Shown: one piece after another, positions 1 to 64,000 of the stretch | How positions within the stretch are numbered: the stretch's first letter is position 1 | How the letters are laid out: each line of letters starts with the position of its first letter | Assembly: GCF_900091445.1 (NCBI RefSeq) | Contig: NZ_LT607733.1 | Coordinates: forward strand, 2,868,501-2,932,500 | DNA length: 64,000 nt | Source of the DNA: Micromonospora echinofusca | Lineage (GTDB): Bacteria; Actinomycetota; Actinomycetes; Mycobacteriales; Micromonosporaceae | Direction of reading: 5' to 3' | Notes under the pieces: generated by a model | What the model was told of the DNA's origin: nothing | What the model saw: the letters and a program-made list of their open reading frames with translations, nothing else | The model's database searches: none | Made by a program: the position numbers and the translations under genes

Positions 1-438
1 CGCGTCCCCGGTCACCAGCGGCGCCAGCTCCTGCGGCGTGGCGCCGGCCTGCCGGGAGGCGATCAGGCGTTCGGCGAACTCCGCGCGCCAGCGGTCGGCC
101 AGCCGACGCGCCCGCTCCAGGTCGCCCAGCGCCTCCGGCTCGTCGGCGAGCAGGACGCGCAGCCGCGACATGGTGGTGCGTTCGCCCTCGACGCCCTGCC
201 GGTACGAGTCGAGGAAACGCGGATCGGCGGTGACGACGTGGCCGCGTACGGCCGCCGCCTGGGCGAGCAGGCCGCTGTCGAGCTGGCCGACGGCGGTGCG
301 GGCCGGGGCGATCCGGTCGGCGAGATGGTTGGAGACCCCGGCGGTGTGCCGCAGCGCGGCGGCGCCGGCCCCGCCGCCGAGCAGGACGATGGCGGTCATC
401 GTCAGCAACAGGACAGTGAGCCACCGGCGGGTCGTCAT
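1..438 (-). CDS. N-terminal part of a membrane sensor protein (CHASE3-like), cut by window edge
   Basis: Reading from ATG at 438 toward the left edge gives 146 residues with no stop. A hydrophobic segment at residues 7-30 (WLTVLLLTMTAIVLLGGGAG) is followed by a helical extracytoplasmic region rich in Ala, Arg and Leu with an RGHVVTADPRFLDSY-type stretch, typical of the CHASE3 sensor that precedes a histidine kinase or a SpoIIE-type phosphatase in actinobacteria. The output domain lies outside the window, so the enzymatic class is not known. A GTG at 480 in the same frame is an alternative start. It is divergent from the Ser/Thr kinase, with about 260 bases between them. Confidence 0.6.
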   Translation of the reverse strand, partial: MTTRRWLTVLLLTMTAIVLLGGGAGAAALRHTAGVSNHLADRIAPARTAVGQLDSGLLAQAAAVRGHVVTADPRFLDSYRQGVEGERTTMSRLRVLLADEPEALGDLERARRLADRWRAEFAERLIASRQAGATPQELAPLVTGDA

Positions 439-702
439 CGGACGACGGGTCGCTGCCTCGGGAGTCGCCTCGCTGCCCACGACCTGCACCTTAGTGCAGT
501 CGACGGGGCGCGGGCGCGGGATGCTTGCCCCCGGGTGCTACCAGTGGCGTGTGTCCGTAACCGACCATGCCGCCGTCCACCGGCACGCCCCGGACGTCCG
601 GGGGCCGGAAGCAGCCGTTGCGCCGATGGCCGCGCCGGCTCCCGCGATCACAATGGCGACCGGGGGCGGCCCCACCGCCCCCGGCGCGGGGGAGGTGTAC
701 GC

Positions 703-2328
703 GTGAGCGGCTGGCAGGTCTCCGGCTACCGTCCGGTGCGGCAGCTCGGCGCCGGCGCGTCCGGCCGGGTGGACCTCGCCGTGCACGACGCGACCGGCAC
801 ACCCGTCGCGATCAAGTACCTCACCGGCGGGATCGGCGACGATCCGACGTTCCGCACCGCGTTCCGCGCCGAGGCCCGGCTGTTGGCCGAGATCGACGAC
901 CCGCACGTCTCCCGCCTCTACGAGTACGTCGAGTCGCCCAGCGGGGCGGCGATCGTCATGGAGCTGGTCAACGGGGTGTCGCTGCGGCAGATGCTGCGCG
1001 CGCACGGACCGACGACGCCGGAGTCGGCGCTCTGCGTCCTCAAGGGCTCGCTGGCCGGGCTCGGCGCGGCGCACGCCAGGGGCGTCGTGCACCGCGACTA
1101 CAAGCCGGAGAACGTGCTGGTCACCGCCGAGGGCACCAGCAAGCTGGCCGACTTCGGCATCGCCATGCCGGTGGGCGGGAGTTCGGGGGTCAGCGTCACC
1201 GGCACTCCCCGTTACATGGCGCCCGAGCAGTGGACGGGCGCGCCGGCCAGCCCGGCCTGCGACATCTACGCGGCCACCGCCACCTTCTACGAGTGCCTCA
1301 CCGGCCGGCCGCCCTTCGACGGGCGGGACCTGCCGACCCTGCGCCAACAGCACGCCCGCGCGCCGATCCCCACCGACCCGGCTCCCGTTCCGGTGCACGA
1401 CCTGCTGCGGCACGGCATGGCGAAGCAACCGGCCGAGCGACCGCAACCCGCCCAGGTCTTCCTGGCCGTGTTGGAGCAGGTGGCGGCCGAGGCGTACGGG
1501 CGGCGGTGGGAGGAGCGCGGCCTGCGCGAACTGGCCCGGAGGGCGGCCCTGCTCGCCGCCCTCCTGCCGTTCCCGGACGGCACGGGCGGGGCCACCAGCC
1601 TGGCCAGCACCACGTTCGGCGGGGAGTCGGGCCGGTGGACGTGGCTACGATCCGGCCGGGCCCGCGCGGCGCTGGCCGGCGGCGGGCTGGCGGCGGCGCT
1701 CCTGCTGGGTGGCGCCGGGCTCAGCTACGCCGGCCGCGAGGAGCCGTTGCCCGCCGCCGCGACCCCGCCACCCGACGTGCCGGCGGCCCCCACGGGCGCG
1801 CCGTCCGTCCCGGCCACCCCGACGACCGGGGCGACGCCGACGCCGGACCTGCCCGCCACTGCCCCGGCCCCGACCGCGACGACGGCGGCGCCGGACGGCA
1901 CGGGCGCCCCGGCGACGTCCGCCCCCAGCCCCGCCGCACCGACCGCGTCGACCAGCGCCAGCGCCGCGCCGGTGGACACCGTCGCGCCCTCCGTCGGGCG
2001 GGTGACGGCCAGCCCGGACGAACTCGACCCCCGGGGCTGCCCGTACGGACCCACGTCCAGCACGGTGTCCGCTGTCGTCTCCGACGACCGTACGGCCGCG
2101 GGGGAGCTGCGGGTCAGCCTCCGGTACACGGTGGACGGTCGTACGACCGAGGTGCCCATGGCGTCGGGCGCGCGCGGAGTGTTCCGGGGCGTCCTGGGTG
2201 ACCTGCCCCGGCCGGCGGAGACCACCCGGATCCCGGTCCGGGTCGTCGCCGTGGACGAGGCCGGCAACACCTCGGCCGAGGGTTCGCCGGTCCACGTGAC
2301 GCTGCATCCGTACTGCACGCCGGGCTGA
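703..2328 (+). CDS. Membrane-anchored serine/threonine protein kinase
   Basis: 541 residues, starting at GTG 703, which has a GGGGGAGG ribosome site just upstream; the open frame runs further left but codes only low-complexity sequence. Seen in order: Gly-rich loop GAGASGRV (16-23), ATP-binding Lys38 in VAIKYL, catalytic loop HRDYKPEN with Asp132, DFG at 150, and TGTPRYMAPEQW for substrate and APE. After the kinase domain there is one membrane helix near residues 320-345, then a long Pro/Thr/Ala-rich linker and a compact external domain with two cysteines (CPYG and YCTPG) that may form a disulfide. There are no PASTA repeats. It is followed 46 bases later by a repeat-bearing membrane protein that could be its substrate. 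Confidence 0.93.
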   Translation: MSGWQVSGYRPVRQLGAGASGRVDLAVHDATGTPVAIKYLTGGIGDDPTFRTAFRAEARLLAEIDDPHVSRLYEYVESPSGAAIVMELVNGVSLRQMLRAHGPTTPESALCVLKGSLAGLGAAHARGVVHRDYKPENVLVTAEGTSKLADFGIAMPVGGSSGVSVTGTPRYMAPEQWTGAPASPACDIYAATATFYECLTGRPPFDGRDLPTLRQQHARAPIPTDPAPVPVHDLLRHGMAKQPAERPQPAQVFLAVLEQVAAEAYGRRWEERGLRELARRAALLAALLPFPDGTGGATSLASTTFGGESGRWTWLRSGRARAALAGGGLAAALLLGGAGLSYAGREEPLPAAATPPPDVPAAPTGAPSVPATPTTGATPTPDLPATAPAPTATTAAPDGTGAPATSAPSPAAPTASTSASAAPVDTVAPSVGRVTASPDELDPRGCPYGPTSSTVSAVVSDDRTAAGELRVSLRYTVDGRTTEVPMASGARGVFRGVLGDLPRPAETTRIPVRVVAVDEAGNTSAEGSPVHVTLHPYCTPG

Positions 2329-2374
2329 CCCCGGACACCTCGATGCCGACCACGACGATGGAGGACGGGCCGCC

Positions 2375-3337
2375 GTGACCCAGCCGAACGACCCCACCGA
2401 GGCGCTGCCCACCCATCGGCGGCCGGCGGACGCCGCGGAAACCACCCGCCTCGTGGTCCACCGCCCGCAGCCACCGACCGAGCCGACCGTGCACCTGCCA
2501 ACGGGTGACGCGACGGTCCACCTGTCGGCCGGGGAGCCCACGGCGCGTCTGGTTCCGGGCGACGCGACCGTGCACCTGTCGGCCGGCGAAGCCACGGCGC
2601 GCCTGGCCCCGGGTGACGCGACGGTCCACCTGTCGTTCGGCGAGCCGACCGGGTCGTCGGCTTACGGTGAGGTGACGATGCCGCAGCGCGCCGTCGGCGG
2701 GGGGACCGGGACGTGGCCGGCGGCGCAACCCGCGTCGGGGGAGTGGACCGCCCGGGCGACGACCGTGGGAGGCGGGCACGCGGCCGGCACCGGGCCCGGG
2801 CCGGGCACTCTCTTCGGCGGGCCCACCGGCGCCGCCGCCCCGTCCGGCGGGCAGGTGCGGTTCGGGCCGGGCGTGCCGACGACCCCGCCGCCGGCGCCCG
2901 CGTGGCCGTCGCCGCCGCGGCGGCGGTCGGCGTGGCGGACGGTGACCTCGGTGCTGTCCACCCTGCTGACCGTCGCGCTGCTCGCCGCCGTCGGCCTCTA
3001 CCTCTGGCAGCGGATCAGCCCGCTGGAGGTGACCGGGGTGACGCTGGCGGTTGCCCAGCCGGCCGGCGAGCGGTGCGACGTCACGATCGACGTGGTCGCC
3101 ACCGTGTCGACCAACGGCCGGGCCGGGGAGATCCGCTACCAGTGGCTGCGCACCGGCAGCGCGCCCGGCAGCCTGCTGACCGAGCGGGTCGGGCGCGGCC
3201 AGCGCACCGCCGAGCTGACGCTGCGCTGGACCTTCAGTGGCGTGGGCACCACGACCGAGACGGCCACGGTCAACATCACCTCACCCGCTCCGGTGCAGGC
3301 CCAGACCCCGGTGTCCTACGACTGCCGGCGCCGCTGA
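2375..3337 (+). CDS. Single-pass membrane protein with nine-residue Thr repeats
   Basis: 320 residues from GTG 2375 with GGAGG ten bases upstream. The N-terminal half is cytoplasmic by inference, low in complexity, and holds seven threonines at exact nine-residue spacing (T38, 47, 56, 65, 74, 83, 92) in the pattern acidic-x-Thr-x-x-Leu, for example GDATVHL. A membrane helix (about 190-215, VLSTLLTVALLAAVGLYLW) leads to a C-terminal extracytoplasmic domain of about 105 residues with two cysteines (ERCDVTIDV and YDCRRR), resembling the Ig-like tails of other actinobacterial kinase-neighbour proteins. I do not recognise a named family. The position directly behind a Ser/Thr kinase suggests the repeats are phosphoacceptors; that is inference. 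Confidence 0.75.
   Translation: MTQPNDPTEALPTHRRPADAAETTRLVVHRPQPPTEPTVHLPTGDATVHLSAGEPTARLVPGDATVHLSAGEATARLAPGDATVHLSFGEPTGSSAYGEVTMPQRAVGGGTGTWPAAQPASGEWTARATTVGGGHAAGTGPGPGTLFGGPTGAAAPSGGQVRFGPGVPTTPPPAPAWPSPPRRRSAWRTVTSVLSTLLTVALLAAVGLYLWQRISPLEVTGVTLAVAQPAGERCDVTIDVVATVSTNGRAGEIRYQWLRTGSAPGSLLTERVGRGQRTAELTLRWTFSGVGTTTETATVNITSPAPVQAQTPVSYDCRRR
2480..2656 (+). repeat. 27-bp coding repeat (nine-residue unit), about 6.5 copies
   Basis: In-frame tandem repeat inside the previous gene. Units alternate between a DATVHLSAG type and an E(P/A)TARLxPG type, so the DNA period is 27 bp with a stronger 54-bp super-period. The threonine never shifts from its nine-residue register. Confidence 0.8.
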
Positions 3338-3410
3338 GCGGGGGTTTCCCGGGCCGTCGCCGGGGGTAGGTCGGGCCGGACGAACCCGGATGCCGTGTGG
3401 AGGACTACCG

Positions 3411-4382
3411 ATGAGAGACAACTTCGGCGACGCGGTGGGGGACGCCCTCCGGTCGGTGATGCTGTTCCTGCCCAAGGCCGTCGCCTTCGTGGCGATCCTG
3501 GTGGCCGGCTGGCTGATCGCCAAGGCCGTACTGAAGATCGTGGACAAGGTGCTGGAGCGGGTGGGCTTCGACCGTGCCGTGGAACGCGGCGGGATCCGTC
3601 GCGCCCTGGCCCGCTCCCGGTACGACGCCAGCGACATCGTCGCCAAGCTCGCCTACTACGGGGTGCTGCTGGTGACCCTCCAGCTGGCCTTCGGCATCTG
3701 GGGTCCCAACCCCATCTCCGACCTGATCGCGGGCGTGATCGCCTGGCTGCCCCGCGCCTTCGTCGCGATCGTCATCGTCGTGGTCGCCGCCGCCATCGCC
3801 AACGCGGTGAAGGACATCATCAGCGGTGCCCTGGGCGGGCTGTCGTACGGCCGGCTCCTCGCCACCATCGCCTCCGTGTTCATCCTCGGGCTGGGCGTCA
3901 TCGCCGCGCTCAACCAGATCGGCGTGGCCACCGCCGTCACCACTCCCGTGCTGATCGCGGTGCTGGCCACCGTCGGCGGCATCCTCGTCGTCGGGGTGGG
4001 CGGCGGGCTGGTCCGTCCCATGCAGAGTCGCTGGGAGTCGTGGCTGAGCCGGGCCGAGCAGGAGTCGCGGCAGATCGCCACGCACGCCCGCGCCTACCAG
4101 GCCGGGCGCCGCGACAGCGAGGCGCACCTCGCCGCCGGGACCACGAGCGGCGACCCGGATGCCACGCAGGTGGTGTCCGGCCCCCGTGTCGTCGCGGACC
4201 CCGACGCCACCCAGGTGGTCTCCGCCTCCCGCGTCGACGCCGACCCGACCGTGCCGGTGCCGCGGCAGGGCGAGGCGGACACCACCCAGGTCACCTCGCC
4301 CGCCGCAGCCCGTCCGGCCGCCGAGGACAGCGAGGCCACCATGGTCATCCCGCCGATGGGCGGCGAGCAACGCCGCCGCTGA
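3411..4382 (+). CDS. Mechanosensitive-channel-like TM-helix protein with Thr-motif tail
   Basis: 323 residues from ATG 3411, preceded by GTGTGGAGGAC. About five membrane helices: 15-38, 80-98, 112-135, 150-172 and 180-200. The arrangement (FLPKAVAFVAILVAGWLIAK, later helices and a Gly-rich GGILVVGVGGGL) is that of the conserved TM-helix repeat family related to MscS channels, but the MscS beta domain is absent. The cytoplasmic tail from about residue 235 contains repeated motifs DATQVV (twice), DPTVPV, DTTQVT and EATMVI, again acidic-x-Thr-x-Val/Ile, as in the gene upstream. It probably forms a small pore or accessory membrane protein regulated by the kinase; the pore role is from family knowledge only. 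Confidence 0.8.
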   Translation: MRDNFGDAVGDALRSVMLFLPKAVAFVAILVAGWLIAKAVLKIVDKVLERVGFDRAVERGGIRRALARSRYDASDIVAKLAYYGVLLVTLQLAFGIWGPNPISDLIAGVIAWLPRAFVAIVIVVVAAAIANAVKDIISGALGGLSYGRLLATIASVFILGLGVIAALNQIGVATAVTTPVLIAVLATVGGILVVGVGGGLVRPMQSRWESWLSRAEQESRQIATHARAYQAGRRDSEAHLAAGTTSGDPDATQVVSGPRVVADPDATQVVSASRVDADPTVPVPRQGEADTTQVTSPAAARPAAEDSEATMVIPPMGGEQRRR

Positions 4383-4387
4383 GCACG

Positions 4388-4425
4388 ACGCCGGGGCGGG
4401 ATCCGACCGGGTCCCGCCCCGGCGT
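4388..4425 (+). terminator. Stem-loop terminator after the kinase cluster
   Basis: Perfect 14-bp inverted repeat (4388-4401 with 4412-4425, loop of ten) six bases past the stop. It has no clear U-tract, as is usual in this GC range. Confidence 0.75.
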
Positions 4426-4464
4426 GTGTCCGGCGAAGGGTGTGCCCGTCCGGGCCGGCGCGAC

Positions 4465-4470
4465 TACGAT
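4465..4470 (+). promoter_or_regulatory. -10 element TACGAT placing the transcript start at a leader ATG
   Basis: TACGAT fits the actinobacterial TAnnnT -10 consensus and lies seven bases before ATG 4478, the classic spacing for a leaderless mRNA. No convincing -35 is visible. Confidence 0.45.
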
Positions 4471-4477
4471 CGCCGGC

Positions 4478-4495
4478 ATGACGTGGCGATGTTGA
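4478..4495 (+). CDS. Leaderless five-codon leader peptide upstream of an MFS gene
   Basis: ATG ACG TGG CGA TGT TGA encodes MTWRC. A second tiny frame, ATG 4489 to TAG 4506 (MLMHC), overlaps its end. The MFS start follows 70 bases later at 4576. Short leaderless ORFs ahead of efflux or amino-acid genes commonly act by ribosome stalling or attenuation; Cys and Trp/Arg codons at the end would be the sensed residues. This is inferred from position alone. I could not find a clear competing hairpin pair, so the mechanism is open. Confidence 0.4.
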   Translation: MTWRC

Positions 4496-4575
4496 TGCAC
4501 TGCTAGGGGCCACTGCCGTGGGCCGCCGCGGTCGCCGTACGTCCGGCGTCCGCTTCGTCCCCACAGGAAGGTCCC

Positions 4576-5910
4576 ATGACTGTCCACCCTCCGCGCGTGT
4601 CCGACGCGCGCGTCCGCCGGCTGGCGGCCACCCTCTACGGGTACGCGTTCCTCAGCGAACTCGTCCTGCTCTATCCGCTGTACGCGCTGCTGTTCAGTGA
4701 CACCGGCCTGTCGGTCTGGCAGATCTCGTCGCTGTTCGTGATCTGGTCGGCCGCCAGCATCCTGCTGGAGGTGCCCTCCGGCGCGTTCGCCGACGCGGTG
4801 TCCCGGCGGCTGCTGCTCGCCCTCGCGCCGCTGGTCACCGCCGCCGGCTTCGCCCTCTGGGTGCTCGTGCCCTCGTACCCGGCCTTCGCCGTGGGGTTCG
4901 TGCTCTGGGGCGCCGGCGGGGCCCTCGCCTCGGGCGCGCTGGAGGCGCTGGTCTTCACCGAACTCGACCGCCTCGGTGCCGCCGGCCGCTACGCCCGCGT
5001 CATCGGCCGGGCGAAGACCGCCGAGACGCTCGGCGTGCTCGCCTCGATCCTGCTGGCGGGCCCCGCGTTCGCCCTCGGCGGCTACCCGGCCGTCGGCGCG
5101 GCCAGCGTGCTGGCCTGCCTGCTCGCCGCCGCCGTCGCCACCCGCCTGCCGGAACACCGCCGGCCGATGACCGCCGCGCCCGCCACCTCCGTGCCCGCCG
5201 GTGCCGAGGTCGACGCGGGAGCCGATCCGACCGGCCGCGACGGCGCGACGGACGAGGAGGACCTCGGCTGGTGGGCGAGCCTGCGCGCCGGGCTGGCCGA
5301 GGTCCACGCCGACCGGGCCGTGCGCGCGGCGGTGCTGCTGGTGGCGGTCGTGGCGGCGGTCTGGGGCGCCCTGGACGAGTACACCCCGCTGCTGGCCCGC
5401 GACACCGGCGTCGGCGAGGCGACCGTGCCGCTGCTGCTCCTGTTCACCTGGGTGGGGGTGGCCGTCGGCGGCCTGCTCGCCCCGGCGGGGGAGCGGCTGA
5501 CCGGCCGGGGGTACGCCGGCCTGCTGGCGCTGTCGGCCGTGGCCCTGGCCGCCGGTGCGCTGCTCGCCCGGCCGCTCGGCTTCGCGCTGGTGGCCGCCGC
5601 GTTCTGCGGCTTCCAGCTCGCCACCGTGCTCGCCGACGCCCGGTTGCAGGCCCGGATCACCGGGGCCAGCCGGGCCACCGTCACCTCGTTGGCCGGAATG
5701 GCCACCGACGTCACGATCATCGCGGTCTACGGCGGGTACGGCCTGCTCGCCACCGGGGCCGGCAACGGGGTCGCGTTCGCGGTGGCCGCGGTGCCGTACC
5801 TCATCGTGGCACTGCTCCTGGTGGTGCGCGTCGGCCGGCCGACGCGCCCGCGGCCGGCGGGCGGGGCGCAGCCGGGCGGCGGGCCGCAGCATCCGGGCCG
5901 CGCCGGCTGA
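4576..5910 (+). CDS. Major facilitator superfamily exporter
   Basis: 444 residues from ATG 4576 with AGGAAGG ten bases upstream. About twelve membrane helices split by a charged central loop (residues 198-230, rich in Pro, Asp and Glu). After helix 2 comes IWSAASILLEVPSGAFADAVSRR, the loop 2-3 signature of drug-type MFS exporters (G-x-x-x-D-x-x-S-R-R). The C-terminal 25 residues are Gly/Arg/Pro-rich and disordered. The substrate cannot be read from the sequence. It is the only gene behind the leader ORF and is followed by a convergent terminator. Confidence 0.88.
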   Translation: MTVHPPRVSDARVRRLAATLYGYAFLSELVLLYPLYALLFSDTGLSVWQISSLFVIWSAASILLEVPSGAFADAVSRRLLLALAPLVTAAGFALWVLVPSYPAFAVGFVLWGAGGALASGALEALVFTELDRLGAAGRYARVIGRAKTAETLGVLASILLAGPAFALGGYPAVGAASVLACLLAAAVATRLPEHRRPMTAAPATSVPAGAEVDAGADPTGRDGATDEEDLGWWASLRAGLAEVHADRAVRAAVLLVAVVAAVWGALDEYTPLLARDTGVGEATVPLLLLFTWVGVAVGGLLAPAGERLTGRGYAGLLALSAVALAAGALLARPLGFALVAAAFCGFQLATVLADARLQARITGASRATVTSLAGMATDVTIIAVYGGYGLLATGAGNGVAFAVAAVPYLIVALLLVVRVGRPTRPRPAGGAQPGGGPQHPGRAG

Positions 5911-5918
5911 CCGGGGGA

Positions 5919-5947
5919 CCGGCGGCGGTCCCCGCAACCGCCGCCGG
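5919..5947. terminator. Bidirectional stem-loop between convergent genes
   Basis: CCGGCGGCGGT (5919-5929) pairs perfectly with ACCGCCGCCGG (5937-5947) around a seven-base loop. It lies between the MFS stop (5910) and the regulator stop (5956), so it can serve both strands. Confidence 0.65.
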
Positions 5948-5955
5948 GTCGCGGG

Positions 5956-6729
5956 TCAGGCGCCGGCGGTCTCGCCGGTCTGCTCCCAGATCGAGCTCAT
6001 CTCGTCGAAGGCCTGCTCCATGAGCTGCACCATGGCGCGTCGGGCGCGGTCGCCGTCGCGCCGCTGGATCGCCTGGGCCACCTCGGCGTGCAGCTGGAGG
6101 GCCTGCTCGTGCGGGTGGTGCGGCATGAGGTGGTGCTGGTGCCGGCCGGTGAGCACCTCGGCGATCAGGTCCTGCAACCGGACGAACATCTCGTTGCCCG
6201 AGGCCACCAGGATCCGGCGGTGGAATTCTATGTCGAGCTGGAGGAAGCGCTCCTCGTCGCCGGCCTTGCCGGCGGCCCACATCTTCGCCGCCAGCCCGAC
6301 CAGGTCGCTCGCCTCGTCGTGGCCGACCCGGCTGGCGGCCAGCCAGGCGGCGTGCGGCTCGACGGCGGTACGCAACTCGGTGATCGAGCGCAACTGCACG
6401 ATGCGCCCGGCCGAGGCGAGCCGCCAGCGGATCACCTGCGGATCGAAGACGTTCCAGTGTTCCGACGGGCGGATCATGACCCCCACGCGGCGGCGGGTCT
6501 CGATGAAACCGATCGAGGCGAGTACGCGCAGCACCTCGCGGACGACCGAGCGGGACACCGCGTAGCGGTCCACCAGGTCGTCGATGTTGAGGACCGACCC
6601 GGGCGCCAGTTCCCCGTCGCAGATGGCCGTGCCGAGGCGGTCGAGGACGCGTGCGTGCAGGCCAGCCTCGACAGGGGCGAGCTGGGCGGCCACAGCCCCC
6701 GGAGAGGACGATTCCACGCGACGGAGCAT
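5956..6729 (-). CDS. FadR-subfamily GntR regulator of the sugar-acid operon
   Basis: 257 residues from ATG 6729. N-terminal winged helix at about 20-90 with VLNIDDLVDRYAVSRSVVREVL (the GntR recognition helix SRSVVREVLRVL); then an all-helical FCD effector domain with metal-site residues of the D...H...H pattern (QLDIEFHRRI about 170-180 and HLMPHHPHEQ, LHAEVAQAI later). Family members such as DgoR, LldR and UxuR sense sugar acids or hydroxy acids. It is divergent from the transport and catabolic operon, so it probably represses it and releases DNA on binding galactonate, mannonate or a keto-deoxy intermediate. Confidence 0.88.
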   Translation of the reverse strand: MLRRVESSSPGAVAAQLAPVEAGLHARVLDRLGTAICDGELAPGSVLNIDDLVDRYAVSRSVVREVLRVLASIGFIETRRRVGVMIRPSEHWNVFDPQVIRWRLASAGRIVQLRSITELRTAVEPHAAWLAASRVGHDEASDLVGLAAKMWAAGKAGDEERFLQLDIEFHRRILVASGNEMFVRLQDLIAEVLTGRHQHHLMPHHPHEQALQLHAEVAQAIQRRDGDRARRAMVQLMEQAFDEMSSIWEQTGETAGA

Positions 6730-6747
6730 ATCAGTTAGGTCTACCCC

Positions 6748-6777
6748 TTGTATAAGTCTGCTTTTTCGGCCTAGCAT
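6748..6777 (+). promoter_or_regulatory. Promoter of the sugar-acid operon, with probable GntR operator
   Basis: TTGTAT (6748-6753), 18-bp spacer, TAGCAT (6772-6777) in the only AT-rich stretch between the regulator and the binding-protein gene. The imperfect palindrome CTTGTATAAG at the -35 is a candidate FadR-type operator. Confidence 0.5.
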
Positions 6778-6862
6778 CCCGAAGTTAAGCGGATGTAAAC
6801 CGCGAGGTGGCGGCCCACCCATCGGGGCGGCGGCCACGGCCACGGCATAAGGAGAGTTGGAC

Positions 6863-8152
6863 GTGAGACGTCGATCAGTTATCGGGACTTCCCTGGCGAT
6901 GGTCGTCGCCCTCGGCCTGTCCGCCTGCGGTGGCGGCGGGGACGACGCCGGCGGCTCGAACACCGTCCGGGTCACGCTGGTGAACCACGTCTGGACGGAG
7001 AACATCAAGAAGGCGCTGCCGGAGTTCGAGAAGCAGTCGGGCCTGAAGGTGGAGGTCACCCAGCTCGGTGAGGACCAGCTCTCCGACCAGTACAACGTCA
7101 AGCTCAACGCCGGGTCCACCGACCTGGACGTGATGATGTACCGGCCGCTTCAGGAGGGGAAGCTGTTCGCCAAGAACAAGTACCTCGCCGACCTGACCGA
7201 GAAGAGCAAGTCGGACAGCGCGTTCGAGGTCGGTGACTTCCAGGCCGGGCCGGTGCAGGCGACCACGTACGAGGACAAGGTGGTCGGCGTGCCGATCATC
7301 ACCGAGCAGGAGGTCCTCTACTACCGCAAGGACCTGCTGGAGAAGTCCGGCTTCACCGCCCCGCCGAAGACCCTCGACGAGCTCAAGGCGCAGGCGGCGA
7401 AGGTCGAGGCGGACAACCCGGGCGTGGCGGGCTTCGTGGCCCGTACCGGCAAGTCGGCCGCGGTCACGCAGTTCTCCAGCTTCCTGTACAGCTTCGGCGG
7501 CGACTTCGTCGACGCCAGCGGCAAGGCCTCGGTCAACACCGAGCAGGCCAAGCAGGCGTACGCCTACTACGGCGGCCTGCTGCGCGAGCACGGCCCGGAG
7601 AACATCAGCACCGACATGAGCTGGTCCGAGGCGATGGCGATCTTCACCCAGGGCAAGGCGGCCTTCTACACCGAGGCCAACTCGCTCTACAAGAACGCCA
7701 CCGACCCGACCAAGTCGAAGGTCTCCGACACCGTCGGGTTCGCGGCCTTCCCGGCCGGCCCGGCCGGCTCGAAGCCGTACAACGTCCCCTCCTGGGCGCT
7801 CGGGGTCAACGAGGCGTCGAAGAACCAGGACAACGCCTGGAAGTTCATCCAGTGGGCGGCCGGCAAGGAGCAGGCGCTGGCGCAGCAGAAGGCCGGCGTG
7901 CCCAGCGCCCGTACCTCCGTCTGGGAGAACCCGGAGGGCGCCGCGACCTACCCGAAGGACCTCGCCGAGGCCACCACGGTCAGTACCGCCAACGGCGTGG
8001 GCCACGACCGTCCGCTGGTCGAGAAGGTCGCCCAGGCGCGGGAGATCGTCGGTCAGCCGATCGTCGACGCGATCACCGGCAAGGACGCGGCAGCCTCGGC
8101 GGACGCTGCCAACGAGGCGTTCCAGAAGTTCCTCGACGACGAGGCGAAGTAG
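6863..8152 (+). CDS. ABC sugar/sugar-acid binding lipoprotein
   Basis: 429 residues from GTG 6863, chosen over TTG 6857 because AAGGAGAG lies seven bases upstream. Lipobox LSAC with acylated Cys22, then a Gly/Asp spacer. The mature protein follows the SBP_bac_1 fold (family of maltose and multiple-sugar binding proteins), with the usual ALPEFEKQSGLKVEV first lobe and QDNAWKFIQWAAGKEQA near the end. It heads the operon with two permeases and catabolic enzymes for galactonate and mannonate, so the cargo is probably a hexonate, hexuronate or an oligosaccharide containing one. Confidence 0.9.
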   Translation: MRRRSVIGTSLAMVVALGLSACGGGGDDAGGSNTVRVTLVNHVWTENIKKALPEFEKQSGLKVEVTQLGEDQLSDQYNVKLNAGSTDLDVMMYRPLQEGKLFAKNKYLADLTEKSKSDSAFEVGDFQAGPVQATTYEDKVVGVPIITEQEVLYYRKDLLEKSGFTAPPKTLDELKAQAAKVEADNPGVAGFVARTGKSAAVTQFSSFLYSFGGDFVDASGKASVNTEQAKQAYAYYGGLLREHGPENISTDMSWSEAMAIFTQGKAAFYTEANSLYKNATDPTKSKVSDTVGFAAFPAGPAGSKPYNVPSWALGVNEASKNQDNAWKFIQWAAGKEQALAQQKAGVPSARTSVWENPEGAATYPKDLAEATTVSTANGVGHDRPLVEKVAQAREIVGQPIVDAITGKDAAASADAANEAFQKFLDDEAK

Positions 8153-8163
8153 CCCGAACCGCA

Positions 8164-8191
8164 GGTGGCGGAGCCGACCGGCTCCGCCACC
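8164..8191 (+). promoter_or_regulatory. Intercistronic stem-loop between binding protein and permease
   Basis: A 12-bp perfect stem (GGTGGCGGAGCC, loop GACC, GGCTCCGCCACC) twelve bases after the binding-protein stop. Such hairpins, like that between malE and malF, stabilise the upstream message and reduce permease expression. Confidence 0.6.
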
Positions 8192-8233
8192 GCGCGTCGG
8201 GACGCTGGCCCTGACCCCCACCCCGGAGACCTC

Positions 8234-9184
8234 ATGTCAGCCGTCACCACACCCGTCACACGATCGCCCGAGGCGCGCCCGCCGTCCCCCGAGACCCCGG
8301 CCTGGTCGCGCTGGGCCAACGAGCACCGCAAGTGGCTGTTCGCGGCACCCGCCATGATCTTCGTCGCGGTGCTGATCATCTTCCCGGTGGCGTGGACCGG
8401 ATACCTCAGCCTGACCGACGCCGAGGGCTCGGTCCGCGCCGAGAGCGAGTTCATCGGCTTCCAGAACTACCTCGACGTGCTCCGCGACACCGACCGGTTC
8501 TGGCCGGCCGTGTGGCGCACCGCGCTCTTCACCGGCGTCGTGCTCTTCTTCGAGGTCGTCCTCGGCATGGCGATCGCCCTGCTGCTGTGGCGGCCGTTCC
8601 GCGGTGAGAAGTGGGTCCGGGTCGCGATCCTCCTGCCGCTGGTGGCCACCCCGGTCGCGGTCGGCATGATGTGGCGGCTGATCTTCGACCCCAACATCGG
8701 GATGGCGAACCAGGTGCTCGGCTGGGTCGGCATCGGCCCGCAGCCCTGGCTCTCCGGGCAGAACTCGGCGCTGCCCACGACGATGTTCATCGACATCTGG
8801 CAGTGGACGCCGATGGTCGTGCTGATCCTGCTCGCCGGCCTGACGTCGCTGTCCGACGAGCCGCAGGAGGCGGCGCTGATCGACGGCGCCAGCACGTGGC
8901 AGCGGTTCCGGCACGTCACGCTGCCCCTGCTGATGCCCACCGTGATCGTGGCGATCCTGCTGCGCGGCATCGACGCGCTGAAGACCTTCGACATCCTCTA
9001 CGCCACCAAGGGGCGCGGCGGCGGGTCGTTCCACGAGGTGGAGACCCTCAACGTCTACGCCTACGGCCTCAGCTTCGACTACAACGACTACGGCGTCTCA
9101 TCGACCGTCCTCATCATCTTCTTCCTGATCATCATCGGGGTGATGTGGGCCCTGACCTACCGCAAGAAGGGGCTGAACCGATGA
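8234..9184 (+). CDS. ABC sugar permease, MalF type
   Basis: 316 residues from ATG 8234 (GGAGACC upstream). Six membrane helices, first at about 36-58 (WLFAAPAMIFVAVLIIFPVAW). The EAA loop that contacts the ATPase is EAALIDGASTWQRFRHVTLPLLMP at about 215-240. It pairs with the permease that overlaps its stop codon by four bases (ATGA). No ATPase gene is present in this operon; a shared MsiK/MalK-like ATPase is the usual actinobacterial solution. Confidence 0.92.
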   Translation: MSAVTTPVTRSPEARPPSPETPAWSRWANEHRKWLFAAPAMIFVAVLIIFPVAWTGYLSLTDAEGSVRAESEFIGFQNYLDVLRDTDRFWPAVWRTALFTGVVLFFEVVLGMAIALLLWRPFRGEKWVRVAILLPLVATPVAVGMMWRLIFDPNIGMANQVLGWVGIGPQPWLSGQNSALPTTMFIDIWQWTPMVVLILLAGLTSLSDEPQEAALIDGASTWQRFRHVTLPLLMPTVIVAILLRGIDALKTFDILYATKGRGGGSFHEVETLNVYAYGLSFDYNDYGVSSTVLIIFFLIIIGVMWALTYRKKGLNR

Positions 9185-9996
9185 AGCTGCGCAGGCCGTA
9201 CAAGGTCTTCCGGACGGTCGCCCTCGTCCTCGTGGTGCTGTCGCTGATCGCGCCGCTGGTCTGGATGGTCGCCGCGTCGTTGAAGACGAACGTCGACATC
9301 TACGACACCGAGAAGGCGTTCGTCTTCTCCCCGACGCTGGACAACTACTCCAACGTCCTCCAGCAGGCCAACTACATCCAGTTCATCGGCAACAGCCTCT
9401 GGGTGGCGCTCGCCGCCACCGTGCTGTCGCTGCTGCTCGGGGTGCCGGCCGCGTACTCGATGAGCCGCTTCAACATGAAGAAGTCGGCGCTGGTCGTGCT
9501 CATGGCGCGGGTCATCCCCGGCGTCTCGCTGCTGGTGCCCTGGTACTACGTCTTCTCGAACCTGCAGATGGTCGGCGGGTTCACCGTGCTGATCCTCAGC
9601 CACATGTTCGTGTCGCTGCCGCTGATCGTCTACATCATGATGGGCTACTTCGACGGCCTGCCGACCGAGCTCGAGGAGGCGGCGCTCGTCGACGGGCTGA
9701 CCCACATCGGCGCGTTCCGGCGGATCACCCTGCCGCTGTCGGTGCCGGGCATCGCCACCGCCGGCATCCTGTCGTTCATCTTCTCCTGGAACAACTTCAT
9801 GTTCGCCCTCGTGCTGTCCGGGGCCGACACCAAGACGCTCCCGGTGGCGATCTTCGACTTCGTCGGTTACGCCAGCATCGACTGGGGCGGCCTGATGGCG
9901 GCGGCGACCGTGGTCACCCTGCCGATCATGCTGATCGCCCTGTTCGTGCAGAAGTACGTCGTCTCCGGCCTCACCGCCGGCGCCACGAAGGGCTGA
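9181..9996 (+). CDS. ABC sugar permease, MalG type
   Basis: 271 residues. ATG 9181 overlaps the previous TGA. Six helices and the EAA loop EEAALVDGLTHIGAFRRITL at about 162-180, with the usual SFIFSWNNFMFALVLSG helix after it. It ends seven bases before galactonate dehydratase, which ties transport to catabolism in one transcript. Confidence 0.92.
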   Translation: MKLRRPYKVFRTVALVLVVLSLIAPLVWMVAASLKTNVDIYDTEKAFVFSPTLDNYSNVLQQANYIQFIGNSLWVALAATVLSLLLGVPAAYSMSRFNMKKSALVVLMARVIPGVSLLVPWYYVFSNLQMVGGFTVLILSHMFVSLPLIVYIMMGYFDGLPTELEEAALVDGLTHIGAFRRITLPLSVPGIATAGILSFIFSWNNFMFALVLSGADTKTLPVAIFDFVGYASIDWGGLMAAATVVTLPIMLIALFVQKYVVSGLTAGATKG

Positions 9997-10003
9997 GGAC
10001 ACC

Positions 10004-11152
10004 ATGACCACGATCGAACGGGTGGAGACCTTCCTCGTCGCGCCGCGCTGGCTCTTCGTCCGGGTCGAGACCGCCAGCGGGATCGTCGGCTGGGGCGAGG
10101 CGACCTGCGAGGGCCGCTCCGAGACCGTCCGCACCGCCGTCGAGCAGCTCAGCGAGCTGCTGATCGGCAAGGACGCGCTGCGCATCGAGGACCACTGGCA
10201 GGTCATGACCAAGGGCTCGTTCTACCGGGGCGGGCCGATCCTGGCCAGCGCCGTCGCCGGGCTCGACCAGGCGCTGTGGGACATCGCCGGCAAGCACTTC
10301 GGCGCGCCGGTGCACCAGTTGCTCGGCGGCCCGGTGCGCGACCGGATCCGGGTCTACGGCTGGGTCGGCGGCGACGAGCCGAGCGAGGTACGCGACCAGA
10401 TCGCCGCCGCCGTCGCCACCGGCCTGACCGCGGTGAAGATGAACGCCTCCGGCCGGATGAGCGCCGTCGCGTCCGTCGCCGAACTCGACGCCGTGGTGGC
10501 GCGGGTGGCCGCCGCCCGCGAGGTGCTCGGCGACGAGCGCGACGTGGCCGTCGACTTCCACGGCCGGTTCAGCCTCGCCACGGCCCGCCGGGTCGCCCCG
10601 CTGCTCGAGCCGTACCGGCCGTTCTTCCTGGAGGAGCCGGTGGTGCCGGAGAACTCGCACCTCATCGGCGAGTTCGTCCGCTCCACCACCACGCCGGTGT
10701 CGACGGGGGAGCGGCTCTACAACCGGCAGGAGTTCCTGCCGGTGCTCCAGGCGGGCATCGCGGTCGCCCAGCCGGACCTGTCGCACGCCGGCGGCATCAC
10801 CGAGGTCCGCAAGATCGCCGCGCTGGCCGAGGTGTACGACGCGCAGCTCGCCCCGCACTGCCCGCTCGGGCCGATCGCGCTCGCCGCCTGCCTCCAGGTC
10901 GGCTTCGCCACGCCGAACTACCTGATCCAGGAGCAGAGCATCGGCATCCACTACAACCTCGGCGCCGAGGTGCTGGACTACTGCCTCGACAAGACCCCGC
11001 TGACGTTCGTCGACGGGTACGTCGAGCGGCTCACCGCACCCGGCCTCGGCATCGAGATCGACGAGGACGCCGTACGCGCGGCGGACGAGCGCGGCCACGC
11101 GTGGCGCAGCCCCACGTGGCGCCACCGCGACGGCTCCTACGCGGAATGGTGA
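10004..11152 (+). CDS. dgoD: D-galactonate dehydratase
   Basis: 382 residues, the length of the E. coli enzyme, and recognisably colinear with it from the RWxFxxxET start to the WRHxDxSxAEW end. Enolase superfamily, mandelate racemase subgroup. Metal ligands Asp184 (VDFHGR), Glu210 (LEEP) and Glu236 (TGER), catalytic His186 and His285 (APHCPLGP) are all present, matching D183, E209, E235, H185 and H285 of E. coli DgoD. It removes water from D-galactonate to give 2-keto-3-deoxygalactonate. The ATG at 10004 is seven bases after the permease stop. Activity on a related hexonate cannot be excluded, but the match is close. Confidence 0.92.
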   Translation: MTTIERVETFLVAPRWLFVRVETASGIVGWGEATCEGRSETVRTAVEQLSELLIGKDALRIEDHWQVMTKGSFYRGGPILASAVAGLDQALWDIAGKHFGAPVHQLLGGPVRDRIRVYGWVGGDEPSEVRDQIAAAVATGLTAVKMNASGRMSAVASVAELDAVVARVAAAREVLGDERDVAVDFHGRFSLATARRVAPLLEPYRPFFLEEPVVPENSHLIGEFVRSTTTPVSTGERLYNRQEFLPVLQAGIAVAQPDLSHAGGITEVRKIAALAEVYDAQLAPHCPLGPIALAACLQVGFATPNYLIQEQSIGIHYNLGAEVLDYCLDKTPLTFVDGYVERLTAPGLGIEIDEDAVRAADERGHAWRSPTWRHRDGSYAEW

Positions 11153-11156
11153 TCAC

Positions 11157-11795
11157 ATGACCGTCAACCTCACCGCCGAACTGACCGCCGCCCGCATCCT
11201 CGCGATCATCCGCGGCACCGACACCGCCGCCGCGATCGCCGCCGGCACCGCCCTGCTCCAGGAGGGCGTACGCGTCGTCGAGGTGGCCCTGACCACCCCG
11301 GACGCCCTGCGCGCGATCGAGGCGCTGCGCGCCGCGGCCCCCGCCGGAGCGTCGGTCGGCGCCGGCACCGTGCTGACCACCGCCGACGTCGCGGACGTGG
11401 CCGCCGCGGGCGCGCAGTTCGTGGTGACGCCCGCCGTGGTCGAGTCGATCGCCGAGGCGGCCCGGCGCGGCCTGCCGGTCGCCGCCGGGGCGCTCACCCC
11501 GACGGAGGCGTACACGGCGGTGCGGATGGGGGCGTCGGCGGTCAAGCTCTTCCCGGCGTCGGTCGGCGGCCCCGCGTACCTCAGGGCGGTGCGCGACCCC
11601 TTCCCGGACATTCCGTTCGTCGCGGTCGGCGGCGTCGGCCTGGACGATGTGCCCGGCTACCTGCGGGCCGGCGCCATCGCCGTCGGCCTGGGCGGTCCCC
11701 TGGTCGGCGACGCCGCCTCCGGCGGCGACCTGGAGGCGCTGCGGGCGCGGGCGCGCACCTACCTCGCCGCCGTGCAGGAGCCGGCCGCGTCATGA
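11157..11795 (+). CDS. KDPG/KDPGal-type class I aldolase
   Basis: 212 residues. Schiff-base Lys130 in the signature VKLFPAS, catalytic Glu42 in VEVAL, GAGTVL at 68-73, and TPTE at 114-117. It cleaves 2-keto-3-deoxy-6-phospho-gluconate or -galactonate into pyruvate and glyceraldehyde 3-phosphate. The usual T-P-G of the phosphate side is TPA here (91-93), a mild variation. It starts four bases after dgoD and its stop overlaps the kinase start. Together with dgoD and the kinase it completes a DeLey-Doudoroff route. Confidence 0.9.
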
Positions 11796-12745
11796 CCGCA
11801 CCGGACCTGCTCACCGTCGGCGAGGCCCTGGTGTCGCTGCGCTCGGCCGGCCCGCTCGCCGCCGGGGGACCGCTGACGATGCACCTGGCCGGCGCCGAGT
11901 CCAACGTGGCCGTCGCGGTGGCCCGGCTGGGCCACCGCGCCGCCTGGGTCGGCCGCCTCGGCGCCGACGAGTTCGGCGAGTACGCGCTGCGGCAGCTGCG
12001 CGCCGAGGGCGTCGCCGTCGACGGCGTGACCCGCGACCCGGACCGGCCGACCGGCCTGATGTTCCTGGAGCGGCGCACCGCCGACCTGACCCGGGTGCAG
12101 TACCACCGGGCCGGCTCGGCCGGCTCCGCCCTCGACGTCGACGACCTGCGGGCGCCGCTGGCCGTCGGCGCGCGGACGCTGCACCTGAGCGGGATCACCC
12201 CGGCGCTGTCCGACACCGCCCGCGCGGCCACCCGGTGGGCGGCCGAGGCCGCCGTCGCCGCGGGCGTACCGGTCTGCCTCGACGTCAACCACCGCGGGCG
12301 CCTCTGGTCCCGCGACACCGCCCGCGAGGTGCTCACCCCGCTGGCCGGGTACGCCTCGATCGTCGTGGCCTCCGCCGACGAGCTGGACCTCGTCGGCGAC
12401 CCCGGGGCCGACGAGTCCACCGTCGTGGCGGACCTGCTGCGCCGCGGCGTGGACACGGTCCTGGTCAAGCTGGGCGGCGACGGCGCCCGCGCGCACACCC
12501 GCGAGGGCGTCGAGCGCGTCGGGGCGCTGAGCGTGACCGCCGTCGACGCCGTCGGCGCCGGGGACGCGTTCACCGCCGGCTACCTCTCCGGCTGGTTCGA
12601 CGGGCTCGACCTGGCCGGTCGGCTGCGCCGCGCCGCCACCCTCGGCGCCTTCGCGGTCTCCAGCCCCGGCGACTGGGAAGGGCTGCCGCGCCGCGCCGAA
12701 CTGTCCCTCCTCGACGGTCACGAGGCCGGAGACGTCCTCCGTTAG
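11792..12745 (+). CDS. PfkB-family 2-keto-3-deoxy sugar-acid kinase
   Basis: 317 residues. The ATG overlaps the aldolase stop (ATGA). Ribokinase fold: GEALVSL and [14 protein letters not shown] near the start, and the C-terminal PfkB signature [16 protein letters not shown] around residue 250 with the catalytic Asp of GAGD. It most resembles KdgK, which phosphorylates 2-keto-3-deoxygluconate; the operon supplies both the gluconate and galactonate epimers, so broad use of KDG and KDGal is likely. No DgoK-type kinase is present, so this gene must fill that step if the pathway is phosphorylative. Confidence 0.88.
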
Positions 12746-12777
12746 CCGCCGAGCACCCCGTAGAAGAAAGGCACCCC

Positions 12778-14007
12778 GTGAAGATCGTCGCCGCTGACGT
12801 CATCGTCTCCAGCCCCGACCGCAACTTCGTCACCCTGAAGATCACCACCGACGACGGCGTCACCGGCCTGGGCGACGGCACCCTCAACGGACGGGAACTC
12901 TCGGTCGCCTCGTACCTGCGCGACCACGTCGTGCCGCTGCTGATCGGCCGCGACGCGCACCGCATCGAGGACGCCTGGCAGTTCCTCTACCGCTCGGCGT
13001 ACTGGCGTCGCGGGCCGGTCACCATGGCCGCCATCGCGGCCGTCGACGTGGCCCTGTGGGACATCAAGGCCAAGGCCGCCGGCATGCCGCTGTACCAGCT
13101 GCTGGGCGGTGCGTCGCGCACCGGCATCATGGCGTACGGCCACGCCTCCGGCCGGGACCTGCCGGAGCTTTTCGACTCGATCCGCCGGCACCTCGAGCAG
13201 GGCTACCGTTCGATCCGCGTGCAGACCTCGGTGCCGGGCATCAACGCGGTGTACGGCGTCGCCACCCAGCCCAGCGCCGCCGGCAAGCGCTACGACTACG
13301 AGCCCGCTCAGCGCACCCCGCTGCCGGCCGAGGAGGACTGGGACACCCGCTCCTACCTGCGCCACCTGCCCGGCGTGTTCGAGGCCGTCCGCAACGAGTT
13401 CGGCCCGGAGCTGCCGCTGCTGCACGACGGCCACCACCGGATGACCCCCATCCAGGCCGCGAAGCTCGGCAAGGCGCTGGAGCCGTACGACCTGTTCTGG
13501 CTGGAGGACTGCACCCCGGCGGAGAACCAGGAGGCGCTGCGGCTGGTCCGCCAGCACACCACCACGCCGCTGGCGATCGGCGAGGTCTTCAACACCGTCT
13601 GGGACTACCAGACGCTCATCCGCGAGCAGCTCATCGACTACGTCCGCTCCGCCGTCACGCACACCGGCGGCATCACGGCCATGCGCAAGCTGCTCGACTT
13701 CGCCGCCCAGTACCAGATCAAGTCCGGCATCCACGGCCCGACCGACATCTCGCCGGTCGGGATGGCCGCCGCCCTGCACCTGGACCTGGCCATCCACAAC
13801 TTCGGCATCCAGGAGTACATGCAGCACGGGGCGCTCACCAACGAGGTGTTCCGGCAGTCGTTCACCTTCGCCGACGGCTACCTGCACCCGGGGGAGCAGC
13901 CCGGGCTCGGCGTCGAGCTGGACGAGGAGGCCGCCGCGAAGTTCCCGTACGTGCCGGCGTACCTGCCGTTCAACCGGCTCCAGGACGGCACGGTCCATGA
14001 CTGGTGA
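12778..14007 (+). CDS. manD: D-mannonate dehydratase, enolase superfamily (ManD)
   Basis: 409 residues from GTG 12778, with AGAAAGG eight bases upstream. ManD family, not UxuA. Arg147 and Tyr159 fall at the same numbers as the catalytic pair of the Novosphingobium enzyme; metal ligands Asp217 (HDGHHR), Glu243 (LEDCTP) and Glu269 (IGEVF), then His319 in [11 protein letters not shown], and the C-terminal HDW. It dehydrates D-mannonate (some members also D-gluconate) to 2-keto-3-deoxygluconate, the substrate of the kinase just upstream. It overlaps gluconokinase by 11 bases. Confidence 0.9.
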
Positions 14008-14545
14008 GACCGTCGCGCCCCCGACGCGGCACGTGGTCGTCATGGGGGTGTCCGGGGCCGGCAAGACGACCGTGGCCCGGGGCATCGCCGCCCGTACCGG
14101 ACTGATCTTCGCCGAGGCCGACGAGTTCCATCCGCCGGCCAACGTGGCGAGCATGCGGGCCGGCGTGCCGCTGGACGACGTGGCGCGCCTGCCCTGGCTG
14201 CGCGATCTCGCCGGCTGGATGGCCGCGCGCGCCGCCGACGGCGTGTCGACGGTGCTGGCCTGCTCGGCGCTGAAGCGCTCCTACCGCGACACGCTGCGCC
14301 AGGGGCCGCCGAGCGTCGAGTTCGTCCACCTGGACGGCGCGGCCGAGGTGATCCGGGAGCGGATGGCCCGCCGCGCCGGGCACTACATGCCGCCGAGCCT
14401 GCTGGCGTCGCAGCTGGCCACCCTGGAACAGCCCCACCCGGACGAGTCGGTGCTGGTGCTGGACGTGGCGCTGACGCCGGACGAGCTCGTCTCGGCGGCG
14501 GTCGACCGGCTCGGCCTGGCGCGCGGCGTCGCCGCCAACGGCTGA
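13997..14545 (+). CDS. gntK: Gluconokinase
   Basis: 182 residues. P-loop GVSGAGKTT at 18-26; the diagnostic GntK stretch [15 protein letters not shown] then GVPLDD and RLPWL at about 43-75; and [10 protein letters not shown]. It phosphorylates D-gluconate to 6-phosphogluconate. It is the last gene of the sugar-acid operon, so gluconate enters the pentose phosphate pathway while galactonate and mannonate go through the keto-deoxy branch. A terminator hairpin follows. Confidence 0.92.
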
Positions 14546-14551
14546 GCGCGT

Positions 14552-14583
14552 CCCGGTCGCGGTGCCCCGGCGCCGCGACCGGG
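14552..14583. terminator. Stem-loop after gntK
   Basis: CCCGGTCGCGG (14552-14562) pairs with CCGCGACCGGG (14573-14583), a perfect 11-bp stem seven bases after the stop, at the convergent junction with the YchJ-like gene. Confidence 0.7.
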
Positions 14584-14667
14584 CGGCCGGTCTCGGCGCG
14601 GGTGCGCCGGCCGCTGGCAGTCCCGAGCGGGCGGCAGACCGGTCTCGGGCGGGTGGGCCGGTCGCCG

Positions 14668-15084
14668 TCAGTCGGGCGACCCGTCGAGGTAGACCCAGCG
14701 GCCCTCCTCGCGGACGAACCGGCTGCGCTCGGTCTGCGTGCCCGGCCGGCCGCCGGCACGGTGGTGGGCCCGGAACTCGACGGTGCCGGTGGCGTCGAAC
14801 AGCCCGCCCCGGTCGGTGTCGACGATCTCCAGGCCCGTCCAGCGCTGGCCGGGATCGAGGTCGAGCCGGCCCGGTCGGGTCGAGGAGTGCCAGCTGCGCA
14901 GCAGGTACGCGGTGTCGCCGACGGCGAAGGCGCTGTAGCGCGAGCGCATCAGCGCCTCGGCCGTCGCCGCTTCCGCCTCGCCCCGGTGCAGCCGCCCGCA
15001 GCATCCCGCGTACGGCTGGCCGGAGCCGCAGGGGCAGGGCCGGTCAGGGTCGTCGGCCGCCCGCCGGCGGGGTCGCTTCGCCAC
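14668..15084 (-). CDS. YchJ-family SEC-C motif protein
   Basis: 138 residues from GTG 15084. N-terminal SEC-C zinc motif CPCGSGQPYAGCCG (Cys-x-Cys, then Cys-Cys; residues 17-30), followed by the YchJ signature AEALMRSRYSAFAVGDTAYLLRSWH and a cystatin/NTF2-like domain ending in EEGRWVYLDG. The UPF0225 family is widespread and its role is not established. It stands alone, convergent with gntK. Confidence 0.88.
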   Translation of the reverse strand: MAKRPRRRAADDPDRPCPCGSGQPYAGCCGRLHRGEAEAATAEALMRSRYSAFAVGDTAYLLRSWHSSTRPGRLDLDPGQRWTGLEIVDTDRGGLFDATGTVEFRAHHRAGGRPGTQTERSRFVREEGRWVYLDGSPD

Positions 15085-15231
15085 CGGCCCATTCTGGCCG
15101 ACGGCCCGGCGCGGCCGGCGTCCGGACCCGACCGCCGTCCGCGCGCGGGCCGGTGCGCGCGGCGGACGGCCGACCGGGACGGCACGACGCGTGGCTCCGG
15201 CCGACCGTCGCCCGGGCGTCGTGGTCCCGGC

Positions 15232-15603
15232 TCAGCCGGCGCTCGTCCGGGGTGCCCGTCGGGTGCCGAACGACTCCATGGTCGTCGCCTTGCGGGCGGG
15301 GGCCTTCGAGGCCGCGCCGGCGCGGGTCGCCGCGGCCTTCGCCGCCTTCCTCGCGGGTGCCTTCTTCGCCGGCGCTGCCGTGGCGGGCGCCTTGCGGGCG
15401 CGGGCCGGGGTCGCCGTGGCGGAGGTGTCCTTCTTCCGGGCCACGCGGGCGGTCGTCGGGGTCGGCTTCTCCCCCGGGGACCTGGCCGCGGTCGCCCCGG
15501 TGGCCCGCTTCGTGGCCGTCGCCACCTTCTTCGCCGCCGCCGCCCGCTTCATCGGGGCCTTGCGCGCCCCGGTGGCCTTCCTGGCCCGTCCTGCGTCCGC
15601 CAT
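15232..15603 (-). CDS. Lys/Ala-rich histone H1-like nucleoid protein
   Basis: 123 residues from ATG 15603 with GAGGAG six bases upstream. Nearly the whole protein is Ala, Lys, Arg, Thr and Pro in AKKA, ARKAP and KKAPARKAAKAA blocks, the composition of bacterial H1-like or HU C-tail proteins that bind DNA non-specifically. There is no HU fold and no acidic stretch. The frame is believable because the codon third position stays GC-rich and the ribosome site is good, but low complexity makes it less certain than its neighbours. Confidence 0.6.
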   Translation of the reverse strand: MADAGRARKATGARKAPMKRAAAAKKVATATKRATGATAARSPGEKPTPTTARVARKKDTSATATPARARKAPATAAPAKKAPARKAAKAAATRAGAASKAPARKATTMESFGTRRAPRTSAG

Positions 15604-15646
15604 CGTCGCTCCTCGGGAATCGGCCCTGGGCGCACGGTCTTCCCCC

Positions 15647-15672
15647 GGCCCCGGCGGTCAAACGCCGGGGCC
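15647..15672. terminator. Stem-loop downstream of the dioxygenase-like operon
   Basis: GGCCCCGGCG (15647-15656), loop GTCAAA, CGCCGGGGCC (15663-15672); perfect 10-bp stem 40 bases past the methyltransferase stop on the minus strand. Confidence 0.7.
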
Positions 15673-15712
15673 GACGCGGCGCGGGAGCCGGCCCGGCCCC
15701 CGCGCGGTCGCG

Positions 15713-16744
15713 TCACGTCCCGGTCGCCGGCTTGTACGCGCAGACCAGTTCCCAGCCGCCGGGCAGCACCCTCACCCGCTCGAAGCCGACCTCCTTGAGC
15801 AGGCCGGTGTAGAACTCGACCTCCCGCAGCCGGCTCACACAGGTGTCGACCCCGATGAGGAAGTAGCTCCAGAAGAACTGCATCGCCAGCCGGTCCGGGG
15901 TGCGGAACTCCTCGCAGATCAGCAGCATCCCGCCCGGCTCCAGGGCCGCGTACGCCTTCTCCACCAGCCGGCGGGTGACCTCGTTCGGCCAGTCGTGCAG
16001 CACCCGGACGAACGCCATGGCGTCGTAACCCGGCGGCAGCGGCTCGGCGAGGAAGTCCCCGCCGACGAAGCCGAGCCGGCCGACGTGCCCCCGCTCGGCC
16101 CGGGTGGCCGCCACCAGCGGCGCCACGGCCGGCAGGTTGTACACGTCGACCCGCAGCCCCGGGGCGTCGTCGAGGACGTGCGCGGCGAGCGTGCCGTCGC
16201 CCCCACCGACGTCCAGCAGGCGGCGCCGGTCCGACCACAGCCGGTCGGCGTTGCGGTGCACGGCCTCGATCACCGGGCCGAGACCGACGGCCATGCTGCG
16301 TTCGAAGTCGGCGGTCTGCGCATCGGTCTTCGGCGGCCAGGCGAAGTCGTCGTCGCCCATGCTGACCTCGCCGCGCAGGCTCTCGCCCAGCCGGCCGTGC
16401 AGCCGCCGCCAGGGGTAGCGGTCCCGGTCCCGCTCGATGGCGTCGGGGCCGACCACCGCCGCCACGGCGTCGCGCAGGCCGGGCGCCGCCCGGTACGTGG
16501 CCGAGGCGAGGTCGTCGCCCGGTTCGTTGCGCGCGACGAAGCCGAGGCTCTCCAGGCAGTCGAGGAACTTGTAGAGCCGCAGGGGCCGCACGTCGAAGCG
16601 CTCGGCGAGCGCGCCGAGGCTGACCGGCCCCGGCTCCAGGGCGTCGAGCAGGCCCATGCCGAGCGCGGTCTCCAGGACGTCCATGGCCTTGGGCCCGTTG
16701 GCGAGCAGGCTCATCAGCGCCCGCGGCGACAGGGTGACGTTCAC
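15713..16744 (-). CDS. SAM-dependent methyltransferase with N-terminal winged helix
   Basis: 343 residues from GTG 16744, which overlaps the stop of the PLP enzyme (GTGA). An N-terminal dimerisation/winged-helix part (about 1-110, LSPRALMSLLANGPKAMDVL, LGALAERFDVRPLRLYKFLD) precedes a class I Rossmann fold with SAM motif LLDVGGGDGTLAAHVL at about 180, then GDF and AFVRVLHDWPNE, EPGGMLLICEE. This is the architecture of small-molecule O-/C-methyltransferases of secondary metabolism, including the 3-hydroxykynurenine methyltransferases of actinomycin- and sibiromycin-type pathways. Context with two tryptophan-dioxygenase-like proteins makes a tryptophan-derived substrate plausible. Last gene of its operon. 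Confidence 0.85.
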   Translation of the reverse strand: MNVTLSPRALMSLLANGPKAMDVLETALGMGLLDALEPGPVSLGALAERFDVRPLRLYKFLDCLESLGFVARNEPGDDLASATYRAAPGLRDAVAAVVGPDAIERDRDRYPWRRLHGRLGESLRGEVSMGDDDFAWPPKTDAQTADFERSMAVGLGPVIEAVHRNADRLWSDRRRLLDVGGGDGTLAAHVLDDAPGLRVDVYNLPAVAPLVAATRAERGHVGRLGFVGGDFLAEPLPPGYDAMAFVRVLHDWPNEVTRRLVEKAYAALEPGGMLLICEEFRTPDRLAMQFFWSYFLIGVDTCVSRLREVEFYTGLLKEVGFERVRVLPGGWELVCAYKPATGT

Positions 16745-17913
16745 CGGTCCAGCTCCTCTTCCAGCGCGTCCATGAATGCGTCGATCTCCTCTAGGGTGTT
16801 GTAGACGTGCGGGCCGATGCGCAGGTAGCCCCGCCAGCTGCAGACCATGTCCCGCGCGGCCAGTCGCCGCTTGACCGCCTCGCCGTCGGCGACGTCGAGG
16901 CAGACCACGCCGCCGCGCCGGTGCGGCTCGACCGGGCTGACCACGCTGATGCCGGCCGCCGCCGCCCGCTGGAGGACCCGGGACGTGCAGGCGAGCGAGT
17001 GCCGCCGGATCGCGGCGGCGCCCACCCCCGCCAGCAGGTCCAGCCCGACCTGGGAGACCAGCGAGGTGAGGGGGTACGGCGTCCCGCCGGCGAAGCGCCG
17101 GGCGCCGGGCGCCCAGCCCGCCGACGGCTGGAAGGTCAGTGCCCGGTCGCCGGCCTGCCAGCCGGTGGCCGCCGGTTCCAGCCGGGCCGCCAGGTCCGGG
17201 CGGACGTACAGGAAGGCGGTGCCGACTCCGCACAGCCACTTGTGCGCGCCGCCGAGGACGACGTCGACGCCGAGCGCCGTCACGTCCAGCGGCACGACGC
17301 CGACGGTCTGGAAGGCGTCGACGACCACCAGGGCGCCGACGTCGTGGGCGCGGCGGACCAGTCGGGGCAGGTCGATGGTGGCGCCGGAGGAGAAGCTGGC
17401 GTGCGGGACGCACACGAGCAGCGTCCGCTCGTCGATCCGCGCTTCGAGGGCGTCCTCGTCGAAGTGCGGGCCGCCCGAGGAGACGACGTCGAGGCGCGCG
17501 CCGTAGCGGCGGAACGCGGTGAAGATGAACGGCACGGTCGGGTACTCCAGGTCGGTGGTGACGACCCGGTCGCGCGGCGCGCGGTAGTCGAAGCAGGACG
17601 CCACCCGGGCGAGCAGGGTGCTCAGGTTCGCGTCGGTGACCACGCTGCCCGGTGGCGCACCGATGAGGGCGGCGATCGAGTCGGCGTACCGGTCGAGGCC
17701 GACGTGCCAGTCCTGCCAGACGTCGTCGCGCCAGCCGCGCAGCGTCTCCCAGTAGTCGGTGAGCACGTGCTCCGCGCCCCTGGGCACCGCCCCGGTGGAG
17801 TTGTTGTTCAGGTAGACACAGGTGGACAGCAGCGGGAACTCGGCGCGCAGGGCGGCATGGGCTCCGGCGTCGAGGCACCCGGGCGTGTCGGGTGCCGGTT
17901 CGGGCGAGGTCAT
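16741..17913 (-). CDS. Class V aminotransferase-fold PLP enzyme
   Basis: 390 residues from ATG 17913, overlapping the gene upstream by four bases. PLP-binding features: Asp in VVVDAFQTVG (about residue 200) and the Schiff-base Lys in GGAHKWLCGVGTAFLYVRP (about 225-243). N-terminal CVYLNNNSTGAVPRG is the class V substrate loop. It lacks the YKYLN-GPG lysine motif of standard kynureninases, and is nearer the isopenicillin N epimerase/desulfurase-like branch. In an operon with two tryptophan 2,3-dioxygenase relatives, a kynureninase-like cleavage or a transamination is the natural guess; the chemistry is not shown by sequence. Confidence 0.82.
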   Translation of the reverse strand: MTSPEPAPDTPGCLDAGAHAALRAEFPLLSTCVYLNNNSTGAVPRGAEHVLTDYWETLRGWRDDVWQDWHVGLDRYADSIAALIGAPPGSVVTDANLSTLLARVASCFDYRAPRDRVVTTDLEYPTVPFIFTAFRRYGARLDVVSSGGPHFDEDALEARIDERTLLVCVPHASFSSGATIDLPRLVRRAHDVGALVVVDAFQTVGVVPLDVTALGVDVVLGGAHKWLCGVGTAFLYVRPDLAARLEPAATGWQAGDRALTFQPSAGWAPGARRFAGGTPYPLTSLVSQVGLDLLAGVGAAAIRRHSLACTSRVLQRAAAAGISVVSPVEPHRRGGVVCLDVADGEAVKRRLAARDMVCSWRGYLRIGPHVYNTLEEIDAFMDALEEELDR

Positions 17914-19253
17914 TCGGGGCTGCCTCCGCTCGGTCCGGTCCCCGAGGAGGGATCCGGGTCGGGGGTGACGGAGCTGAAGACCGGGATGGACCGCACGGCG
18001 GCCAGGTAGGGCGTGCCCTCGGTGTAGCCGGTGCCGGGGCGCGGCCCGAGCATCCGGGTGGCCAGCCGGTGGTGGGTACGCCGCCACTGGAGCACGGCCG
18101 CCGCGAACGCGCCCATGGCCCGGGCCACCAGGTCGACGTCCGCCCCGGTGAGCGAACCCGCGCGCACCGCGGCCCGGAACGCCTCGTCGATTGACGGCTG
18201 CCCGGCGTGCACCCGGTCGCGTACCTCCGGCACCTGCTCGTAGGCGGGCGACTCCAGCCGCGCCGCCTCCGGGGTGCGGCACAGCGACTCCATCAGCTTG
18301 TAGGAGCGGGACTGGATGGCGCTGGCCCCCTCGGTGTACTGACGGAACGTCCGGAACGCCGCCGGCTGCATGGTGGCCAGCAGCGAGAACAGCGGCCCGG
18401 CGGCGGTGAGGAGCTGACAGCCGTACGCCAGCCGGTCGGCCGCCACCCGCGCCCGACCGGCGGCCAGGGCGGCGATCGTGGCCCGCAGTTCGTCGACGAG
18501 CCCCGCGAAGAGGCACTCGTACGCCTGGAGCACCCGGATGAACAGGTACTCGTCGTGCGAGACGTAGACCGGCAGCATGCTCAGCCACAGTGCCGGCTCC
18601 CCGGCGGGGGCGCGGTCGGCGGCGAGGGCGCGCAGCACGGCCGCCGGCTCCTGGGCCGCCCCGGCCAGGCCCAGGCGGGCGAGGGCGGGGGCCGCGGCCC
18701 GTACGCCGAGCCGGTGCCGCTTGGCCACCACCTCCCGGCCCGGCCGGTCCTCGGGCAGCAGGTCGGTGGCCTCCGACGCGGCGGCCGCCTCGAACGCCAG
18801 CGCGTCGGCGACCAGGCGGACGAGCAGCCGGTCGCGGTCGCGGCGGGCGCGGTCGGGGTGTGCGGCCGGCCCGCCGGCGGGCACCGCCTCCGTGCTGCCC
18901 GGCCGGTCGTCCGCGCCGCAGGGCTCGTCGTCCGCGCCGCCCGGCCCGTCGTCCCGTCCGTCGTCCGCCCCGCAGGGCAGCCGGAGTAGGCGCAGCGCCA
19001 GGTAGCTGCGGTAGTCGTAGCGGCCGTCCCACTTGTCGAGCGCGACGTCGAGGAAGTCGCGCAACTGCCGGACCGCGGGCGTGGGCGGGTCGGGGGCCGG
19101 GGCGGTCACCTGGGCCCGGACGTGGTCCAGCAGCGCCAGGAGCTCCTTTTCCACGAAGTGTTTGCCGACCCGGTGGAACTCGGCCAGCACGGGAGAATAG
19201 GGAAAATCGTCCGCCTCGGCGGCACCCGACATCCAACTCGTCAGTTCACGCAC
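17910..19253 (-). CDS. Divergent tryptophan-dioxygenase-superfamily haem protein, enlarged
   Basis: About 447 residues; GTG 19253 has GAGG eight bases upstream, while GTG 19262 in frame would add three residues. The C-terminal half aligns with tryptophan 2,3-dioxygenase: SHDEYLFIRVLQAYECLF (TDO: HRDELLF..HQ..ELW), then FRQYTEGASAIQSRSYKLME, and near the end LQWRRTHHRLATRMLGPRPGTG, which keeps the proximal haem His (about 394) and the GTG loop. The distal His of TDO is Leu here (VLQ instead of xHQ). A GADD-rich low-complexity insert at about 100-130 and an extra N-terminal helical part make it much longer than TDO. Probably a haem enzyme with altered chemistry. Confidence 0.78.
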   Translation of the reverse strand: MRELTSWMSGAAEADDFPYSPVLAEFHRVGKHFVEKELLALLDHVRAQVTAPAPDPPTPAVRQLRDFLDVALDKWDGRYDYRSYLALRLLRLPCGADDGRDDGPGGADDEPCGADDRPGSTEAVPAGGPAAHPDRARRDRDRLLVRLVADALAFEAAAASEATDLLPEDRPGREVVAKRHRLGVRAAAPALARLGLAGAAQEPAAVLRALAADRAPAGEPALWLSMLPVYVSHDEYLFIRVLQAYECLFAGLVDELRATIAALAAGRARVAADRLAYGCQLLTAAGPLFSLLATMQPAAFRTFRQYTEGASAIQSRSYKLMESLCRTPEAARLESPAYEQVPEVRDRVHAGQPSIDEAFRAAVRAGSLTGADVDLVARAMGAFAAAVLQWRRTHHRLATRMLGPRPGTGYTEGTPYLAAVRSIPVFSSVTPDPDPSSGTGPSGGSPE

Positions 19254-19333
19254 GAACCGCACCTCGACATTCGGCTCGTGTCAACCGTGGACGGGGAGAC
19301 AATTGAAAAATTGAGGGGTGGGCGGGGATTGCG

Positions 19334-19360
19334 GCGACCGCTCGGCACGGGAACGGTCGC
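19334..19360 (-). terminator. Hairpin between the two dioxygenase-like genes
   Basis: GCGACCG (19334-19340) pairs with CGGTCGC (19354-19360) just past the stop of the first gene. A short stem; more likely an attenuator or mRNA stabiliser inside the operon than a full stop. Confidence 0.35.
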
Positions 19361-19362
19361 TT

Positions 19363-20037
19363 TCACCCGTGCAGGGTCTTCACGCGGGCCTGCCACAGTT
19401 CCGGGAAGAACCGGTGCCCGATGAGCTTGGCGAGCACGGTCGCCTCGGCGCCGTCGGGGGCGTGCCCGCCGACGCGCAGGGCGGCCTGGTAGTGCCGCAC
19501 CCGCCACAGCGACACCCGCTCGTCCCACTCCATCATCGCCTCGGCGAGCAGGTGGACGGGGTCGGTCGGGTCCGCCCGGCGCAGCTCGGCCAGGGCGGTG
19601 CCGTGCGCGGCGAGGTGGTCGGTGAACGCCAGGCCGAGCTGCCGGCTGGCCGCCTGGACCCGCCGCCAGCCCGGCGACTCGGCGCCGGAACCCTTGCCCA
19701 GTGCGGGCTGCATGGCCTCGAAGGCGGCCGGGGAGAGGTGTCGGAACATCTCCAGCTGGTCGGTGATCAGCCGTACCCCGAGGGTCGCCCGGGTCAGCAG
19801 CGGCCCGGCCGCCGCGGGTTCGCCGGCGCGGATCCGGGCGACCGCCTCGGTCAGCTCGGCCGCCGCGAGCTTCAGCCACAGCTCGGTGGACTGGTGCACC
19901 ACCTGGAAGAGCAGCTCGTCGCGGTGGATCATCTCCGCCGGGCTCCGTTGCAGGTCGAGCAGCGCGTCCGTGCGCATGTAGCGCGCGTAGTCCGTGGCGC
20001 CGTCGCCAGGTAGAACAGGTGAGTGGTCCCGCTTCAC
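19363..20037 (-). CDS. Tryptophan 2,3-dioxygenase-like haem protein
   Basis: 224 residues from GTG 20037, chosen because GAAGGGGAC lies seven bases upstream; ATG 20106 has no ribosome site and overlaps the promoter. TDO features: DYARYMRTDALLDLQ (12-26), HRDELLFQVVHQSTELWLKL with distal His, a middle ITDQLEMFRHLSP, and WRVRHYQ with the proximal His. The usual R-x-GTGG-S loop that grips the amino-acid carboxylate is replaced by RVGGHAPDGAEATVL, and the middle FR..ASGFQS segment is changed, so it is not a textbook TDO. A first oxidative step on tryptophan or an analogue, feeding the genes downstream, is likely. Confidence 0.8.
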   Translation of the reverse strand: MKRDHSPVLPGDGATDYARYMRTDALLDLQRSPAEMIHRDELLFQVVHQSTELWLKLAAAELTEAVARIRAGEPAAAGPLLTRATLGVRLITDQLEMFRHLSPAAFEAMQPALGKGSGAESPGWRRVQAASRQLGLAFTDHLAAHGTALAELRRADPTDPVHLLAEAMMEWDERVSLWRVRHYQAALRVGGHAPDGAEATVLAKLIGHRFFPELWQARVKTLHG

Positions 20038-20104
20038 GGAATTGTCCCCTTCGGTCGGCGTCGCTGCGTCGGGAACCGTCGGCCCGACAGCGCGTGCGGC
20101 GGCC

Positions 20105-20134
20105 ATTATGCAACGACGAAAGGCAATGTGTCAC
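20105..20134 (-). promoter_or_regulatory. Promoter of the dioxygenase-like operon
   Basis: On the minus strand GTGACA (20134-20129), 18-bp spacer, CATAAT (20110-20105); start expected near 20098, leaving about 60 bases of leader. The surrounding 20100-20270 is the most AT-rich stretch nearby and otherwise holds no gene. Confidence 0.5.
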
Positions 20135-20282
20135 GCCTCCGTCGCGGGCCGTGTCCGACTCCGGAAAGGGGAGGTTTCCGCCATTTTCTGCGATACATAA
20201 AGGCGGCGGAATAGCACATAGATCAACATGGGTCAATAGCGGTGGGCGGCTGACATGTCACACGGCCGCCGGCGGCCGTGTC

Positions 20283-20975
20283 TCACCAGGGCGACGGTGG
20301 CGGCACGACCGGCGGTCGGTCCTCGCAGGTGATGGTGTTGGGCAGTTGCCACGGGGCCAGCCAGCCGCCGTCGTTGCCGCCGAGATCGGTGAGGGCGAAC
20401 TCCGAGCCGGTCGCCGGGAAGTTGAACGACCCGCAGTTGTTGACGCCGACGGCGCCGACGTTGCGGGCGTCGACGTTGCGCAACGAGGCCGAGCCCGCCG
20501 CGCGGGCGCTCAGCACGGAGGTGCCCGTGCCGTCGACCCGGATGTCCTGGAACCGGACGCCGGTGATCGAGTGGAGGTCCTTCACCGGCCAGTCGCTGAC
20601 CAGCATGATGGCGTTGTACGTGTTGTCGAGGTAACTGTCCCCGATCACGTCGACGGTCGCGTCGATGTCCCGGTCGAGCGCGTAGAACCAGATGGCCCCC
20701 AGCCCGATCTACCAGTTCAGCTCGTACGTGCCGGCGCGGGCGGTGGTGTTGCCGGTGATCAGCAGCCGCCCGGTGAAGGGCTCGTTGAACTCGTCGAACA
20801 TCGACACGCGGCCCTGGGCGCCGAGCCGGGTCATGCGGCCAGGTCGGGGACGTTGACGTTGGTGTGGAACCAGTCGAGCCCGTCGAGGGTGCAGGTGCGG
20901 CCGACCATCCACGGCGAGAGCATGTGGAACGCGTGGTAGACCTCGGAGAAGCCCGGCCGGGAGTCGTGGGGCGGC
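20283..20975 (-). pseudogene. Fused remnants of two secreted glycosidase genes
   Basis: Three pieces on the minus strand. 20975 to 20834: PGFSEVYHAFHMLSPWMVG and LDWFHTNVNVPDLAA, a segment of GH71/GH99-like glycosidases, ending at a TGA. From 20834, in another frame: TRLGAQGRVSMFDEFNEP, which in such enzymes lies some tens of residues further on, so an internal piece is deleted. This runs straight into FTGRLLITGNTTARAGTYELNW, a beta-helix (GH87/mycodextranase-like) sequence. TAG at 20711-20709 then interrupts the frame, after which GDSYLDNTYNAIMLVSDWPV to NTITCEDRPP continues in the same frame to 20283. Family names come from memory of typical sequences; the broken state is seen directly. Confidence 0.65.
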
Positions 20976-20980
20976 GGGGC

Positions 20981-21022
20981 CCGTGACGGGAGCGGGCCGG
21001 TGCACGCCCGCCCCCGTCACGG
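20981..21022 (-). terminator. Strong stem-loop ending the ten-gene operon
   Basis: 17-bp stem (20981-20997 with 21006-21022), a single mismatch, eight-base loop, two bases past the LLM oxidoreductase stop. Confidence 0.8.
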
Positions 21023-21024
21023 CG

Positions 21025-22029
21025 TCATCCCCGCAGCAGCGGAAGTACCCGGCGGCCGAGCAGGTCGACGCCGCCGGTCGGGGTCAACCCGTGCGGGGTG
21101 CCGAACTCCACCCGGGTCGCCCCGGCGTCGAACACCGCGGCGGCCTGCGCCGCGACGTGCTCGGGAGTGCCGGAGAAGGCGAACAGATCCAGCAGGTCAC
21201 CGCCGATCAGCGCGCCGGCCACGTCGTGCTCCTGGCGGGCGACGTGCCGCTGGATGCGCGCCAGCAGCTCCGGGTCGATGTCGACGTTCGGGTCGAGGGC
21301 GGCGACGACCGCCAGGTACATGGCGACCTCCGTACGGGCCACCCGGCGGGCCAGGGCGCCGTCCTCGTCCACCACGGTCACCGCCCCGATGACCACACCC
21401 ACCTGGTCCCGGCCGGCGGGCGTGGCGTCGTCCAGCCAGGCCCGCATCGTCTTGGCCATCGCGGGGTTGGCCGACCCGCCGACCTTGATCTCCGAGGCGA
21501 ACGCGGCGGCCGTCCGGGCGGTCTGCTGCCCCCACGTACCCACCAGGACGGGCACGTCGGTGCGGACCGGGGCGTAGCGCAGGGCCGTGCCGGGGGCCAC
21601 CGTGAACTCCCGGCCCGCGAAGCCCCGCTCGTCGCGCGACAGCAGCAGCCGCACCACCTCGACGGTCTCGGCGATCCGCCGCAGCGGCCGGGCCTGCGCC
21701 ACCCCGACCTGGTCCAGCCAGGTGCCCCGGGCCAGCCCGAGGTAGGCCCGCCCGTTCGACGCCAGGTCCAGGGCGGCGACCTGCCCGGCGATCTCCACCG
21801 GATGCATGGTGAACGGGTTGAGGCAGGCCGACCCGAGCCGGATCCGCCGGGTGTGCCGCGCCGCCACCAGCAGGGGGAAGAACGGCGGCTGGTACATCAG
21901 GTCGCCGAAGACCGACAGCACGTCGAAGCGGTGCCGTTCGGCGAGTTCGGCCAGCGCCGCGTACTCGTCGGCGCTCTTGTCGGACTGGAGTCCGATGCCG
22001 ACCAGTCGGCGACCCTCGTCGGTGCTCAC
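21025..22029 (-). CDS. LLM-class, probably F420-dependent oxidoreductase
   Basis: 334 residues from GTG 22029, overlapping the stop of the small gene upstream. Bacterial luciferase-like TIM barrel: start VGIGLQSDKSADEYAALAELAE, RHRFDVLSVFGDLMYQP, IRLGSACLNPFTMHPVEIAGQ, and GRAYLGLARGTWLDQVGV, as in methylene-H4MPT-reductase-like proteins of actinobacteria that use F420. C-terminal GATRVEFGTPHGLTPTGGVDLL. Substrate unknown. It is the last gene of the peptide-import operon, so it may act on an imported compound or its amine. Confidence 0.85.
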   Translation of the reverse strand: MSTDEGRRLVGIGLQSDKSADEYAALAELAERHRFDVLSVFGDLMYQPPFFPLLVAARHTRRIRLGSACLNPFTMHPVEIAGQVAALDLASNGRAYLGLARGTWLDQVGVAQARPLRRIAETVEVVRLLLSRDERGFAGREFTVAPGTALRYAPVRTDVPVLVGTWGQQTARTAAAFASEIKVGGSANPAMAKTMRAWLDDATPAGRDQVGVVIGAVTVVDEDGALARRVARTEVAMYLAVVAALDPNVDIDPELLARIQRHVARQEHDVAGALIGGDLLDLFAFSGTPEHVAAQAAAVFDAGATRVEFGTPHGLTPTGGVDLLGRRVLPLLRG

Positions 22030-22352
22030 GTCAGTTCCTCCGTCGGGATCCGTCGCCGGGCGGTCCGCTCGATGCGCATGATGACCCGCTCGTCCGGGTC
22101 GGGGCAGGCCACGTGGCAGTCGCGGGCCAGCCAGTCCTCCGGCGGCAGCGGTCGCTGCTTGGCCGGCAGCAGCGGCAGGCACGCCGCCAGGGCGTACAGG
22201 CAGAAGTGCCGACCCGTGGGGATGCGGAGCCGGTTCGACTCGGTCAGGTCGATGTAGTCCCCCGGCTGGAGGCCGCAGACGGAGCGGCCCTCGATGCGTT
22301 CCACCACGACCCGCAGGTCGTACAGGTCGGTGACCGGTTCCTCGGCGCTCAT
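22026..22352 (-). CDS. TIGR04076-type small protein
   Basis: 108 residues from ATG 22352. Four cysteines in the pattern typical of this family: GRSVCGLQPGDYIDL near residue 24, HFCLYALAACLPLLPA about 49-64, and ARDCHVACPDPDERVIMRIER near the C-terminus. The CPDP-x-x-x-V ending is diagnostic of TIGR04076, a family of unknown role often found beside oxidoreductases. Start and stop overlap both neighbours, so it is translated together with the SnoaL-like and LLM genes. Confidence 0.75.
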   Translation of the reverse strand: MSAEEPVTDLYDLRVVVERIEGRSVCGLQPGDYIDLTESNRLRIPTGRHFCLYALAACLPLLPAKQRPLPPEDWLARDCHVACPDPDERVIMRIERTARRRIPTEELT

Positions 22353-22726
22353 CGCAGCGCCTCCGCGTGGTGGTGCACGATCCGCCAGCCCCGCTCGTCG
22401 CGGCGCAGCACGTCCGTCACCCGGAAGCACTCGTCCGGCTGCCCGGCCGCGTACCGGGCCCGCAGCACGTAGCGGACCAGGCCGGTGTCGCCCCACGCCT
22501 CGGTGCGGAGCTGCTCGGGGGCGACCGAGGTCGGGGACGCGGCCGCTGCCCGGGCGGACGCCCGACGGTCCCGCAGGTCGTCGAGGGCGGCCAGGCCGTC
22601 GAGCAGGTCGGGCGCGTCGGACTCCCAGATCGTCAGGTCGGGGTGCAGCCGGGCGTCGAACGCCGCTCGGTCGCCCAACGACCGGTACATGTCGGTGATG
22701 GCGGCGGTGAGATCGTCAACGGTCAT
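22349..22726 (-). CDS. SnoaL/NTF2-like protein
   Basis: 125 residues. Starts LTAAITDMYRSLGDRAAFDARLHPDLTIWES, the cone-shaped alpha+beta barrel opening of NTF2-like proteins, and ends RRDERGWRIVHHHAEALR. These domains serve as small hydrolases, isomerases or carriers; active residues cannot be assigned. It lies 46 bases after the DUF885 gene in the same operon. Confidence 0.75.
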   Translation of the reverse strand: MTVDDLTAAITDMYRSLGDRAAFDARLHPDLTIWESDAPDLLDGLAALDDLRDRRASARAAAASPTSVAPEQLRTEAWGDTGLVRYVLRARYAAGQPDECFRVTDVLRRDERGWRIVHHHAEALR

Positions 22727-22772
22727 CGGGACTCGCTTCCGGTCGGGGCGGACGGGGGTGTCGGGGGGTGGA

Positions 22773-24419
22773 TCAGGAGAGTTCGGCGAGGCGGGCGCGC
22801 AACGGATCGAGCCCCATCGGGCCGAGCCGCAGGGCGCGGTGGTGGAACCGCTTGCGGTCGAACCCCGCGCCCTCGCGCCGTTCGGTTTCCCGGCGGGCCT
22901 GCTGCCACAGCCGCGCCCCGACCTTGAAGGCCAGCGCCTGCGCCGGCCAGCCGAGGTAGCGGTCGACCTCGAAGCGTGCGGTCGCCGGGTCCAGCCCGGC
23001 GACGCGGGCCAGGAAGTCCACGGCCAGCGCGGGGGTCCACCGGCGCGCGTCGGTGAAGCCGGTCCCGGTCGGGATCGGCACGTCCAGGTGCAGGCCGAGG
23101 TCGATGACCACCCGGGCGGCGCGCCACATCTGCCCGTCGAGCATCCCGAGCCGCTCGGCCGGGCCGGTGTAGAGGCCCACCTCGTCGGCGAGGCGTTCGG
23201 CGTAGTGCGCCCAGCCCTCGGCGTACCCGTGCACCTGGCACAGCGAACGCTGCCACGGGTGCAGGCCGGCGGTGGTGAGGGTGATCGCGTGCTGGAGGTG
23301 GTGCCCGGGCAGCCCCTCGTGGCAGAGCGTCCCGACGTGCCGCCACACCGGCACCGTCGACTCGCCGGGGGGCGTCGACCACCAGATCCCGCCCGGGCGG
23401 GTCAGCCCGACGTCGGGCGGGGTGTAGTACATGACGCCGGAGGCGGCGGGGCTGATCCGGCACACCACGCGGCGGGTGGCGGCCGGGATGTCGAAGTGCG
23501 CACCGTCCAGGGCGTCGGTGAGCCGTTCGGTGCGCTCGCGCAGCCAGCGCTCCAGGTCGGGCCCGACCGGCACCCGGCCGGCGGGGTCGGCGTCCAGCGC
23601 GGCCCGCGCCGACGCCACGTCCGGGTGGCCCAGCTCGGCGGCGACCGCGCGCTGCTCGGCGGCGGTGCGGGCCAGCTCCTCCCAGCCGTACGCGTACAGC
23701 TCGTCCAGGTCGACGCTCGCGCCGAGGAAGCTGCGCGCCGTGACGGCGTACAGGTCGCGGCCGACGCCGTCGACCGCGCTGGCCCGGGGCGCCAGCTCGG
23801 TACGCAGGAACGCGGCGAAGTCCGCCGTCGCGGCGGCGGCCGACCGCGCCCCGGCGGCCAGCTCCCCGGCCAGCGGTCCGTCCGGACACCCGGCCACCAG
23901 CCGGCCGTAGAAGTCGTCGGAGGTGACCCAGGCGGTGCACTGGTCGGCGACCGCCAGCACCTGCCGGCGCGCGACGAGCTGCCCCCGCCCGGCCGAGCGG
24001 CGCAGCGTCTCGGCGTACTGCCCGAGCGCCGTCGGCACCCGGCGCAGGTGCGCGGCGACGACCGCCCAGTCCCGCTCGCTGTCGCGCGGCAGGTTGTCGA
24101 AGACCTGCCGGACCAGGTGCACCGGCGTCGCCAGCGGGGCCAGCAGCCGGGTGGTGAAGCCCGCGTCGTACAGGTCGACCTCGCTGGCCAGCCGGTCGGT
24201 CAGCGCGCCCGCGAGGGCCCGCTGCGCGGTGCCGTCGGCGCTGGCGCCGGCCGCCGCGGCGGCGGTGCGGCGGGCCAGCTCCGCGCGGGCGGCGAAGCCG
24301 TCGGGGGAGAGGTCCGCGAAGTGCGAGTCGGGGGTACGCCCCGCCGCCTCGGCGGCCTCCGGATCCAGTTCGGCGAGCGCGTCGAGGTACCCGTCGGCGA
24401 CCTCGACGATCGTGGTCAT
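22773..24419 (-). CDS. DUF885 family putative metallopeptidase
   Basis: 548 residues from ATG 24419. All-helical protein with zinc motif HEGLPGHHLQ (about residue 362; HExxxGHH) and the downstream ligand stretch YAEGWAHYAERLADEVG, both hallmarks of DUF885. The C-terminal AVDFLARVAGLDPATA...EVDRYLGWPAQALAFKVG is also typical. No signal peptide, so it works in the cytoplasm, where it fits the job of cutting peptides delivered by the ABC importer. Its start overlaps the amidohydrolase stop (ATGA). Confidence 0.88.
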   Translation of the reverse strand: MTTIVEVADGYLDALAELDPEAAEAAGRTPDSHFADLSPDGFAARAELARRTAAAAAGASADGTAQRALAGALTDRLASEVDLYDAGFTTRLLAPLATPVHLVRQVFDNLPRDSERDWAVVAAHLRRVPTALGQYAETLRRSAGRGQLVARRQVLAVADQCTAWVTSDDFYGRLVAGCPDGPLAGELAAGARSAAAATADFAAFLRTELAPRASAVDGVGRDLYAVTARSFLGASVDLDELYAYGWEELARTAAEQRAVAAELGHPDVASARAALDADPAGRVPVGPDLERWLRERTERLTDALDGAHFDIPAATRRVVCRISPAASGVMYYTPPDVGLTRPGGIWWSTPPGESTVPVWRHVGTLCHEGLPGHHLQHAITLTTAGLHPWQRSLCQVHGYAEGWAHYAERLADEVGLYTGPAERLGMLDGQMWRAARVVIDLGLHLDVPIPTGTGFTDARRWTPALAVDFLARVAGLDPATARFEVDRYLGWPAQALAFKVGARLWQQARRETERREGAGFDRKRFHHRALRLGPMGLDPLRARLAELS

Positions 24420-25654
24420 CGCGCGTCCCGCAGGCGGCCGTGGTCGTCGCGGTACGACACCCCGCCCTTGATCACGGCGTGCAGGCTGCGCAGCGCGGAC
24501 ACCGAACGGGTGGGGTCGTCGCGCAGGACCAGCAGGTCGGCGTGCTTGCCGACCTCGACGCTGCCGAGCGTGTCGGCCTGACCCAGCCACTGCGCGGGGC
24601 GGATGGTGGCGGACTTCAGCGCGTCGGCGACGGGCATCCCGGCGTCCACCATGAACTCCAGCTCCCGCACGGTGGCGGTCGTCTCGTCGTAGCCGGCGTG
24701 CGGCGGCATGTCGCTGCCCAGCGCGATCGGCACGCCGTTGCGGATGGCGTGCTGGAGGCTCTCCCAGTGCCGGGGCCCGGCCGACAGGGCGCGGTCCATC
24801 AGCCAGCCGGGCACGCCGGCGTCGCGGAAGAACTGCTCGCAGCGGCTGACCACGATCGTCGGCACGTACCAGACGCCGCGCTCGGCCATCAGCCGGGTCA
24901 CCTCGTCGGTCAGCTCGTAGCCGTGCTCGACGCAGTCCAGGCCGAGTTCCACGGCGCGGCGCACCGACTCGGCCGGGCCGGCGTGCGCGGTCACCTTGCG
25001 GCCCCAGTCGTGCGCCACCCGGATCACGGCTGCCAGCTCGTCGTCGAGCAACTGGGGGGTGTCGATCGACTCGAACTCGCCGGCGATGCCGCCGGAGATG
25101 CACACCTTGATCAGGTCGGCGCCGGCGCGGATCTGCTGCCGGGTGAGTCGGCGGAATCCGTCCGCCCCGTCGGCCTCCAGGGCGTCGGCCTCCCAGCCGT
25201 GCCCGCCGGTGCAGCAGAGGGCGTGCCCGGCGGTGAAGATCCGCGGGCCGTCCACCGCGCCGCGCTCGATGCCCTTGCGCAGGGCGAAGTCGGCGTAGCG
25301 GCTCTCGCCGACGAGGCGGGCGGTGGTGACCCCGGAGTGCAGGGTCCGGCGCGCCGAGTCGGCCATCAGCAGCACCAGCTCGGCCAGGTTCGACCGGTGC
25401 ACCTCGTCGCCGAAGTGGCCGGGCAGCCCGAGCGAGAGGTGCACGTGCATGTTGGTCAGGCCGGGCATGACGTGGTCGCCGTGCAGGTCGACCACCCGGG
25501 CGTCGCCGGCCTCGGCGAGGACGTCGTCGACCGGCCCGACCGCGCGGATCGTGCCGTCGGCGCCGATCCAGACGCCGCTGTCGCGCTGCACGTCGTCGCG
25601 TACGCCGTCGTAGAGCGCGAGGTTGACCAGGACCTGTTCGGTGGGGATGTGCAT
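24416..25654 (-). CDS. Amidohydrolase, imidazolonepropionase/dipeptidase-like
   Basis: 412 residues. Metal site: HVHLSLG near residue 70 (HxH), carboxylated Lys in DLIKVCISGG (about 188), then His in VTAHAG, VEHGYEL and the catalytic Asp in LGSDMPPHAGY. This is the amidohydrolase branch that includes Xaa-Pro, Xaa-Arg and Xaa-Lys dipeptidases often annotated as imidazolonepropionase-related. No hut genes are nearby. Placed between a dipeptide importer and a DUF885 peptidase, a prolidase-like role is the best guess. Confidence 0.85.
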   Translation of the reverse strand: MHIPTEQVLVNLALYDGVRDDVQRDSGVWIGADGTIRAVGPVDDVLAEAGDARVVDLHGDHVMPGLTNMHVHLSLGLPGHFGDEVHRSNLAELVLLMADSARRTLHSGVTTARLVGESRYADFALRKGIERGAVDGPRIFTAGHALCCTGGHGWEADALEADGADGFRRLTRQQIRAGADLIKVCISGGIAGEFESIDTPQLLDDELAAVIRVAHDWGRKVTAHAGPAESVRRAVELGLDCVEHGYELTDEVTRLMAERGVWYVPTIVVSRCEQFFRDAGVPGWLMDRALSAGPRHWESLQHAIRNGVPIALGSDMPPHAGYDETTATVRELEFMVDAGMPVADALKSATIRPAQWLGQADTLGSVEVGKHADLLVLRDDPTRSVSALRSLHAVIKGGVSYRDDHGRLRDAR

Positions 25655-25664
25655 GCGGTGTCCT

Positions 25665-26648
25665 CTACGCGGCGGGCACGGTGCTCGGTGCCACCGTGGG
25701 GTCGTTGAGCCAGCAGGCGGCGCTGCGGCCGCCGAGGTCGAGCGTGGGTGGGTGCTCGCCGCACGGCGCGAAGGCGTGCGGGCAGCGTGGCCGGAACCGG
25801 CACCCGGTCGGCGCCTGCGCCGGGTCGGGCACCTCGCCGGCGAGCGTCCTGGGCAGCTGCGGGTGCGGCCCGATCTGCGGCACCGCGTCGATCAGCGCCC
25901 GGCTGTACGGGTGCCGGGGTGCGCGCCACAGCTCGCGGGTGGGCGCGGTCTCGACGATCCGGCCCAGGTACATCACCGCCGTGACGTCGGCGATCTCGTG
26001 TACCAGGGAGAGGTCGTGCGAGATGAACAGCATGCCCATGTCGAGGTCGCGGACCAGCCCGACGAGCAGGTTGACCACCTGCGCCTGGGAGGACGCGTCC
26101 AGCGCGGTGACCGGCTCGTCCGCGATGATCATCCGGGGTTCCGGCGCGAGCGCCCGCGCGATGGCGAGCCGCTGCCGCTGGCCGCCGGAGAACTGGTGCG
26201 GGTACCGCTCCGCCGCCGAGGCGGGCATGCCGACGCGGTCCAGCAGCTCGGCCACCCGCGCCCGGCGGGCGGCGCCGGTCACCGTGTCCGGCACCCCGTC
26301 GAGCAGCTGCGCGCCGATGGTGCGCCGGGGGTTCAGCGACGCGTACGGATTCTGGAACACCATCTGGAGTCCCACCTGCGGCACCGGCCGGCGACGCCAG
26401 CCCAGCGGGGTGACCGGGCGCCCGGCGAACCGGATCGCCCCGGCGCTCGGGGCGGCCAGCCCGACCGCCACCCGGGCCAGCGACGACTTGCCGCAGCCGG
26501 ACTCGCCGACCAGGCCGACGATCTGCCCGGGCGCCACCTCGAGGCTCACCCCGGCCACGGCCCGGACCGGTCCCCGGCCGCGCGCCCTGTACTCGACCTC
26601 GACGTCGCTGATCTCGAGCAGGTTGCCCGAGTCGACCGGCTCGTTCAT
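25665..26648 (-). CDS. Dipeptide/oligopeptide ABC transporter ATPase, DppF type
   Basis: 327 residues from ATG 26648. Walker A GESGCGKSS, Q-loop FQNPYASLNPRRTI, signature FSGGQRQRLAIARAL, Walker B RMIIADEP, H-loop FISHDL. C-terminal oligopeptide-specific domain with CRFRPRCPHAFAPC, the Cys cluster that can hold an Fe-S centre in this family. Overlaps DppD-type gene upstream. Confidence 0.92.
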   Translation of the reverse strand: MNEPVDSGNLLEISDVEVEYRARGRGPVRAVAGVSLEVAPGQIVGLVGESGCGKSSLARVAVGLAAPSAGAIRFAGRPVTPLGWRRRPVPQVGLQMVFQNPYASLNPRRTIGAQLLDGVPDTVTGAARRARVAELLDRVGMPASAAERYPHQFSGGQRQRLAIARALAPEPRMIIADEPVTALDASSQAQVVNLLVGLVRDLDMGMLFISHDLSLVHEIADVTAVMYLGRIVETAPTRELWRAPRHPYSRALIDAVPQIGPHPQLPRTLAGEVPDPAQAPTGCRFRPRCPHAFAPCGEHPPTLDLGGRSAACWLNDPTVAPSTVPAA

Positions 26649-27622
26649 GCCGCCACCTCCAGGTGCGGACGGACCACGCAGGCCACGGACCGGTCGTCGC
26701 CGGCGGGGGAGAGCGGGGGCGGCGCGGTCTGGCAGGACGGCTCGGCGAATCCGCACCGGGGCTGGAACGGGCACCCGGGCGGCGCCTGCCCCGGCGCCGG
26801 CGGACCGCCCGGGATGGGCCGCAGGGTGCCGACGGACTGGGTGCCGTGCGGGCGGGCGCCGAGCAGCGCCGCCGTGTACGGGTGCCGCGGCGCGGTGAGC
26901 AGCGCCCCGGTGGGCCCGGTCTCCACCACCCGCCCGGCGTAGAAGACGTACCCGCGGGTGGTCAGCGCGCTGAGCACCCCCAGGTCGTGGGTGATGAACG
27001 CGACGGCCAGCCCGGTCTCGGCGCGCAACTGCTCCAGCAGCGCCAGGATGCCGGCCTGCACCGTCACGTCCAGTGCGGTGGTCGGCTCGTCGGCGATCAG
27101 CAGCCGGGGGCGGGCGGCGAGGGCGATCGCGATGGCGGCCCGCTGCCGCATGCCGCCGGAGAACTGGTGCGGGTACGCCCGTACCGCCCGCTGCGGGTCG
27201 GGGATGCGGACCTGCTCGAGCAGCTCCACCGCCCGCCGGTCGGCCGCCCGCCGGTCCAGGCCCAGGTGGACCTGCATGTGCTCGGTGAGCTGCCGGCCGA
27301 TCGTGAGCATCGGGTGTAGCGCCGCGGTGGGGTCCTGGAAGACCATCGCGATGCCGGCGCCGCGTACCTTCTGCCAGCGCCTGGTGTCCAGGCCGAGCAG
27401 TTCGGTGCCGGCGAAGCGGGCCGATCCGGTGACCTTGGCACCGGCGGGCAGCAGCCCGAGCAGGGTCTGCGCGGTGAGGCTCTTGCCGCAGCCGCTCTCC
27501 CCGGCGATGCCGACCATCTCGCCCTCGTCGACGGTGAACGACACGTCGTGCAGGATCGGCAGCGGCCCCGTGGGGCCGGGCAGGGTGACGGCCAGGGAGT
27601 CGACCTCGAGCAGGGGTGCCAT
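26645..27622 (-). CDS. Dipeptide/oligopeptide ABC transporter ATPase, DppD type
   Basis: 325 residues. Walker A GESGCGKSL, Q-loop FQDPTAALHPMLTI, signature FSGGMRQRAAIAIAL, Walker B LLIADEP, FITHDLGV. C-terminal CPFQPRCGFAEPSC motif as in its partner. It starts three bases after the permease stop. Confidence 0.92.
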   Translation of the reverse strand: MAPLLEVDSLAVTLPGPTGPLPILHDVSFTVDEGEMVGIAGESGCGKSLTAQTLLGLLPAGAKVTGSARFAGTELLGLDTRRWQKVRGAGIAMVFQDPTAALHPMLTIGRQLTEHMQVHLGLDRRAADRRAVELLEQVRIPDPQRAVRAYPHQFSGGMRQRAAIAIALAARPRLLIADEPTTALDVTVQAGILALLEQLRAETGLAVAFITHDLGVLSALTTRGYVFYAGRVVETGPTGALLTAPRHPYTAALLGARPHGTQSVGTLRPIPGGPPAPGQAPPGCPFQPRCGFAEPSCQTAPPPLSPAGDDRSVACVVRPHLEVAA

Positions 27623-27625
27623 CTC

Positions 27626-28543
27626 TCAACGTCCCTTCGCGTAGCGGGGGTCGATCCGGTCGCGCAGGGCGTCGCCGAGCACGTTGAAGGCCATCACCAC
27701 GGTGAGGATGGCCAGACCGGGGAACACGCTGACCCACCACATGGAGAGGTCCTGCGAGCCGAGCGCCACCATCGAGCCCCACTCGGCGGCTGGCGGGCGG
27801 GGGCCGAGGCCGAGGAAGGACAGGGCCGACAGCAGCAGCACGGCGTTGCCGAGTTCCAGGGTGGCCAGCACGATGGCCGGGCCCACGCTGTTGGGCAGGA
27901 CGTCGCGGCGCAGCGCGCGCAGCGGCCCGATGCCGAGCAGCCGGGCGGCGCTGAGGTAGTCCTCGCCGCGCATGGTCAGCACGGCGCTGCGGATGACCCG
28001 GGCGTACACCGGCCAGGAGACGATGACCAGCGCGAGGACGGCGTTGCGGGTGCTGGGCCCGAACGCGGCCGTGACCGCCATCGCCAGGATGATCTGCGGG
28101 AACGCGAAGACCAGGTCCGTCAGGCGCATCAGCGCCTCGTCGACGAACCGGCCCACGTAGCCGGCGACCAGACCGAGCAGGCCGCCGATCAGCAGGGCGA
28201 GCGAGACGATGGCGAGCGCGAGCGGGATCGACAGGCGGGCGCCGTGGACCACCCGGCTGAACACGTCCCGGCCGAGGGAGTCGGTGCCGAACCAGTGCGT
28301 GCCCGACGGCGGCGCGTAGGCGTCCGGGCTCTGCGCCAGCGGGTCGTACGGCGCCACCAGCGGGGCGAACAGCGCCACCAGCAGCCACCCGCCGAGGATG
28401 ACCAGCGCCGCCAGGGCGATCGGCTGGCGCCAGATGGGCCGCCCGGTCCGGCGCCCGCGCAGCCGGCCCAGGAAGCGACGCCGGGCCAGCGCGTCCGTCG
28501 CCTTCGGGTCGGGCGCCACGGGGTCGGGTGCGAGTGTGGTCAT
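27626..28543 (-). CDS. Dipeptide ABC transporter permease, DppC type
   Basis: 305 residues from ATG 28543; overlaps the DppB-type stop. N-terminal cytoplasmic tail, first helix IALAALVILGGWLLVALFAPLVAPYDP, then the DppC hallmark HWFGTDSLGRDVFSRVVHGAR at about 85-105. EAA-type loop LSAARLLGIGPLRALRRDVLPN. Six helices in all. Confidence 0.92.
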   Translation of the reverse strand: MTTLAPDPVAPDPKATDALARRRFLGRLRGRRTGRPIWRQPIALAALVILGGWLLVALFAPLVAPYDPLAQSPDAYAPPSGTHWFGTDSLGRDVFSRVVHGARLSIPLALAIVSLALLIGGLLGLVAGYVGRFVDEALMRLTDLVFAFPQIILAMAVTAAFGPSTRNAVLALVIVSWPVYARVIRSAVLTMRGEDYLSAARLLGIGPLRALRRDVLPNSVGPAIVLATLELGNAVLLLSALSFLGLGPRPPAAEWGSMVALGSQDLSMWWVSVFPGLAILTVVMAFNVLGDALRDRIDPRYAKGR

Positions 28544-29628
28544 GACAGGCGGATCCTCGGGTCGATGAGTCCGTACAGCAGGTCGACGGTGAGGTTGACC
28601 AGCGTGTAGACCAGCGCGACGAAGAGGCTGACGCCGAGGATCGCGGGCAGGTCCAGCGCCGTCGCGCTGCGGTACGCGTACTGGCCGAGGCCCGGCCAGC
28701 CGAAGATGTTCTCCACCAGCACCGTGCCGGAGAGCAGCGAGGCGAAGGCCAGCCCGGAGACGGTGATCACCGGGACCAGGCCGGCGCGCAGCAGGTGCCG
28801 GCGGAACACCACCCGGGCGGGCAGGCCCTTGGCGTACGCGGCCCGGATGTAGTCCTGCTGGAGCACCTCCAGCATGGAGGAGCGGACGAAGCGGACCAGC
28901 ATCGCCACCGTCAGGCTGGTCAGCACGAGCACCGGCAGGATCAGGTGCTGGGCGGCGTCCCAGGCGACGTCCCACTGACCGGCGAGGGCGGCGTCGACCG
29001 TGTACATGCCGGTCACCGTCGGAGGCGGGCTGAAGTCGGTCGACAGCCGCCCGCCGCTGGGCGCCAGGCCGAGCTGGTAGAAGAACACGTAGAGCACGAC
29101 GAGCGACAGCCAGAAGGGCGGGGTGGACAGGCCGAGCAGCGCGCCGACGCGGATCAGCTGGTCGGTGACCCGACCGTTTCGCACGGCGGCGAGCATGCCG
29201 ATCCCGGTGCCGATCAGCAGCGCCAGCACCATCGTGGGGATGGCCAGTTCCATGGTCGCCGGCACGTACTGCAACAGGTCGTCGGCCACGGTCCGGCCGG
29301 TCTGCTGCGAGATGCCGAGATCGCCCTGGAACAGGTTGCCCAGGTACTGCAGGTACTGCACGTACAGCGGCTGGTCCAGGCCCCACTTCTCGCGGAACGC
29401 GGCCACCGTCGCGGGATCGTTGAGCGCCTGGTCGGAGAGGTTGGCCGTGACCGGGTCGCCGGGCACCACGGTGACCAGGCCGAACGTCACGATCGTGACG
29501 CCCAGCAGCAGGCCGGCGGTGATGGCCACCCGCTTGAGCAGGAAGACCAGCAGGGCCCGGTGCGGCCGGGGCCGGGACACGGTCGTGGTGACCGCGCCCG
29601 GCTCGGCGTCGTCGACTGTCGTCGTCAT
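28540..29628 (-). CDS. Dipeptide ABC transporter permease, DppB type
   Basis: 362 residues. First helix at about 27-50, large external loop with PGDPVTANLS and YLQYLGNLFQGDLG (the usual DppB GDLG motif), then five helices and the EAA-type loop RAAYAKGLPARVVFRRHLLRAGLVP. It lies seven bases after the binding-protein stop. Confidence 0.92.
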   Translation of the reverse strand: MTTTVDDAEPGAVTTTVSRPRPHRALLVFLLKRVAITAGLLLGVTIVTFGLVTVVPGDPVTANLSDQALNDPATVAAFREKWGLDQPLYVQYLQYLGNLFQGDLGISQQTGRTVADDLLQYVPATMELAIPTMVLALLIGTGIGMLAAVRNGRVTDQLIRVGALLGLSTPPFWLSLVVLYVFFYQLGLAPSGGRLSTDFSPPPTVTGMYTVDAALAGQWDVAWDAAQHLILPVLVLTSLTVAMLVRFVRSSMLEVLQQDYIRAAYAKGLPARVVFRRHLLRAGLVPVITVSGLAFASLLSGTVLVENIFGWPGLGQYAYRSATALDLPAILGVSLFVALVYTLVNLTVDLLYGLIDPRIRLS

Positions 29629-29635
29629 GGAGTGA

Positions 29636-31243
29636 CTACCCCCGGCCCACCGCGGCCAGGTCGACCTGCCAGCCGGCGGCGGTGTAGTCCGTGCCGGTCA
29701 GGTCGCCGCTCGCCACCACGGTGGAGGAGTTGCTGGCCAGGACCACGTACGGGCTGGCGGCGTTCATCGCCCGCTGCCACTCCTGCATGGCGGCGGCCCG
29801 GGCGGCCAGGTCGAGGGTCTCGGTGACCTTCTTGCCGGCGGCCACGACGGCCGGGTCGGCCCGCTCCACCGTCCAGCCCGAGCGCAGCGCGGTGGCCTGG
29901 CCGGGGGACATGTTGTTGATCAGCGAGTCGGCGACCGGGTAGTTCAGGCTCTGCGGGGTGAACCCGAGGGCCATCTTGCCCGTACGCATCTCGTCGAGGA
30001 AGGTGGTCAGCGGCTGCGGGGTCAGCTCCAGCTTGATGCCGGCCTCGGCGGCGTCACCCTGCACCTTCGTCGCGACCGTGCCCAGGTCGACCCCCTTGTA
30101 GGTGATGGCCGGGTAGTTGAACTTCACCGTCGGGTTGCTCAGCCCCGCCTCGGTGAGCAACGCCTTGGCCTTCGCCACGTCACGCTTGGACTGCTCGGCC
30201 TCGGGCAGCGCGCCCGGGTAGGCGGGGGCCACCAGCCCGGCGCCGGGGGCGGCGCCCTTGCCGTACAGCCCGGCGATGCCCTCGTAGTCGATGGCGGCGC
30301 GCAGTGCCTGGTTGAACTTCGCGTTCGAGGTCACCGGGGAGACGGCCGGGTCGGCGTTGAGGAAGAGGAAGTAGACGGTGTCCTGCATCGCGGAGGTCTT
30401 CAGGCTGCCCGGCAGCCCCTCCAGCAGCTTGCCGGAGATGTCCAACGCGATCTCGGAGCCGCCGGCCCGCTGCATGGTCAGCTTCTGGGTCTGCACGTCC
30501 ATGTTGCGCAGCACGACGCGGCTGAACTCGGGCTTGGTGCCCCAGTAGTTGGGGTTGGCCTCCAGCACCACCTGCGCCGACGGGTCGTACGACTTGAGCA
30601 CGTACGGGCCGCTGCCGACCGAGTTCGTGTCGAGGTACTGCTGCGCGGTGTCGCTCTTCGCGGCGTCGGCGGCGTCCGTCGCGCCGTGCTCCTTGGCGAC
30701 CTTGGAGTTGACCACGCCGGTCGACGGCATCGCGAGCACCACGGGGATGTTCGGGTCGGCGGTGGCCGAGGTGACCACCACGGTCCGCTCGTCGGTCTTG
30801 GCGAACGTGAGGCCGCTGACCATGACCGCCGGGCTGGCCTTGACGTTCTTCAGCCGGTTGAGGGAGAAGACCACGTCGTCGGCGGTGAGCGCGGTGCCGT
30901 CGGAGAACTTCACGCCCTCGCGCAGCTTGAAGGTGAAGGTCTTGGCGTCGGGCGACGCCTCGTACGACTCGGCCAGCGCCGGGACCGGCTTGCTGACGTC
31001 CGAGCCCTCGAAGGTCAGCAGGGTGTCGTAGAGGGAGTGCACGGCGGTCAGGCCGGTCGCCTCGTAGATCCGGCCGGGGTCGAGGGTCTTGAGGACGAAC
31101 GAGGTGTTGACGGTGAGGGTCTTGGCCGAACCGCCGTTACCGCTTCCTCCGCTGCCGCCCGCGCTGCACGCGGTGCTGGAGGCTATGGCCAGCGCCGCCA
31201 GAGCGATCGCTCCGACGCGGAGCCGGCGAGGGGACACCGACAT
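29636..31243 (-). CDS. Dipeptide/oligopeptide-binding lipoprotein
   Basis: 535 residues from ATG 31243 with TAGGAA upstream. Lipoprotein signal with lipobox ASSTAC at about residue 27, Gly/Ser spacer, then the SBP_bac_5 fold: LKTLDPGRIYEATGL, LREGVKFSDGTALTADDVVFSLNR (the family signature), GSGPYVLKSYDPSAQVVLEANPNYWG. It is the first gene of a ten-gene operon on the minus strand, all gaps under 50 bases, that ends at the 20981-21022 hairpin. Ligand specificity within peptides, opines or imino acids is not readable. Confidence 0.92.
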   Translation of the reverse strand: MSVSPRRLRVGAIALAALAIASSTACSAGGSGGSGNGGSAKTLTVNTSFVLKTLDPGRIYEATGLTAVHSLYDTLLTFEGSDVSKPVPALAESYEASPDAKTFTFKLREGVKFSDGTALTADDVVFSLNRLKNVKASPAVMVSGLTFAKTDERTVVVTSATADPNIPVVLAMPSTGVVNSKVAKEHGATDAADAAKSDTAQQYLDTNSVGSGPYVLKSYDPSAQVVLEANPNYWGTKPEFSRVVLRNMDVQTQKLTMQRAGGSEIALDISGKLLEGLPGSLKTSAMQDTVYFLFLNADPAVSPVTSNAKFNQALRAAIDYEGIAGLYGKGAAPGAGLVAPAYPGALPEAEQSKRDVAKAKALLTEAGLSNPTVKFNYPAITYKGVDLGTVATKVQGDAAEAGIKLELTPQPLTTFLDEMRTGKMALGFTPQSLNYPVADSLINNMSPGQATALRSGWTVERADPAVVAAGKKVTETLDLAARAAAMQEWQRAMNAASPYVVLASNSSTVVASGDLTGTDYTAAGWQVDLAAVGRG

Positions 31244-31468
31244 GCTGTTCCTACCTTCGTATGGGCCGGCCCGGGCGGGACGGGTTCTGAGGGCTGTTCG
31301 GGCCCGGCGACGCCGGGACGCCGCGGCCGGGCCGCTGGTGCCAACCGCAGCGGCTTTCGCGGGTCTTCGCGGTTGTGCCGCCATGGGGTTGGATGTACCC
31401 GGACGGGACTCGTGTCCGGTTCGTGCCTCGACGCCGCTTGTCTAGTAGCGCCAAACACGTTCACCTTG

Positions 31469-31510
31469 TGTTTGACCACCCTAGACAGCGGCGTATAGTC
31501 ACGTCAAACA
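31469..31510 (+). promoter_or_regulatory. Promoter with inverted-repeat operator in front of the XRE-cupin regulator
   Basis: TTGACC (31472-31477), 16-bp spacer, TATAGT (31494-31499). TGTTTGAC (31469-31476) and its exact reverse complement GTCAAACA (31503-31510) flank it, covering the -35 and the expected start point. The divergent 303-base gap (31244-31546) contains no gene and is AT-rich only here. Self-regulation and control of the peptide operon are likely. Confidence 0.55.
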
Positions 31511-31546
31511 TTTCTAGCCACACTGTTTTGGAACGAGGAAAGACGC

Positions 31547-32083
31547 ATGCTCGGTGACCAGCTCCGCGACCTGCGCCAGCAGCACTCCCTCACGCTGCGC
31601 CAGCTCGCGGCCGCGGCCGACGTGTCGCCCGCCCTGCTCAGCCAGATCGAGAACGGCGCCACCGACCCCAGCCTGGCCACCCTGCGTAAGCTCGCCAAGG
31701 TCTTCGACACCTCCATAGCGGCGCTGTTCTCCGAGCCGGACGCCCCGCTGGTGCACATCAGCCGGCCCGGCTCGCGGTCCCGGCTCGCCGCGCCCCCCGG
31801 GCAGATCGCCTACGACCGGCTCACGCCGGGGCGGGGCGACCTGGAGGTGCTCGAAGCCGAGCTGGCGCCCGGCGACGCCAGCTCCACCGAGCCGTGGGCG
31901 CACCCCTCGACCGAGTGCGCCATCGCCGTCACCGGCGAGGTGGTGGCCGAGATCGGCGGCGAGAAGTACGTGCTGAAGACCGGCGAGGCGATCACCTTCG
32001 ACTCCCGGCTGCCCCACCTCTACCGCAACGCCAGCGACCAGCGGGCCCGGCTCATCATCGCGGTCACCCCGCCGACCCCCTGA
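31547..32083 (+). CDS. XRE-family regulator with C-terminal cupin domain
   Basis: 178 residues from ATG 31547 (GAGGAAAG upstream). Helix-turn-helix at about 5-60: LRDLRQQHSLTLRQLAAAADVSPALLSQIENGATDPSLATL. Cupin barrel at about 105-170 with EPWAHPSTECAIAVTGEVVAEIGGEKYVL and GEAITFDSRLPHLYRN. Members of this type (PuuR-like) sense small amines or amino acids and control their catabolic genes. It sits between the two arms of the peptide/imino-acid locus. Confidence 0.9.
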   Translation: MLGDQLRDLRQQHSLTLRQLAAAADVSPALLSQIENGATDPSLATLRKLAKVFDTSIAALFSEPDAPLVHISRPGSRSRLAAPPGQIAYDRLTPGRGDLEVLEAELAPGDASSTEPWAHPSTECAIAVTGEVVAEIGGEKYVLKTGEAITFDSRLPHLYRNASDQRARLIIAVTPPTP

Positions 32084-32155
32084 CCCACCCGGCACGTCGT
32101 CCGGCCCGCGTCGCGCACGTGGGCGGTACGACGCCGCCCGTCGAAAGGACCCGCA

Positions 32156-33076
32156 GTGGACCGTGACAGCGTCGACTGGTTCGGCTACCTCCCGGCCGTC
32201 ACCACCCCGTTCACCGCCACGGGCGAGCTGGACCTCGCCGCCTGGCGCGGGCAACTGGACTGGCTCGCCGCCGAACGGATGCACGGGCTGATCGTCGGCG
32301 GGACCACGGGCGAGTGGTTCAGTCTCAGCGAACAGGAACGGGCCGCGCTGTTCCGGGCGGCCGCCGACCGGGTCGGCGACCGGCTCACGGTGCTCGGCGG
32401 CTGCAACGCGTACACCCCGGCGGAGGCCATCCGGCACGCCGAGGCCGCCCGCGACGCCGGCCTGCACGGCATCCTGCTCACCCCGCCGCCGTACGTGGTG
32501 CCCACCCGGGCCGAGGTGGTGGCCTTCTACCGGGCCGTCTCCGAGGCGGTCGACATCCCGCTCTGCGTCTACAACTGGCCCCGCGGCACCGGCGTCGACC
32601 TGGACGCCGACCTGCTGCTGGAGCTGAGCGCGCTGGACACCGTGGTGGCGGTCAAGAACTCCACCCCGGACTTCGGCGGGTTCGTCCGTGGTCTGGTCGC
32701 CCTGCGGCACCGCGTGCGCTACTTCGGCATCCCCACCAACGAGGTGGGCATCGAGCTGATGACCACCATCGGCGGCGACGGACTGATGGGGGCCGGCGCC
32801 GTGCTCGGCGCCGACCACCCCGACTTCTTCCGCGCCCTGCGCGCCGGCGACCTCGACCGGGCCCGGGTCCTCGGCGCGCGCGACCGGGTGATCATGGAGG
32901 ACTGGTTCGGGCCGGACTACGGCGCCCGGTTCGGCAACGCGCAGGCGATCATGAAGTACGCGCTCACCCTGCGCGGCGTGCCGGCCGGGCACGTCCGCGC
33001 GCCGCTGCTCCCGCTGACCCCCGCCGAGCAGGACCGCGTCCGGGCCACCATGACCCAGCTCGACCTGCTCCCATGA
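32156..33076 (+). CDS. DapA-superfamily class I lyase, possibly pyrroline-hydroxycarboxylate deaminase
   Basis: 306 residues from GTG 32156. Dihydrodipicolinate-synthase fold: GGTTGEWFSLSEQER (about 42-56), YNWPRGTGVDL with the catalytic Tyr (about 138), and Schiff-base Lys in VVAVKNSTPD (about 165). Its stop overlaps the FAD oxidase start. In Pseudomonas, trans-4-hydroxyproline breakdown uses a D-hydroxyproline dehydrogenase of three subunits plus a DapA-family deaminase (LhpC); the same four gene types occur here in a row. Other keto-acid aldolases of the family remain possible. Confidence 0.8.
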   Translation: MDRDSVDWFGYLPAVTTPFTATGELDLAAWRGQLDWLAAERMHGLIVGGTTGEWFSLSEQERAALFRAAADRVGDRLTVLGGCNAYTPAEAIRHAEAARDAGLHGILLTPPPYVVPTRAEVVAFYRAVSEAVDIPLCVYNWPRGTGVDLDADLLLELSALDTVVAVKNSTPDFGGFVRGLVALRHRVRYFGIPTNEVGIELMTTIGGDGLMGAGAVLGADHPDFFRALRAGDLDRARVLGARDRVIMEDWFGPDYGARFGNAQAIMKYALTLRGVPAGHVRAPLLPLTPAEQDRVRATMTQLDLLP

Positions 33077-34260
33077 CTGCGTACGACACCGCCGTCATCG
33101 GCGGCGGCCTGCTCGGCTGCGCGACCGCCTGGCACCTGGCCCGCGCCGGCAACCGGGTCCTGCTCGTGGAGAAGGACCAGGTCAACCGGCACGCGTCCGG
33201 GCAGAACGCGGGCAGCCTGCACTTCCAGCTGGAGTTCCGGATGGTCGAGCACGGCGACGACGCGGCCCGCGCGGCGGCCCGCGCGCTCCCGCTGCACCTC
33301 GACGCCATGCGGGCCTGGGCCGGCATCGAGGACGTACTCGGCGAGCGGTGCGGGGTCTCGCGCACCGGCGGACTGATGCTCGCCGAGACCCCGGCGGAGA
33401 TCGCCGTACTCGACCGCAAGGCGGCCCTGGAGCGCGAGTACGGCCTCGACGTCGCGGTCCTCTCCGGTGCCGAGCTGCGCCGGTTCGCGCCGTACCTGGC
33501 GGACACCGTGCTCGCCGCCGGCCACGTGCCCGGCGAGGGCAAGGCCAACCCCCGGCTGGTCACCCCGGCGCTGGCCCGGGCCGCCGGCCGGCACGGCGCC
33601 GTGCTGCGCACCGGCTGCCGGGTCACCGGGCTGCACCGGCGCGGCCGGCACTGGGAGCTGCGTACCGGCAGCGGGCCGGGGGACACCGCCGGGGAGACCC
33701 ATCTCGCCGACACGGTGGTGCTCGCGGGCGGGGTGTGGACCGCGGAGCTGGCCGCTATGGCCGACGTGCGGCTGCCGGTCTTCCCCGTCGGGCTGACGAT
33801 GAGCGCCACCGCCCGCAGCCGGCCGTTCCTGCCGCACCTGATCCAACACGTGGGCCGGCGGCTGTCGATGAAGCAGACCGAGGACGGCAACGTGCTCATC
33901 GGCGGCGGGTGGCCGGCCAAGCTGGTCAGCCGGGCCGGACGGGTCGACCTGGAGACCAACCCGGAGCTGCGCTACGAGTCGCTGGTCGGCAACGCCGACG
34001 CCGCCCGGGTGGTCCCGGCGGTGTGCGACCTGCCGCTGATCCGGACGTGGACGGGCATGACCACGCTCACCCCGGACCACCTGCCGCTGCTCGGCGCGGT
34101 CCCGCGCCGGCCCGGGCTGTACGTCGCCACCGGCGGCTCGGCCTTCACCCTCGGCCTCACGTACGCGCGGCTGCTCGCCGCCATGGTCGTCTCCGGCGAG
34201 GCCGACCGGTCGATCGAGGACTACTCACCCGCCCGCTTCGGAGCGCTGAACTTTGTCTGA
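33073..34260 (+). CDS. FAD-dependent amino/imino-acid dehydrogenase subunit (DAO fold)
   Basis: 395 residues from ATG 33073. Dinucleotide-binding GGGLLGCATAWHLARAG at 9-25, VEKD at the end of beta 2, ASGQNAGSLHFQLE for FAD contact, and the C-terminal TWTGMTTLTPDHLPLLGAVPRRPGLYVATGGSAFTLG, typical of HcnC/LhpB/sarcosine-oxidase-beta-like proteins. It is the catalytic subunit that would oxidise the imino acid. Co-translated with the lyase before it and overlapped by the ferredoxin-like subunit after it. Confidence 0.85.
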   Translation: MTAYDTAVIGGGLLGCATAWHLARAGNRVLLVEKDQVNRHASGQNAGSLHFQLEFRMVEHGDDAARAAARALPLHLDAMRAWAGIEDVLGERCGVSRTGGLMLAETPAEIAVLDRKAALEREYGLDVAVLSGAELRRFAPYLADTVLAAGHVPGEGKANPRLVTPALARAAGRHGAVLRTGCRVTGLHRRGRHWELRTGSGPGDTAGETHLADTVVLAGGVWTAELAAMADVRLPVFPVGLTMSATARSRPFLPHLIQHVGRRLSMKQTEDGNVLIGGGWPAKLVSRAGRVDLETNPELRYESLVGNADAARVVPAVCDLPLIRTWTGMTTLTPDHLPLLGAVPRRPGLYVATGGSAFTLGLTYARLLAAMVVSGEADRSIEDYSPARFGALNFV

Positions 34261-34570
34261 ACACCGCCCGCCGCAGCCGGCGCACGCGCAGGTGCCGCGG
34301 CGCACCGCGATGGACCGGCCCGCCCCGGTCACCATCGAGGTCGACGGGCGGCCCGTGTGCGCCCACCCGGGCGAGTCGCTGGCCACCGCGCTGCTCGCCG
34401 CCGGCAGACGGGCCGTCGGCACCACGCGTGGCGGCGCCCGCCGGGGGCCGTACTGCAACATGGGAATCTGCTTCGAGTGCGTCGTCACCGTGGACGACGT
34501 GCCCTGCCAGCGTTCCTGCCTGGTCCGGGTGCGCGACGGCATGCGGGTCCGCACGGCGGTGCCCCGGTGA
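34253..34570 (+). CDS. Small [2Fe-2S] subunit of the dehydrogenase (HcnA/LhpF-like)
   Basis: 105 residues. Probable TTG start at 34253 with GGAG nine bases upstream; ATG 34310 (residue 20) is the alternative and would still leave the complete domain. Plant-type ferredoxin fold shortened to the cluster site: VDGRPVCAHPGESLATALLAAG, then GPYCNMGICFECVV and PCQRSC, giving four cysteines. It overlaps both neighbours. Confidence 0.85.
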   Translation: MSEHRPPQPAHAQVPRRTAMDRPAPVTIEVDGRPVCAHPGESLATALLAAGRRAVGTTRGGARRGPYCNMGICFECVVTVDDVPCQRSCLVRVRDGMRVRTAVPR

Positions 34571-36033
34571 GCGCCCCCGACGTGGTGGTGGTCGGCGCGG
34601 GCCCGGCCGGGCTCGCCGCCGCCGCCGTCCTCGGCCGGCACGGCGCCGTTGTCACCGTCGTCGACGAGCAGGAGCAGCCGGGCGGGCAGATCTACCGTCG
34701 ACCGCCGGCCGGGTTCACCCCGCCGAAGGCCCCGGCCGCCGCCGGTCGGGCGCTGCTGGCCGAGGCCGCCGCCGCCCCCGGCGTGCGGTGGCTCGCCGAC
34801 ACCACCGTGTGGGGCGTCCTCGGCACCCGGGCGGGTCTCGACGGGTACGCGGGCCAGCAGCCCGCGCCGGGCCGCCACCGGGTCGCCACGCACGGCCCGA
34901 CCGGGGTGCGCCTGCTCGAGCCCCGGGCGGTGCTGCTGACCGCCGGCGCGTACGACCTGCCGGTGCCGTTTCCCGGCTGGACCCTGCCGGGGGTGCTCAC
35001 CGCGGGCGGCGTGCAGACGTTCGTCAAGGCGCAGGGCCTGCTGCCGGGCGGGCGGTTCGTGCTGGCCGGCGGCCACCCGCTGCTGCTGGTGGTGGCCGCC
35101 CAGCTGGTGCGCGCCGGCGCCCGGGTGGTCGAGGTCGCGCTGGTCCAGCGCCGCCGCGACCTGCTGCCCGGGCCGGCCGGGTTGGCCGCGCTGGCGGGTG
35201 CCGGCGGCAAGGTCGCCGAGGGCGTCGACGCGCTGCGCGTGCTGCGGCGGGCGGGGGTGCCGGTCCGGTTCGGCACGGTCGTGCGCCGCGCCCACGGCGA
35301 CCCGGACCTGAGCGGGGTGACCCTCGCCGAGGTCGACCCGGCCGGGCAGCCGGCACCCGGCACGGACCGGGACGTGCCCTGCGACGTGCTGGCGCTGGGC
35401 TACGGCTTCGTCCCCTCCGTCGAGCTGGCCCGGCAGGCCGGCTGCGCGGTGGCCTGGGACCCGCCCGGGGGCGGCTGGGTGGTCCGGCACGACGAGTGGC
35501 TGCGTACCTCGGTGCCGCGGATCGCGGTGGCCGGCGAGCTGACCGGCGTCGCTGGCGCCGAGCAGGCGGCGGTCGAGGGCCGGCTGGCCGCCCTCGGCGT
35601 GCTGCGCGACCTGGGGCTGCTCGACGAGCGTCGGGCCGCCGCGCTGGCCCGCCCGGTGCGCCGGGAGCTGCGCCGCCGGCGCCGCTTCGTCACCCAGGTG
35701 CTCGACCGGTTCGCGCCGGACCGGGCGGCCCTGGGCGGTCTCGTCACCGACGACACCGTGCTCTGCCGCTGCGAGGAGGTACGCGCCGGCGACGTGCGCC
35801 GCGCGCTGCGGGCCAACCCGCACCTGGGCACCGCGAACGCGGTGAAGCTGGTGACCCGGGCCGGGATGGGCCTGTGCCAGGGCCGGTCCTGCCAGCCGGG
35901 CCTGTGTCAGCTCATCTGCACGCTCACCGGCCGCGGGCCGGAGGAGGTCGGGGCGTTCACCGCGCAGGCGCCGGTCAAGCCCGTACCGCTGCGCGCCCTC
36001 GCGGTCGGCGAGGCGCCGCCCGGTACGGACTGA
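34567..36033 (+). CDS. FAD/NAD(P)-linked dehydrogenase subunit with BFD-like Fe-S end (HcnB/LhpE-like)
   Basis: 488 residues from GTG 34567, overlapping the previous TGA. Rossmann start VVVGAGPAGLAAAAVLG, EQPGGQIYRRPPAG, then the second dinucleotide site GGRFVLAGGHPLLLVVA. C-terminal BFD-type [2Fe-2S] domain: VLCRCEEVRAGDVRRAL about 400 and GLCQGRSCQPGLCQ about 440. This is the alpha subunit of opine oxidase, cyanide-forming glycine dehydrogenase and D-hydroxyproline dehydrogenase complexes. With the two genes before it a three-subunit complex is complete. Confidence 0.87.
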   Translation: MSAPDVVVVGAGPAGLAAAAVLGRHGAVVTVVDEQEQPGGQIYRRPPAGFTPPKAPAAAGRALLAEAAAAPGVRWLADTTVWGVLGTRAGLDGYAGQQPAPGRHRVATHGPTGVRLLEPRAVLLTAGAYDLPVPFPGWTLPGVLTAGGVQTFVKAQGLLPGGRFVLAGGHPLLLVVAAQLVRAGARVVEVALVQRRRDLLPGPAGLAALAGAGGKVAEGVDALRVLRRAGVPVRFGTVVRRAHGDPDLSGVTLAEVDPAGQPAPGTDRDVPCDVLALGYGFVPSVELARQAGCAVAWDPPGGGWVVRHDEWLRTSVPRIAVAGELTGVAGAEQAAVEGRLAALGVLRDLGLLDERRAAALARPVRRELRRRRRFVTQVLDRFAPDRAALGGLVTDDTVLCRCEEVRAGDVRRALRANPHLGTANAVKLVTRAGMGLCQGRSCQPGLCQLICTLTGRGPEEVGAFTAQAPVKPVPLRALAVGEAPPGTD

Positions 36034-36035
36034 CC

Positions 36036-36052
36036 CGCCGGCCCGGCCGGCG
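36036..36052 (+). terminator. Short stem-loop after the dehydrogenase operon
   Basis: CGCCGGC, loop CCG, GCCGGCG; three bases past the stop. Small but well placed. Confidence 0.4.
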
Positions 36053-36236
36053 CGCACCCCGGAGCGCAGTGCATTCGTGAATGTCAATCGCTAGATCGGT
36101 GGGGCGGGGCGGGCCGGCCGGCCGCACGTACACGCGGATCATCCGATTTCTCCGCCGGGGACGCCCCACGGGGCCACGTCGACGCCCGCGCCTGCGTAGG
36201 TTGCCCAGCACATCCGCCTCGCCGAAGAGGATGGCC

Positions 36237-38420
36237 ATGGGGAACACGCCGCACCCGCACGGCATGCCGCGCCGACGACTGCTGCGCGACGGCGCCGTCA
36301 TCGCAGCCGCCGTGCCCCCGCTGCTGCTGGCGGGCCCACCCGACGCGTCGGCCGCCGTGCCCCGGTACGACCCGCAGCAACGGTTCGTCCGCCTGGTGGG
36401 CGGCGGGTACGGCGTCATCTTCGCGATCCAGGCCGACGGCGCGCTGTACTGGTACCGGCACACGGGCTGGCAGACCGGCGCGTTCCGGTGGGCGAGCGGG
36501 TCGGGCCGCCGGATCGGCTCCGGCTGGCACCAGTTCCGGGCGGTCTTCGGCGGCCTCGACGGCTCGCTCTACGCCGTACGCGGCGACGGCACCATGCACT
36601 ACTACCGCTACCGGCTGACCAACTCGACGACCGGCGCCGGCACCTGGATCAGCGGCGGGCGGATCGGCGCCGGATTCGAGCGCTACCCCCGACTGTGCGG
36701 GTTCCACGGCGCGTTCTACGGGCAGAACGCCGAGGGCGAGCTGTTCCTGCACCAGTACGACCTGGTCGGCAAGGCGTGGACCGTCCAGGGGGCGCGGATC
36801 GGCGGCGGCTTCGTCGGCGCCGTGTTGCAGGCCGACACCTCCGGTGTCCTCTACGCCTACCACTACGGCGACATCCGCTGGCACCGGCACCTCGGCGGCG
36901 GCACCTGGGCGGCGGGCTCGGGCCTGCGGATCGGCTCCGGGTTCCGCAACTTCTTCCTCAACGACGGGGTGTGGTTCACCGGCCAGGGGTCGCTGTACGC
37001 GATCCCGCCGAACGCGGCCAGCGTCCGGCAGACGGGCGTGCTCACGCAGTACCGGTTGACGAACCACACCACCGCCGGCCCCGACCGGCGGGCCGCCTGG
37101 ATGAACAGCGGCACCGGGAAGAGGGTCGGCTCCGGCTGGACGGTGCAGACCCAGGCCGGCCTCCAGGGCTACGCCAACACGCCGAGCGTGGCGCAGGGCC
37201 AGGTGGCCCGGATCGCGGTGTCGACCGGGTTCCCGTCGCTCACCGCGTCGATCGTCCGGTTGGCACCCAGCCCCGGCGACCCCGTGGTCGTCTCGCCGCC
37301 GCTGCCCGTGACCGGTGGCGTGCAGCCGCTGCCCGTGGGGTTCCTCCGGGTCGGTTGCGGCTGGTCGGACCGGTTGCGGTTCCCGGTCCCCGCCGACTGG
37401 CAGCCCGGCCTCTACGCCGCCCGCCTGGAAGGCTCCGACGGACTGCGCCGGTACGTGCCCTTCCTCGTGCGGCCGACCCGCCCCACCAACCCGATCGCGG
37501 TGTTGCTGCCGACCTTCACCTACAACGCCTACAACAGCTGGGGCGGGCACAACCAGTACTGCCCGGACTGGACCGGCCGGCGACCCCTGTCCGTACGCCG
37601 GCCGTCGACGGAGCTGAACGTCGACGACCCCGGCATCCGGGACCACACCCTCTTCTCGGACCTCCTGCTGACCCGCTGGATGTCCCGCCAGGGGCTCGCC
37701 TTCGACGTCTACGAGGACGCCGACCTGCACGGCTCCAACGGCTGGCTGACCAGCTACCGGGTGCTCGTGCTGGGCAGCCACCCCGAGTACTGGTCCGACA
37801 CGATGCGCCAGCGCCTGGTCAACTTCCAGGCCGGCGGCGGCCGGCTGATCTACCCGGGCGGCAACGGCATGTACGAGCGGGTGCAGGTCGACTCCGCCCG
37901 TACGGTGGTGACCTACCGTCGCTCCGACGGCAGGCGGGACATCTACACGGAGCTGGGCCTGCCCGCCTCGCAGTTGCTCGGCACCAACTACACCGACGCC
38001 GGCACGTACGCCCCGTACCAGGTGCTGCGCGAGCATCCGCTGCTGGCCGGCACCGGCCTGGTGGCCGGCAGCAGGTTCGGCCGCACGGGCTACAACGGCG
38101 CCGCCAGCGGCTGGGAGACCGACGGGCTGCGCGGGCTGGCCGGCGAGGCGTCCTCGGCGCAGGTCATCGCCCGGGGCGAGAATCCGGGGGGCGGCGGCGC
38201 GACGATGGTCTTCCTGGAGCGGCCCGGCGGCGCGCTGGTCTTCAGCGCGTCCTCGGTCTCGTTCGTCGGCGCCCTGGCCGACGACCCGGCGATGTCGACG
38301 CTGTTGCGCAACGTCTTCGACCGGATGCTGGCCTCGGCCCCGGCGGTCCGGGCCACCGAGGTCCCGATGCCGCGCACCGCCCCCGCACCCGCCATCCCGG
38401 AGCCGTCGACGATGGAGTGA
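36237..38420 (+). CDS. Secreted tachylectin-type propeller fused to a DMFase-beta-like domain
   Basis: 727 residues; ATG 36237 preferred because GAAGAGG lies six bases upstream (ATG 36231 is too close to it). Twin-arginine-like signal MPRRRLLRDGAVIAAAVPPLLLAG with AxA cleavage near DASAA. Residues about 45-290 hold five or six blades with repeating R-I-G-(S/A/G)-G-(W/F) and LYxxxxDG motifs, a tachylectin-2/5-bladed propeller. Residues about 370-700 match the N,N-dimethylformamidase beta-subunit C-terminal fold: AVLLPTFTYNAYNSWGGHN, YEDADLHG, VLVLGSHPEYWSDTMRQ and GGRLIYPGGNGMYERV. The enzyme role is unproven; sugar binding by the propeller is from family knowledge. Confidence 0.82.
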   Translation: MGNTPHPHGMPRRRLLRDGAVIAAAVPPLLLAGPPDASAAVPRYDPQQRFVRLVGGGYGVIFAIQADGALYWYRHTGWQTGAFRWASGSGRRIGSGWHQFRAVFGGLDGSLYAVRGDGTMHYYRYRLTNSTTGAGTWISGGRIGAGFERYPRLCGFHGAFYGQNAEGELFLHQYDLVGKAWTVQGARIGGGFVGAVLQADTSGVLYAYHYGDIRWHRHLGGGTWAAGSGLRIGSGFRNFFLNDGVWFTGQGSLYAIPPNAASVRQTGVLTQYRLTNHTTAGPDRRAAWMNSGTGKRVGSGWTVQTQAGLQGYANTPSVAQGQVARIAVSTGFPSLTASIVRLAPSPGDPVVVSPPLPVTGGVQPLPVGFLRVGCGWSDRLRFPVPADWQPGLYAARLEGSDGLRRYVPFLVRPTRPTNPIAVLLPTFTYNAYNSWGGHNQYCPDWTGRRPLSVRRPSTELNVDDPGIRDHTLFSDLLLTRWMSRQGLAFDVYEDADLHGSNGWLTSYRVLVLGSHPEYWSDTMRQRLVNFQAGGGRLIYPGGNGMYERVQVDSARTVVTYRRSDGRRDIYTELGLPASQLLGTNYTDAGTYAPYQVLREHPLLAGTGLVAGSRFGRTGYNGAASGWETDGLRGLAGEASSAQVIARGENPGGGGATMVFLERPGGALVFSASSVSFVGALADDPAMSTLLRNVFDRMLASAPAVRATEVPMPRTAPAPAIPEPSTME

Positions 38421-38426
38421 CCGCGC

Positions 38427-39530
38427 TCAGAGCCAGCCCGAGCGGCGGAAGAGGCGGTGCAGGGTGAACGCGGCCAGCGCCATCAGGCCGAGCGCGGCGG
38501 GGTAGCCGTAGCGCCATTGCAGCTCCGGCATGACGGCGAAGTTCATGCCGTAGATCCCGGCGATGCCGGTCTGGGTGGCGGCGATGGCGGCCCACGCCGC
38601 GATCTTGCGCATGTCGTTGTTCTGGTCCACCGCGAGCTGCGCCAACCGGGACTGCAGGATCGAGTTGAGCAGGTCGTCGTACGCGGCGACCCGTTCCACC
38701 GCCCGGGTCAGCCGGGCGTCCACGTCGACGAACCACCGGTGCAGGCCACGCGGTGGGTTGTCGGGGCGCTGGTCGAGCAGCGAGCGCAGCGGCGCCTGTA
38801 GGGGCTGCACCGCCCGCTTGAACTCGACCACCTCGCGCTTGAGCTGGTAGATGTGCTGGATGTCGGCCGAGCGGTCGCGGGCGAACACGGCTTCCTCGAT
38901 GCGTTCCAGGTCCCGCTCGACGTGCCCGGCGACTTCCAGGTAGAGGTCGACCATCCGGTCGCAGACGGCGTACGCGACGGCCCACGGGCCCTGCGCGAGC
39001 ACCGCTTGGCGCTGCTCGACGTCGGCACGGACGCAGGTGAGCGCGCCCGCGGCGCCGTGCCGCACGGTGATGGCGAAACGGTCGCCGAGCAGCACCATCA
39101 CGTCGCCGGTGTCGATCACCTCGGAGGTGTCGGTCAGCTCGGCGTGCTCGACGTAACCGGCGGTGCGCAGCACCAGCAGGGTCACGTCGCCGTCGCGGCG
39201 CACCGTGGGGCGGTGGCCGTCGGCGAGGGCCTGCTCGACGGTCAGGTCGTCGAGCCCGAACGTGCGCCCGACCGCCGCCATCACCGTCGGATCCGGCTCG
39301 TGCAGGCCCAGCCAGACGAAACCGTCCCGGGCGCGACGGCTGCGGGCGTACGCGTCGGCGTAGTGCGGGCGGCCGGGCTCGCGCCGCCCGTCCACGTAGA
39401 CCGCACAGTCGACCACGGCGTCGGGATTGGCGCGTCGGGGCTCGGGCTCGCGCTGCCCGGGTACCCGTCGGCCGAGCAGCCGGTCGACCACGGCAGACAG
39501 TCTCACCCGTTGTCCCACCCGCCGAACCAC
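38427..39530 (-). CDS. corA: CorA-family magnesium/divalent cation transporter
   Basis: 367 residues; start taken at GTG 39530, with a later in-frame GTG at 39506 possible. N-terminal cytoplasmic funnel (about 50-290) including WLGLHEPDP and the long helix EEAVFARDRSADIQHIYQLKRE; two C-terminal membrane helices with the selectivity motif YGMNF at about 332. It moves Mg2+ or Co2+ into the cell. Convergent with the propeller protein, no separate terminator seen. Confidence 0.93.
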   Translation of the reverse strand: MVRRVGQRVRLSAVVDRLLGRRVPGQREPEPRRANPDAVVDCAVYVDGRREPGRPHYADAYARSRRARDGFVWLGLHEPDPTVMAAVGRTFGLDDLTVEQALADGHRPTVRRDGDVTLLVLRTAGYVEHAELTDTSEVIDTGDVMVLLGDRFAITVRHGAAGALTCVRADVEQRQAVLAQGPWAVAYAVCDRMVDLYLEVAGHVERDLERIEEAVFARDRSADIQHIYQLKREVVEFKRAVQPLQAPLRSLLDQRPDNPPRGLHRWFVDVDARLTRAVERVAAYDDLLNSILQSRLAQLAVDQNNDMRKIAAWAAIAATQTGIAGIYGMNFAVMPELQWRYGYPAALGLMALAAFTLHRLFRRSGWL

Positions 39531-39594
39531 CCGTCCGCCCTCCGCCGCGCCGGCAACCGCGCGGACACCGTACTCGCCTCGGGTGGTTCCGGGG

Positions 39595-40215
39595 TCACGG
39601 CACCCGGGTGGCGAACACGACGACGTTGTCGACGTAGCTGCCGGTGTCCCGGTCGAACCGGCCGCCGCAGGTGATCAGCCGCAGGCCGGTGGCGTCGCTG
39701 GGCCCGTAGACCAGGTCGGTGGGGAAGCGGTCCTTCGGGTACGACCCGACGCCGTCGACGGCGAACGTGGCGACGCTGGCGTCGGCGCGGGTGACCCGTA
39801 CGGTGTCGCCGGCCCGCAGCCGGCCGAGGTCGAAGAAGACGGCCGGGCCGGCGGCGGAGTCGACGTGCCCGACGATCACGGCGTTGCCGCTCTCGCCGGG
39901 GCTGACGCCGTGGCGGTACCAGCCGGCCAGGGCGGGCCGGTCCAGCGGCGGCACCTCCAGGCGTCCCTCGGCGTCGGCGCCCACCGGGACGATCCGCGCC
40001 CGTACGTCGATGGCCGGGATCCGCACGTCCACCGGCTCGGCCCGGTGCAGCGGCGGCACCGCAGGCGCGGAGCGGGCCCGGGTGGGGGCGTCGGCGGCCT
40101 CCGGCCGGGGCGGGCGGGGCGGGATCGTCGCCACCCCGGCGGCGATCAGGCCGAGCCCCGTCGTGGCGAGCAGGACGATGACCGTGACCGCCCAGCCGGG
40201 CCTGCGCCAGGACAC
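39595..40215 (-). CDS. Class F sortase
   Basis: 206 residues from GTG 40215 with GGAGGT six bases upstream. N-terminal membrane anchor (WAVTVIVLLATTGLGLIAAGVA), Pro/Ala-rich linker, then the sortase barrel: IPAIDVRARIVPVG, catalytic His in VIVGHVDSAAGPAVF, catalytic Cys in RLITCGGRFD (about 185) with Arg after it. Class F sortases are actinobacterial and attach surface proteins to the wall. The gene upstream encodes a small secreted protein with a C-terminal anchor helix, the likely substrate. Confidence 0.9.
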   Translation of the reverse strand: MSWRRPGWAVTVIVLLATTGLGLIAAGVATIPPRPPRPEAADAPTRARSAPAVPPLHRAEPVDVRIPAIDVRARIVPVGADAEGRLEVPPLDRPALAGWYRHGVSPGESGNAVIVGHVDSAAGPAVFFDLGRLRAGDTVRVTRADASVATFAVDGVGSYPKDRFPTDLVYGPSDATGLRLITCGGRFDRDTGSYVDNVVVFATRVP

Positions 40216-40241
40216 GATCCCACCTCCGTACGCGTTCGCCC

Positions 40242-40278
40242 GGGTGCCCGCTCCGGTGCGTGACCGGTGCGGGCACCC
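40242..40278 (-). promoter_or_regulatory. Hairpin between surface protein and sortase genes
   Basis: GGGTGCCCGC (40242-40251) pairs perfectly with GCGGGCACCC (40269-40278). Probably lowers read-through so that the substrate is made in excess of the sortase. Confidence 0.45.
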
Positions 40279-40328
40279 GTTGCAGGGATGGACGGGTTCT
40301 CCAGGATGGACGGCGCGGGGGCCGTCGG

Positions 40329-40817
40329 TCAGAGCGTGGCCGCCGCCATGTGGCGTCGGCGGCGGGCCAGGATCAGGGCGCCGCCCGCGGCGGAGCCGAG
40401 CAGGGCCCCGCCGGCCGCCAGCGTGCCGGTCCCGTCCGTGCCGCCGCGCCCGCCGGCCTGGGCCCCGCCGATCGGGGTGACGGTGAACGTGGCGCTGCCG
40501 GCCGCGCTGCCGTCGCCGCAGGTGGCGGCCACCGTGTAGGTGCCCAGGGTGAAGCCGGCGGTGAAGAGTTCTGCGCTCAGCCCGCCGCCGGCCGCCGCCG
40601 TGGTGGACCGGACGTTCTGGTCGCGGTCGGGGCCGGTGACGCGGAAGATCGCGTCGCCGGACTTCGGGTTGCAGGTCGTCGCGGTGAGCACGACCGTCCC
40701 GCCGACCGGCGTGGTGGCCGGTGACACGACGGTGTCGGCCAGCGCCGCGCCGGGGAGCAGGAGCGTGCCGAGACCCACGCCGAGCGCCGCCGATACGAGA
40801 ACTGTCTTTGCCTTCAT
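40329..40817 (-). CDS. Small secreted, C-terminally anchored surface protein
   Basis: 162 residues from ATG 40817 (GGGAAG upstream). Signal peptide MKAKTVLVSAALGVGLGTLLLPGAALA, an Ig-like beta domain with two cysteines (TTCNPKSGDAI and AATCGDGSA), a Gly/Thr linker, and a sorting-signal-like end: hydrophobic TLAAGGALLGSAAGGALIL followed by ARRRRH. No LPxTG is present; the short TDGTGT before the helix takes its place. Its position one gene ahead of a class F sortase supports wall attachment. Confidence 0.75.
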   Translation of the reverse strand: MKAKTVLVSAALGVGLGTLLLPGAALADTVVSPATTPVGGTVVLTATTCNPKSGDAIFRVTGPDRDQNVRSTTAAAGGGLSAELFTAGFTLGTYTVAATCGDGSAAGSATFTVTPIGGAQAGGRGGTDGTGTLAAGGALLGSAAGGALILARRRRHMAAATL

Positions 40818-41166
40818 ACGCGTCTTCCCTCACTTTTCGTCCGCTGACTGCGTGGGACGTCGTTCGGGTGGCCAACTCCGTGACTAGCACCGGTGTGACC
40901 AACCCTAGGAGGGTTGGGGTCCCCATCCGGTGAAAATGAGAAATCTTCGTTGCCGTCACGTGTCCACCCGGGAGGCGGAGGGAGCAGCGGAAATGCCGGC
41001 ACGGCCCACCCGCGAGGGTTGGCCGTGCCGATGTCGCCGGGGGCCGTGCTGTCGCGGCTGGACCGTCTCGGCCCGTCTCGGGAACCGTGCCCCGCGGCGG
41101 GCCGTACGCGTCCGGCCCGCCGCGTCGGCCCGGTCCTGACCGGTTTGCTCGGGGCAGGGGTGGGTG
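40818..41166. other. 349-base intergenic region with three hairpins
   Basis: No gene seen. It carries the promoter side of the sortase operon and the 3' side of the ArsR-SRPBCC gene. CCAACCCT/AGGGTTGG (40899-40917, loop AGG) is a tight hairpin about 80 bases before the surface-protein start. CGGCACGGCC/GGCCGTGCCG spans 40997-41030. A short AT-rich stretch lies at 40930-40950. Confidence 0.5.
41093..41124 (-). terminator. Stem-loop terminator of the ArsR-SRPBCC gene
   Basis: CGCGGCGGGCCG (41093-41104) pairs with CGGCCCGCCGCG (41113-41124), a perfect 12-bp stem with an eight-base loop, about 40 bases beyond the stop at 41167. Confidence 0.65.
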
Positions 41167-42024
41167 TCAGCCCTGCGCGGTGGCGTTCTCGGGGCGCGGC
41201 TCGGGCAGCGGCTCCCCGGTCTCCAGCAGCGACTTGAGGCTGGCCAGCAGCTCCGGCCAGCCGCCGCTGCCGTCGAGCTGGCCGCTGACCGCCCGGTACA
41301 TCTCGCTGCCCGGGGAGAAGTCCTCGTGGGTGACGGTCAACTTGACGAACCCGCCGTACGGGGCGATGTCGAAGGTGACCCGGGACCTCCGCTCGCCGAG
41401 TCGGGCCGCCAGCTCCTCGTCGGACCAGCCGAAGTGCGCGGCGTGCTCGGGCTGGAAGCCGTGCCAGCTGTAGGAGAGCCGGCGGAACGGCTCGGCGACC
41501 AGGACGCGCTGGCCGAGGTCGCGGAACTCGCCGCCCGGCTCGTCCTGCCACAGCACGGGGGAGCCGACCCGCCAGTCGGAGCGCAGCGCGACGCCGCCCC
41601 AGTAGCGGCGGGTGAACGCCGGCTCGGTCAGCGCGGTCCAGAGCTTCTCGGGGGTGGTGTTGACGTAGGTGGTGTAGACGAAGGTGGGACTGTCCATCGG
41701 CTCCCGCTCCAGAGCTGTCCGTAGGTCGGCGAGTGCGCGCACCCGCTCGCGGTCGTAGCGGTCGATCCATCGTTCGGCGACGGCGTTGATCGGGACGGGG
41801 TTGAGGTAGTGCAGCTTCTCCCGGCCGCGTCGCACGGTGGTCACCAGGTTGGCCGCCGCCAACACCGCCAGGTGCTTGCTGACCGACTGCCGGGTCATGT
41901 CGAGCCCGGCGCACAGTTCGCGCAGGCTCTGCCCGTTGCGCCGGTTGAGGTCGTCGAGGAGTCGGCGCCGACTCGCGTCGGCCAGCGCCCGGAACACGTC
42001 GTCCACCCTGCTCACCTCGCACAC
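41167..42024 (-). CDS. ArsR-type repressor fused to an SRPBCC (AHSA1) domain
   Basis: 285 residues from GTG 42024 (a second GTG at 42015 is possible). N-terminal winged helix VFRALADASRRRLLDDLNRRNGQSLRELC, recognition helix DMTRQSVSKHLAVLAAANLV (about 8-85). From about 112, an AHSA1/START barrel: FVYTTYVNTTPEKLWTALTEP, TRRYWGG, FVKLTVTHEDFSPGSEM. Elsewhere these two modules are usually separate neighbouring genes, as at 61.0-61.9 kb in this window. It may bind a hydrophobic ligand in the barrel and release DNA. Confidence 0.9.
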   Translation of the reverse strand: MCEVSRVDDVFRALADASRRRLLDDLNRRNGQSLRELCAGLDMTRQSVSKHLAVLAAANLVTTVRRGREKLHYLNPVPINAVAERWIDRYDRERVRALADLRTALEREPMDSPTFVYTTYVNTTPEKLWTALTEPAFTRRYWGGVALRSDWRVGSPVLWQDEPGGEFRDLGQRVLVAEPFRRLSYSWHGFQPEHAAHFGWSDEELAARLGERRSRVTFDIAPYGGFVKLTVTHEDFSPGSEMYRAVSGQLDGSGGWPELLASLKSLLETGEPLPEPRPENATAQG

Positions 42025-42115
42025 GCAGCCACCCGGCTGCCTGTCAGGTTAGACAACCGGACGGCTGCATGTCCAGCGTGCCGCCGCATTCACCCGTCGA
42101 AGGCGGTAGGAGCGG

Positions 42116-42228
42116 TCAGGCCGGGCGGCCGACGTCGTCGTGCAGCAGCCCCACCAGCGCGGAGATGCCCTCCCCGCCGTGGCCCCGGGCGACCGCCCCG
42201 TCCAGCAGGTCCCGCCCCGCGCCCGGCC
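42116..42228 (-). pseudogene. C-terminal remnant of an imine-reductase-like oxidoreductase
   Basis: The minus frame ending at TGA 42116 reads DLLDGAVARGHGGEGISALVGLL, close to the C-terminal helix (LLxxAVAxGHGxxxxSALxxLL) of NAD(P)-dependent imine-reductase/6PGDH-like proteins. Directly upstream it runs into the serpin gene, so the rest has been lost. A short match recalled from family knowledge; treat as tentative. Confidence 0.35.
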
Positions 42229-43338
42229 TCAGGCGGATCTGGCGGGATCGGTCACCCAGCCGGCGAGCAGCACCAGCCCGGAGGGCCGGTGCACGGCGAG
42301 GAAGCCGAAGGGGCGGTCGATGTCGAGGCGTACCCGCCGCCTGCGCGCGGTGACCGGCCGAGGCGCCGAACCCGCCCGCGTGGAGACGGCGGTCACCGCG
42401 GCCGCGCGGAACCCCGCCGCGCCGAACGTCGCCGTCGCGCTCTGCCGCGCCTGCGACACGGCCAACGGGCGGGCGATGCCGGGGAAGTGGTCGCCGTCGC
42501 CGACGGCGGTGGCGAGACCGAACAGCGCGGCCCGCGCCAGCAGGTCGTGGTCGGCGCGGACGGTGAAGCCCACGGTGGAGACGAACAGCTCGGGCCGGTC
42601 GTCGTACGCCTCCACGACCTGTTCGTCGACGCCGGGGCCGGCGGCGACGGGCAGCGCGGACGGTGCGCCGATGGCGCCGATCGCGGCCGGCAGCACCTGC
42701 GCCGCCCCGCGCCCCGGCGTGCCCAGGGCGAGCACCACGTCGACGTCCTCGGCACCGCGTACGGTCAGCAGGCTCACCGGGCCGGCGGCGGTGTCGACGG
42801 CCCGTAGCGCGTCGAGGTCGTGGCCGATCCGGCTCAGCCCGGCCAGCCGGCGCCCGCGCCACGGCCCGGCGGCCGGCTGGCACCAGGCGTCGCGGAACGG
42901 CTCGGCCCACCCGGTCCGCAGCGACAGGGCGTTGGCCAGGACCATCGCCGTGGTCGGGGCGACCCGCACCGGCATCCGGCGGATCAGGCCGTCGGTGTGC
43001 GTGGCGACCCACTCGTCGAGGGCGGCCTGGTCGTGCGCCGGGTCGCCGGTCAGCTCCCCGCGCATGGCCGCCGGCACCTCGCGCAGCCACCGGTCGGTCA
43101 GCGGCAGGTCCCGCCGTGCCCAGGCGGCGAGGGCCAGCCGGGTGGTGGGGGAGCGGTCCAGGTCGAAGCGGGTCGGGTCCGGCGCGACCGCGAGCAGCTC
43201 GTCGCGGGCCGGGCCGGCGGCGTAACGGGCGAGCAGCGCCAGCAGCGGGTAGACGCCGGCGCCGGAGACGACCGTCTGGCCGCCGTCGAGGGCGGACGCC
43301 CAGCGGGCGGTGAGCGCGTTGACGGCGATGGTGCTCAT
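42229..43338 (-). CDS. Serpin-family protease inhibitor
   Basis: 369 residues from ATG 43338 (GGAGG upstream). Serpin core: TARWASALDGGQTVVSGAGVYPLLALL at the start, ANALSLRTGWAEPF (the NAxYFKxxW equivalent, about 138), hinge TFGAAGFRAAAVTAVSTRAG (about 300-318) with small residues as in inhibitory serpins, then the exposed loop and the C-terminal IDRPFGFLAVHRPSGLVLLAGWVTDP. No signal peptide, so it is cytoplasmic. The P1 residue cannot be set safely; the loop around 315-330 is rich in Arg and Pro, hinting at trypsin-like targets. Confidence 0.88.
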   Translation of the reverse strand: MSTIAVNALTARWASALDGGQTVVSGAGVYPLLALLARYAAGPARDELLAVAPDPTRFDLDRSPTTRLALAAWARRDLPLTDRWLREVPAAMRGELTGDPAHDQAALDEWVATHTDGLIRRMPVRVAPTTAMVLANALSLRTGWAEPFRDAWCQPAAGPWRGRRLAGLSRIGHDLDALRAVDTAAGPVSLLTVRGAEDVDVVLALGTPGRGAAQVLPAAIGAIGAPSALPVAAGPGVDEQVVEAYDDRPELFVSTVGFTVRADHDLLARAALFGLATAVGDGDHFPGIARPLAVSQARQSATATFGAAGFRAAAVTAVSTRAGSAPRPVTARRRRVRLDIDRPFGFLAVHRPSGLVLLAGWVTDPARSA

Positions 43339-43400
43339 GGGGGCGGCGTCCTCCGGGGGCGAGGTGACCGTCGCCCGGCGGCGACCGCTGGCACCCTACC

Positions 43401-43485
43401 GCCGCCCGCCGCCCGCCGCCCGCCGCCCGCCGCCCGCCGCCCGCCGCCCGCCGCCCGCCGCCCGCCGCCCGCCGCCCGCCGCCCG
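43401..43485. repeat. Heptanucleotide tandem repeat, about twelve copies of GCCGCCC
   Basis: Pure 7-bp repeat in the divergent gap between serpin (start 43338, minus) and lycopene cyclase (start 43557, plus). The unit is not a multiple of three and no gene runs across. The minus strand reads (GGGCGGC)n, able to form G-quadruplexes. Confidence 0.95.
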
Positions 43486-43556
43486 AGGGCCGGGCCGGAG
43501 GGCGGCAGGGCTGGTCGGTGGCGGGACGGCACGGGCGGTGTGGCAGCGTGGGCGGC

Positions 43557-44807
43557 GTGAACACCTGCGCACCGCTGGACGTCGACCTGGCGCTGGTCGG
43601 TGGCGGCGGCGCCGCGTCGCTGGTCCTCGCGGCCCTGGACCGGCACGGCGTGCGCGACCTGCGGGTCGCCGTCGTCGACCCGGTCCACCGGCGCGGGCAG
43701 GACCGGACCTGGGCGTTCTGGGACCGGCCCGGCAGCGACCTGGACCCGCTGCTGGCCGCGAGCTGGCCCCAGGTCGAGGTGGCGACGTCCGCCGGCCGCC
43801 GCGTCCTCGACCTCGCCCCCCTGCGGTACGCCATGCTGCGCTCGGGCCCGGTCTACGACCGGGCCGCCGAGGCCGAGCGGCGGCTCGGGGTGCAGCGGCT
43901 CGTGGCACCCGTCGACGCCCTGCACGACGACGGTGATCGCGTGCTGGTGCGTACGGGCGGGGGCGGCCCGACCGTCCGCGCGTCCTGGGTGCTGGACTCC
44001 CGGCCCCGGCCGCCCCGGCGACCCGGGCGCACCAACTGGCTCCAGCACTTCCGGGGCTGGTGGCTGGAGTCCGACGCGCCGGTCTTCGATCCGGCGCGGG
44101 CCGTCCTGATGGACTTCCGCACCCCGCAGCCCGACCGGGGCGTGTCGTTCGGCTACGTCCTGCCGGTCAGCGACCGGTACGCCCTGGTGGAGTACACCGA
44201 GTTCGGCCCCGACCTGCTCACCGACGCCGGCTACGACGCGGCCCTGGCGGGCTACCGGGACCTGCTCGGCCTCGACCCGGCCGGGCTCACGGTCCGCGAG
44301 GTGGAGAACGGCGTGATCCCGATGACCGACGGCCCGTTCGAGGCCCGGCCCTCACCCCGGGTGGTCCGCCTCGGCACGGCCGGCGGCGCCACCCGACCGT
44401 CCACCGGCTTCACCTTCTCCGCCATGCACCGCCAGGCCGAGCAGGTCGGCCGTGCCCTCGCCGCCGGCCGCCCGCCGGTACCCGGCCCCGCGTACCCCCG
44501 TCGGCACCGCTGGATGGACGCGGTCGCGCTGCGGGCGCTGGACGCCGGCGGCGTCGGCGGGCCGGACTTCTTCGGTCGGCTCTTCGAGCGCAACCCCGCC
44601 GAGCGGGTGCTGCGGTTCCTCGACGGCGCCACCAGCCCGGCGGAGGAGGTGGCGCTGATGAGTTCCACCCGGCTGGCGCCGATGGTCGCCGCCACGGCCG
44701 GCGACGCCGCGGCCCGGCTGCGCGACCGCGTCGATCCGGCCCGCCGCTCCGCGACGTGGACGGTCCCGCGACCGGTCGTCGGCGGCCGGGCCGACGCCGA
44801 CGGCTGA
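43557..44807 (+). CDS. crtY: Lycopene beta-cyclase family protein
   Basis: 416 residues from GTG 43557. FAD/NAD site DLALVGGGGAASLVLAAL near the start, RTWAFWD (about 45), SFGYVLPVSDRYALVEYTEF (about 197-216), ENGVIPMTDGPF, and RLGTAGGATRPSTGFTFSAMHRQA, all hallmarks of CrtY/CrtL-type cyclases. It would close the ends of lycopene to give beta-ionone rings. No other carotenoid gene is in the window, so either the rest lies elsewhere or this copy has another polyene substrate. Confidence 0.85.
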   Translation: MNTCAPLDVDLALVGGGGAASLVLAALDRHGVRDLRVAVVDPVHRRGQDRTWAFWDRPGSDLDPLLAASWPQVEVATSAGRRVLDLAPLRYAMLRSGPVYDRAAEAERRLGVQRLVAPVDALHDDGDRVLVRTGGGGPTVRASWVLDSRPRPPRRPGRTNWLQHFRGWWLESDAPVFDPARAVLMDFRTPQPDRGVSFGYVLPVSDRYALVEYTEFGPDLLTDAGYDAALAGYRDLLGLDPAGLTVREVENGVIPMTDGPFEARPSPRVVRLGTAGGATRPSTGFTFSAMHRQAEQVGRALAAGRPPVPGPAYPRRHRWMDAVALRALDAGGVGGPDFFGRLFERNPAERVLRFLDGATSPAEEVALMSSTRLAPMVAATAGDAAARLRDRVDPARRSATWTVPRPVVGGRADADG

Positions 44808-44819
44808 GCGCCCGCCGCC

Positions 44820-45923
44820 TCAGCCGGCGCGGACGGCGTCGCGGACGAGGACGCGCAGCTCCTCCATCGGGTCGCCGTCGCCCGCGCTGAGCAGCGTCTT
44901 CGTCGCGGCCACGGTCAGGCCGAGCTCCGGATAGGCGTACGCGAGGCTGCCGCCGCTGCCCGCGCAGCCGAACGCCCCGTCCGACTCGACCGCGTATCCC
45001 AGTCCGAAGCTCGCCTCCTGACCGAAGACCCACTCCGTGCCGCGCACCGCCACGGCACCGACCTCCCGCAGCCGCGCGGGCGAGATCAGGCGTACGCCGT
45101 CGACCTCGCCGATCAGCGCGGCGAACATCCGGGCCATGGCCCGGGCGGACATCGTGCCGGTGGCCGGGACGTCGGCGCGGAGGAACTCGGGTCGGGTGCC
45201 GACGGAGGCGTCCGGCCGGAGACCGGGCGGGGCGACCCGGTCGAAGTTCGGCAGGTTGGCGGCGGCCCAGTCCAGCATCGCGGACAGGTTGCGGTCGGCG
45301 ACCGGGGCCAGCCGGTTCAGATCGGCCTCGGGCACCCCGAGGAACAGCTCCCCGGGTACGCCGAGCGGCCCGGCGACGTCCTCGGCGAGCACCCGCGAGA
45401 TCCGCCGGCCGGTGACCCGCCGGACCACCTCGCCGATCAGCCAGCCGAAGGTCCAGGCGTGGTACGCGAGCACGTCGCCCGGAGCCCAGAGCGGCACGCT
45501 GTCGGCGACGATCCCGCACATCCGGTCCCAGTCGCCGGCGTCGGCGACGGTGACGTCGGGCGGCAACGCGGGCACGCCCGCCGTGTGGGTCAGCACGTGC
45601 CGCAGGGTGACGCCACCCTTGCCGTGGCGGGCGAACTCCGGCCACACCTCGGCGATGCGCAGGTCGTAGTCGAGCACGCCCCGCTCGGCGAGCACGTGTG
45701 CCACGGTCGCGGTGAGCCCCTTGCCGGTCGACGCGCCCCAGATCGGCGTGCCGGAGGTCAGCGGTCGGCCAGTGGCGCGGTCGGCCACGCCCGCCACCTC
45801 GTCCACCACCTGCGTCCCGTGCAGGTACGCGGCCACCTGCACGCCGTCCTCCCGGCCGGCGGCCACCAACTCGTCGATCCGCGCGCGTACCTCGGCCCGC
45901 AGGCCGTCCCATCTCCCCGTCAC
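44820..45923 (-). CDS. Beta-lactamase-fold serine hydrolase (class C/EstB-like)
   Basis: 367 residues from GTG 45923. Catalytic Ser-x-x-Lys in WGASTGKGLTATVAHVL (about residue 60), the Tyr motif YHAWTFGWLIGEVV (about 150), and a late GCAGSGGS block in place of KTG. No signal peptide. These proteins are esterases or peptidases rather than true beta-lactamases. Convergent with crtY, 12 bases apart. Confidence 0.87.
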   Translation of the reverse strand: MTGRWDGLRAEVRARIDELVAAGREDGVQVAAYLHGTQVVDEVAGVADRATGRPLTSGTPIWGASTGKGLTATVAHVLAERGVLDYDLRIAEVWPEFARHGKGGVTLRHVLTHTAGVPALPPDVTVADAGDWDRMCGIVADSVPLWAPGDVLAYHAWTFGWLIGEVVRRVTGRRISRVLAEDVAGPLGVPGELFLGVPEADLNRLAPVADRNLSAMLDWAAANLPNFDRVAPPGLRPDASVGTRPEFLRADVPATGTMSARAMARMFAALIGEVDGVRLISPARLREVGAVAVRGTEWVFGQEASFGLGYAVESDGAFGCAGSGGSLAYAYPELGLTVAATKTLLSAGDGDPMEELRVLVRDAVRAG

Positions 45924-46020
45924 GGGAGGCCATCCTGCCAGCGGCCGGGTGGCGGATCACACCCATTTTCCGCAGACCACGCCGCGGCCCCCGACAGCGG
46001 GGCCGGCGACGCCGATTCGG

Positions 46021-46032
46021 TAGGTTGCCGCC
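46021..46032 (+). promoter_or_regulatory. Leaderless promoter -10 of rnhA
   Basis: TAGGTT (46021-46026) ends six bases before ATG 46033, so the transcript probably begins at the start codon. There is no ribosome site upstream, which agrees. Confidence 0.5.
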
Positions 46033-46512
46033 ATGGTGGACGAGACGGCCGGCAGGGTCGTGCAGATCTGGACCGACGGCGCGTGCAGCGGCAACCCCGG
46101 CCCCGGCGGGTGGGGCGTGGTGCTGCGCTACGGCGCGCACGAACGGGAGCTGTGCGGGGGCGAGGCGACCCCCACCACCAACAACCGGATGGAGCTGATG
46201 GCGGCCATCCAGGCCCTGGAGAGCCTGACCCGCTCCGTCACCGTCGAGCTGCACACCGACAGCACGTACGTGCGCAACGGCATCACGAGCTGGCTGGCGT
46301 CGTGGAAGCGCAACGGGTGGCGTACGGCCGCGAAGCAGCCGGTCAAGAACGCCGACCTGTGGCAGCGGCTGGAGGCCGCCTGCGCCCGGCACGAGGTCAC
46401 CTGGCTGTGGGTGAAGGGGCACAACGGTCACCCGGAGAACGAGCGCGCCGACGCGCTGGCCAACCGGGGCATGACCGAGGCCCGCACGTCGGCGGTGCCC
46501 GCCGGACGCTGA
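46033..46512 (+). CDS. rnhA: Ribonuclease HI
   Basis: 159 residues. Active-site carboxylates: Asp in [16 protein letters not shown] (about 14), Glu in [13 protein letters not shown] (about 52), Asp in [12 protein letters not shown] (about 74), and the last Asp in [11 protein letters not shown] (about 138). Substrate handle [24 protein letters not shown] is present. It cuts the RNA strand of RNA-DNA hybrids. Full length; stands alone. Confidence 0.96.
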
Positions 46513-46526
46513 CCGGTCCGGCGGGC
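46497..46526 (+). terminator. Stem-loop overlapping the rnhA stop codon
   Basis: GCCCGCCGGAC (46497-46507) pairs perfectly with GTCCGGCGGGC (46516-46526); the TGA lies in the loop region. Confidence 0.6.
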
Positions 46527-46536
46527 GGCGGTCAGA

Positions 46537-46767
46537 TCACTCGGTGCGGCTCGGGTCGGCGGTGCCGGAGACGGCGTCCACGTCGTAGCCGGCGCGGCTG
46601 ACCTCCCTGGCCGGGCGTCGGTCGTCGGCCGGCAGGTCGGCGAAGTCGTCGCCGGTGTCGTCGGTGGTGTGCAGGGACTCGCCCGGTGGTCGCAGCGACG
46701 CCTGCATGGCGGTCGCGCCGTCCGGCTCGTCGGTGGCGGCCTGGTCGAAACGCTTCTGTTCGGTCAT
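46537..46767 (-). CDS. Small acidic hypothetical protein
   Basis: 76 residues from ATG 46767 with CAGGAG eight bases upstream. Starts TEQKRFDQAATDEP; strongly acidic middle TTDDTGDDFADLPADD; no cysteines, no membrane segment. Probably disordered. No family recognised. Convergent with rnhA. Confidence 0.6.
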   Translation of the reverse strand: MTEQKRFDQAATDEPDGATAMQASLRPPGESLHTTDDTGDDFADLPADDRRPAREVSRAGYDVDAVSGTADPSRTE

Positions 46768-46873
46768 GCCGCACTCCTGCCCCCGTGGCCTGCCGCCAAA
46801 CGCGGGTCCTTTCCGGTCCTGCGGCTGCACGGGCGCCCGACTGCCGCTCGGCGTCGTTCCGCCCCCTGGTCGG

Positions 46874-47110
46874 TCAGCGTGGCGCGTCCGGGTGGCCCGG
46901 CATGGTGGAGCCGCCGCTGGAACTGCCCGACGCGCCGCCCGCCATGCCGGAGCCGTCGTCCTCGGTGACCAGGCCGGGCTTCTCCGTCGTGTCGTCCGGC
47001 GCCGGGACGTCGGTGTCCGCCTCGACCTGGACCAGCCGTGCCTGGCCGGCCTCGTCCTCGGCGTGCGCCGGGTCGACCGGCAGCTCACCGTCGCGCGCCC
47101 GATACCCCAC
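46874..47110 (-). CDS. Small acidic hypothetical protein
   Basis: 78 residues from GTG 47110, chosen for GGGAGG five bases upstream. GYRARDGELPVDPAHAEDE, EADTDVPAPDDTTEKPG and a Gly/Ser tail. Disordered by composition and similar in style to the small gene downstream, with which it may share a transcript. Confidence 0.55.
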   Translation of the reverse strand: MGYRARDGELPVDPAHAEDEAGQARLVQVEADTDVPAPDDTTEKPGLVTEDDGSGMAGGASGSSSGGSTMPGHPDAPR

Positions 47111-47221
47111 CGCTGCCTCCCGTGCCGTTGCCGTTGCCGTTGCGGCCCCGGCTACCCGCACCCCTCCCCCCGAAACCCCGGCCCCGCCGGCCCGGCCCGC
47201 CCTGTCGCGAAGAACGGGGGG

Positions 47222-48112
47222 TCAGCGGCGGCGGGTGGGGCGGGTGGGGGAGCGGGGTGGGCGGGGCTGGGGGGTGAGGGACAGGGCGGACCAGTGGTGG
47301 GGGCGGGTGCGGCCGGGGGGTAGGGCGGTGTGCCCGTCGCCCCGGGCCGCGTCGAGCTGCGACTGGTGCAGGAACAGGCTGCCGGACAGGTCCGCGCCGC
47401 GCAGGTCGGCCCCGCGCAGGTCGGCGCCGGTGAGGTCGGCCAGGCCGAGGTCGACGCCGCGCAGGTCGGCGCCGATCAGCAGCGCCCCGCGCAGGTTCGC
47501 CCGGCGCAGGTCGGCCCGGCGCAGGTCGACGCCGAACAGTTGGGCGCCCCGCCGATCCGCGCCCGGGCGGCCGCCCCGGGCCCGCGCCGCGTCCCCGGCG
47601 CGCGACAGCAGCGGGTTGACCCGCCCCCGGTACGCGTCCACGTCGAGCGCCACCAGCGTCTCGGCGGGCTCCCGGGCCAGCCGCTCGGTCTCGCCGAGCG
47701 CGACGGACAACTCGCCGCGCAGCGGCTGCGGTGGACGCGTCGCGAGGGCCTCGGTCAGATACCAGAGCAGCTCGTGCAGCGGCCGCATCACCGCGAACGT
47801 GTCGAACATGAGCGGCGCCGTCTGCGGCGCGTCGCGCCAGTCCCGGCCAGCGAAGGTGGTCTGGGCCACCCGCTGCCCGGCGCCGAAGCAGTCGAAGACG
47901 GTGCAGCCGGGAAAGCCCCGGCCGCGCAGGTCGGCGTGGATGCCGCAGCGCGAGTCGGCCCGCAGGTTCGGGCAGGGCTGGCCGGCGGGCTTGTCGATGG
48001 CGAAGTCGGCGGACGCGGAGAAGGCCGGTGCGACGCAGCAGAGCCCGAAGCACCGGGCGCAGTCGGCGCGCAGCCCGTCCGCCATCGACGCCGCCGCGGG
48101 GGTTTCCGACAC
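47222..48112 (-). CDS. Cys-rich domain protein with C-terminal pentapeptide repeats
   Basis: 296 residues from GTG 48112 (AGGAGA nine bases upstream). N-terminal about 80 residues hold nine cysteines: [37 protein letters not shown], possibly a metal or Fe-S site. A helical middle follows. Residues about 205-265 contain ten or so A(D/N)LRG pentapeptide units ([19 protein letters not shown] and on), a right-handed quadrilateral helix. Such helices mimic DNA in gyrase-protecting proteins but often have other uses. C-terminal 35 residues are Pro/Arg-rich. Confidence 0.82.
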
Positions 48113-48325
48113 GCTGACCGTTCTCCTGCCGTTCGGGGGTCTCCCGCCGGCGGCCTCGCGGGCGGGGGCTCCCATTGTCCCGCCCCCGTGAGGGCCACCG
48201 GGCCGCAGGGTGCGCGGCCAACGCCCCGGGCGCGGGGAGCCGCGGCGCACCGTCTGCGTGGCCCACACCGGGCGCGGTGGGGCCGCGGCGCGCCGACTGG
48301 CGTTCGGCGGGGGCCCCGCCTGCGC

Positions 48326-49138
48326 TCAGCCCTCCACCGAGCGCCAGTCGTGCGACTCCAGCGCGTTGGCCTGTGGGCCCATCATCAGCATGCCGCCGTC
48401 GACCGGCCAGGACGCGCCCGTGACGTACGCGGCGGCGGGCGAGGCGAGCAGCGCGACCACGGCGGCCACCTCCCGCGCGTCCCCCGGGCGCCCGACCGGC
48501 ACCCCGGGGCGTTCCTGCGTGAACGGGTCGACGTCCTCCTGGCCGGTCATCGGGGTGGCGATCTCACCCGGGGCGACCGCGTTGACGGTGATGCCGTCCG
48601 CCGCCAGTTCCTGCGCCATCACCCTGGTCAGCAGGCCTAGCCCGCCCTTCGCGGCGCAGTACGCTGCCGAGCCGACCCGGGGCGCATGCTCGTGCACGCT
48701 GGTGATGTTGACGATCCGGCCGCCCAGCCCTGCGGCGCGCATCCGCCGGGCGGCCCGCTGCCCGCACAGGAACGGCCCGTCGAGGTCGACGGAGAGCACC
48801 TCGCGCCACTGCTCCCAGCCGGTGTCGACGAACGGTGTGGACGCCCCGGTGCCGGCGTTGTTGACGAGTACGCCGAGGCCACCGAGGCGGTCCGCCAGCT
48901 CGTCGACGACCGCGTCGGCTCCCGGCAGCCGGGTCAGGTCCAGGTGGGCGACCTCGCAGCGCCGGCCGGTGGCGCGTACCTCGGTGGCGGTCCGCTCGGC
49001 GCCCCCGGCGTCGCGGTGCCAGGTGACGCCGACGTCGAAGCCGGCCCCGGCGAGGGCGACGGCGCAGGCCCGGCCGATGCCGGAATCGGCGCCCGTGACG
49101 ATGGCGATCCTCGGGTAGTTCTCGTAACGCGATGGCAT
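48326..49138 (-). CDS. Short-chain dehydrogenase/reductase (SDR)
   Basis: 270 residues from ATG 49138. Classical SDR: TGADSGIG cofactor loop (15-22), NNAG (about 93), catalytic Ser in NITSVHEH (about 147), Tyr-x-x-x-Lys in YCAAKGG (about 160), and PGEIATPM. The C-terminal GASWPVDGGMLMMGPQ is common in glucose-dehydrogenase-like members. Substrate not predictable. Stands alone. Confidence 0.9.
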   Translation of the reverse strand: MPSRYENYPRIAIVTGADSGIGRACAVALAGAGFDVGVTWHRDAGGAERTATEVRATGRRCEVAHLDLTRLPGADAVVDELADRLGGLGVLVNNAGTGASTPFVDTGWEQWREVLSVDLDGPFLCGQRAARRMRAAGLGGRIVNITSVHEHAPRVGSAAYCAAKGGLGLLTRVMAQELAADGITVNAVAPGEIATPMTGQEDVDPFTQERPGVPVGRPGDAREVAAVVALLASPAAAYVTGASWPVDGGMLMMGPQANALESHDWRSVEG

Positions 49139-49309
49139 GTCGGCGCACTACCCGTTCCATGCGAATGCAACCATGCGTCGATCCCCGTCTATGCAGGGGA
49201 TTGTCCGCGTCGATGCGTTCTGACATCCTCCACCGTGGACGCTGCCAGCGACGGTCGCCAATCCGGAGGGCCGCACTGAGGTGGCGCCTTCTTCTGCCGG
49301 AGGGACCTC

Positions 49310-52102
49310 GTGAAGCGCAGACGTCGCCATCTGCTCGCAGGACTGGCGGTCGGTGCCCTGGTGGCGTCGACCGGTCTCATCGGAATCCACTTCGCCGGCG
49401 CCGAGGTGCCGACCCCCGCCGCCGCGGCCGGCGACGGGGAGATGCCGGGGGCGCTCGGCGCCCACATGGAACGGCTGCGCCAGGCCGTGCCGGGCAGCGA
49501 CGGCATGTCGCCGGACGGGCCCGGCAACGCCGCGCAGCAGGAGTTCCTGGAGCGCGCGTACCCGGCCAACACGATCAGCATCGCCCAGGTCGACCGCTCC
49601 AAGTCGGCGTACGCCGCCGCCGAGCGGCGCGCCGGCGGCACCCGCGGCTGGACGAACATCGGCCCGAGCGAGGCCCTCTACCCGTTCACCGAGTTCCGCA
49701 ACGCCTCCAACTACGTGCCGAACGCGTACGTCGCGGGCGGCCGGGTCACCTCCATCGACATCGCCCCGGACTGCAACGCCCTGCTCTGCCGGGCGTACGT
49801 CACGCCGGCCGGCGGCGGCGTCTGGGGCACCCTGAACATCCTCGCGGCCGAGCCCAAGTGGTTCTACCTGGGCGGGCCGCTGGGCATCAACGCGGCCGGC
49901 TCGGTCAAGATCGACCGCAACGACAAGACGGGGCTGACCATCTACGTCGGCACCGGTGAGGCCAACACCTGCGCCTCCGGCTGCGTCGCCGGCGTCGGGC
50001 TCTACAAGTCGACCAACGGCGGCGTCACCTGGAAGGGACCGCTGGGCAAGGACGCCCTCGCCGGCAAGGGCATCGGCGAGATCACCGTGAAGCCGGGCGA
50101 CCCGAAGACGCTCTACGTCGCCACCACCACCGCCCTGCGCGGCATGTCCAGCTCCTGCTGCACGGGCGTGACCCGGCCCGTGCCCGACGCCGAGAAGTGG
50201 GGCCTCTACAAGTCCACCGACGGCGGCGCGAACTGGAAGTTCATCCACAACGGCTCGGCCGACGCCACCCAGTGCACGGGCAGCGCCGCGGAATACAACA
50301 ACACGGCCGCCTGCTCGCCGCGCGGCGTGCGCTACGTCAAGCTCGACCCGCGCGACGCGAACACCGTCTACGCCTCCTCGTACGCCCGGGGGGTCTGGCG
50401 CTCCGCGGACGCCGGCGCCACCTGGACGCAGATCAAGCCGTCGCTGAACCCGGCGGTCTTCCAGACCCGGGCCGCGATCGACGTGACCGCCCTGCCGAAC
50501 GGCAAGACCCGCATGTACGTCTACGAGGGCAACCTCGGCAACCCGTACTCGCGGCTGTTCCGCAGCGACGACGTGGCCGGCGACGCCCCCGCGTTCGCCG
50601 ACCTGACCAGCGCCAACCCGGCGGACCCGGGCTACGCCACCTACAACCAGTGCACCGGCCAGTGCTGGTACGACGTGTTCGTGCACACCCCGGCCGGGCA
50701 CCCCGACATCGTCTACACGGGCGGCTCGTACGTCTACGGCGAGACCGTCGCCCACAAGCGGGCCGTGGTGCTCTCCACCGACGCCGGCGTCAGCGGCACC
50801 GACATGACCTTCGACGGCACCGACGAGCTGCACCCCAACGGCCTGCACCCCGACCAGCACGCCCTGGTCACCAACCCGCGCAACCCGTACCAGTTCTTCG
50901 AGGCCAACGACGGTGGCGTGATGCGCTCCAGCGGCCAGTTCGTGGACCGCTCGGCCTGGTGCGACAACCCCGACCGCAACCTGGCCACGCAGGCGCAGAG
51001 GGACCGCTGCCGGCAGATGCTGTCGAAGATCCCGTCGAAGCTGGACGGCATCAACAAGGGCATGAACACGTTGCAGTTCATCAGCCTCTCCGCCAGCCCG
51101 CACGACCACCGGCTGTTGCAGGGCGGCACCCAGGACAACGGCACCTGGGAGAACAAGGGCGAGCGCCGGCGCTGGGTCAACACGATGATCGGTGACGGCG
51201 GCGCGTCCGGCTTCGACGTCGGCAGGCCGGAGTTCCGCTTCCACACCTTCTACGACGCCTCGCCCGAGGTGAACTTCGCCAATGGCGACGTGGGTAGCTG
51301 GATCTCCATCTCCGACCCGGTCTTCGGGCAGCCGGGCACCCTGTTCTACGCCCCGGTGATCACCGACCCGAAGGTCAGCGGCACGATGTTCGCCGGCACC
51401 TCGCGCACCGTCTACCGGACGAAGACCTTCGGGCTGGGCGACCGGAGCCTGGCCGAGGCCAACCGGATCTGCAACACCTGGACCGGCACCTTCGAGGCGC
51501 AGTGCGGCGACTTCGCGCCGCTGGGCACGGTCAACCTGACCGACGCCGCGTGGGGCGACCGGGCCGGCGGCGCCGTCTCGGTCGTCGAGCGCGTCGCCTC
51601 CGACTCGTCCACGGCGTACGCGGCCACCAGCACCGGCCGGGTGTTCGTGTCCCGCAACGTCGACGCCGAGCCGGCGTCGGCGGTCACCTGGACGCGCATC
51701 GACACCGCCGCCACGCCGAACCGCTTCGTCACGAGCGTCCACGTCGACCCGGCCGACCCGGCCCGGGCGTGGGTCTCCTACAGCGGGTTCAACTCGAACA
51801 CCCCGGCCACCCTAGGGCACGCGTTCGAGGTGCGGCTGGCGGGCGCGGGCGCGACCTGGACCGACCGGTCGTACGACTTCGGCGACCAGCCGATCACCGA
51901 CCTGGTCCGCGACGACGTCACGGGCACCCTCTACGCGGCCACCGACTTCGGCGTGCTGCGGCTGGCCAAGGGCGGCACGACCTGGGTGAAGGCGGCCCGG
52001 GGCATGCCGAACGTGGAGGTCGCCGGGCTGACCATCGTGCCGGGCGAGCGGGTGCTCTACGCCGCCTCGCACGGCCTCGGCGCCTGGCAGCTCACGCTCT
52101 GA
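49310..52102 (+). CDS. Large secreted Asp-box beta-propeller protein
   Basis: 930 residues from GTG 49310 with GGAGGGACC upstream. Signal peptide RRRRHLLAGLAVGALVASTGLIG with a cut near AGAE. At least five Asp-box repeats of S-x-(D/N)-G-G-x-x-W type: KSTNGGVTWKG, KSTDGGANWKF, RSADAGATWTQ and later ones, spread over two propellers as in sortilin/exo-xyloglucanase/VPS10-like proteins. Several short Cys pairs (CNALLC, CASGC, SSCC, CTGQC). No sialidase Arg triad is apparent, so it is not called sialidase. It is followed within six bases by a sugar ABC transporter, suggesting it acts on or binds the glycan that the transporter takes up. Confidence 0.82.
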   Translation: MKRRRRHLLAGLAVGALVASTGLIGIHFAGAEVPTPAAAAGDGEMPGALGAHMERLRQAVPGSDGMSPDGPGNAAQQEFLERAYPANTISIAQVDRSKSAYAAAERRAGGTRGWTNIGPSEALYPFTEFRNASNYVPNAYVAGGRVTSIDIAPDCNALLCRAYVTPAGGGVWGTLNILAAEPKWFYLGGPLGINAAGSVKIDRNDKTGLTIYVGTGEANTCASGCVAGVGLYKSTNGGVTWKGPLGKDALAGKGIGEITVKPGDPKTLYVATTTALRGMSSSCCTGVTRPVPDAEKWGLYKSTDGGANWKFIHNGSADATQCTGSAAEYNNTAACSPRGVRYVKLDPRDANTVYASSYARGVWRSADAGATWTQIKPSLNPAVFQTRAAIDVTALPNGKTRMYVYEGNLGNPYSRLFRSDDVAGDAPAFADLTSANPADPGYATYNQCTGQCWYDVFVHTPAGHPDIVYTGGSYVYGETVAHKRAVVLSTDAGVSGTDMTFDGTDELHPNGLHPDQHALVTNPRNPYQFFEANDGGVMRSSGQFVDRSAWCDNPDRNLATQAQRDRCRQMLSKIPSKLDGINKGMNTLQFISLSASPHDHRLLQGGTQDNGTWENKGERRRWVNTMIGDGGASGFDVGRPEFRFHTFYDASPEVNFANGDVGSWISISDPVFGQPGTLFYAPVITDPKVSGTMFAGTSRTVYRTKTFGLGDRSLAEANRICNTWTGTFEAQCGDFAPLGTVNLTDAAWGDRAGGAVSVVERVASDSSTAYAATSTGRVFVSRNVDAEPASAVTWTRIDTAATPNRFVTSVHVDPADPARAWVSYSGFNSNTPATLGHAFEVRLAGAGATWTDRSYDFGDQPITDLVRDDVTGTLYAATDFGVLRLAKGGTTWVKAARGMPNVEVAGLTIVPGERVLYAASHGLGAWQLTL

Positions 52103-52107
52103 GGCAG

Positions 52108-52983
52108 GTGACCATCGGCAACGACACGGTGAGGGGCCGCGCGCGCGGCCCCTCACCGCTGCCCGCGGCGGCCGGCCGCGTCTGGCGTACCCTCGGCGCG
52201 GCCTTCGTCCTGCTCGTCTTCGTCCCGCCGCTGCTGTTGCTGGTCTCCGGTTCGCTCACCGAGCCGGGCCTGCCGCCGCCGCCCACCCCGCAGCTCGTGC
52301 CGGAGCCGGTGTCCACCACCGGCTACCAGCAGGCCGTCGAGCTGGGCGGGCTGCTGCGGGCCTCGCTCAACTCGGTCCTGGTCGCGGTCGTCGCCGTGCC
52401 GCTGAGCGTGCTCGTCGCCTCCCTGGCGGGCTTCGCGCTGACCCGGATCGCCCCGCGCGCCACCGGCGTGGTCGTGGCGGCCTCCCTGGTGGCGCTGATG
52501 GTGCCGGCCACGGCGCTGCTCGTGCCCCGCTTCGCGATCTTCCGGGCGCTCGGCCTGACCGACACCCTGGTGCCGCTGATCGCCCCGGCGCTGCTGGGCA
52601 CCTCGCCGCTCTACGTCCTGGTCTACCATCTGGCGTTCCGGGCGCTGCCGGCCGACCTCTACGACGCCTGCCTGGTGGCGGACCTCTCGCCGCTGCGCAC
52701 CTGGTGGCGGGTGGCCCTGCCGCTGGTGCGCCCGGTCACCGCCGGCCTCACCGCGCTGACCTTCGTGCTCACCTGGTCGAACTTCCTCGACCCGCTGGTC
52801 TACGTCTACGACCGCGACCTGTTCACCCTGCCGCTGGCACTGCGCTCCCTGTCGGTGCTGGACCCGACGAACTTCCCGGTGTTCCTGGCCGGCGCGGTGC
52901 TGGCCACGGTGCCGGCGCTGGCCGTCTTCGTGCTCGCCCAGCGGCGCTTCCTCCACCACGACGATCCGACGGGACGGGACTGA
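52108..52983 (+). CDS. ABC sugar permease, MalG type
   Basis: About 291 residues if GTG 52108 is used; GTG 52129 is a second option. Neither has a good ribosome site, so translation may be coupled to the propeller gene. First helix LGAAFVLLVFVPPLLLLVSGSL, five more, EAA loop YDACLVADLSPLRTWWRVALPL at about 190. Unusually it comes before the binding protein. Confidence 0.87.
   Translation: MTIGNDTVRGRARGPSPLPAAAGRVWRTLGAAFVLLVFVPPLLLLVSGSLTEPGLPPPPTPQLVPEPVSTTGYQQAVELGGLLRASLNSVLVAVVAVPLSVLVASLAGFALTRIAPRATGVVVAASLVALMVPATALLVPRFAIFRALGLTDTLVPLIAPALLGTSPLYVLVYHLAFRALPADLYDACLVADLSPLRTWWRVALPLVRPVTAGLTALTFVLTWSNFLDPLVYVYDRDLFTLPLALRSLSVLDPTNFPVFLAGAVLATVPALAVFVLAQRRFLHHDDPTGRD
52129..52156 (+). 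terminator. 28-bp perfect palindrome at the propeller/permease junction
   Basis: GTGAGGGGCCGCGC followed at once by its reverse complement, 26 bases after the propeller stop and inside the first codons of the permease. In RNA a very strong hairpin; a partial terminator or a lid over the start codon. Confidence 0.55.
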
Positions 52984-52985
52984 CG

Positions 52986-54308
52986 ATGCGACCGAAGGCG
53001 CTGCTCGCGCTGCTGCTCACCGCCGTGCTGGCCGCCACCGGCTGCGGCTCCGGCGCCGGGTCGTCCGCCGACGGCCCGGTGCGGCTGCTGGTCTTCGGCG
53101 CCCCCGAGGAACTCGCCGCCTACCGCACCCTCGTCGAGGCGTACGAGAAGGCCCGCCCCGGCGCCGACGTGCAGCTCGTCGAGGCCAGCGACCGCAAGGA
53201 CCTGCTGGCCCGGCTGGCCACCTCGGTGGCCGGCGGCGCCCCGCCGGATCTGTTCCTGATGAACTACCGCTTCTACGGCCAGTTCGCCGCCAAGGACGTC
53301 ATCGAGCCGCTGGACGACCGGCTGGCCGCCTCCCAGGCCGTCGACCCGGCCGACTACTACCCGGTGGCCTGGAACGCCTTCCGCTGGCAGGACCGGCAGC
53401 TCTGCCTGCCGCAGAACGTCTCCAGCCTGGCCGTCTACTACAATCGCACCCTGTTCGCGAAGTACGGCGTGCCCGAGCCGAGGGCCGGCTGGACCTGGAA
53501 CGACCTGGTCGCCACCGCGACCGCGATGACCCGCGACTCCCGCGGCGTGGTGGTCAAGGCCACCGAGAGCGAGGGCGCGGCGCTGCGGCCGGCCGTGCAC
53601 GGCCTCGGCGTCGAGCCGTCGATCATCCGGCTCGCCCCGTTCGTCTGGTCCGGCGGCGGCGAGATCGTCGACGACCCGGCGAGGCCGACCCGGCTGACCC
53701 TGGACGGCCCGGCCGCCCGGGAGGCGCTGAAGAACCTCGTCGACCTGCGGCTGGCGTACGGGGTGGTGCCCACCGACGAGGAGGTGGAGGCCGAGGACGA
53801 CGAGTCGCGCTTCGCCAACGGCCGGCTCGCCATGCTGATGAGCTCCCGCCGCTCCACCACCACGTTCCGCTCGATCACCGGCTTCGAGTGGGACGTCGCC
53901 CCGCTGCCCATCTACAAGGAGCAGGTCGGCGTGCTGCACTCCGACGCGTACTGCATGACGCGGGGCGCGAAGCACAAGGACGCCGCGTGGCGGTTCCTGG
54001 AGTTCGCCATCGCCGAGGAGGGCCAGCGGATCGTCGCGGCCACCGGCCGTACCGTCCCGTCGCACATCGGGGTGTCGCAGTCCCCGGCGTTCCTCGGCCC
54101 CGCCCAGCCGCCGCGCAGCGCGAAGGTCTTCCTCGACGCCATCCCCACCGTCCGGGCGCTGCCGACCGTCTCCACCTGGCCGGAGATCGAGGACGTCACC
54201 TACGGCATCCTGGAGAACGCCATGCACCGGGGCGACCGGCTCGACGACGTGATCCGTGAACTCGACCGGCAGACCCGCCCGATCTTCGCCCGCGGGGAGC
54301 ACGGGTGA
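52986..54308 (+). CDS. ABC sugar-binding lipoprotein
   Basis: 440 residues from ATG 52986. Lipobox LAATGC (Cys20), then GSGAGSS. SBP_bac_1 fold: LVEAYEKARPGADVQLVEA, GGAPPDLFLMNYRFYGQFAAKDVIEPLDD, LCLPQNVSSLAVYYNRTLFAKYGV, and the late AWRFLEFAIAEEGQ. Two bases after the permease stop; its end overlaps the ATPase start (GTGA). Confidence 0.92.
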   Translation: MRPKALLALLLTAVLAATGCGSGAGSSADGPVRLLVFGAPEELAAYRTLVEAYEKARPGADVQLVEASDRKDLLARLATSVAGGAPPDLFLMNYRFYGQFAAKDVIEPLDDRLAASQAVDPADYYPVAWNAFRWQDRQLCLPQNVSSLAVYYNRTLFAKYGVPEPRAGWTWNDLVATATAMTRDSRGVVVKATESEGAALRPAVHGLGVEPSIIRLAPFVWSGGGEIVDDPARPTRLTLDGPAAREALKNLVDLRLAYGVVPTDEEVEAEDDESRFANGRLAMLMSSRRSTTTFRSITGFEWDVAPLPIYKEQVGVLHSDAYCMTRGAKHKDAAWRFLEFAIAEEGQRIVAATGRTVPSHIGVSQSPAFLGPAQPPRSAKVFLDAIPTVRALPTVSTWPEIEDVTYGILENAMHRGDRLDDVIRELDRQTRPIFARGEHG

Positions 54309-55345
54309 GTGACCCTGGCCTCGCCCTGGCCGGGGTCTCGGCCGCGTACCGGGGCGCGACCGTGCTGCACGAGGTGGACCTGGCCGTCGCCCGGGGCGAG
54401 CTGCTGGTGGTGCTCGGCCCGTCGGGCGCCGGCAAGTCGACCGTGCTGCGGGTCGTCGCCGGCCTGGAGCCGGTCACCGCCGGCCGTGTCCGCATCGCCG
54501 GCCGCGACGTCACCGCCGAGCGCCCCGGCCGGCGCAACGTGTCGATGGTGTTCCAGTCGTACGCGCTCTTTCCGCACCTGAGCGTCGCCGAGAACATCGC
54601 GTTCGGCCTGGAGGTGCGCGACACGCCCCGCGCGGCGGCCCGCGAGCGGGCCCGCGCGGCGGCCGAGACGGTCGGCTGCGCCGGGCTGCTGGACCGGCGG
54701 CCCGCGCAGCTCTCCGGCGGCGAACGGCAGCGGGTGGCACTGGCCCGGGCGCTGGTGCGCGAGCCGGACGTGTTCCTGCTCGACGAGCCGCTGTCCAACC
54801 TCGACCAGGCGCTGCGGGTGCAGATGCGCGCCGAGCTGCGCGCCCTGCACGACCGGCTGGGCGCGACGATGGTGCACGTCACCCACGACCAGACCGAGGC
54901 GCTGGTGCTGGCCGACCGGATCGCCGTGCTGCGCGACGGGCGCATCGAGCAGGTCGGCACCCCCGACGAGATCTGGCGCACCCCGGCCACCACCTTCGTG
55001 GCCCGCTTCGTCGGTTCCCCGGCGATGAACCTGCTCCCGGCCGACGGTCCGCTGCGCCCCGCCGGCGCCCCGGCCCCGGGTGCCGACCACGACGGCATGG
55101 AGATCGGCTTTCGTCCCGAGGCGGTCGCCCTCGACGCCGCCGAGGGCACGGACGCCACCGTCGAGCGGATCGAGGTGGTCGGCGAGGACGCGTACGCGTA
55201 CCTGACCCTCGCCGGCGGGCACCGGATCGTCGCCCGGGTGCCCGCCGCCCGCCGCCCCGGGCGCGGCGCGACGGTACGCGTCGGGGTGCGCTGGGCCGAC
55301 GCGCACGTCTTCCACGCCGGCTCCGGGCGCCGGTACGCCCCGTGA
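54305..55345 (+). CDS. ABC sugar importer ATPase, MalK/UgpC type
   Basis: 346 residues from GTG 54305. Walker A GPSGAGKST (about 38), Q-loop FQSYALFPHLSV, signature LSGGERQRVALARAL, Walker B VFLLDEPLSNLD, H-loop VTHDQTEA. C-terminal regulatory OB/TOBE part from about 240. It is the only sugar-type ATPase in the window and so could also serve the importer at 6.9-10.0 kb. Confidence 0.93.
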   Translation: MSDPGLALAGVSAAYRGATVLHEVDLAVARGELLVVLGPSGAGKSTVLRVVAGLEPVTAGRVRIAGRDVTAERPGRRNVSMVFQSYALFPHLSVAENIAFGLEVRDTPRAAARERARAAAETVGCAGLLDRRPAQLSGGERQRVALARALVREPDVFLLDEPLSNLDQALRVQMRAELRALHDRLGATMVHVTHDQTEALVLADRIAVLRDGRIEQVGTPDEIWRTPATTFVARFVGSPAMNLLPADGPLRPAGAPAPGADHDGMEIGFRPEAVALDAAEGTDATVERIEVVGEDAYAYLTLAGGHRIVARVPAARRPGRGATVRVGVRWADAHVFHAGSGRRYAP

Positions 55346-56253
55346 CGAGCCCCGACCGTCGCTCGCGCCGGCAGCTGGCGCTCATGCTGACGCCGTACCT
55401 GGTGGGGCTGGTGGGCCTGGTGCTGCTGCCCGCCGCCGTCACCCTGGGGCTGGCGTTCACCGAGTACGACCTGCTGCGCCCGCCTCGCTGGGTGGGGCTG
55501 GACAATCTCGCAGCGCTGGCCGACGACCCGGTGTTCCGGGTGTCGCTGACCAACTCGCTGGTCTTCGCGCTGGTGGCCGTACCGCTGCGGATGCTGCTCG
55601 CCCTCGGCCTGGCGCTGCTGCTGCACCGCCGGGCGTTCGGCGTCGGCAGCGCCCGCACCGCGGCCGTGCTGCCGACCGCGGTGCCGGAGATCGCCTACGG
55701 GCTGCTCTGGCTCTGGCTGCTCAACCCCCTCTACGGCCCGATCAACCAGCTGCTGCGCGCGGGCGGGGAGAACGGCCTGACGGCGCTGGGGCGCACCCCG
55801 CCGCAGTGGCTCACCGACCCCACCGACGCCCGGGCGGCGATCATCGGAATGAGCCTGTTCACCATCGGCGAGACCTTCGTGGTGCTGGTGGCCGCCCGCC
55901 GCGCGCTGCCCCGCGACGTCTACGAGATGGCGGCGATCGAGGACGCCACCGGCTGGGACGTGTTCCGCCGCGTGACGCTGCCGCTGATGGCGCCGGCGCT
56001 GGCGCTGTTGGCGGTGCGCGACGCCATCCAGAGCCTGCACTTCTCCTTCGTGCCGGCGTTCGTGGTGACCGACGGCGGTCCGCCCCCGTACGCCACCACC
56101 TACCTGTCGCTGTTCGTCTACCGCACCGGCTTCGAGTACCTGCGCTACGGCTACGCGGCCGCCGCGACGCTGGTGATGATCCTGCTGACCGTGGCGGCGG
56201 TGCTGGTGCAGTGGCGGTTGATCCGCCGCTACCGGGCGTTCTACCGGCTCTGA
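55342..56253 (+). CDS. ABC sugar permease, MalF type
   Basis: 303 residues from GTG 55342, overlapping the ATPase stop. Six helices, first LMLTPYLVGLVGLVLLPAAVTLGLAF; EAA loop YEMAAIEDATGWDVFRRVTLPLMAP at about 195-218. Last gene of the transporter set. Confidence 0.9.
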   Translation: MTSPDRRSRRQLALMLTPYLVGLVGLVLLPAAVTLGLAFTEYDLLRPPRWVGLDNLAALADDPVFRVSLTNSLVFALVAVPLRMLLALGLALLLHRRAFGVGSARTAAVLPTAVPEIAYGLLWLWLLNPLYGPINQLLRAGGENGLTALGRTPPQWLTDPTDARAAIIGMSLFTIGETFVVLVAARRALPRDVYEMAAIEDATGWDVFRRVTLPLMAPALALLAVRDAIQSLHFSFVPAFVVTDGGPPPYATTYLSLFVYRTGFEYLRYGYAAAATLVMILLTVAAVLVQWRLIRRYRAFYRL

Positions 56254-56346
56254 GCACCCCCGATAACCGCGGGCGCCGGCCCCGGGGGCCGTGGCATGAT
56301 CGCGCACTGCGCCGACGCGGGTGGCGGCGCGCGCGAGGAGGACGGC

Positions 56347-56961
56347 ATGGAGTTCGAGGTACGCCGCATCGGGCCGGAGTCGACCGCCGAGGCGGCCGAC
56401 GTGCTGGCCGACGCCTTCGACGGGTACCCCTGGATGGCCTGGACGGTGGCGGCCGACCGGCACCGGGAGCGGCTGGCGGCGATGTTCGCCGGCACCGTCG
56501 CCGCCGTCGGGCTGCCCCACGGTGACGTCTGGGCGGCGGTGGGCCCCGCCGGCCGGCTGGCGGCGGTGGCGGTCTGGCTGCCCCCGGACCGGCCGGTGCC
56601 GGACGAGGTCTGGGCCGCCGTCGCGGCCCGCAACGCCGAGCTGGCCGGCGACCGGCAGCTGGCGCTGCGCGCCGCCGACGAGGCCTGCGCCGCGCTGCGG
56701 TCGGCCGAGCCGGCGTCGCTGCTCGCCACCGTCGGCGTGCGCCGGGTCGAGCAGGGCCGGGGGCTGGGCGCCAGGGTGCTGGCGCCGGGCCTGGCCGAGG
56801 CCGACCGGGCCGGCCTGCCGGCGGTGCTGGAGACCTCGTCGGAGCCGAACGTGCGCTTCTACCGGCGGCTCGGTTTCGTCGTCACCGGCCAGGCGCGGGT
56901 GCCCGACGGTGGGCCCGACGTGTGGGCGATGCGGCGTCCGGCGGCCGGCGAGCGGGTGTAG
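56347..56961 (+). CDS. GNAT-family N-acetyltransferase
   Basis: 204 residues from ATG 56347, chosen because GAGGAGG lies six bases upstream. EFEVRRIGPESTAEAADVLADAFDGYPWM opening, acetyl-CoA loop VEQGRGLGARVLAPGLAEADRAG (about 135-158; the Q/R-x-x-G-x-G/A signature), and the last strands VLETSSEPNVRFYRRLGFVVTG. Substrate unknown; resembles the single-domain actinobacterial group with a DAFxxxPWMxW start. Confidence 0.88.
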   Translation: MEFEVRRIGPESTAEAADVLADAFDGYPWMAWTVAADRHRERLAAMFAGTVAAVGLPHGDVWAAVGPAGRLAAVAVWLPPDRPVPDEVWAAVAARNAELAGDRQLALRAADEACAALRSAEPASLLATVGVRRVEQGRGLGARVLAPGLAEADRAGLPAVLETSSEPNVRFYRRLGFVVTGQARVPDGGPDVWAMRRPAAGERV

Positions 56962-56989
56962 GGACGGCCGGCCCGGGTAGCCGCCGGGG

Positions 56990-58408
56990 ATGGAGCTGGT
57001 GGAGGAGTCGCCATACCGCTTCCGGATCGACCGGCACGACCCGATGCGGGTGCCGGGGGTGGTGTTCGCGTCCCGGTCGCTGCTGCCCGACGCCGGGGAG
57101 GACAGGTCGCTGGAGCAGGTCGCGAACGTCGCCACGCTGCCCGGCATCGTCGACGCCTCGTACGCCATGCCCGACGTGCACTGGGGCTACGGGTTCCCGA
57201 TCGGCGGCGTGGCCGCCACCGACGTCGCGCACGGCGGGGTTGTCTCGCCCGGCGGGGTGGGCTTCGACATCTCCTGCGGCGTGCGGCTGCTCGCCGCCGA
57301 CACCGACCGCGACGGGCTGCGGCCCCGCCTCGGCGCGCTGATGGACGGGCTGGGCGAGGCGACCCCGCGCGGCATGGGCAGGGGCGCGGTGTGGCACCTG
57401 TCGGATCGCGCGGAACTCGACGCGGTGCTGCGCGGCGGCTCCCGCTACGCCGTCGAGCGCGGCTTCGGCGTGCAGCGGGACCTGGAGCGCTGCGAGGACG
57501 CCGGGGCCGTCGGCGACGCCGATCCGGCGCGGGTCAGCGAGCGGGCGATCGAGCGCGGCGCGGGCCAGGTCGGCAGCCTCGGCTCCGGCAACCACTTCCT
57601 CGAGGTGCAGGCCGTCGACGAGGTGTACGACGACGCCGTGGCGACCGCCTTCGGGCTGCGCCCCGGCCAGGTCTGCGTGATGATCCACTGCGGGTCCCGT
57701 GGGCTGGGCCACCAGATCTGCACCGACTACGTGCGGAAGATGGAGAAGGTGATGGCCCGCCACGGCATTCACGTGCCGGACCGCCAGCTCGCCTGCGCCC
57801 CGGTCTCCTCCGCAGAGGGCCGCGCCTACCTGGGCGCGATGGCCGCCGCCGCCAACTACGCCCGGGCCAACCGGCAACTGCTGGCCGACGCCGCCCGCAG
57901 GGTCTTCGCCCGGGTCACCGGCAGCCGTCTCGACCTGGTCTACGACATCTCGCACAACCTCGCGAAGATCGAGACGCACGACGTCGACGGCGCGCCGCGC
58001 GCGCTGTGCGTGCACCGCAAGGGCGCCACCCGGGCGCTGCCGCCCGGGCACGACGAGCTGCCCGACGACCTGCGGGGCGTGGGCCAGCCGGTGCTGATCC
58101 CCGGCTCCATGGGCACCGGCTCGTACGTGCTCACCGGCGTGCCGGGCTCGCCGGCCTTCGCGTCCACCTGCCACGGCGCCGGCCGGGTGCAGAGCCGCAG
58201 GCAGGCCGTGCGCTCGGAGCGCGGTCTGGACCCGCGTGCCCAACTGGAGGAGCAGGACATCGCGGTGCGCGGTGCGTCGCGGCGCGGCCTGGCCGAGGAG
58301 ATGCCGGCGGCGTACAAGGACGTCTCGGCGGTGGTGGCCGCCGCCGAGGGCGCCGGCCTGTGCCGCAAGGTGGCCCGGCTGGTCCCGCTCGGCGTGGTGA
58401 AGGGCTGA
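56990..58408 (+). CDS. rtcB: RtcB-type RNA ligase
   Basis: 472 residues from ATG 56990. Metal and guanylation-site motifs: [25 protein letters not shown] with the Cys ligand (about 95), [35 protein letters not shown], and CHGAGR holding the His that takes GMP (SHGAGR in most members). It joins 2',3'-cyclic phosphate (or 3'-phosphate) and 5'-OH RNA ends using GTP and Mn2+. Its activator archease is encoded convergently 25 bases away. Confidence 0.94.
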
Positions 58409-58433
58409 GCGGGGGTGGAGCCGGGCGCGGGGC

Positions 58434-58865
58434 TCACACGTCCAGCGTCACCGCGCAGGACCAGCCCCCGCCGTCGGGGCCGAAGCGCAGCCCGTGCAGG
58501 GAGACGGCCTTCGGCACCGCGCCGACCAGCTCGACGGCGTCGGTGTCCGCCGTGCGCCAGCGCACCCGCAGGCCGCCGGCACCGTCGTCGGCCACGGCGG
58601 TGTGCAGCGGTAGCTCACCCGCCGTCTCCATCCGGAAGATCACCTCGTCGAGCACCCCCACCAGCAGGTCCGCGTCGCCGTCGCCGGCCGGCGCGTGGAA
58701 CTCCCGCCGCGCGCCCGGCCGCGCCCCGGCGGGGTCGACGAACGTGTCGACCAGCGCGGCGACCGCCTCGGCGACGCACTCCTGCCGGGTCGGCGCCCAC
58801 GCCTCGATGCGGACGTCGGCGGTGTGCGGCAGGCGGCGGTGCCCCCGCCCGGGTCGTCGCTGCAT
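58434..58865 (-). CDS. Archease, RtcB activator
   Basis: 143 residues from ATG 58865 (AGGA eight bases upstream; GTG 58883 would add six). HTADVRIEAWAPTRQECVAEAVAAL near the start contains the metal-binding Asp of HTADV; LLVGVLDEVIFRMETA in the middle; and the C-terminal VPKAVSLHGLRF...GWSCAVTLDV with the conserved final Asp. Archease speeds RtcB guanylation and metal loading. The convergent placement with rtcB supports the call. Confidence 0.9.
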   Translation of the reverse strand: MQRRPGRGHRRLPHTADVRIEAWAPTRQECVAEAVAALVDTFVDPAGARPGARREFHAPAGDGDADLLVGVLDEVIFRMETAGELPLHTAVADDGAGGLRVRWRTADTDAVELVGAVPKAVSLHGLRFGPDGGGWSCAVTLDV

Positions 58866-58905
58866 GCCCCGATCCTGCGCCACGCGGGCCCGCGCGGCGG
58901 CCGGT

Positions 58906-59106
58906 TCAGTTCAGGCCGAGCCGGGCGATCGGCTCGACGAGTTCGCGTTCCTCGTAGGCGAGGCGGGACAGCAGGGTGTCGCTGAGCAGGTCGACCGCCG
59001 CGCAGCTCGGCCATCCCGTCGGCGACGGAGACGAACGCGACCAGCGCCCGGTCGACGCGTTCCAGCACGTCGTGTATCGCGGGGCCCACCGCCACGGGCC
59101 TGCGGG
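58906..59106 (-). pseudogene. Truncated hemerythrin-domain gene
   Basis: On the minus strand VGPAIHDVLERVDRALVAFVSVADGMAEL is followed, after a frame change, by VDLLSDTLLSRLAYEERELVEPIARLGLN and TGA at 58906. The second piece is the typical end of actinobacterial HHE proteins (LLSHLxYEExxLxxPLxRLG). The stretch that normally joins the two halves is missing. Confidence 0.45.
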
Positions 59107-59120
59107 CGTACGGTCGGCGG

Positions 59121-59723
59121 ATGCGGATCACGAAGTTTACCCACTCCTGTGTCCGGCTGGAGCACGACGGCGGCGTGCTGGTCATCGACCCCGGCGCCTG
59201 GAGCGAGCCGCGCGCCCTGGCCGGCGCGGACGCCGTGCTGGTCACCCACGAGCACACCGACCACGTCGACGTGCTCCGGTTGGCGGGCCTCGGCGTGCCG
59301 GTCTTCGTGCCGGCGGACGCCGTCCTGCCCGACCTGGCGCCGCTGCCCGTGACCAGGGTCGCCGCCGGCCAGCGGTTCACCGCCGCCGGCCTCACCGTGA
59401 CCGCGCTCGGCGGCCGGCACGCCGCCATCCACGGCGGGCAGCCCGACTGCGCCAACCTGGGCTACCTGGTCGGCGACGCCGTCTACCACCCGGGCGACTC
59501 CCTGCACCGGCCGGACCGGCCGGTCGAGACGCTGCTGGTCCCGGCCCAGGCGTCCTGGCTGAAGCTCACCGAGGCGATCGACTTCGCCACCGCCGTGGGG
59601 GCCGAGCGGGTGTTCCCGATCCACGACGCGCAGCTCAACGAACGCGGCCTGAGCAGCGTGAACGGCTGGTTCGCCGAGACCGTGGCCGGCTACCGCCACC
59701 TGGCGCCGGGGGAGTCCGCCTGA
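59121..59723 (+). CDS. Metallo-beta-lactamase-fold hydrolase
   Basis: 200 residues from ATG 59121. Zinc motif THEHTDHVD (about 42-50), later His in GGRHAAIHGG, Asp in VYHPGDSLHRP (about 123) and His in VFPIHDAQLNERG. Small UlaG/UPF0173-like type. Leaderless: TACGGT (59109-59114) ends six bases before ATG. Substrate unknown. Confidence 0.88.
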   Translation: MRITKFTHSCVRLEHDGGVLVIDPGAWSEPRALAGADAVLVTHEHTDHVDVLRLAGLGVPVFVPADAVLPDLAPLPVTRVAAGQRFTAAGLTVTALGGRHAAIHGGQPDCANLGYLVGDAVYHPGDSLHRPDRPVETLLVPAQASWLKLTEAIDFATAVGAERVFPIHDAQLNERGLSSVNGWFAETVAGYRHLAPGESA

Positions 59724-59801
59724 CCGGGTCACCCCACCCAGGGATGATCTCCACCGACACCGGCCGTGTCGTCCACGGACGAACTGCTATACGGTCGCGG
59801 G

Positions 59802-60020
59802 GTGAGGGTCGAAGAACACTGGTGGAACGGCGACACGTCGCAGCGTGGGCGTCGGGACGTGTACATCCGTACCGACGGGCAGCGATGGGACGTACAGGTA
59901 CGGATCGGCGGCGAATCCGGCCGCTCCCGGGTGCAGGAATGCCCCGGTCGGACGTCGGCGGTCATTCTGGCCGGCGCGTGGCGCGGCAACCACCCCGCCT
60001 GGCGCGAGGTGTCCGACTGA
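59802..60020 (+). CDS. Small conserved-type hypothetical protein, leaderless
   Basis: 72 residues from GTG 59802. TACGGT (59790-59795) lies six bases before the GTG, so translation starts at the 5' end of the mRNA; the longer frame from 59766 is then outside the transcript. VRVEEHWWNGDTSQRGRRDVYIRTDG then WDVQVRIGGESGRS; basic and aromatic-rich, one Cys. No named family; looks folded (beta-rich). Confidence 0.65.
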   Translation: MRVEEHWWNGDTSQRGRRDVYIRTDGQRWDVQVRIGGESGRSRVQECPGRTSAVILAGAWRGNHPAWREVSD

Positions 60021-60125
60021 CGCCGACCGCCGGCACCGGACGGTGACGGTCGGTCACGGTCGATGTTGGCCGGCTGCTCCCTCCGACGTTGGTTACTCTC
60101 GGGTGACCACGGCGGGGGGAGCAGC

Positions 60126-60995
60126 ATGAGCGGCGGGACCGTTCCAACGGTGATGCCGGCCGCGTTCATCGGTCACGGCAGTCCGATGAACGCGCTGGAG
60201 CTCAACCGCTACACGCAGGCGTGGCGCGCCTTCGGGCGGGCGGTCCCGCGGCCCCGGGCGATCCTGGTGGTGTCGGCGCACTGGTACGTCGGCGCCACCG
60301 CCGTCACCGCGATGCCCCGGCCGAGGACGATCCACGACTTCTACGGCTTCCCGCAGGAGTTGTTCGACGTCGACTACCCCGCGCCCGGCCTGCCGGAGCT
60401 GGCCGAGGAGGTCGCCGACGTCGTCCATCCCACCTGGGTCGGGGCGGACGTCGACTCGTGGGGGATCGACCACGGCACCTGGTCGGTGCTCACCCACGCG
60501 TTCCCCGACGCCGACATCCCGGTCGTGCAGCTGAGCATCAACGCGTTCAAGGGCCTGGACCACCATCTCGACCTGGGCGCGAGGCTCGCCCCGCTGCGCG
60601 AGCGCGGCGTGCTCGTCGTGGCCAGCGGCAACGTGGTGCACAACCTGCGGGGGGTGGACCCGCGCATGCTCGACGAGGGCTTCGACTGGGCGCGGCGATT
60701 CGACGAGGCGGCGAAGGACGTGATGCTCGGCGGGCCGACCGAGGTGGCCGCGCTGGACGCCCACCGCGACTTCGGCCGCGCCGTGCCGACGCCGGACCAC
60801 TTCATCCCGCTGCTCTACCTGGCAGGCCTCGCCGGCGCGGCCGGCAACGGCGCGCAGGTGCTGGTGGACGGGTACGCGTACGGGTCGCTGTCGATGACCG
60901 CCTACACGCTGGGGTTGTCCTGCCGCACCGACGCCCCGCTGGCCGGCGCGCCCGCCCTGCCGACTGACGTGCCGCCGGACTCGGCCAACATCTGA
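60126..60995 (+). CDS. ygiD: Class III extradiol dioxygenase, 4,5-DOPA dioxygenase (YgiD) type
   Basis: 289 residues from ATG 60126 with GGGGGAG upstream. Zinc/iron-site His in FIGHGSPMNAL (about 15), VVSAHWYVG (about 50), SWGIDHGTWSVL (about 117) and later GNVVHNLRGVD. Colinear with the DODA family of bacteria and plants that opens the ring of catechols such as DOPA. The natural bacterial substrate is not settled. Stands alone. Confidence 0.9.
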   Translation: MSGGTVPTVMPAAFIGHGSPMNALELNRYTQAWRAFGRAVPRPRAILVVSAHWYVGATAVTAMPRPRTIHDFYGFPQELFDVDYPAPGLPELAEEVADVVHPTWVGADVDSWGIDHGTWSVLTHAFPDADIPVVQLSINAFKGLDHHLDLGARLAPLRERGVLVVASGNVVHNLRGVDPRMLDEGFDWARRFDEAAKDVMLGGPTEVAALDAHRDFGRAVPTPDHFIPLLYLAGLAGAAGNGAQVLVDGYAYGSLSMTAYTLGLSCRTDAPLAGAPALPTDVPPDSANI

Positions 60996-61020
60996 CGGCC
61001 ACCCGGGGGCGTCGCCGCCG

Positions 61021-61506
61021 TCAGCGGGCCTTGACGACCTCGACCAGCTGGTCCAGCGCGGCGCTCCAGCCTTCGACGAAGCCCATCTCCTCGTGCGACT
61101 TCCTCGCCGAGGCGTCGGCGTGGATCGCCGTGGCGGTGTACTTCGTGCCGCCGCCGGTGCCCTCGATCCGGACGACCGCGGTGAACGGGAAGCCGTCGCC
61201 GCCGACCTGGGGACGGAAGCCGGGGCCCAGCCCCGAGGTGAAGGCCAGCGTCGAGCCCTCCTCGACGACGAGGATGCACCCGGTGCTCGGGTACTCCTCG
61301 CCCTCGGGCGAGCGCATCACGGTGTGGAACCTGCCGCCGGGCCGAAGGTCGATCTCGCAGGCGGAGGTCGACCAGGGCCGGGGGGCGAACCACTTCACGA
61401 GCAGCTCGGGCGTCGTCCAGGCCTTCCAGACCAGCTCGGGCGCGACGTCGACGGTGCGCGTCAGGACGAGGTCGAGATCCGGGTCCACGTGCGGGTAGGC
61501 GTTCAT
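61021..61506 (-). CDS. SRPBCC (AHSA1-like) protein
   Basis: 161 residues from ATG 61506, overlapping the ArsR stop. DLVLTRTVDVAPELVWKAWTTPELLVKWFAPRPW opening, GGRFHTVMRSPEGEEYP, FTSGLGPGF, and EEMGFVEGWSAALDQLVEVV at the end; the standard AHSA1/START fold that often follows ArsR repressors. It probably binds a hydrophobic ligand; function unknown. Confidence 0.88.
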   Translation of the reverse strand: MNAYPHVDPDLDLVLTRTVDVAPELVWKAWTTPELLVKWFAPRPWSTSACEIDLRPGGRFHTVMRSPEGEEYPSTGCILVVEEGSTLAFTSGLGPGFRPQVGGDGFPFTAVVRIEGTGGGTKYTATAIHADASARKSHEEMGFVEGWSAALDQLVEVVKAR

Positions 61507-61868
61507 GTCTGCTGCTCCTTCAGATCGTGCAGAATCGAGTCGAGTTGGTCGAGGCGTCGGGACCACACCGCGCGCTGGCACGCGAGCCAGCTGTCGACGT
61601 GGGCGAGCGACTCGGGGGCGAGCCGGTAGGTGCGCACCCGCCCCTTCTTCTCCGACGTCACCAGGCCGGAGCGCTCCAAAACGCCCAGGTGCTGGGTGAA
61701 CGAGGGCAGTGCCATGTCGAACGGGCGGGCGAGCTCGCTGGTCGTGGCGGGACCCCGACCGAGCAGCTCGACGACCCGGCGGCGGGTGGGGTCCGACAGC
61801 GCGTGGAACACGCCGTCCAGGGCCACGTCGTCGTTGCCGTCCCCGCCGCCGCCCAATTGCTTAGGCAT
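61503..61868 (-). CDS. ArsR-family repressor
   Basis: 121 residues from ATG 61868. Winged helix VFHALSDPTRRRVVELLGRGPATTSELARPFDMALPSFTQHLGVLERSGLV (about 18-70), wing SEKKGRVRTYRL. No metal-binding Cys pairs, so it belongs to the group paired with SRPBCC proteins. Leaderless and covered by two operator palindromes, so it controls itself. Confidence 0.9.
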   Translation of the reverse strand: MPKQLGGGGDGNDDVALDGVFHALSDPTRRRVVELLGRGPATTSELARPFDMALPSFTQHLGVLERSGLVTSEKKGRVRTYRLAPESLAHVDSWLACQRAVWSRRLDQLDSILHDLKEQQT

Positions 61869-61915
61869 AAGCCTAAGTATGCCCCCCGCCGCTCACTTAG
61901 GTCAAGGCCTAAGTG
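61860..61915 (-). promoter_or_regulatory. Double-palindrome operator and leaderless promoter of the ArsR gene
   Basis: CTTAGGC-ATAA-GCCTAAG (61860-61877) spans the start codon; CACTTAGG-TCAAGG-CCTAAGTG (61894-61915) spans the -35. Centres are 36 bp apart. On the minus strand TTGACC (61905-61900), 18-bp spacer, CATACT (61881-61876), then seven bases to ATG 61868. Confidence 0.8.
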
Positions 61916-61986
61916 AAGTCGCCGGCGGCGGCCTCCGACCGGCCGGCGGCGTTCCTCAACGGCCGCGCGTGGGCCATGCTGATGCC

Positions 61987-62298
61987 ATGACCGACGCCGG
62001 CACCCCGGAACCACTCACCCTCAACCTGTACTGCCGGCTCACCGTGGCCGTGACCGACCCGCAGGTGCTCACCGAGTACGCGGTGGCCGACCTGCGGGCC
62101 GCCGACATCGACTGGCCCGCCGAGGAGGACGACCTCGAGGCGGCGGTGGCCGACCTGCGCAACGACATCGTGGTGTCGCTGGCGTCCGTGGTGGACATCA
62201 GCCGGATGGTCGAGGGACTGCCCGGCGTGGCGGCCCGCGGCGGGCTGTGCTGGGCCGAGCCCGGGCCGCCCCGCGAGGCCGTCTGGCGCGCCGAGTAG
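61987..62298 (+). CDS. Small acidic hypothetical protein
   Basis: 103 residues from ATG 61987. LTLNLYCRLTVAVTDPQVLTEYAVADLRAADIDW and EEDDLEAAVADLRNDIVVSLASVVDISRMVEGLPG suggest an alpha/beta fold. No motif or family recognised. No clear ribosome site; translation signal is weak. GC-skewed codon use supports that it is real. Confidence 0.6.
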   Translation: MTDAGTPEPLTLNLYCRLTVAVTDPQVLTEYAVADLRAADIDWPAEEDDLEAAVADLRNDIVVSLASVVDISRMVEGLPGVAARGGLCWAEPGPPREAVWRAE

Positions 62299-62452
62299 GG
62301 CCGACCGGGCCGGGCGCGGGGCGTCGCTGTGTCGGTCCCGGACACGCCGGCGACGCCCGAGGTGTCGGCGGCACTCATGTCCACTGTGCCCGACGTCACG
62401 TTAGCGTCTGCGCACGACGGCACCACCGCCCGCTCCCGGACAGGAGAGCGCC

Positions 62453-63487
62453 ATGACCGCACCGCTGAGGGCCACCGCCGCCCTCGTCACCGCCCTGCTG
62501 CTCGTCCTCACCGCCACCGTCCCCGCCCAGGCCGCCGCCACCCCCGCCACCAAGGCCCCGGTCGCCGGCACGCTGCGCGCCTACAACGTCTCCGGCGTGT
62601 ACGTCGCCGGCGTCTCCTCCGGTGGCTACATGGCCACCCAGCTGCACGTCGCCTACTCGTCGCGGATCCGGGGCGCGGCGGTCTTCGCCGCGGGGCCGTA
62701 CTACTGCGCGCAGAACAACGTCGCCCAGGCACTCGACGGCTGCGGCGACAACGTGTACCCCACGAACGTGTCGGCCCTGCAGGCGTACACCCGGACGTGG
62801 GCCTCCTACGGCTGGGTCGACCCGGTGGGCAACCTGTCCGGCGATCCCGTGTACGTCCTGCACGGCACCAACGACACCGTGGTCCAGAAGTCCGTCACCG
62901 ACGACCTGGTCCGGTACTACCGGCACTTCGGTGCCAACGTGCAGTACGACAGCGGCACCCCGGCCGGCCACGCCTGGGTCACCCCGTACGGGACCCTGGG
63001 GTGCGCCACCACGGCGTCGCCGTTCCTCGCCGACTGCGGCACCGACCCGCAGAGCGCCCTGCTGCGCAAGCTGCTCGGCAGCGTACGGGCGCCGAACACC
63101 GGCCCGCTGGGCGGCAGTCTGATCCGGTTCAGCCAGCACACGTACGCGGTCAACGGCTGGGCCGACGGCCTGAGCATGGCCGCCGACGGGTTCGCCTACG
63201 TGCCGGCGTCCTGCGCCGCCGGGCAGTCCTGCCGGCTGCTCGTCGCCCTGCACGGCTGCCTCCAGGGCCACGGCGCGGTCGGCACCGCCTTCGTGGACCG
63301 GGCGAACCTCAACCAGTACGCCGACACCAACCAGTTGATCGTGCTCTACCCCCAGGCGCGCGCCGCCGCCGCCAACCCGAACGGCTGCTGGGACTGGTGG
63401 GGCTACCTGGGCGCGACGAACTACCCGATCAAGGGCGGCGCCCAGGTGGAGACGATCATGAACATGGTGCGCCGGCTGGACGGCTGA
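62453..63487 (+). CDS. Secreted PHB-depolymerase-type esterase, circularly permuted order
   Basis: 344 residues from ATG 62453 with AGGAGAG upstream. Signal peptide ending ATVPAQAAA. Catalytic Ser in GVSSGGYMATQL (about 56), Asp in VLHGTNDTVV (about 142), His in AGHAWVTPYG (about 178), and the oxyanion-hole segment LLVALHGCLQGHG only near residue 265. In type I enzymes the HGC stretch comes first; here it comes last, as in type II polyhydroxyalkanoate depolymerases. No separate substrate-binding domain, so it may act on soluble or oligomeric esters. Confidence 0.85.
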   Translation: MTAPLRATAALVTALLLVLTATVPAQAAATPATKAPVAGTLRAYNVSGVYVAGVSSGGYMATQLHVAYSSRIRGAAVFAAGPYYCAQNNVAQALDGCGDNVYPTNVSALQAYTRTWASYGWVDPVGNLSGDPVYVLHGTNDTVVQKSVTDDLVRYYRHFGANVQYDSGTPAGHAWVTPYGTLGCATTASPFLADCGTDPQSALLRKLLGSVRAPNTGPLGGSLIRFSQHTYAVNGWADGLSMAADGFAYVPASCAAGQSCRLLVALHGCLQGHGAVGTAFVDRANLNQYADTNQLIVLYPQARAAAANPNGCWDWWGYLGATNYPIKGGAQVETIMNMVRRLDG

Positions 63488-63523
63488 GCCGCCACCCGGG
63501 CGGGGCCCTGGCGTGGGCCCCGC

Positions 63524-64000
63524 TCAGGCCGGCGCGTCGCTGCCCACCAGGCGGGCGTCGGCCGCGGCCTGACCTTCGACGTCCCCCGCCTCCTCGCACA
63601 CGCCCGCCGCGTCCGCCCAGTGCCGCCGGGCCTCCTCGGCGTCGCCGAGGGCCGCCGCCGCGTCGCCCAGGTGCAGCAGCGTCCGCCCCAGCCCGGCCGT
63701 CGGCCGCCCGTCGCGCAGCCGCAGGCTCTCGGCCAGCATCCCGTACGCCTGCCGGGCCTGCGCCGGCGTGGCGGCCAGCAGCGCGGCACCCGCGTTGAGC
63801 AGCGCGGCGGCCCGGTTGGTCGGGTCGACCACCGTGTCGTACTCGCGCAGCGCCGCCCGCCACGACTGGGTCGCGTCGAGGTGCTCGCCGAGCCCGGCGT
63901 GCACCAGCACCAGGTTGGTCAGCGCCGCCGCGTAGCCCCGGGCGTCGCCGAGCGCGCGGAAGGCGTTCGCCGCGCGGACCAGGTGGTGGTGCGCGACCTC
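63524..64000 (-). CDS. C-terminal part of a TPR-repeat protein, cut by window edge
   Basis: 158 residues to the stop at 63524; the frame is open to the right edge. Helical Ala/Leu-rich repeats of about 40 residues: HHLVRAANAFRALGDARGYAAAL, RAALREYDTVVDPTNRAAAL, LGRTLLHLGDAAAALGDAEEARRHW. This is the tail type of large actinobacterial NB-ARC/SARP or CHAT regulators; the diagnostic domains are outside the window. Confidence 0.65.
   Translation of the reverse strand, partial: EVAHHHLVRAANAFRALGDARGYAAALTNLVLVHAGLGEHLDATQSWRAALREYDTVVDPTNRAAALLNAGAALLAATPAQARQAYGMLAESLRLRDGRPTAGLGRTLLHLGDAAAALGDAEEARRHWADAAGVCEEAGDVEGQAAADARLVGSDAPA

Follow-up and report, generated by a model that had tools for sequence, protein, structure and literature searches.

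The genes for 4-methyl-3-hydroxyanthranilate formation in the actinomycin and sibiromycin pathways bring together a tryptophan 2,3-dioxygenase (TDO), a PLP enzyme and a methyltransferase. The same three kinds of protein are grouped in an operon within the window analysed here, a stretch of 64 000 nt from Micromonospora echinofusca (contig NZ_LT607733.1). However, this operon has neither a flavin hydroxylase nor a formamidase, it carries a second haem protein instead, and its PLP enzyme is not a bona fide kynureninase. The models of the two haem proteins match bacterial TDO, IDO, PrnB and MarE, the 2-oxindole-forming oxygenase of maremycin. MarE is not known to us to have a second TDO-like gene next to it, and searches of open-licence PMC papers gave no description of the pair among the results listed. 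The best reading of the locus is a two-oxygenase tryptophan pathway module, here combined with a methyltransferase.

Organization of the operon

All four genes lie co-oriented on the minus strand in the order TDOs-TDOL-KYN-MT, behind a promoter region that is partly conserved among relatives, which confirms the operon observed in a preliminary description of this DNA. The features are:

20105..20134, minus strand: promoter-like element GTGACA-18-CATAAT, 10 of 12 consensus matches
19363..20037, minus strand: TDOs, single-domain TDO/MarE-like haem protein, 224 aa from a conserved GTG (the open frame reaches ATG 20106)
17910..19262, minus strand: TDOL, enlarged TDO-superfamily haem protein, 450 aa (447 aa from the conserved start at 19253)
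16741..17913, minus strand: KYN, kynureninase-like class-V PLP enzyme, 390 aa, with Aminotran_5 and KYNU_C
15713..16744, minus strand: MT, SAM methyltransferase of the Methyltransf_2 family (PF00891), 343 aa
15640..15712, minus strand: GC-rich double hairpin downstream of MT, probable transcript end, -59 kcal/mol

Matches above the Pfam cut-offs (Trp_dioxygenase for TDOs and TDOL; Aminotran_5, KYNU_C and Cys_Met_Meta_PP for KYN; Methyltransf_2 for MT) bear out that the operon combines a class-V PLP enzyme and a methyltransferase with two haem proteins of the TDO superfamily. TDOL and KYN, and likewise KYN and MT, overlap by 4 bp; the gap between TDOs and TDOL measures 100–109 bp, depending on the start chosen. 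In 12 comparisons with three relatives, dN/dS ranged from 0.12 to 0.55. The promoter-like element is the sole match between 15000 and 21000 (0.1 expected from shuffles). In an alignment of the regions upstream of 23 four-gene-type operons (window included; L051 and L055 left out), a -35 hexamer GTGACA or TTGACA at such spacing was present in 10 and a CGTTG core in 18 of them, with L058, L066, L067 and L071 departing most from the common pattern. Since GTG 20037 and the GA-rich stretch preceding it are conserved across the aligned regions and the -10 box touches ATG 20106, the GTG is the likelier start of TDOs; the GTG start of TDOL at 19253 is conserved as well. Of the promoter and terminator proposed previously, the former stands as a promoter-like element, whereas a terminator scan found no T-tailed terminator downstream of MT. 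Instead, the sequence there folds into the two strong hairpins listed above (z -3.25; 1 of 200 shuffles as good), which the scan missed because they lack a T tract.

Two unlike putative haem oxygenases

TDOs and TDOL have PF03301 in common with bacterial TDO, but on the TDO model TIGR03036 they reach just 97.1 and 69.6 bits, respectively, compared with 307 bits for the best TDO of the genome; the cut-off of 390.7 bits says little by itself, as both other TDOs of this genome (307 and 216.6 bits) miss it too. In a tree, TDOs sits on a long branch apart from these two. The closest structure to its model is MarE (24% identity), and together with the altered carboxylate-binding position described below this does not bear out the idea of TDOs as an ordinary tryptophan dioxygenase. 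The aligned columns were read by reference to Xc F51, R117 and T254 and to H55, the position of which follows from the titles of structures 3bk9 and 3e08 and from alignments. Both proteins keep the Phe51 equivalent and the proximal haem His; the latter occurs in 70 of 70 TDOs and in every one of the 80 TDOL that cover its column (a single broken copy is gapped there). The distal His55 equivalent is retained in all 69 TDOs with the column, whereas Leu takes its place in 81 of 81 TDOL (Leu245 in the window, where the His397 ligand, Arg307 and Thr411 are kept). The Arg for the substrate carboxylate is likewise invariant in TDOL (81/81). At this position (Arg117, in MarE Arg118) TDOs of the four-gene type have Gln (23 of 25) or Lys (2 of 25), in contrast to Arg in 44 of 44 TDOs of other types with the column. 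Moreover, the SLGGR loop of MarE is absent from TDOs, a GTxGS-like loop being found instead in the printed relatives and shortened in the window copy and in L046. Loss of the Arg in all 25 sequences together with the shortened loop suggests that free tryptophan may not be the substrate of TDOs in the four-gene type, or that this enzyme may not act first.

For TDOL, the PF03301 match scores 61.3 bits with its best stretch at 235–335, and by sequence only TDO chains were matched. Its model (pLDDT 87.7) aligns with TDO over 207–439 and with both IDO and PrnB over 17–435, at 12–17% identity to the latter two. The distal Leu recalls the non-histidine distal residue of IDO, Ser167, which we take to be the equivalent position (an S167H mutant appears in a structure title). 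Judged from domain matches and modelled folds, TDOs and TDOL are putative haem-binding oxygenases of an aromatic amino acid. A PrnB-like ring rearrangement as the key step of TDOL, yielding an aminophenyl-pyrrole-like or otherwise rearranged product for methylation, appears very improbable: IDO scores equal those of PrnB within 1, the identity between TDOL and PrnB is just 12–14%, and KYN would be left without a clear task. Tyrosine is the reported substrate of other members of the haem superfamily; assignment of TDOL to the SfmD/LmbB2 type was dropped, as only PF03301 matched, and the absence of such tyrosine-hydroxylase-type chains among the structure matches listed for TDOL is not evidence.

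The pocket of MarE is reported to be formed in part by a neighbouring subunit, and TDOs and TDOL could by analogy belong to a single mixed oligomeric oxygenase as subunits that share pocket residues, rather than being successive enzymes. Consistent with this, TDOs keeps the distal His and TDOL the carboxylate Arg in the four-gene type; a Tyr pair aligned with the N-terminal pocket region of MarE is kept in all 69 TDOs that cover it and, for the most part, in TDOL (75 and 81 of 81); and the two genes are adjacent both in the four-gene type and at NRPS-linked loci in which no KYN was detected. However, haem ligand and pocket are preserved in both proteins, TDOs outside the four-gene type has both His and Arg (44/44), and at 11 of 80 loci (10 plus L118) the flank of TDOL lacks TDOs, so that TDOs is not always needed. 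We consider a mixed oligomer unlikely.

KYN, MT and the proposed pathway

The closest solved structure to KYN is kynureninase 1qz9 (E 3.1e-37), but on TIGR01814 KYN scores 71.8 bits, far below the cut-off of 246.4 bits. In the window, Val127, Gln202 and His224 occupy the positions of Asp132, His204 and Tyr226 (P. fluorescens numbers); a look for these residues in PMC7461572 yielded nothing of use. The D, H, Y set occurs in only one of 64 aligned module copies (the fragment L065 was left out), namely L118, which has no TDOs, and also in the bona fide kynureninase of the genome. PLP Lys225, PLP Asp199 and carboxylate Arg365 are kept, with the same residues in the 64 copies and in the bona fide enzyme. 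The designation of the PLP protein as a kynureninase is therefore not upheld. MT matches PF00891 with 79.3 bits, and its closest solved structure by sequence is RedM (84.9 bits); SibL comes further down with a partial-length match of 58.5 bits, which makes the suggested likeness to a sibiromycin-type methyltransferase weak.

These results bear on the route put forward in the preliminary description, spelled out here as one in which TDOs would form N-formylkynurenine, TDOL would hydroxylate kynurenine, MT would methylate and KYN would cleave to give 3-hydroxy-4-methylanthranilate or a similar product. Its parts resemble the actinomycin/sibiromycin set apart from the flavin enzyme and the formamidase; a kynureninase structure is closest to KYN, SibL is among the matches of MT, and TDOL keeps the residues that hold the amino acid. 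Nevertheless we hold this route to be improbable, given the substitutions and the low score of KYN, the lost Arg117 in TDOs, the faint SibL match and an operon devoid of formamidase. In addition, an FAD aromatic hydroxylase directly follows TDOL at 22 loci (one copy scanned), and this coexistence weakens the notion of TDOL as a plain replacement of the flavin hydroxylase. Overall, the earlier interpretation is partly supported.

Elsewhere in the genome a TDO, the bona fide kynureninase (407.4 bits on TIGR01814) and a VioC/KMO-like flavoprotein (best family VioC, 157 bits, cut-off 760) lie together. We read them as the housekeeping set, although none of the TDOs of the genome is above the cut-off, and they make a housekeeping role of the operon, or ordinary kynurenine degradation, unlikely. 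Ordinary tryptophan degradation, with the operon placed under a second promoter, would fit the kynurenine-pathway-like parts and the family name given by databases, tryptophan 2,3-dioxygenase; but with this set elsewhere, the low TDO-model scores, a patchy distribution (51 of 160 genomes) and a methyltransferase without an evident place, we regard it as most improbable.

We tentatively favour, with somewhat less than even confidence, a small self-contained operon of specialised metabolism in which a tryptophan-derived amino acid is oxidised by two unlike histidine-ligated haem oxygenases. We infer the reactions, their order and the product from the features above, and tryptophan as the likely precursor entirely from family resemblance. 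TDOs, of the one-domain MarE/TDO type, would be the first to attack the indole ring, and TDOL, with its IDO/PrnB build and no distal His, would carry out a second oxygenation on an intermediate whose amino-acid head is presumably still present, as TDOL retains the Arg and Thr that hold this head in TDO. KYN would afterwards cut or rearrange the side chain, and MT would cap the product. Counting against this reading are the lost Arg of TDOs, the three kynureninase residues missing from KYN and the loci that have TDOL but no TDOs nearby.

Recurrence and gene neighbourhoods of the pair

The neighbourhood search named as a test in the preliminary description found the two TDO-like genes together, with TDOs inside the fetched flank of TDOL at 69 of 80 named loci. 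The order TDOs-TDOL-KYN-MT occurs at 22 and the order TDOs-KYN-TDOL at 38 of these loci. Actinomycetota account for most occurrences of the pair, which is also present in some Chloroflexota and in one gammaproteobacterium; in a phylum-wide sample in which few candidates were scored per genome, the TDOL profile at E 1e-60 detected 3 of 396 genomes, including that of the window and one of its genus.

Neighbouring genes were called by a GC-frame finder, which found no genes in L114 and L121. At most 5 of 24 loci of the four-gene type share any further gene family, in agreement with the earlier observation that no peptide synthetase or transporter accompanies the operon, and a larger cluster around the operon was rejected. 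Since no NRPS or PKS was seen conserved beside the four-gene type, we expect that standard genome-mining rules may overlook it. Other loci differ: three are set among NRPS genes, and a bacterial nitric oxide synthase (NOS), the enzyme of the thaxtomin and rufomycin nitration clusters, lies near the pair at one plasmid locus and at 7 of the 80 sister loci, with none in the window or at L111. Many bacteria have the pair, and its partner genes vary between them (methyltransferase; FAD hydroxylase plus ATP-grasp ligases; NRPS; NOS), so that it probably builds small molecules from tryptophan. More speculatively, and in our view rather doubtful, it might form the core of an undescribed class of tryptophan-derived natural-product pathways, with the oxygenases in tandem or in one mixed complex plugged into these tailoring sets and a NOS version that would consume NO and nitrate without a P450.

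If the two-oxygenase reading is right, the operon offers a compact, clonable four-gene route, and the variants with methyltransferase, FAD hydroxylase, NRPS or NOS form a natural series to probe what decides between one-oxygen, two-oxygen and ring-rearrangement outcomes in the TDO superfamily. The residues to test would be the Gln or Lys that replaces Arg in TDOs, a switch coinciding with the four-gene type in every sequence examined, and the invariant distal Leu of TDOL.

The four genes as a unit

In the 7.0 Mb genome of Micromonospora echinofusca, all four genes of the operon are encoded on the window's minus strand, downstream of a promoter-like site. The named proteins nearest to TDOL also belong to M. 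echinofusca.

Features of the operon (window coordinates)
20134-20105, minus strand: promoter-like site, the sole match within the 6 kb scanned
19363-20037, minus strand: TDOs, single-domain TDO/MarE-like haem protein
17910-19262, minus strand: TDOL, enlarged TDO-superfamily haem protein
16741-17913, minus strand: KYN, kynureninase-like class-V PLP enzyme
15713-16744, minus strand: MT, Methyltransf_2-family SAM methyltransferase

TDOL and KYN share 4 bases, as do KYN and MT, and two strong hairpins lie 3' of MT. We aligned 23 upstream regions of loci with the gene order of the window (the four-gene type; two such loci, L051 and L055, were left out; L numbers denote compared loci from other genomes). 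The alignment placed the TDOs start at GTG 20037; a CGTTG core is present in 18 of the 23 regions and a -35 hexamer at a spacing like that of the promoter-like site in 10, the most deviant regions being those of L058, L066, L067 and L071. Between TDOs and TDOL (19254-19362), where the surroundings are GC-rich, lies a stretch rich in AT that contains CAATT/CAATTG repeats.

TDOs, TDOL, KYN and MT form a unit: 13 of 20 same-family loci carry all four in the same order, and in one further locus the contig stops behind TDOL. Two of these 20 loci have TDOL and KYN fused in one open frame (L035:6692-9175, 827 aa; L036:7782-10163, 793 aa). The dN/dS ratio was below 1 in all 12 comparisons. Of 160 genomes in the genus, 51 carry MT (E 1e-100), each as a single copy, and no further gene family recurs beside the four-gene type in more than five of 24 named loci.

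Spread and partners of the TDOs-TDOL pair

Profile scanning of named genomes confirmed 97 TDOL relatives, of which 80 were kept (their strains are partly shared with the 20 same-family loci). The TDOs-TDOL pair is far wider-spread than the four-gene operon.

Arrangements around TDOL (80 loci)
TDOs-KYN-TDOL: 38
TDOs-TDOL-KYN-MT: 22
TDOL alone: 10
TDOs-TDOL: 6, one at a contig edge
Other arrangements: 4

The preliminary description had made its proposal depend on the two TDO-like genes co-occurring, and they do so in 69 of the 80 loci. Of those 69 loci, 63 also have KYN, counting one fragment, one distant divergent gene and one weak broken copy. By record titles the loci are mostly from Actinomycetota, with four from Chloroflexota (L083, L091, L103, L121), a Microvirga locus with TDOL alone and a Cysteiniphilum locus with TDOs-KYN-TDOL. 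Phylum-wide the trait is rare (3 of 396 genomes at E 1e-60, including that of the window).

Tailoring genes, grouped into families by clustering with one representative of each scanned, vary between the 80 loci. In 22 loci the gene directly 3' of TDOL encodes an FAD aromatic hydroxylase (c4 family); 22 loci have a member of a cyclase/arylformamidase-like family and 17 a class-IV aminotransferase, many of these genes having ATP-grasp proteins close by. L078:5515-19013 and about 20 similar loci form a larger cluster around the pair, with ATP-grasp proteins, FAD hydroxylase, class-IV aminotransferase, cyclase, and HemK-like methyltransferase, PNPOx-like and MFS-like proteins. Bacterial nitric oxide synthase (NOS) is present in 7 of the 80 loci (L105, L107, L109, L116, L117, L119, L122); in Micromonospora it lies near a TDOs-KYN-TDOL core (L105:11185-12414, also L134:2431-3690). 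The L105 copy scores 274 bits against a solved NOS and keeps an RCIGR stretch and the substrate glutamate, which we take to be NOS functional motifs. The pair is bordered by NRPS genes in L068 (three genes scanned) and by relatives of those genes in L075 and L092. Two annotated plasmids carry the pair, i.e. in Micromonospora zamorensis (NOS and globin genes, then TDOs-KYN-TDOL-MFS) and in Streptomyces sp. NBC_01006 (TDOs-TDOL amid NRPS genes).

All four proteins of the operon are members of known superfamilies. Our searches of open-licence PMC papers yielded no account of a MarE-like oxygenase so often paired with an IDO/PrnB-like one, nor of such a pair recurring with four kinds of tailoring gene.

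Residues and proposed route

TDOs keeps the distal histidine and the haem ligand throughout the alignment. Among the 25 four-gene-type TDOs, the position of the carboxylate-holding arginine of TDO/MarE is taken by Gln in 23 and by Lys in the other 2; all 44 other TDOs with the column have Arg. TDOL has Leu at the distal histidine position and keeps the carboxylate arginine (81/81 each); its loop retains the GTG start in all 80 copies having it. In MarE, altering the arginine is reported to weaken binding (KD from 4.6 to 24-54 uM), and the loop is reported to be part of what decides one- versus two-oxygen chemistry. Together with the pattern of arginine and loop, this suggests that TDOL can bind an amino acid in free form, and that four-gene-type TDOs binds either another compound or the same one in another way.

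The closest solved relative of KYN is a kynureninase (E 3e-37), and a KYNU_C domain is present. However, Val, Gln and His replace Asp132, His204 and Tyr226 (P. fluorescens numbering), and an aligned cysteine desulfurase shares this Gln and His; we therefore call the enzyme, judged by its sequence, kynureninase-like. Asp, His and Tyr are present in the bona fide kynureninase of the genome and in one module copy, L118, from a locus lacking TDOs.

The gene parts and their linkage are observed; the reactions of the route are our inference throughout. TDOs would probably attack the indole, TDOL probably carries out another oxygenation with the amino-acid head still in place, KYN probably works on the side chain, and MT would then methylate. 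A methylated hydroxyanthranilate, the product to which the preliminary description points, has a low probability.

A role of the operon in housekeeping tryptophan breakdown is unlikely, because elsewhere the same genome has, side by side, a TDO (307 bits), a kynureninase above its cut-off (407 bits) and a flavoprotein nearest VioC (157 bits). Neither this TDO nor another at a separate place (216.6 bits) reaches the curated cut-off of 390.7 bits (TIGR03036). In the tree, the TDOs sequences form a clade well apart from these two TDO proteins, but on long branches, and all 25 four-gene-type TDOs fall in one clade (support 100/99).

Other gene sets in the window

Positions 6857-14545 resemble a sugar-acid uptake and breakdown cluster, with two enolase-superfamily enzymes, a KDPG/KHG aldolase and, by eye, transporter- and kinase-like genes around them. 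Positions 31547-36033 hold a dihydrodipicolinate-synthase-family enzyme and an FAD oxidoreductase with a regulator-like gene ahead, a set which we take to be reminiscent of the hydroxyproline breakdown pathway.
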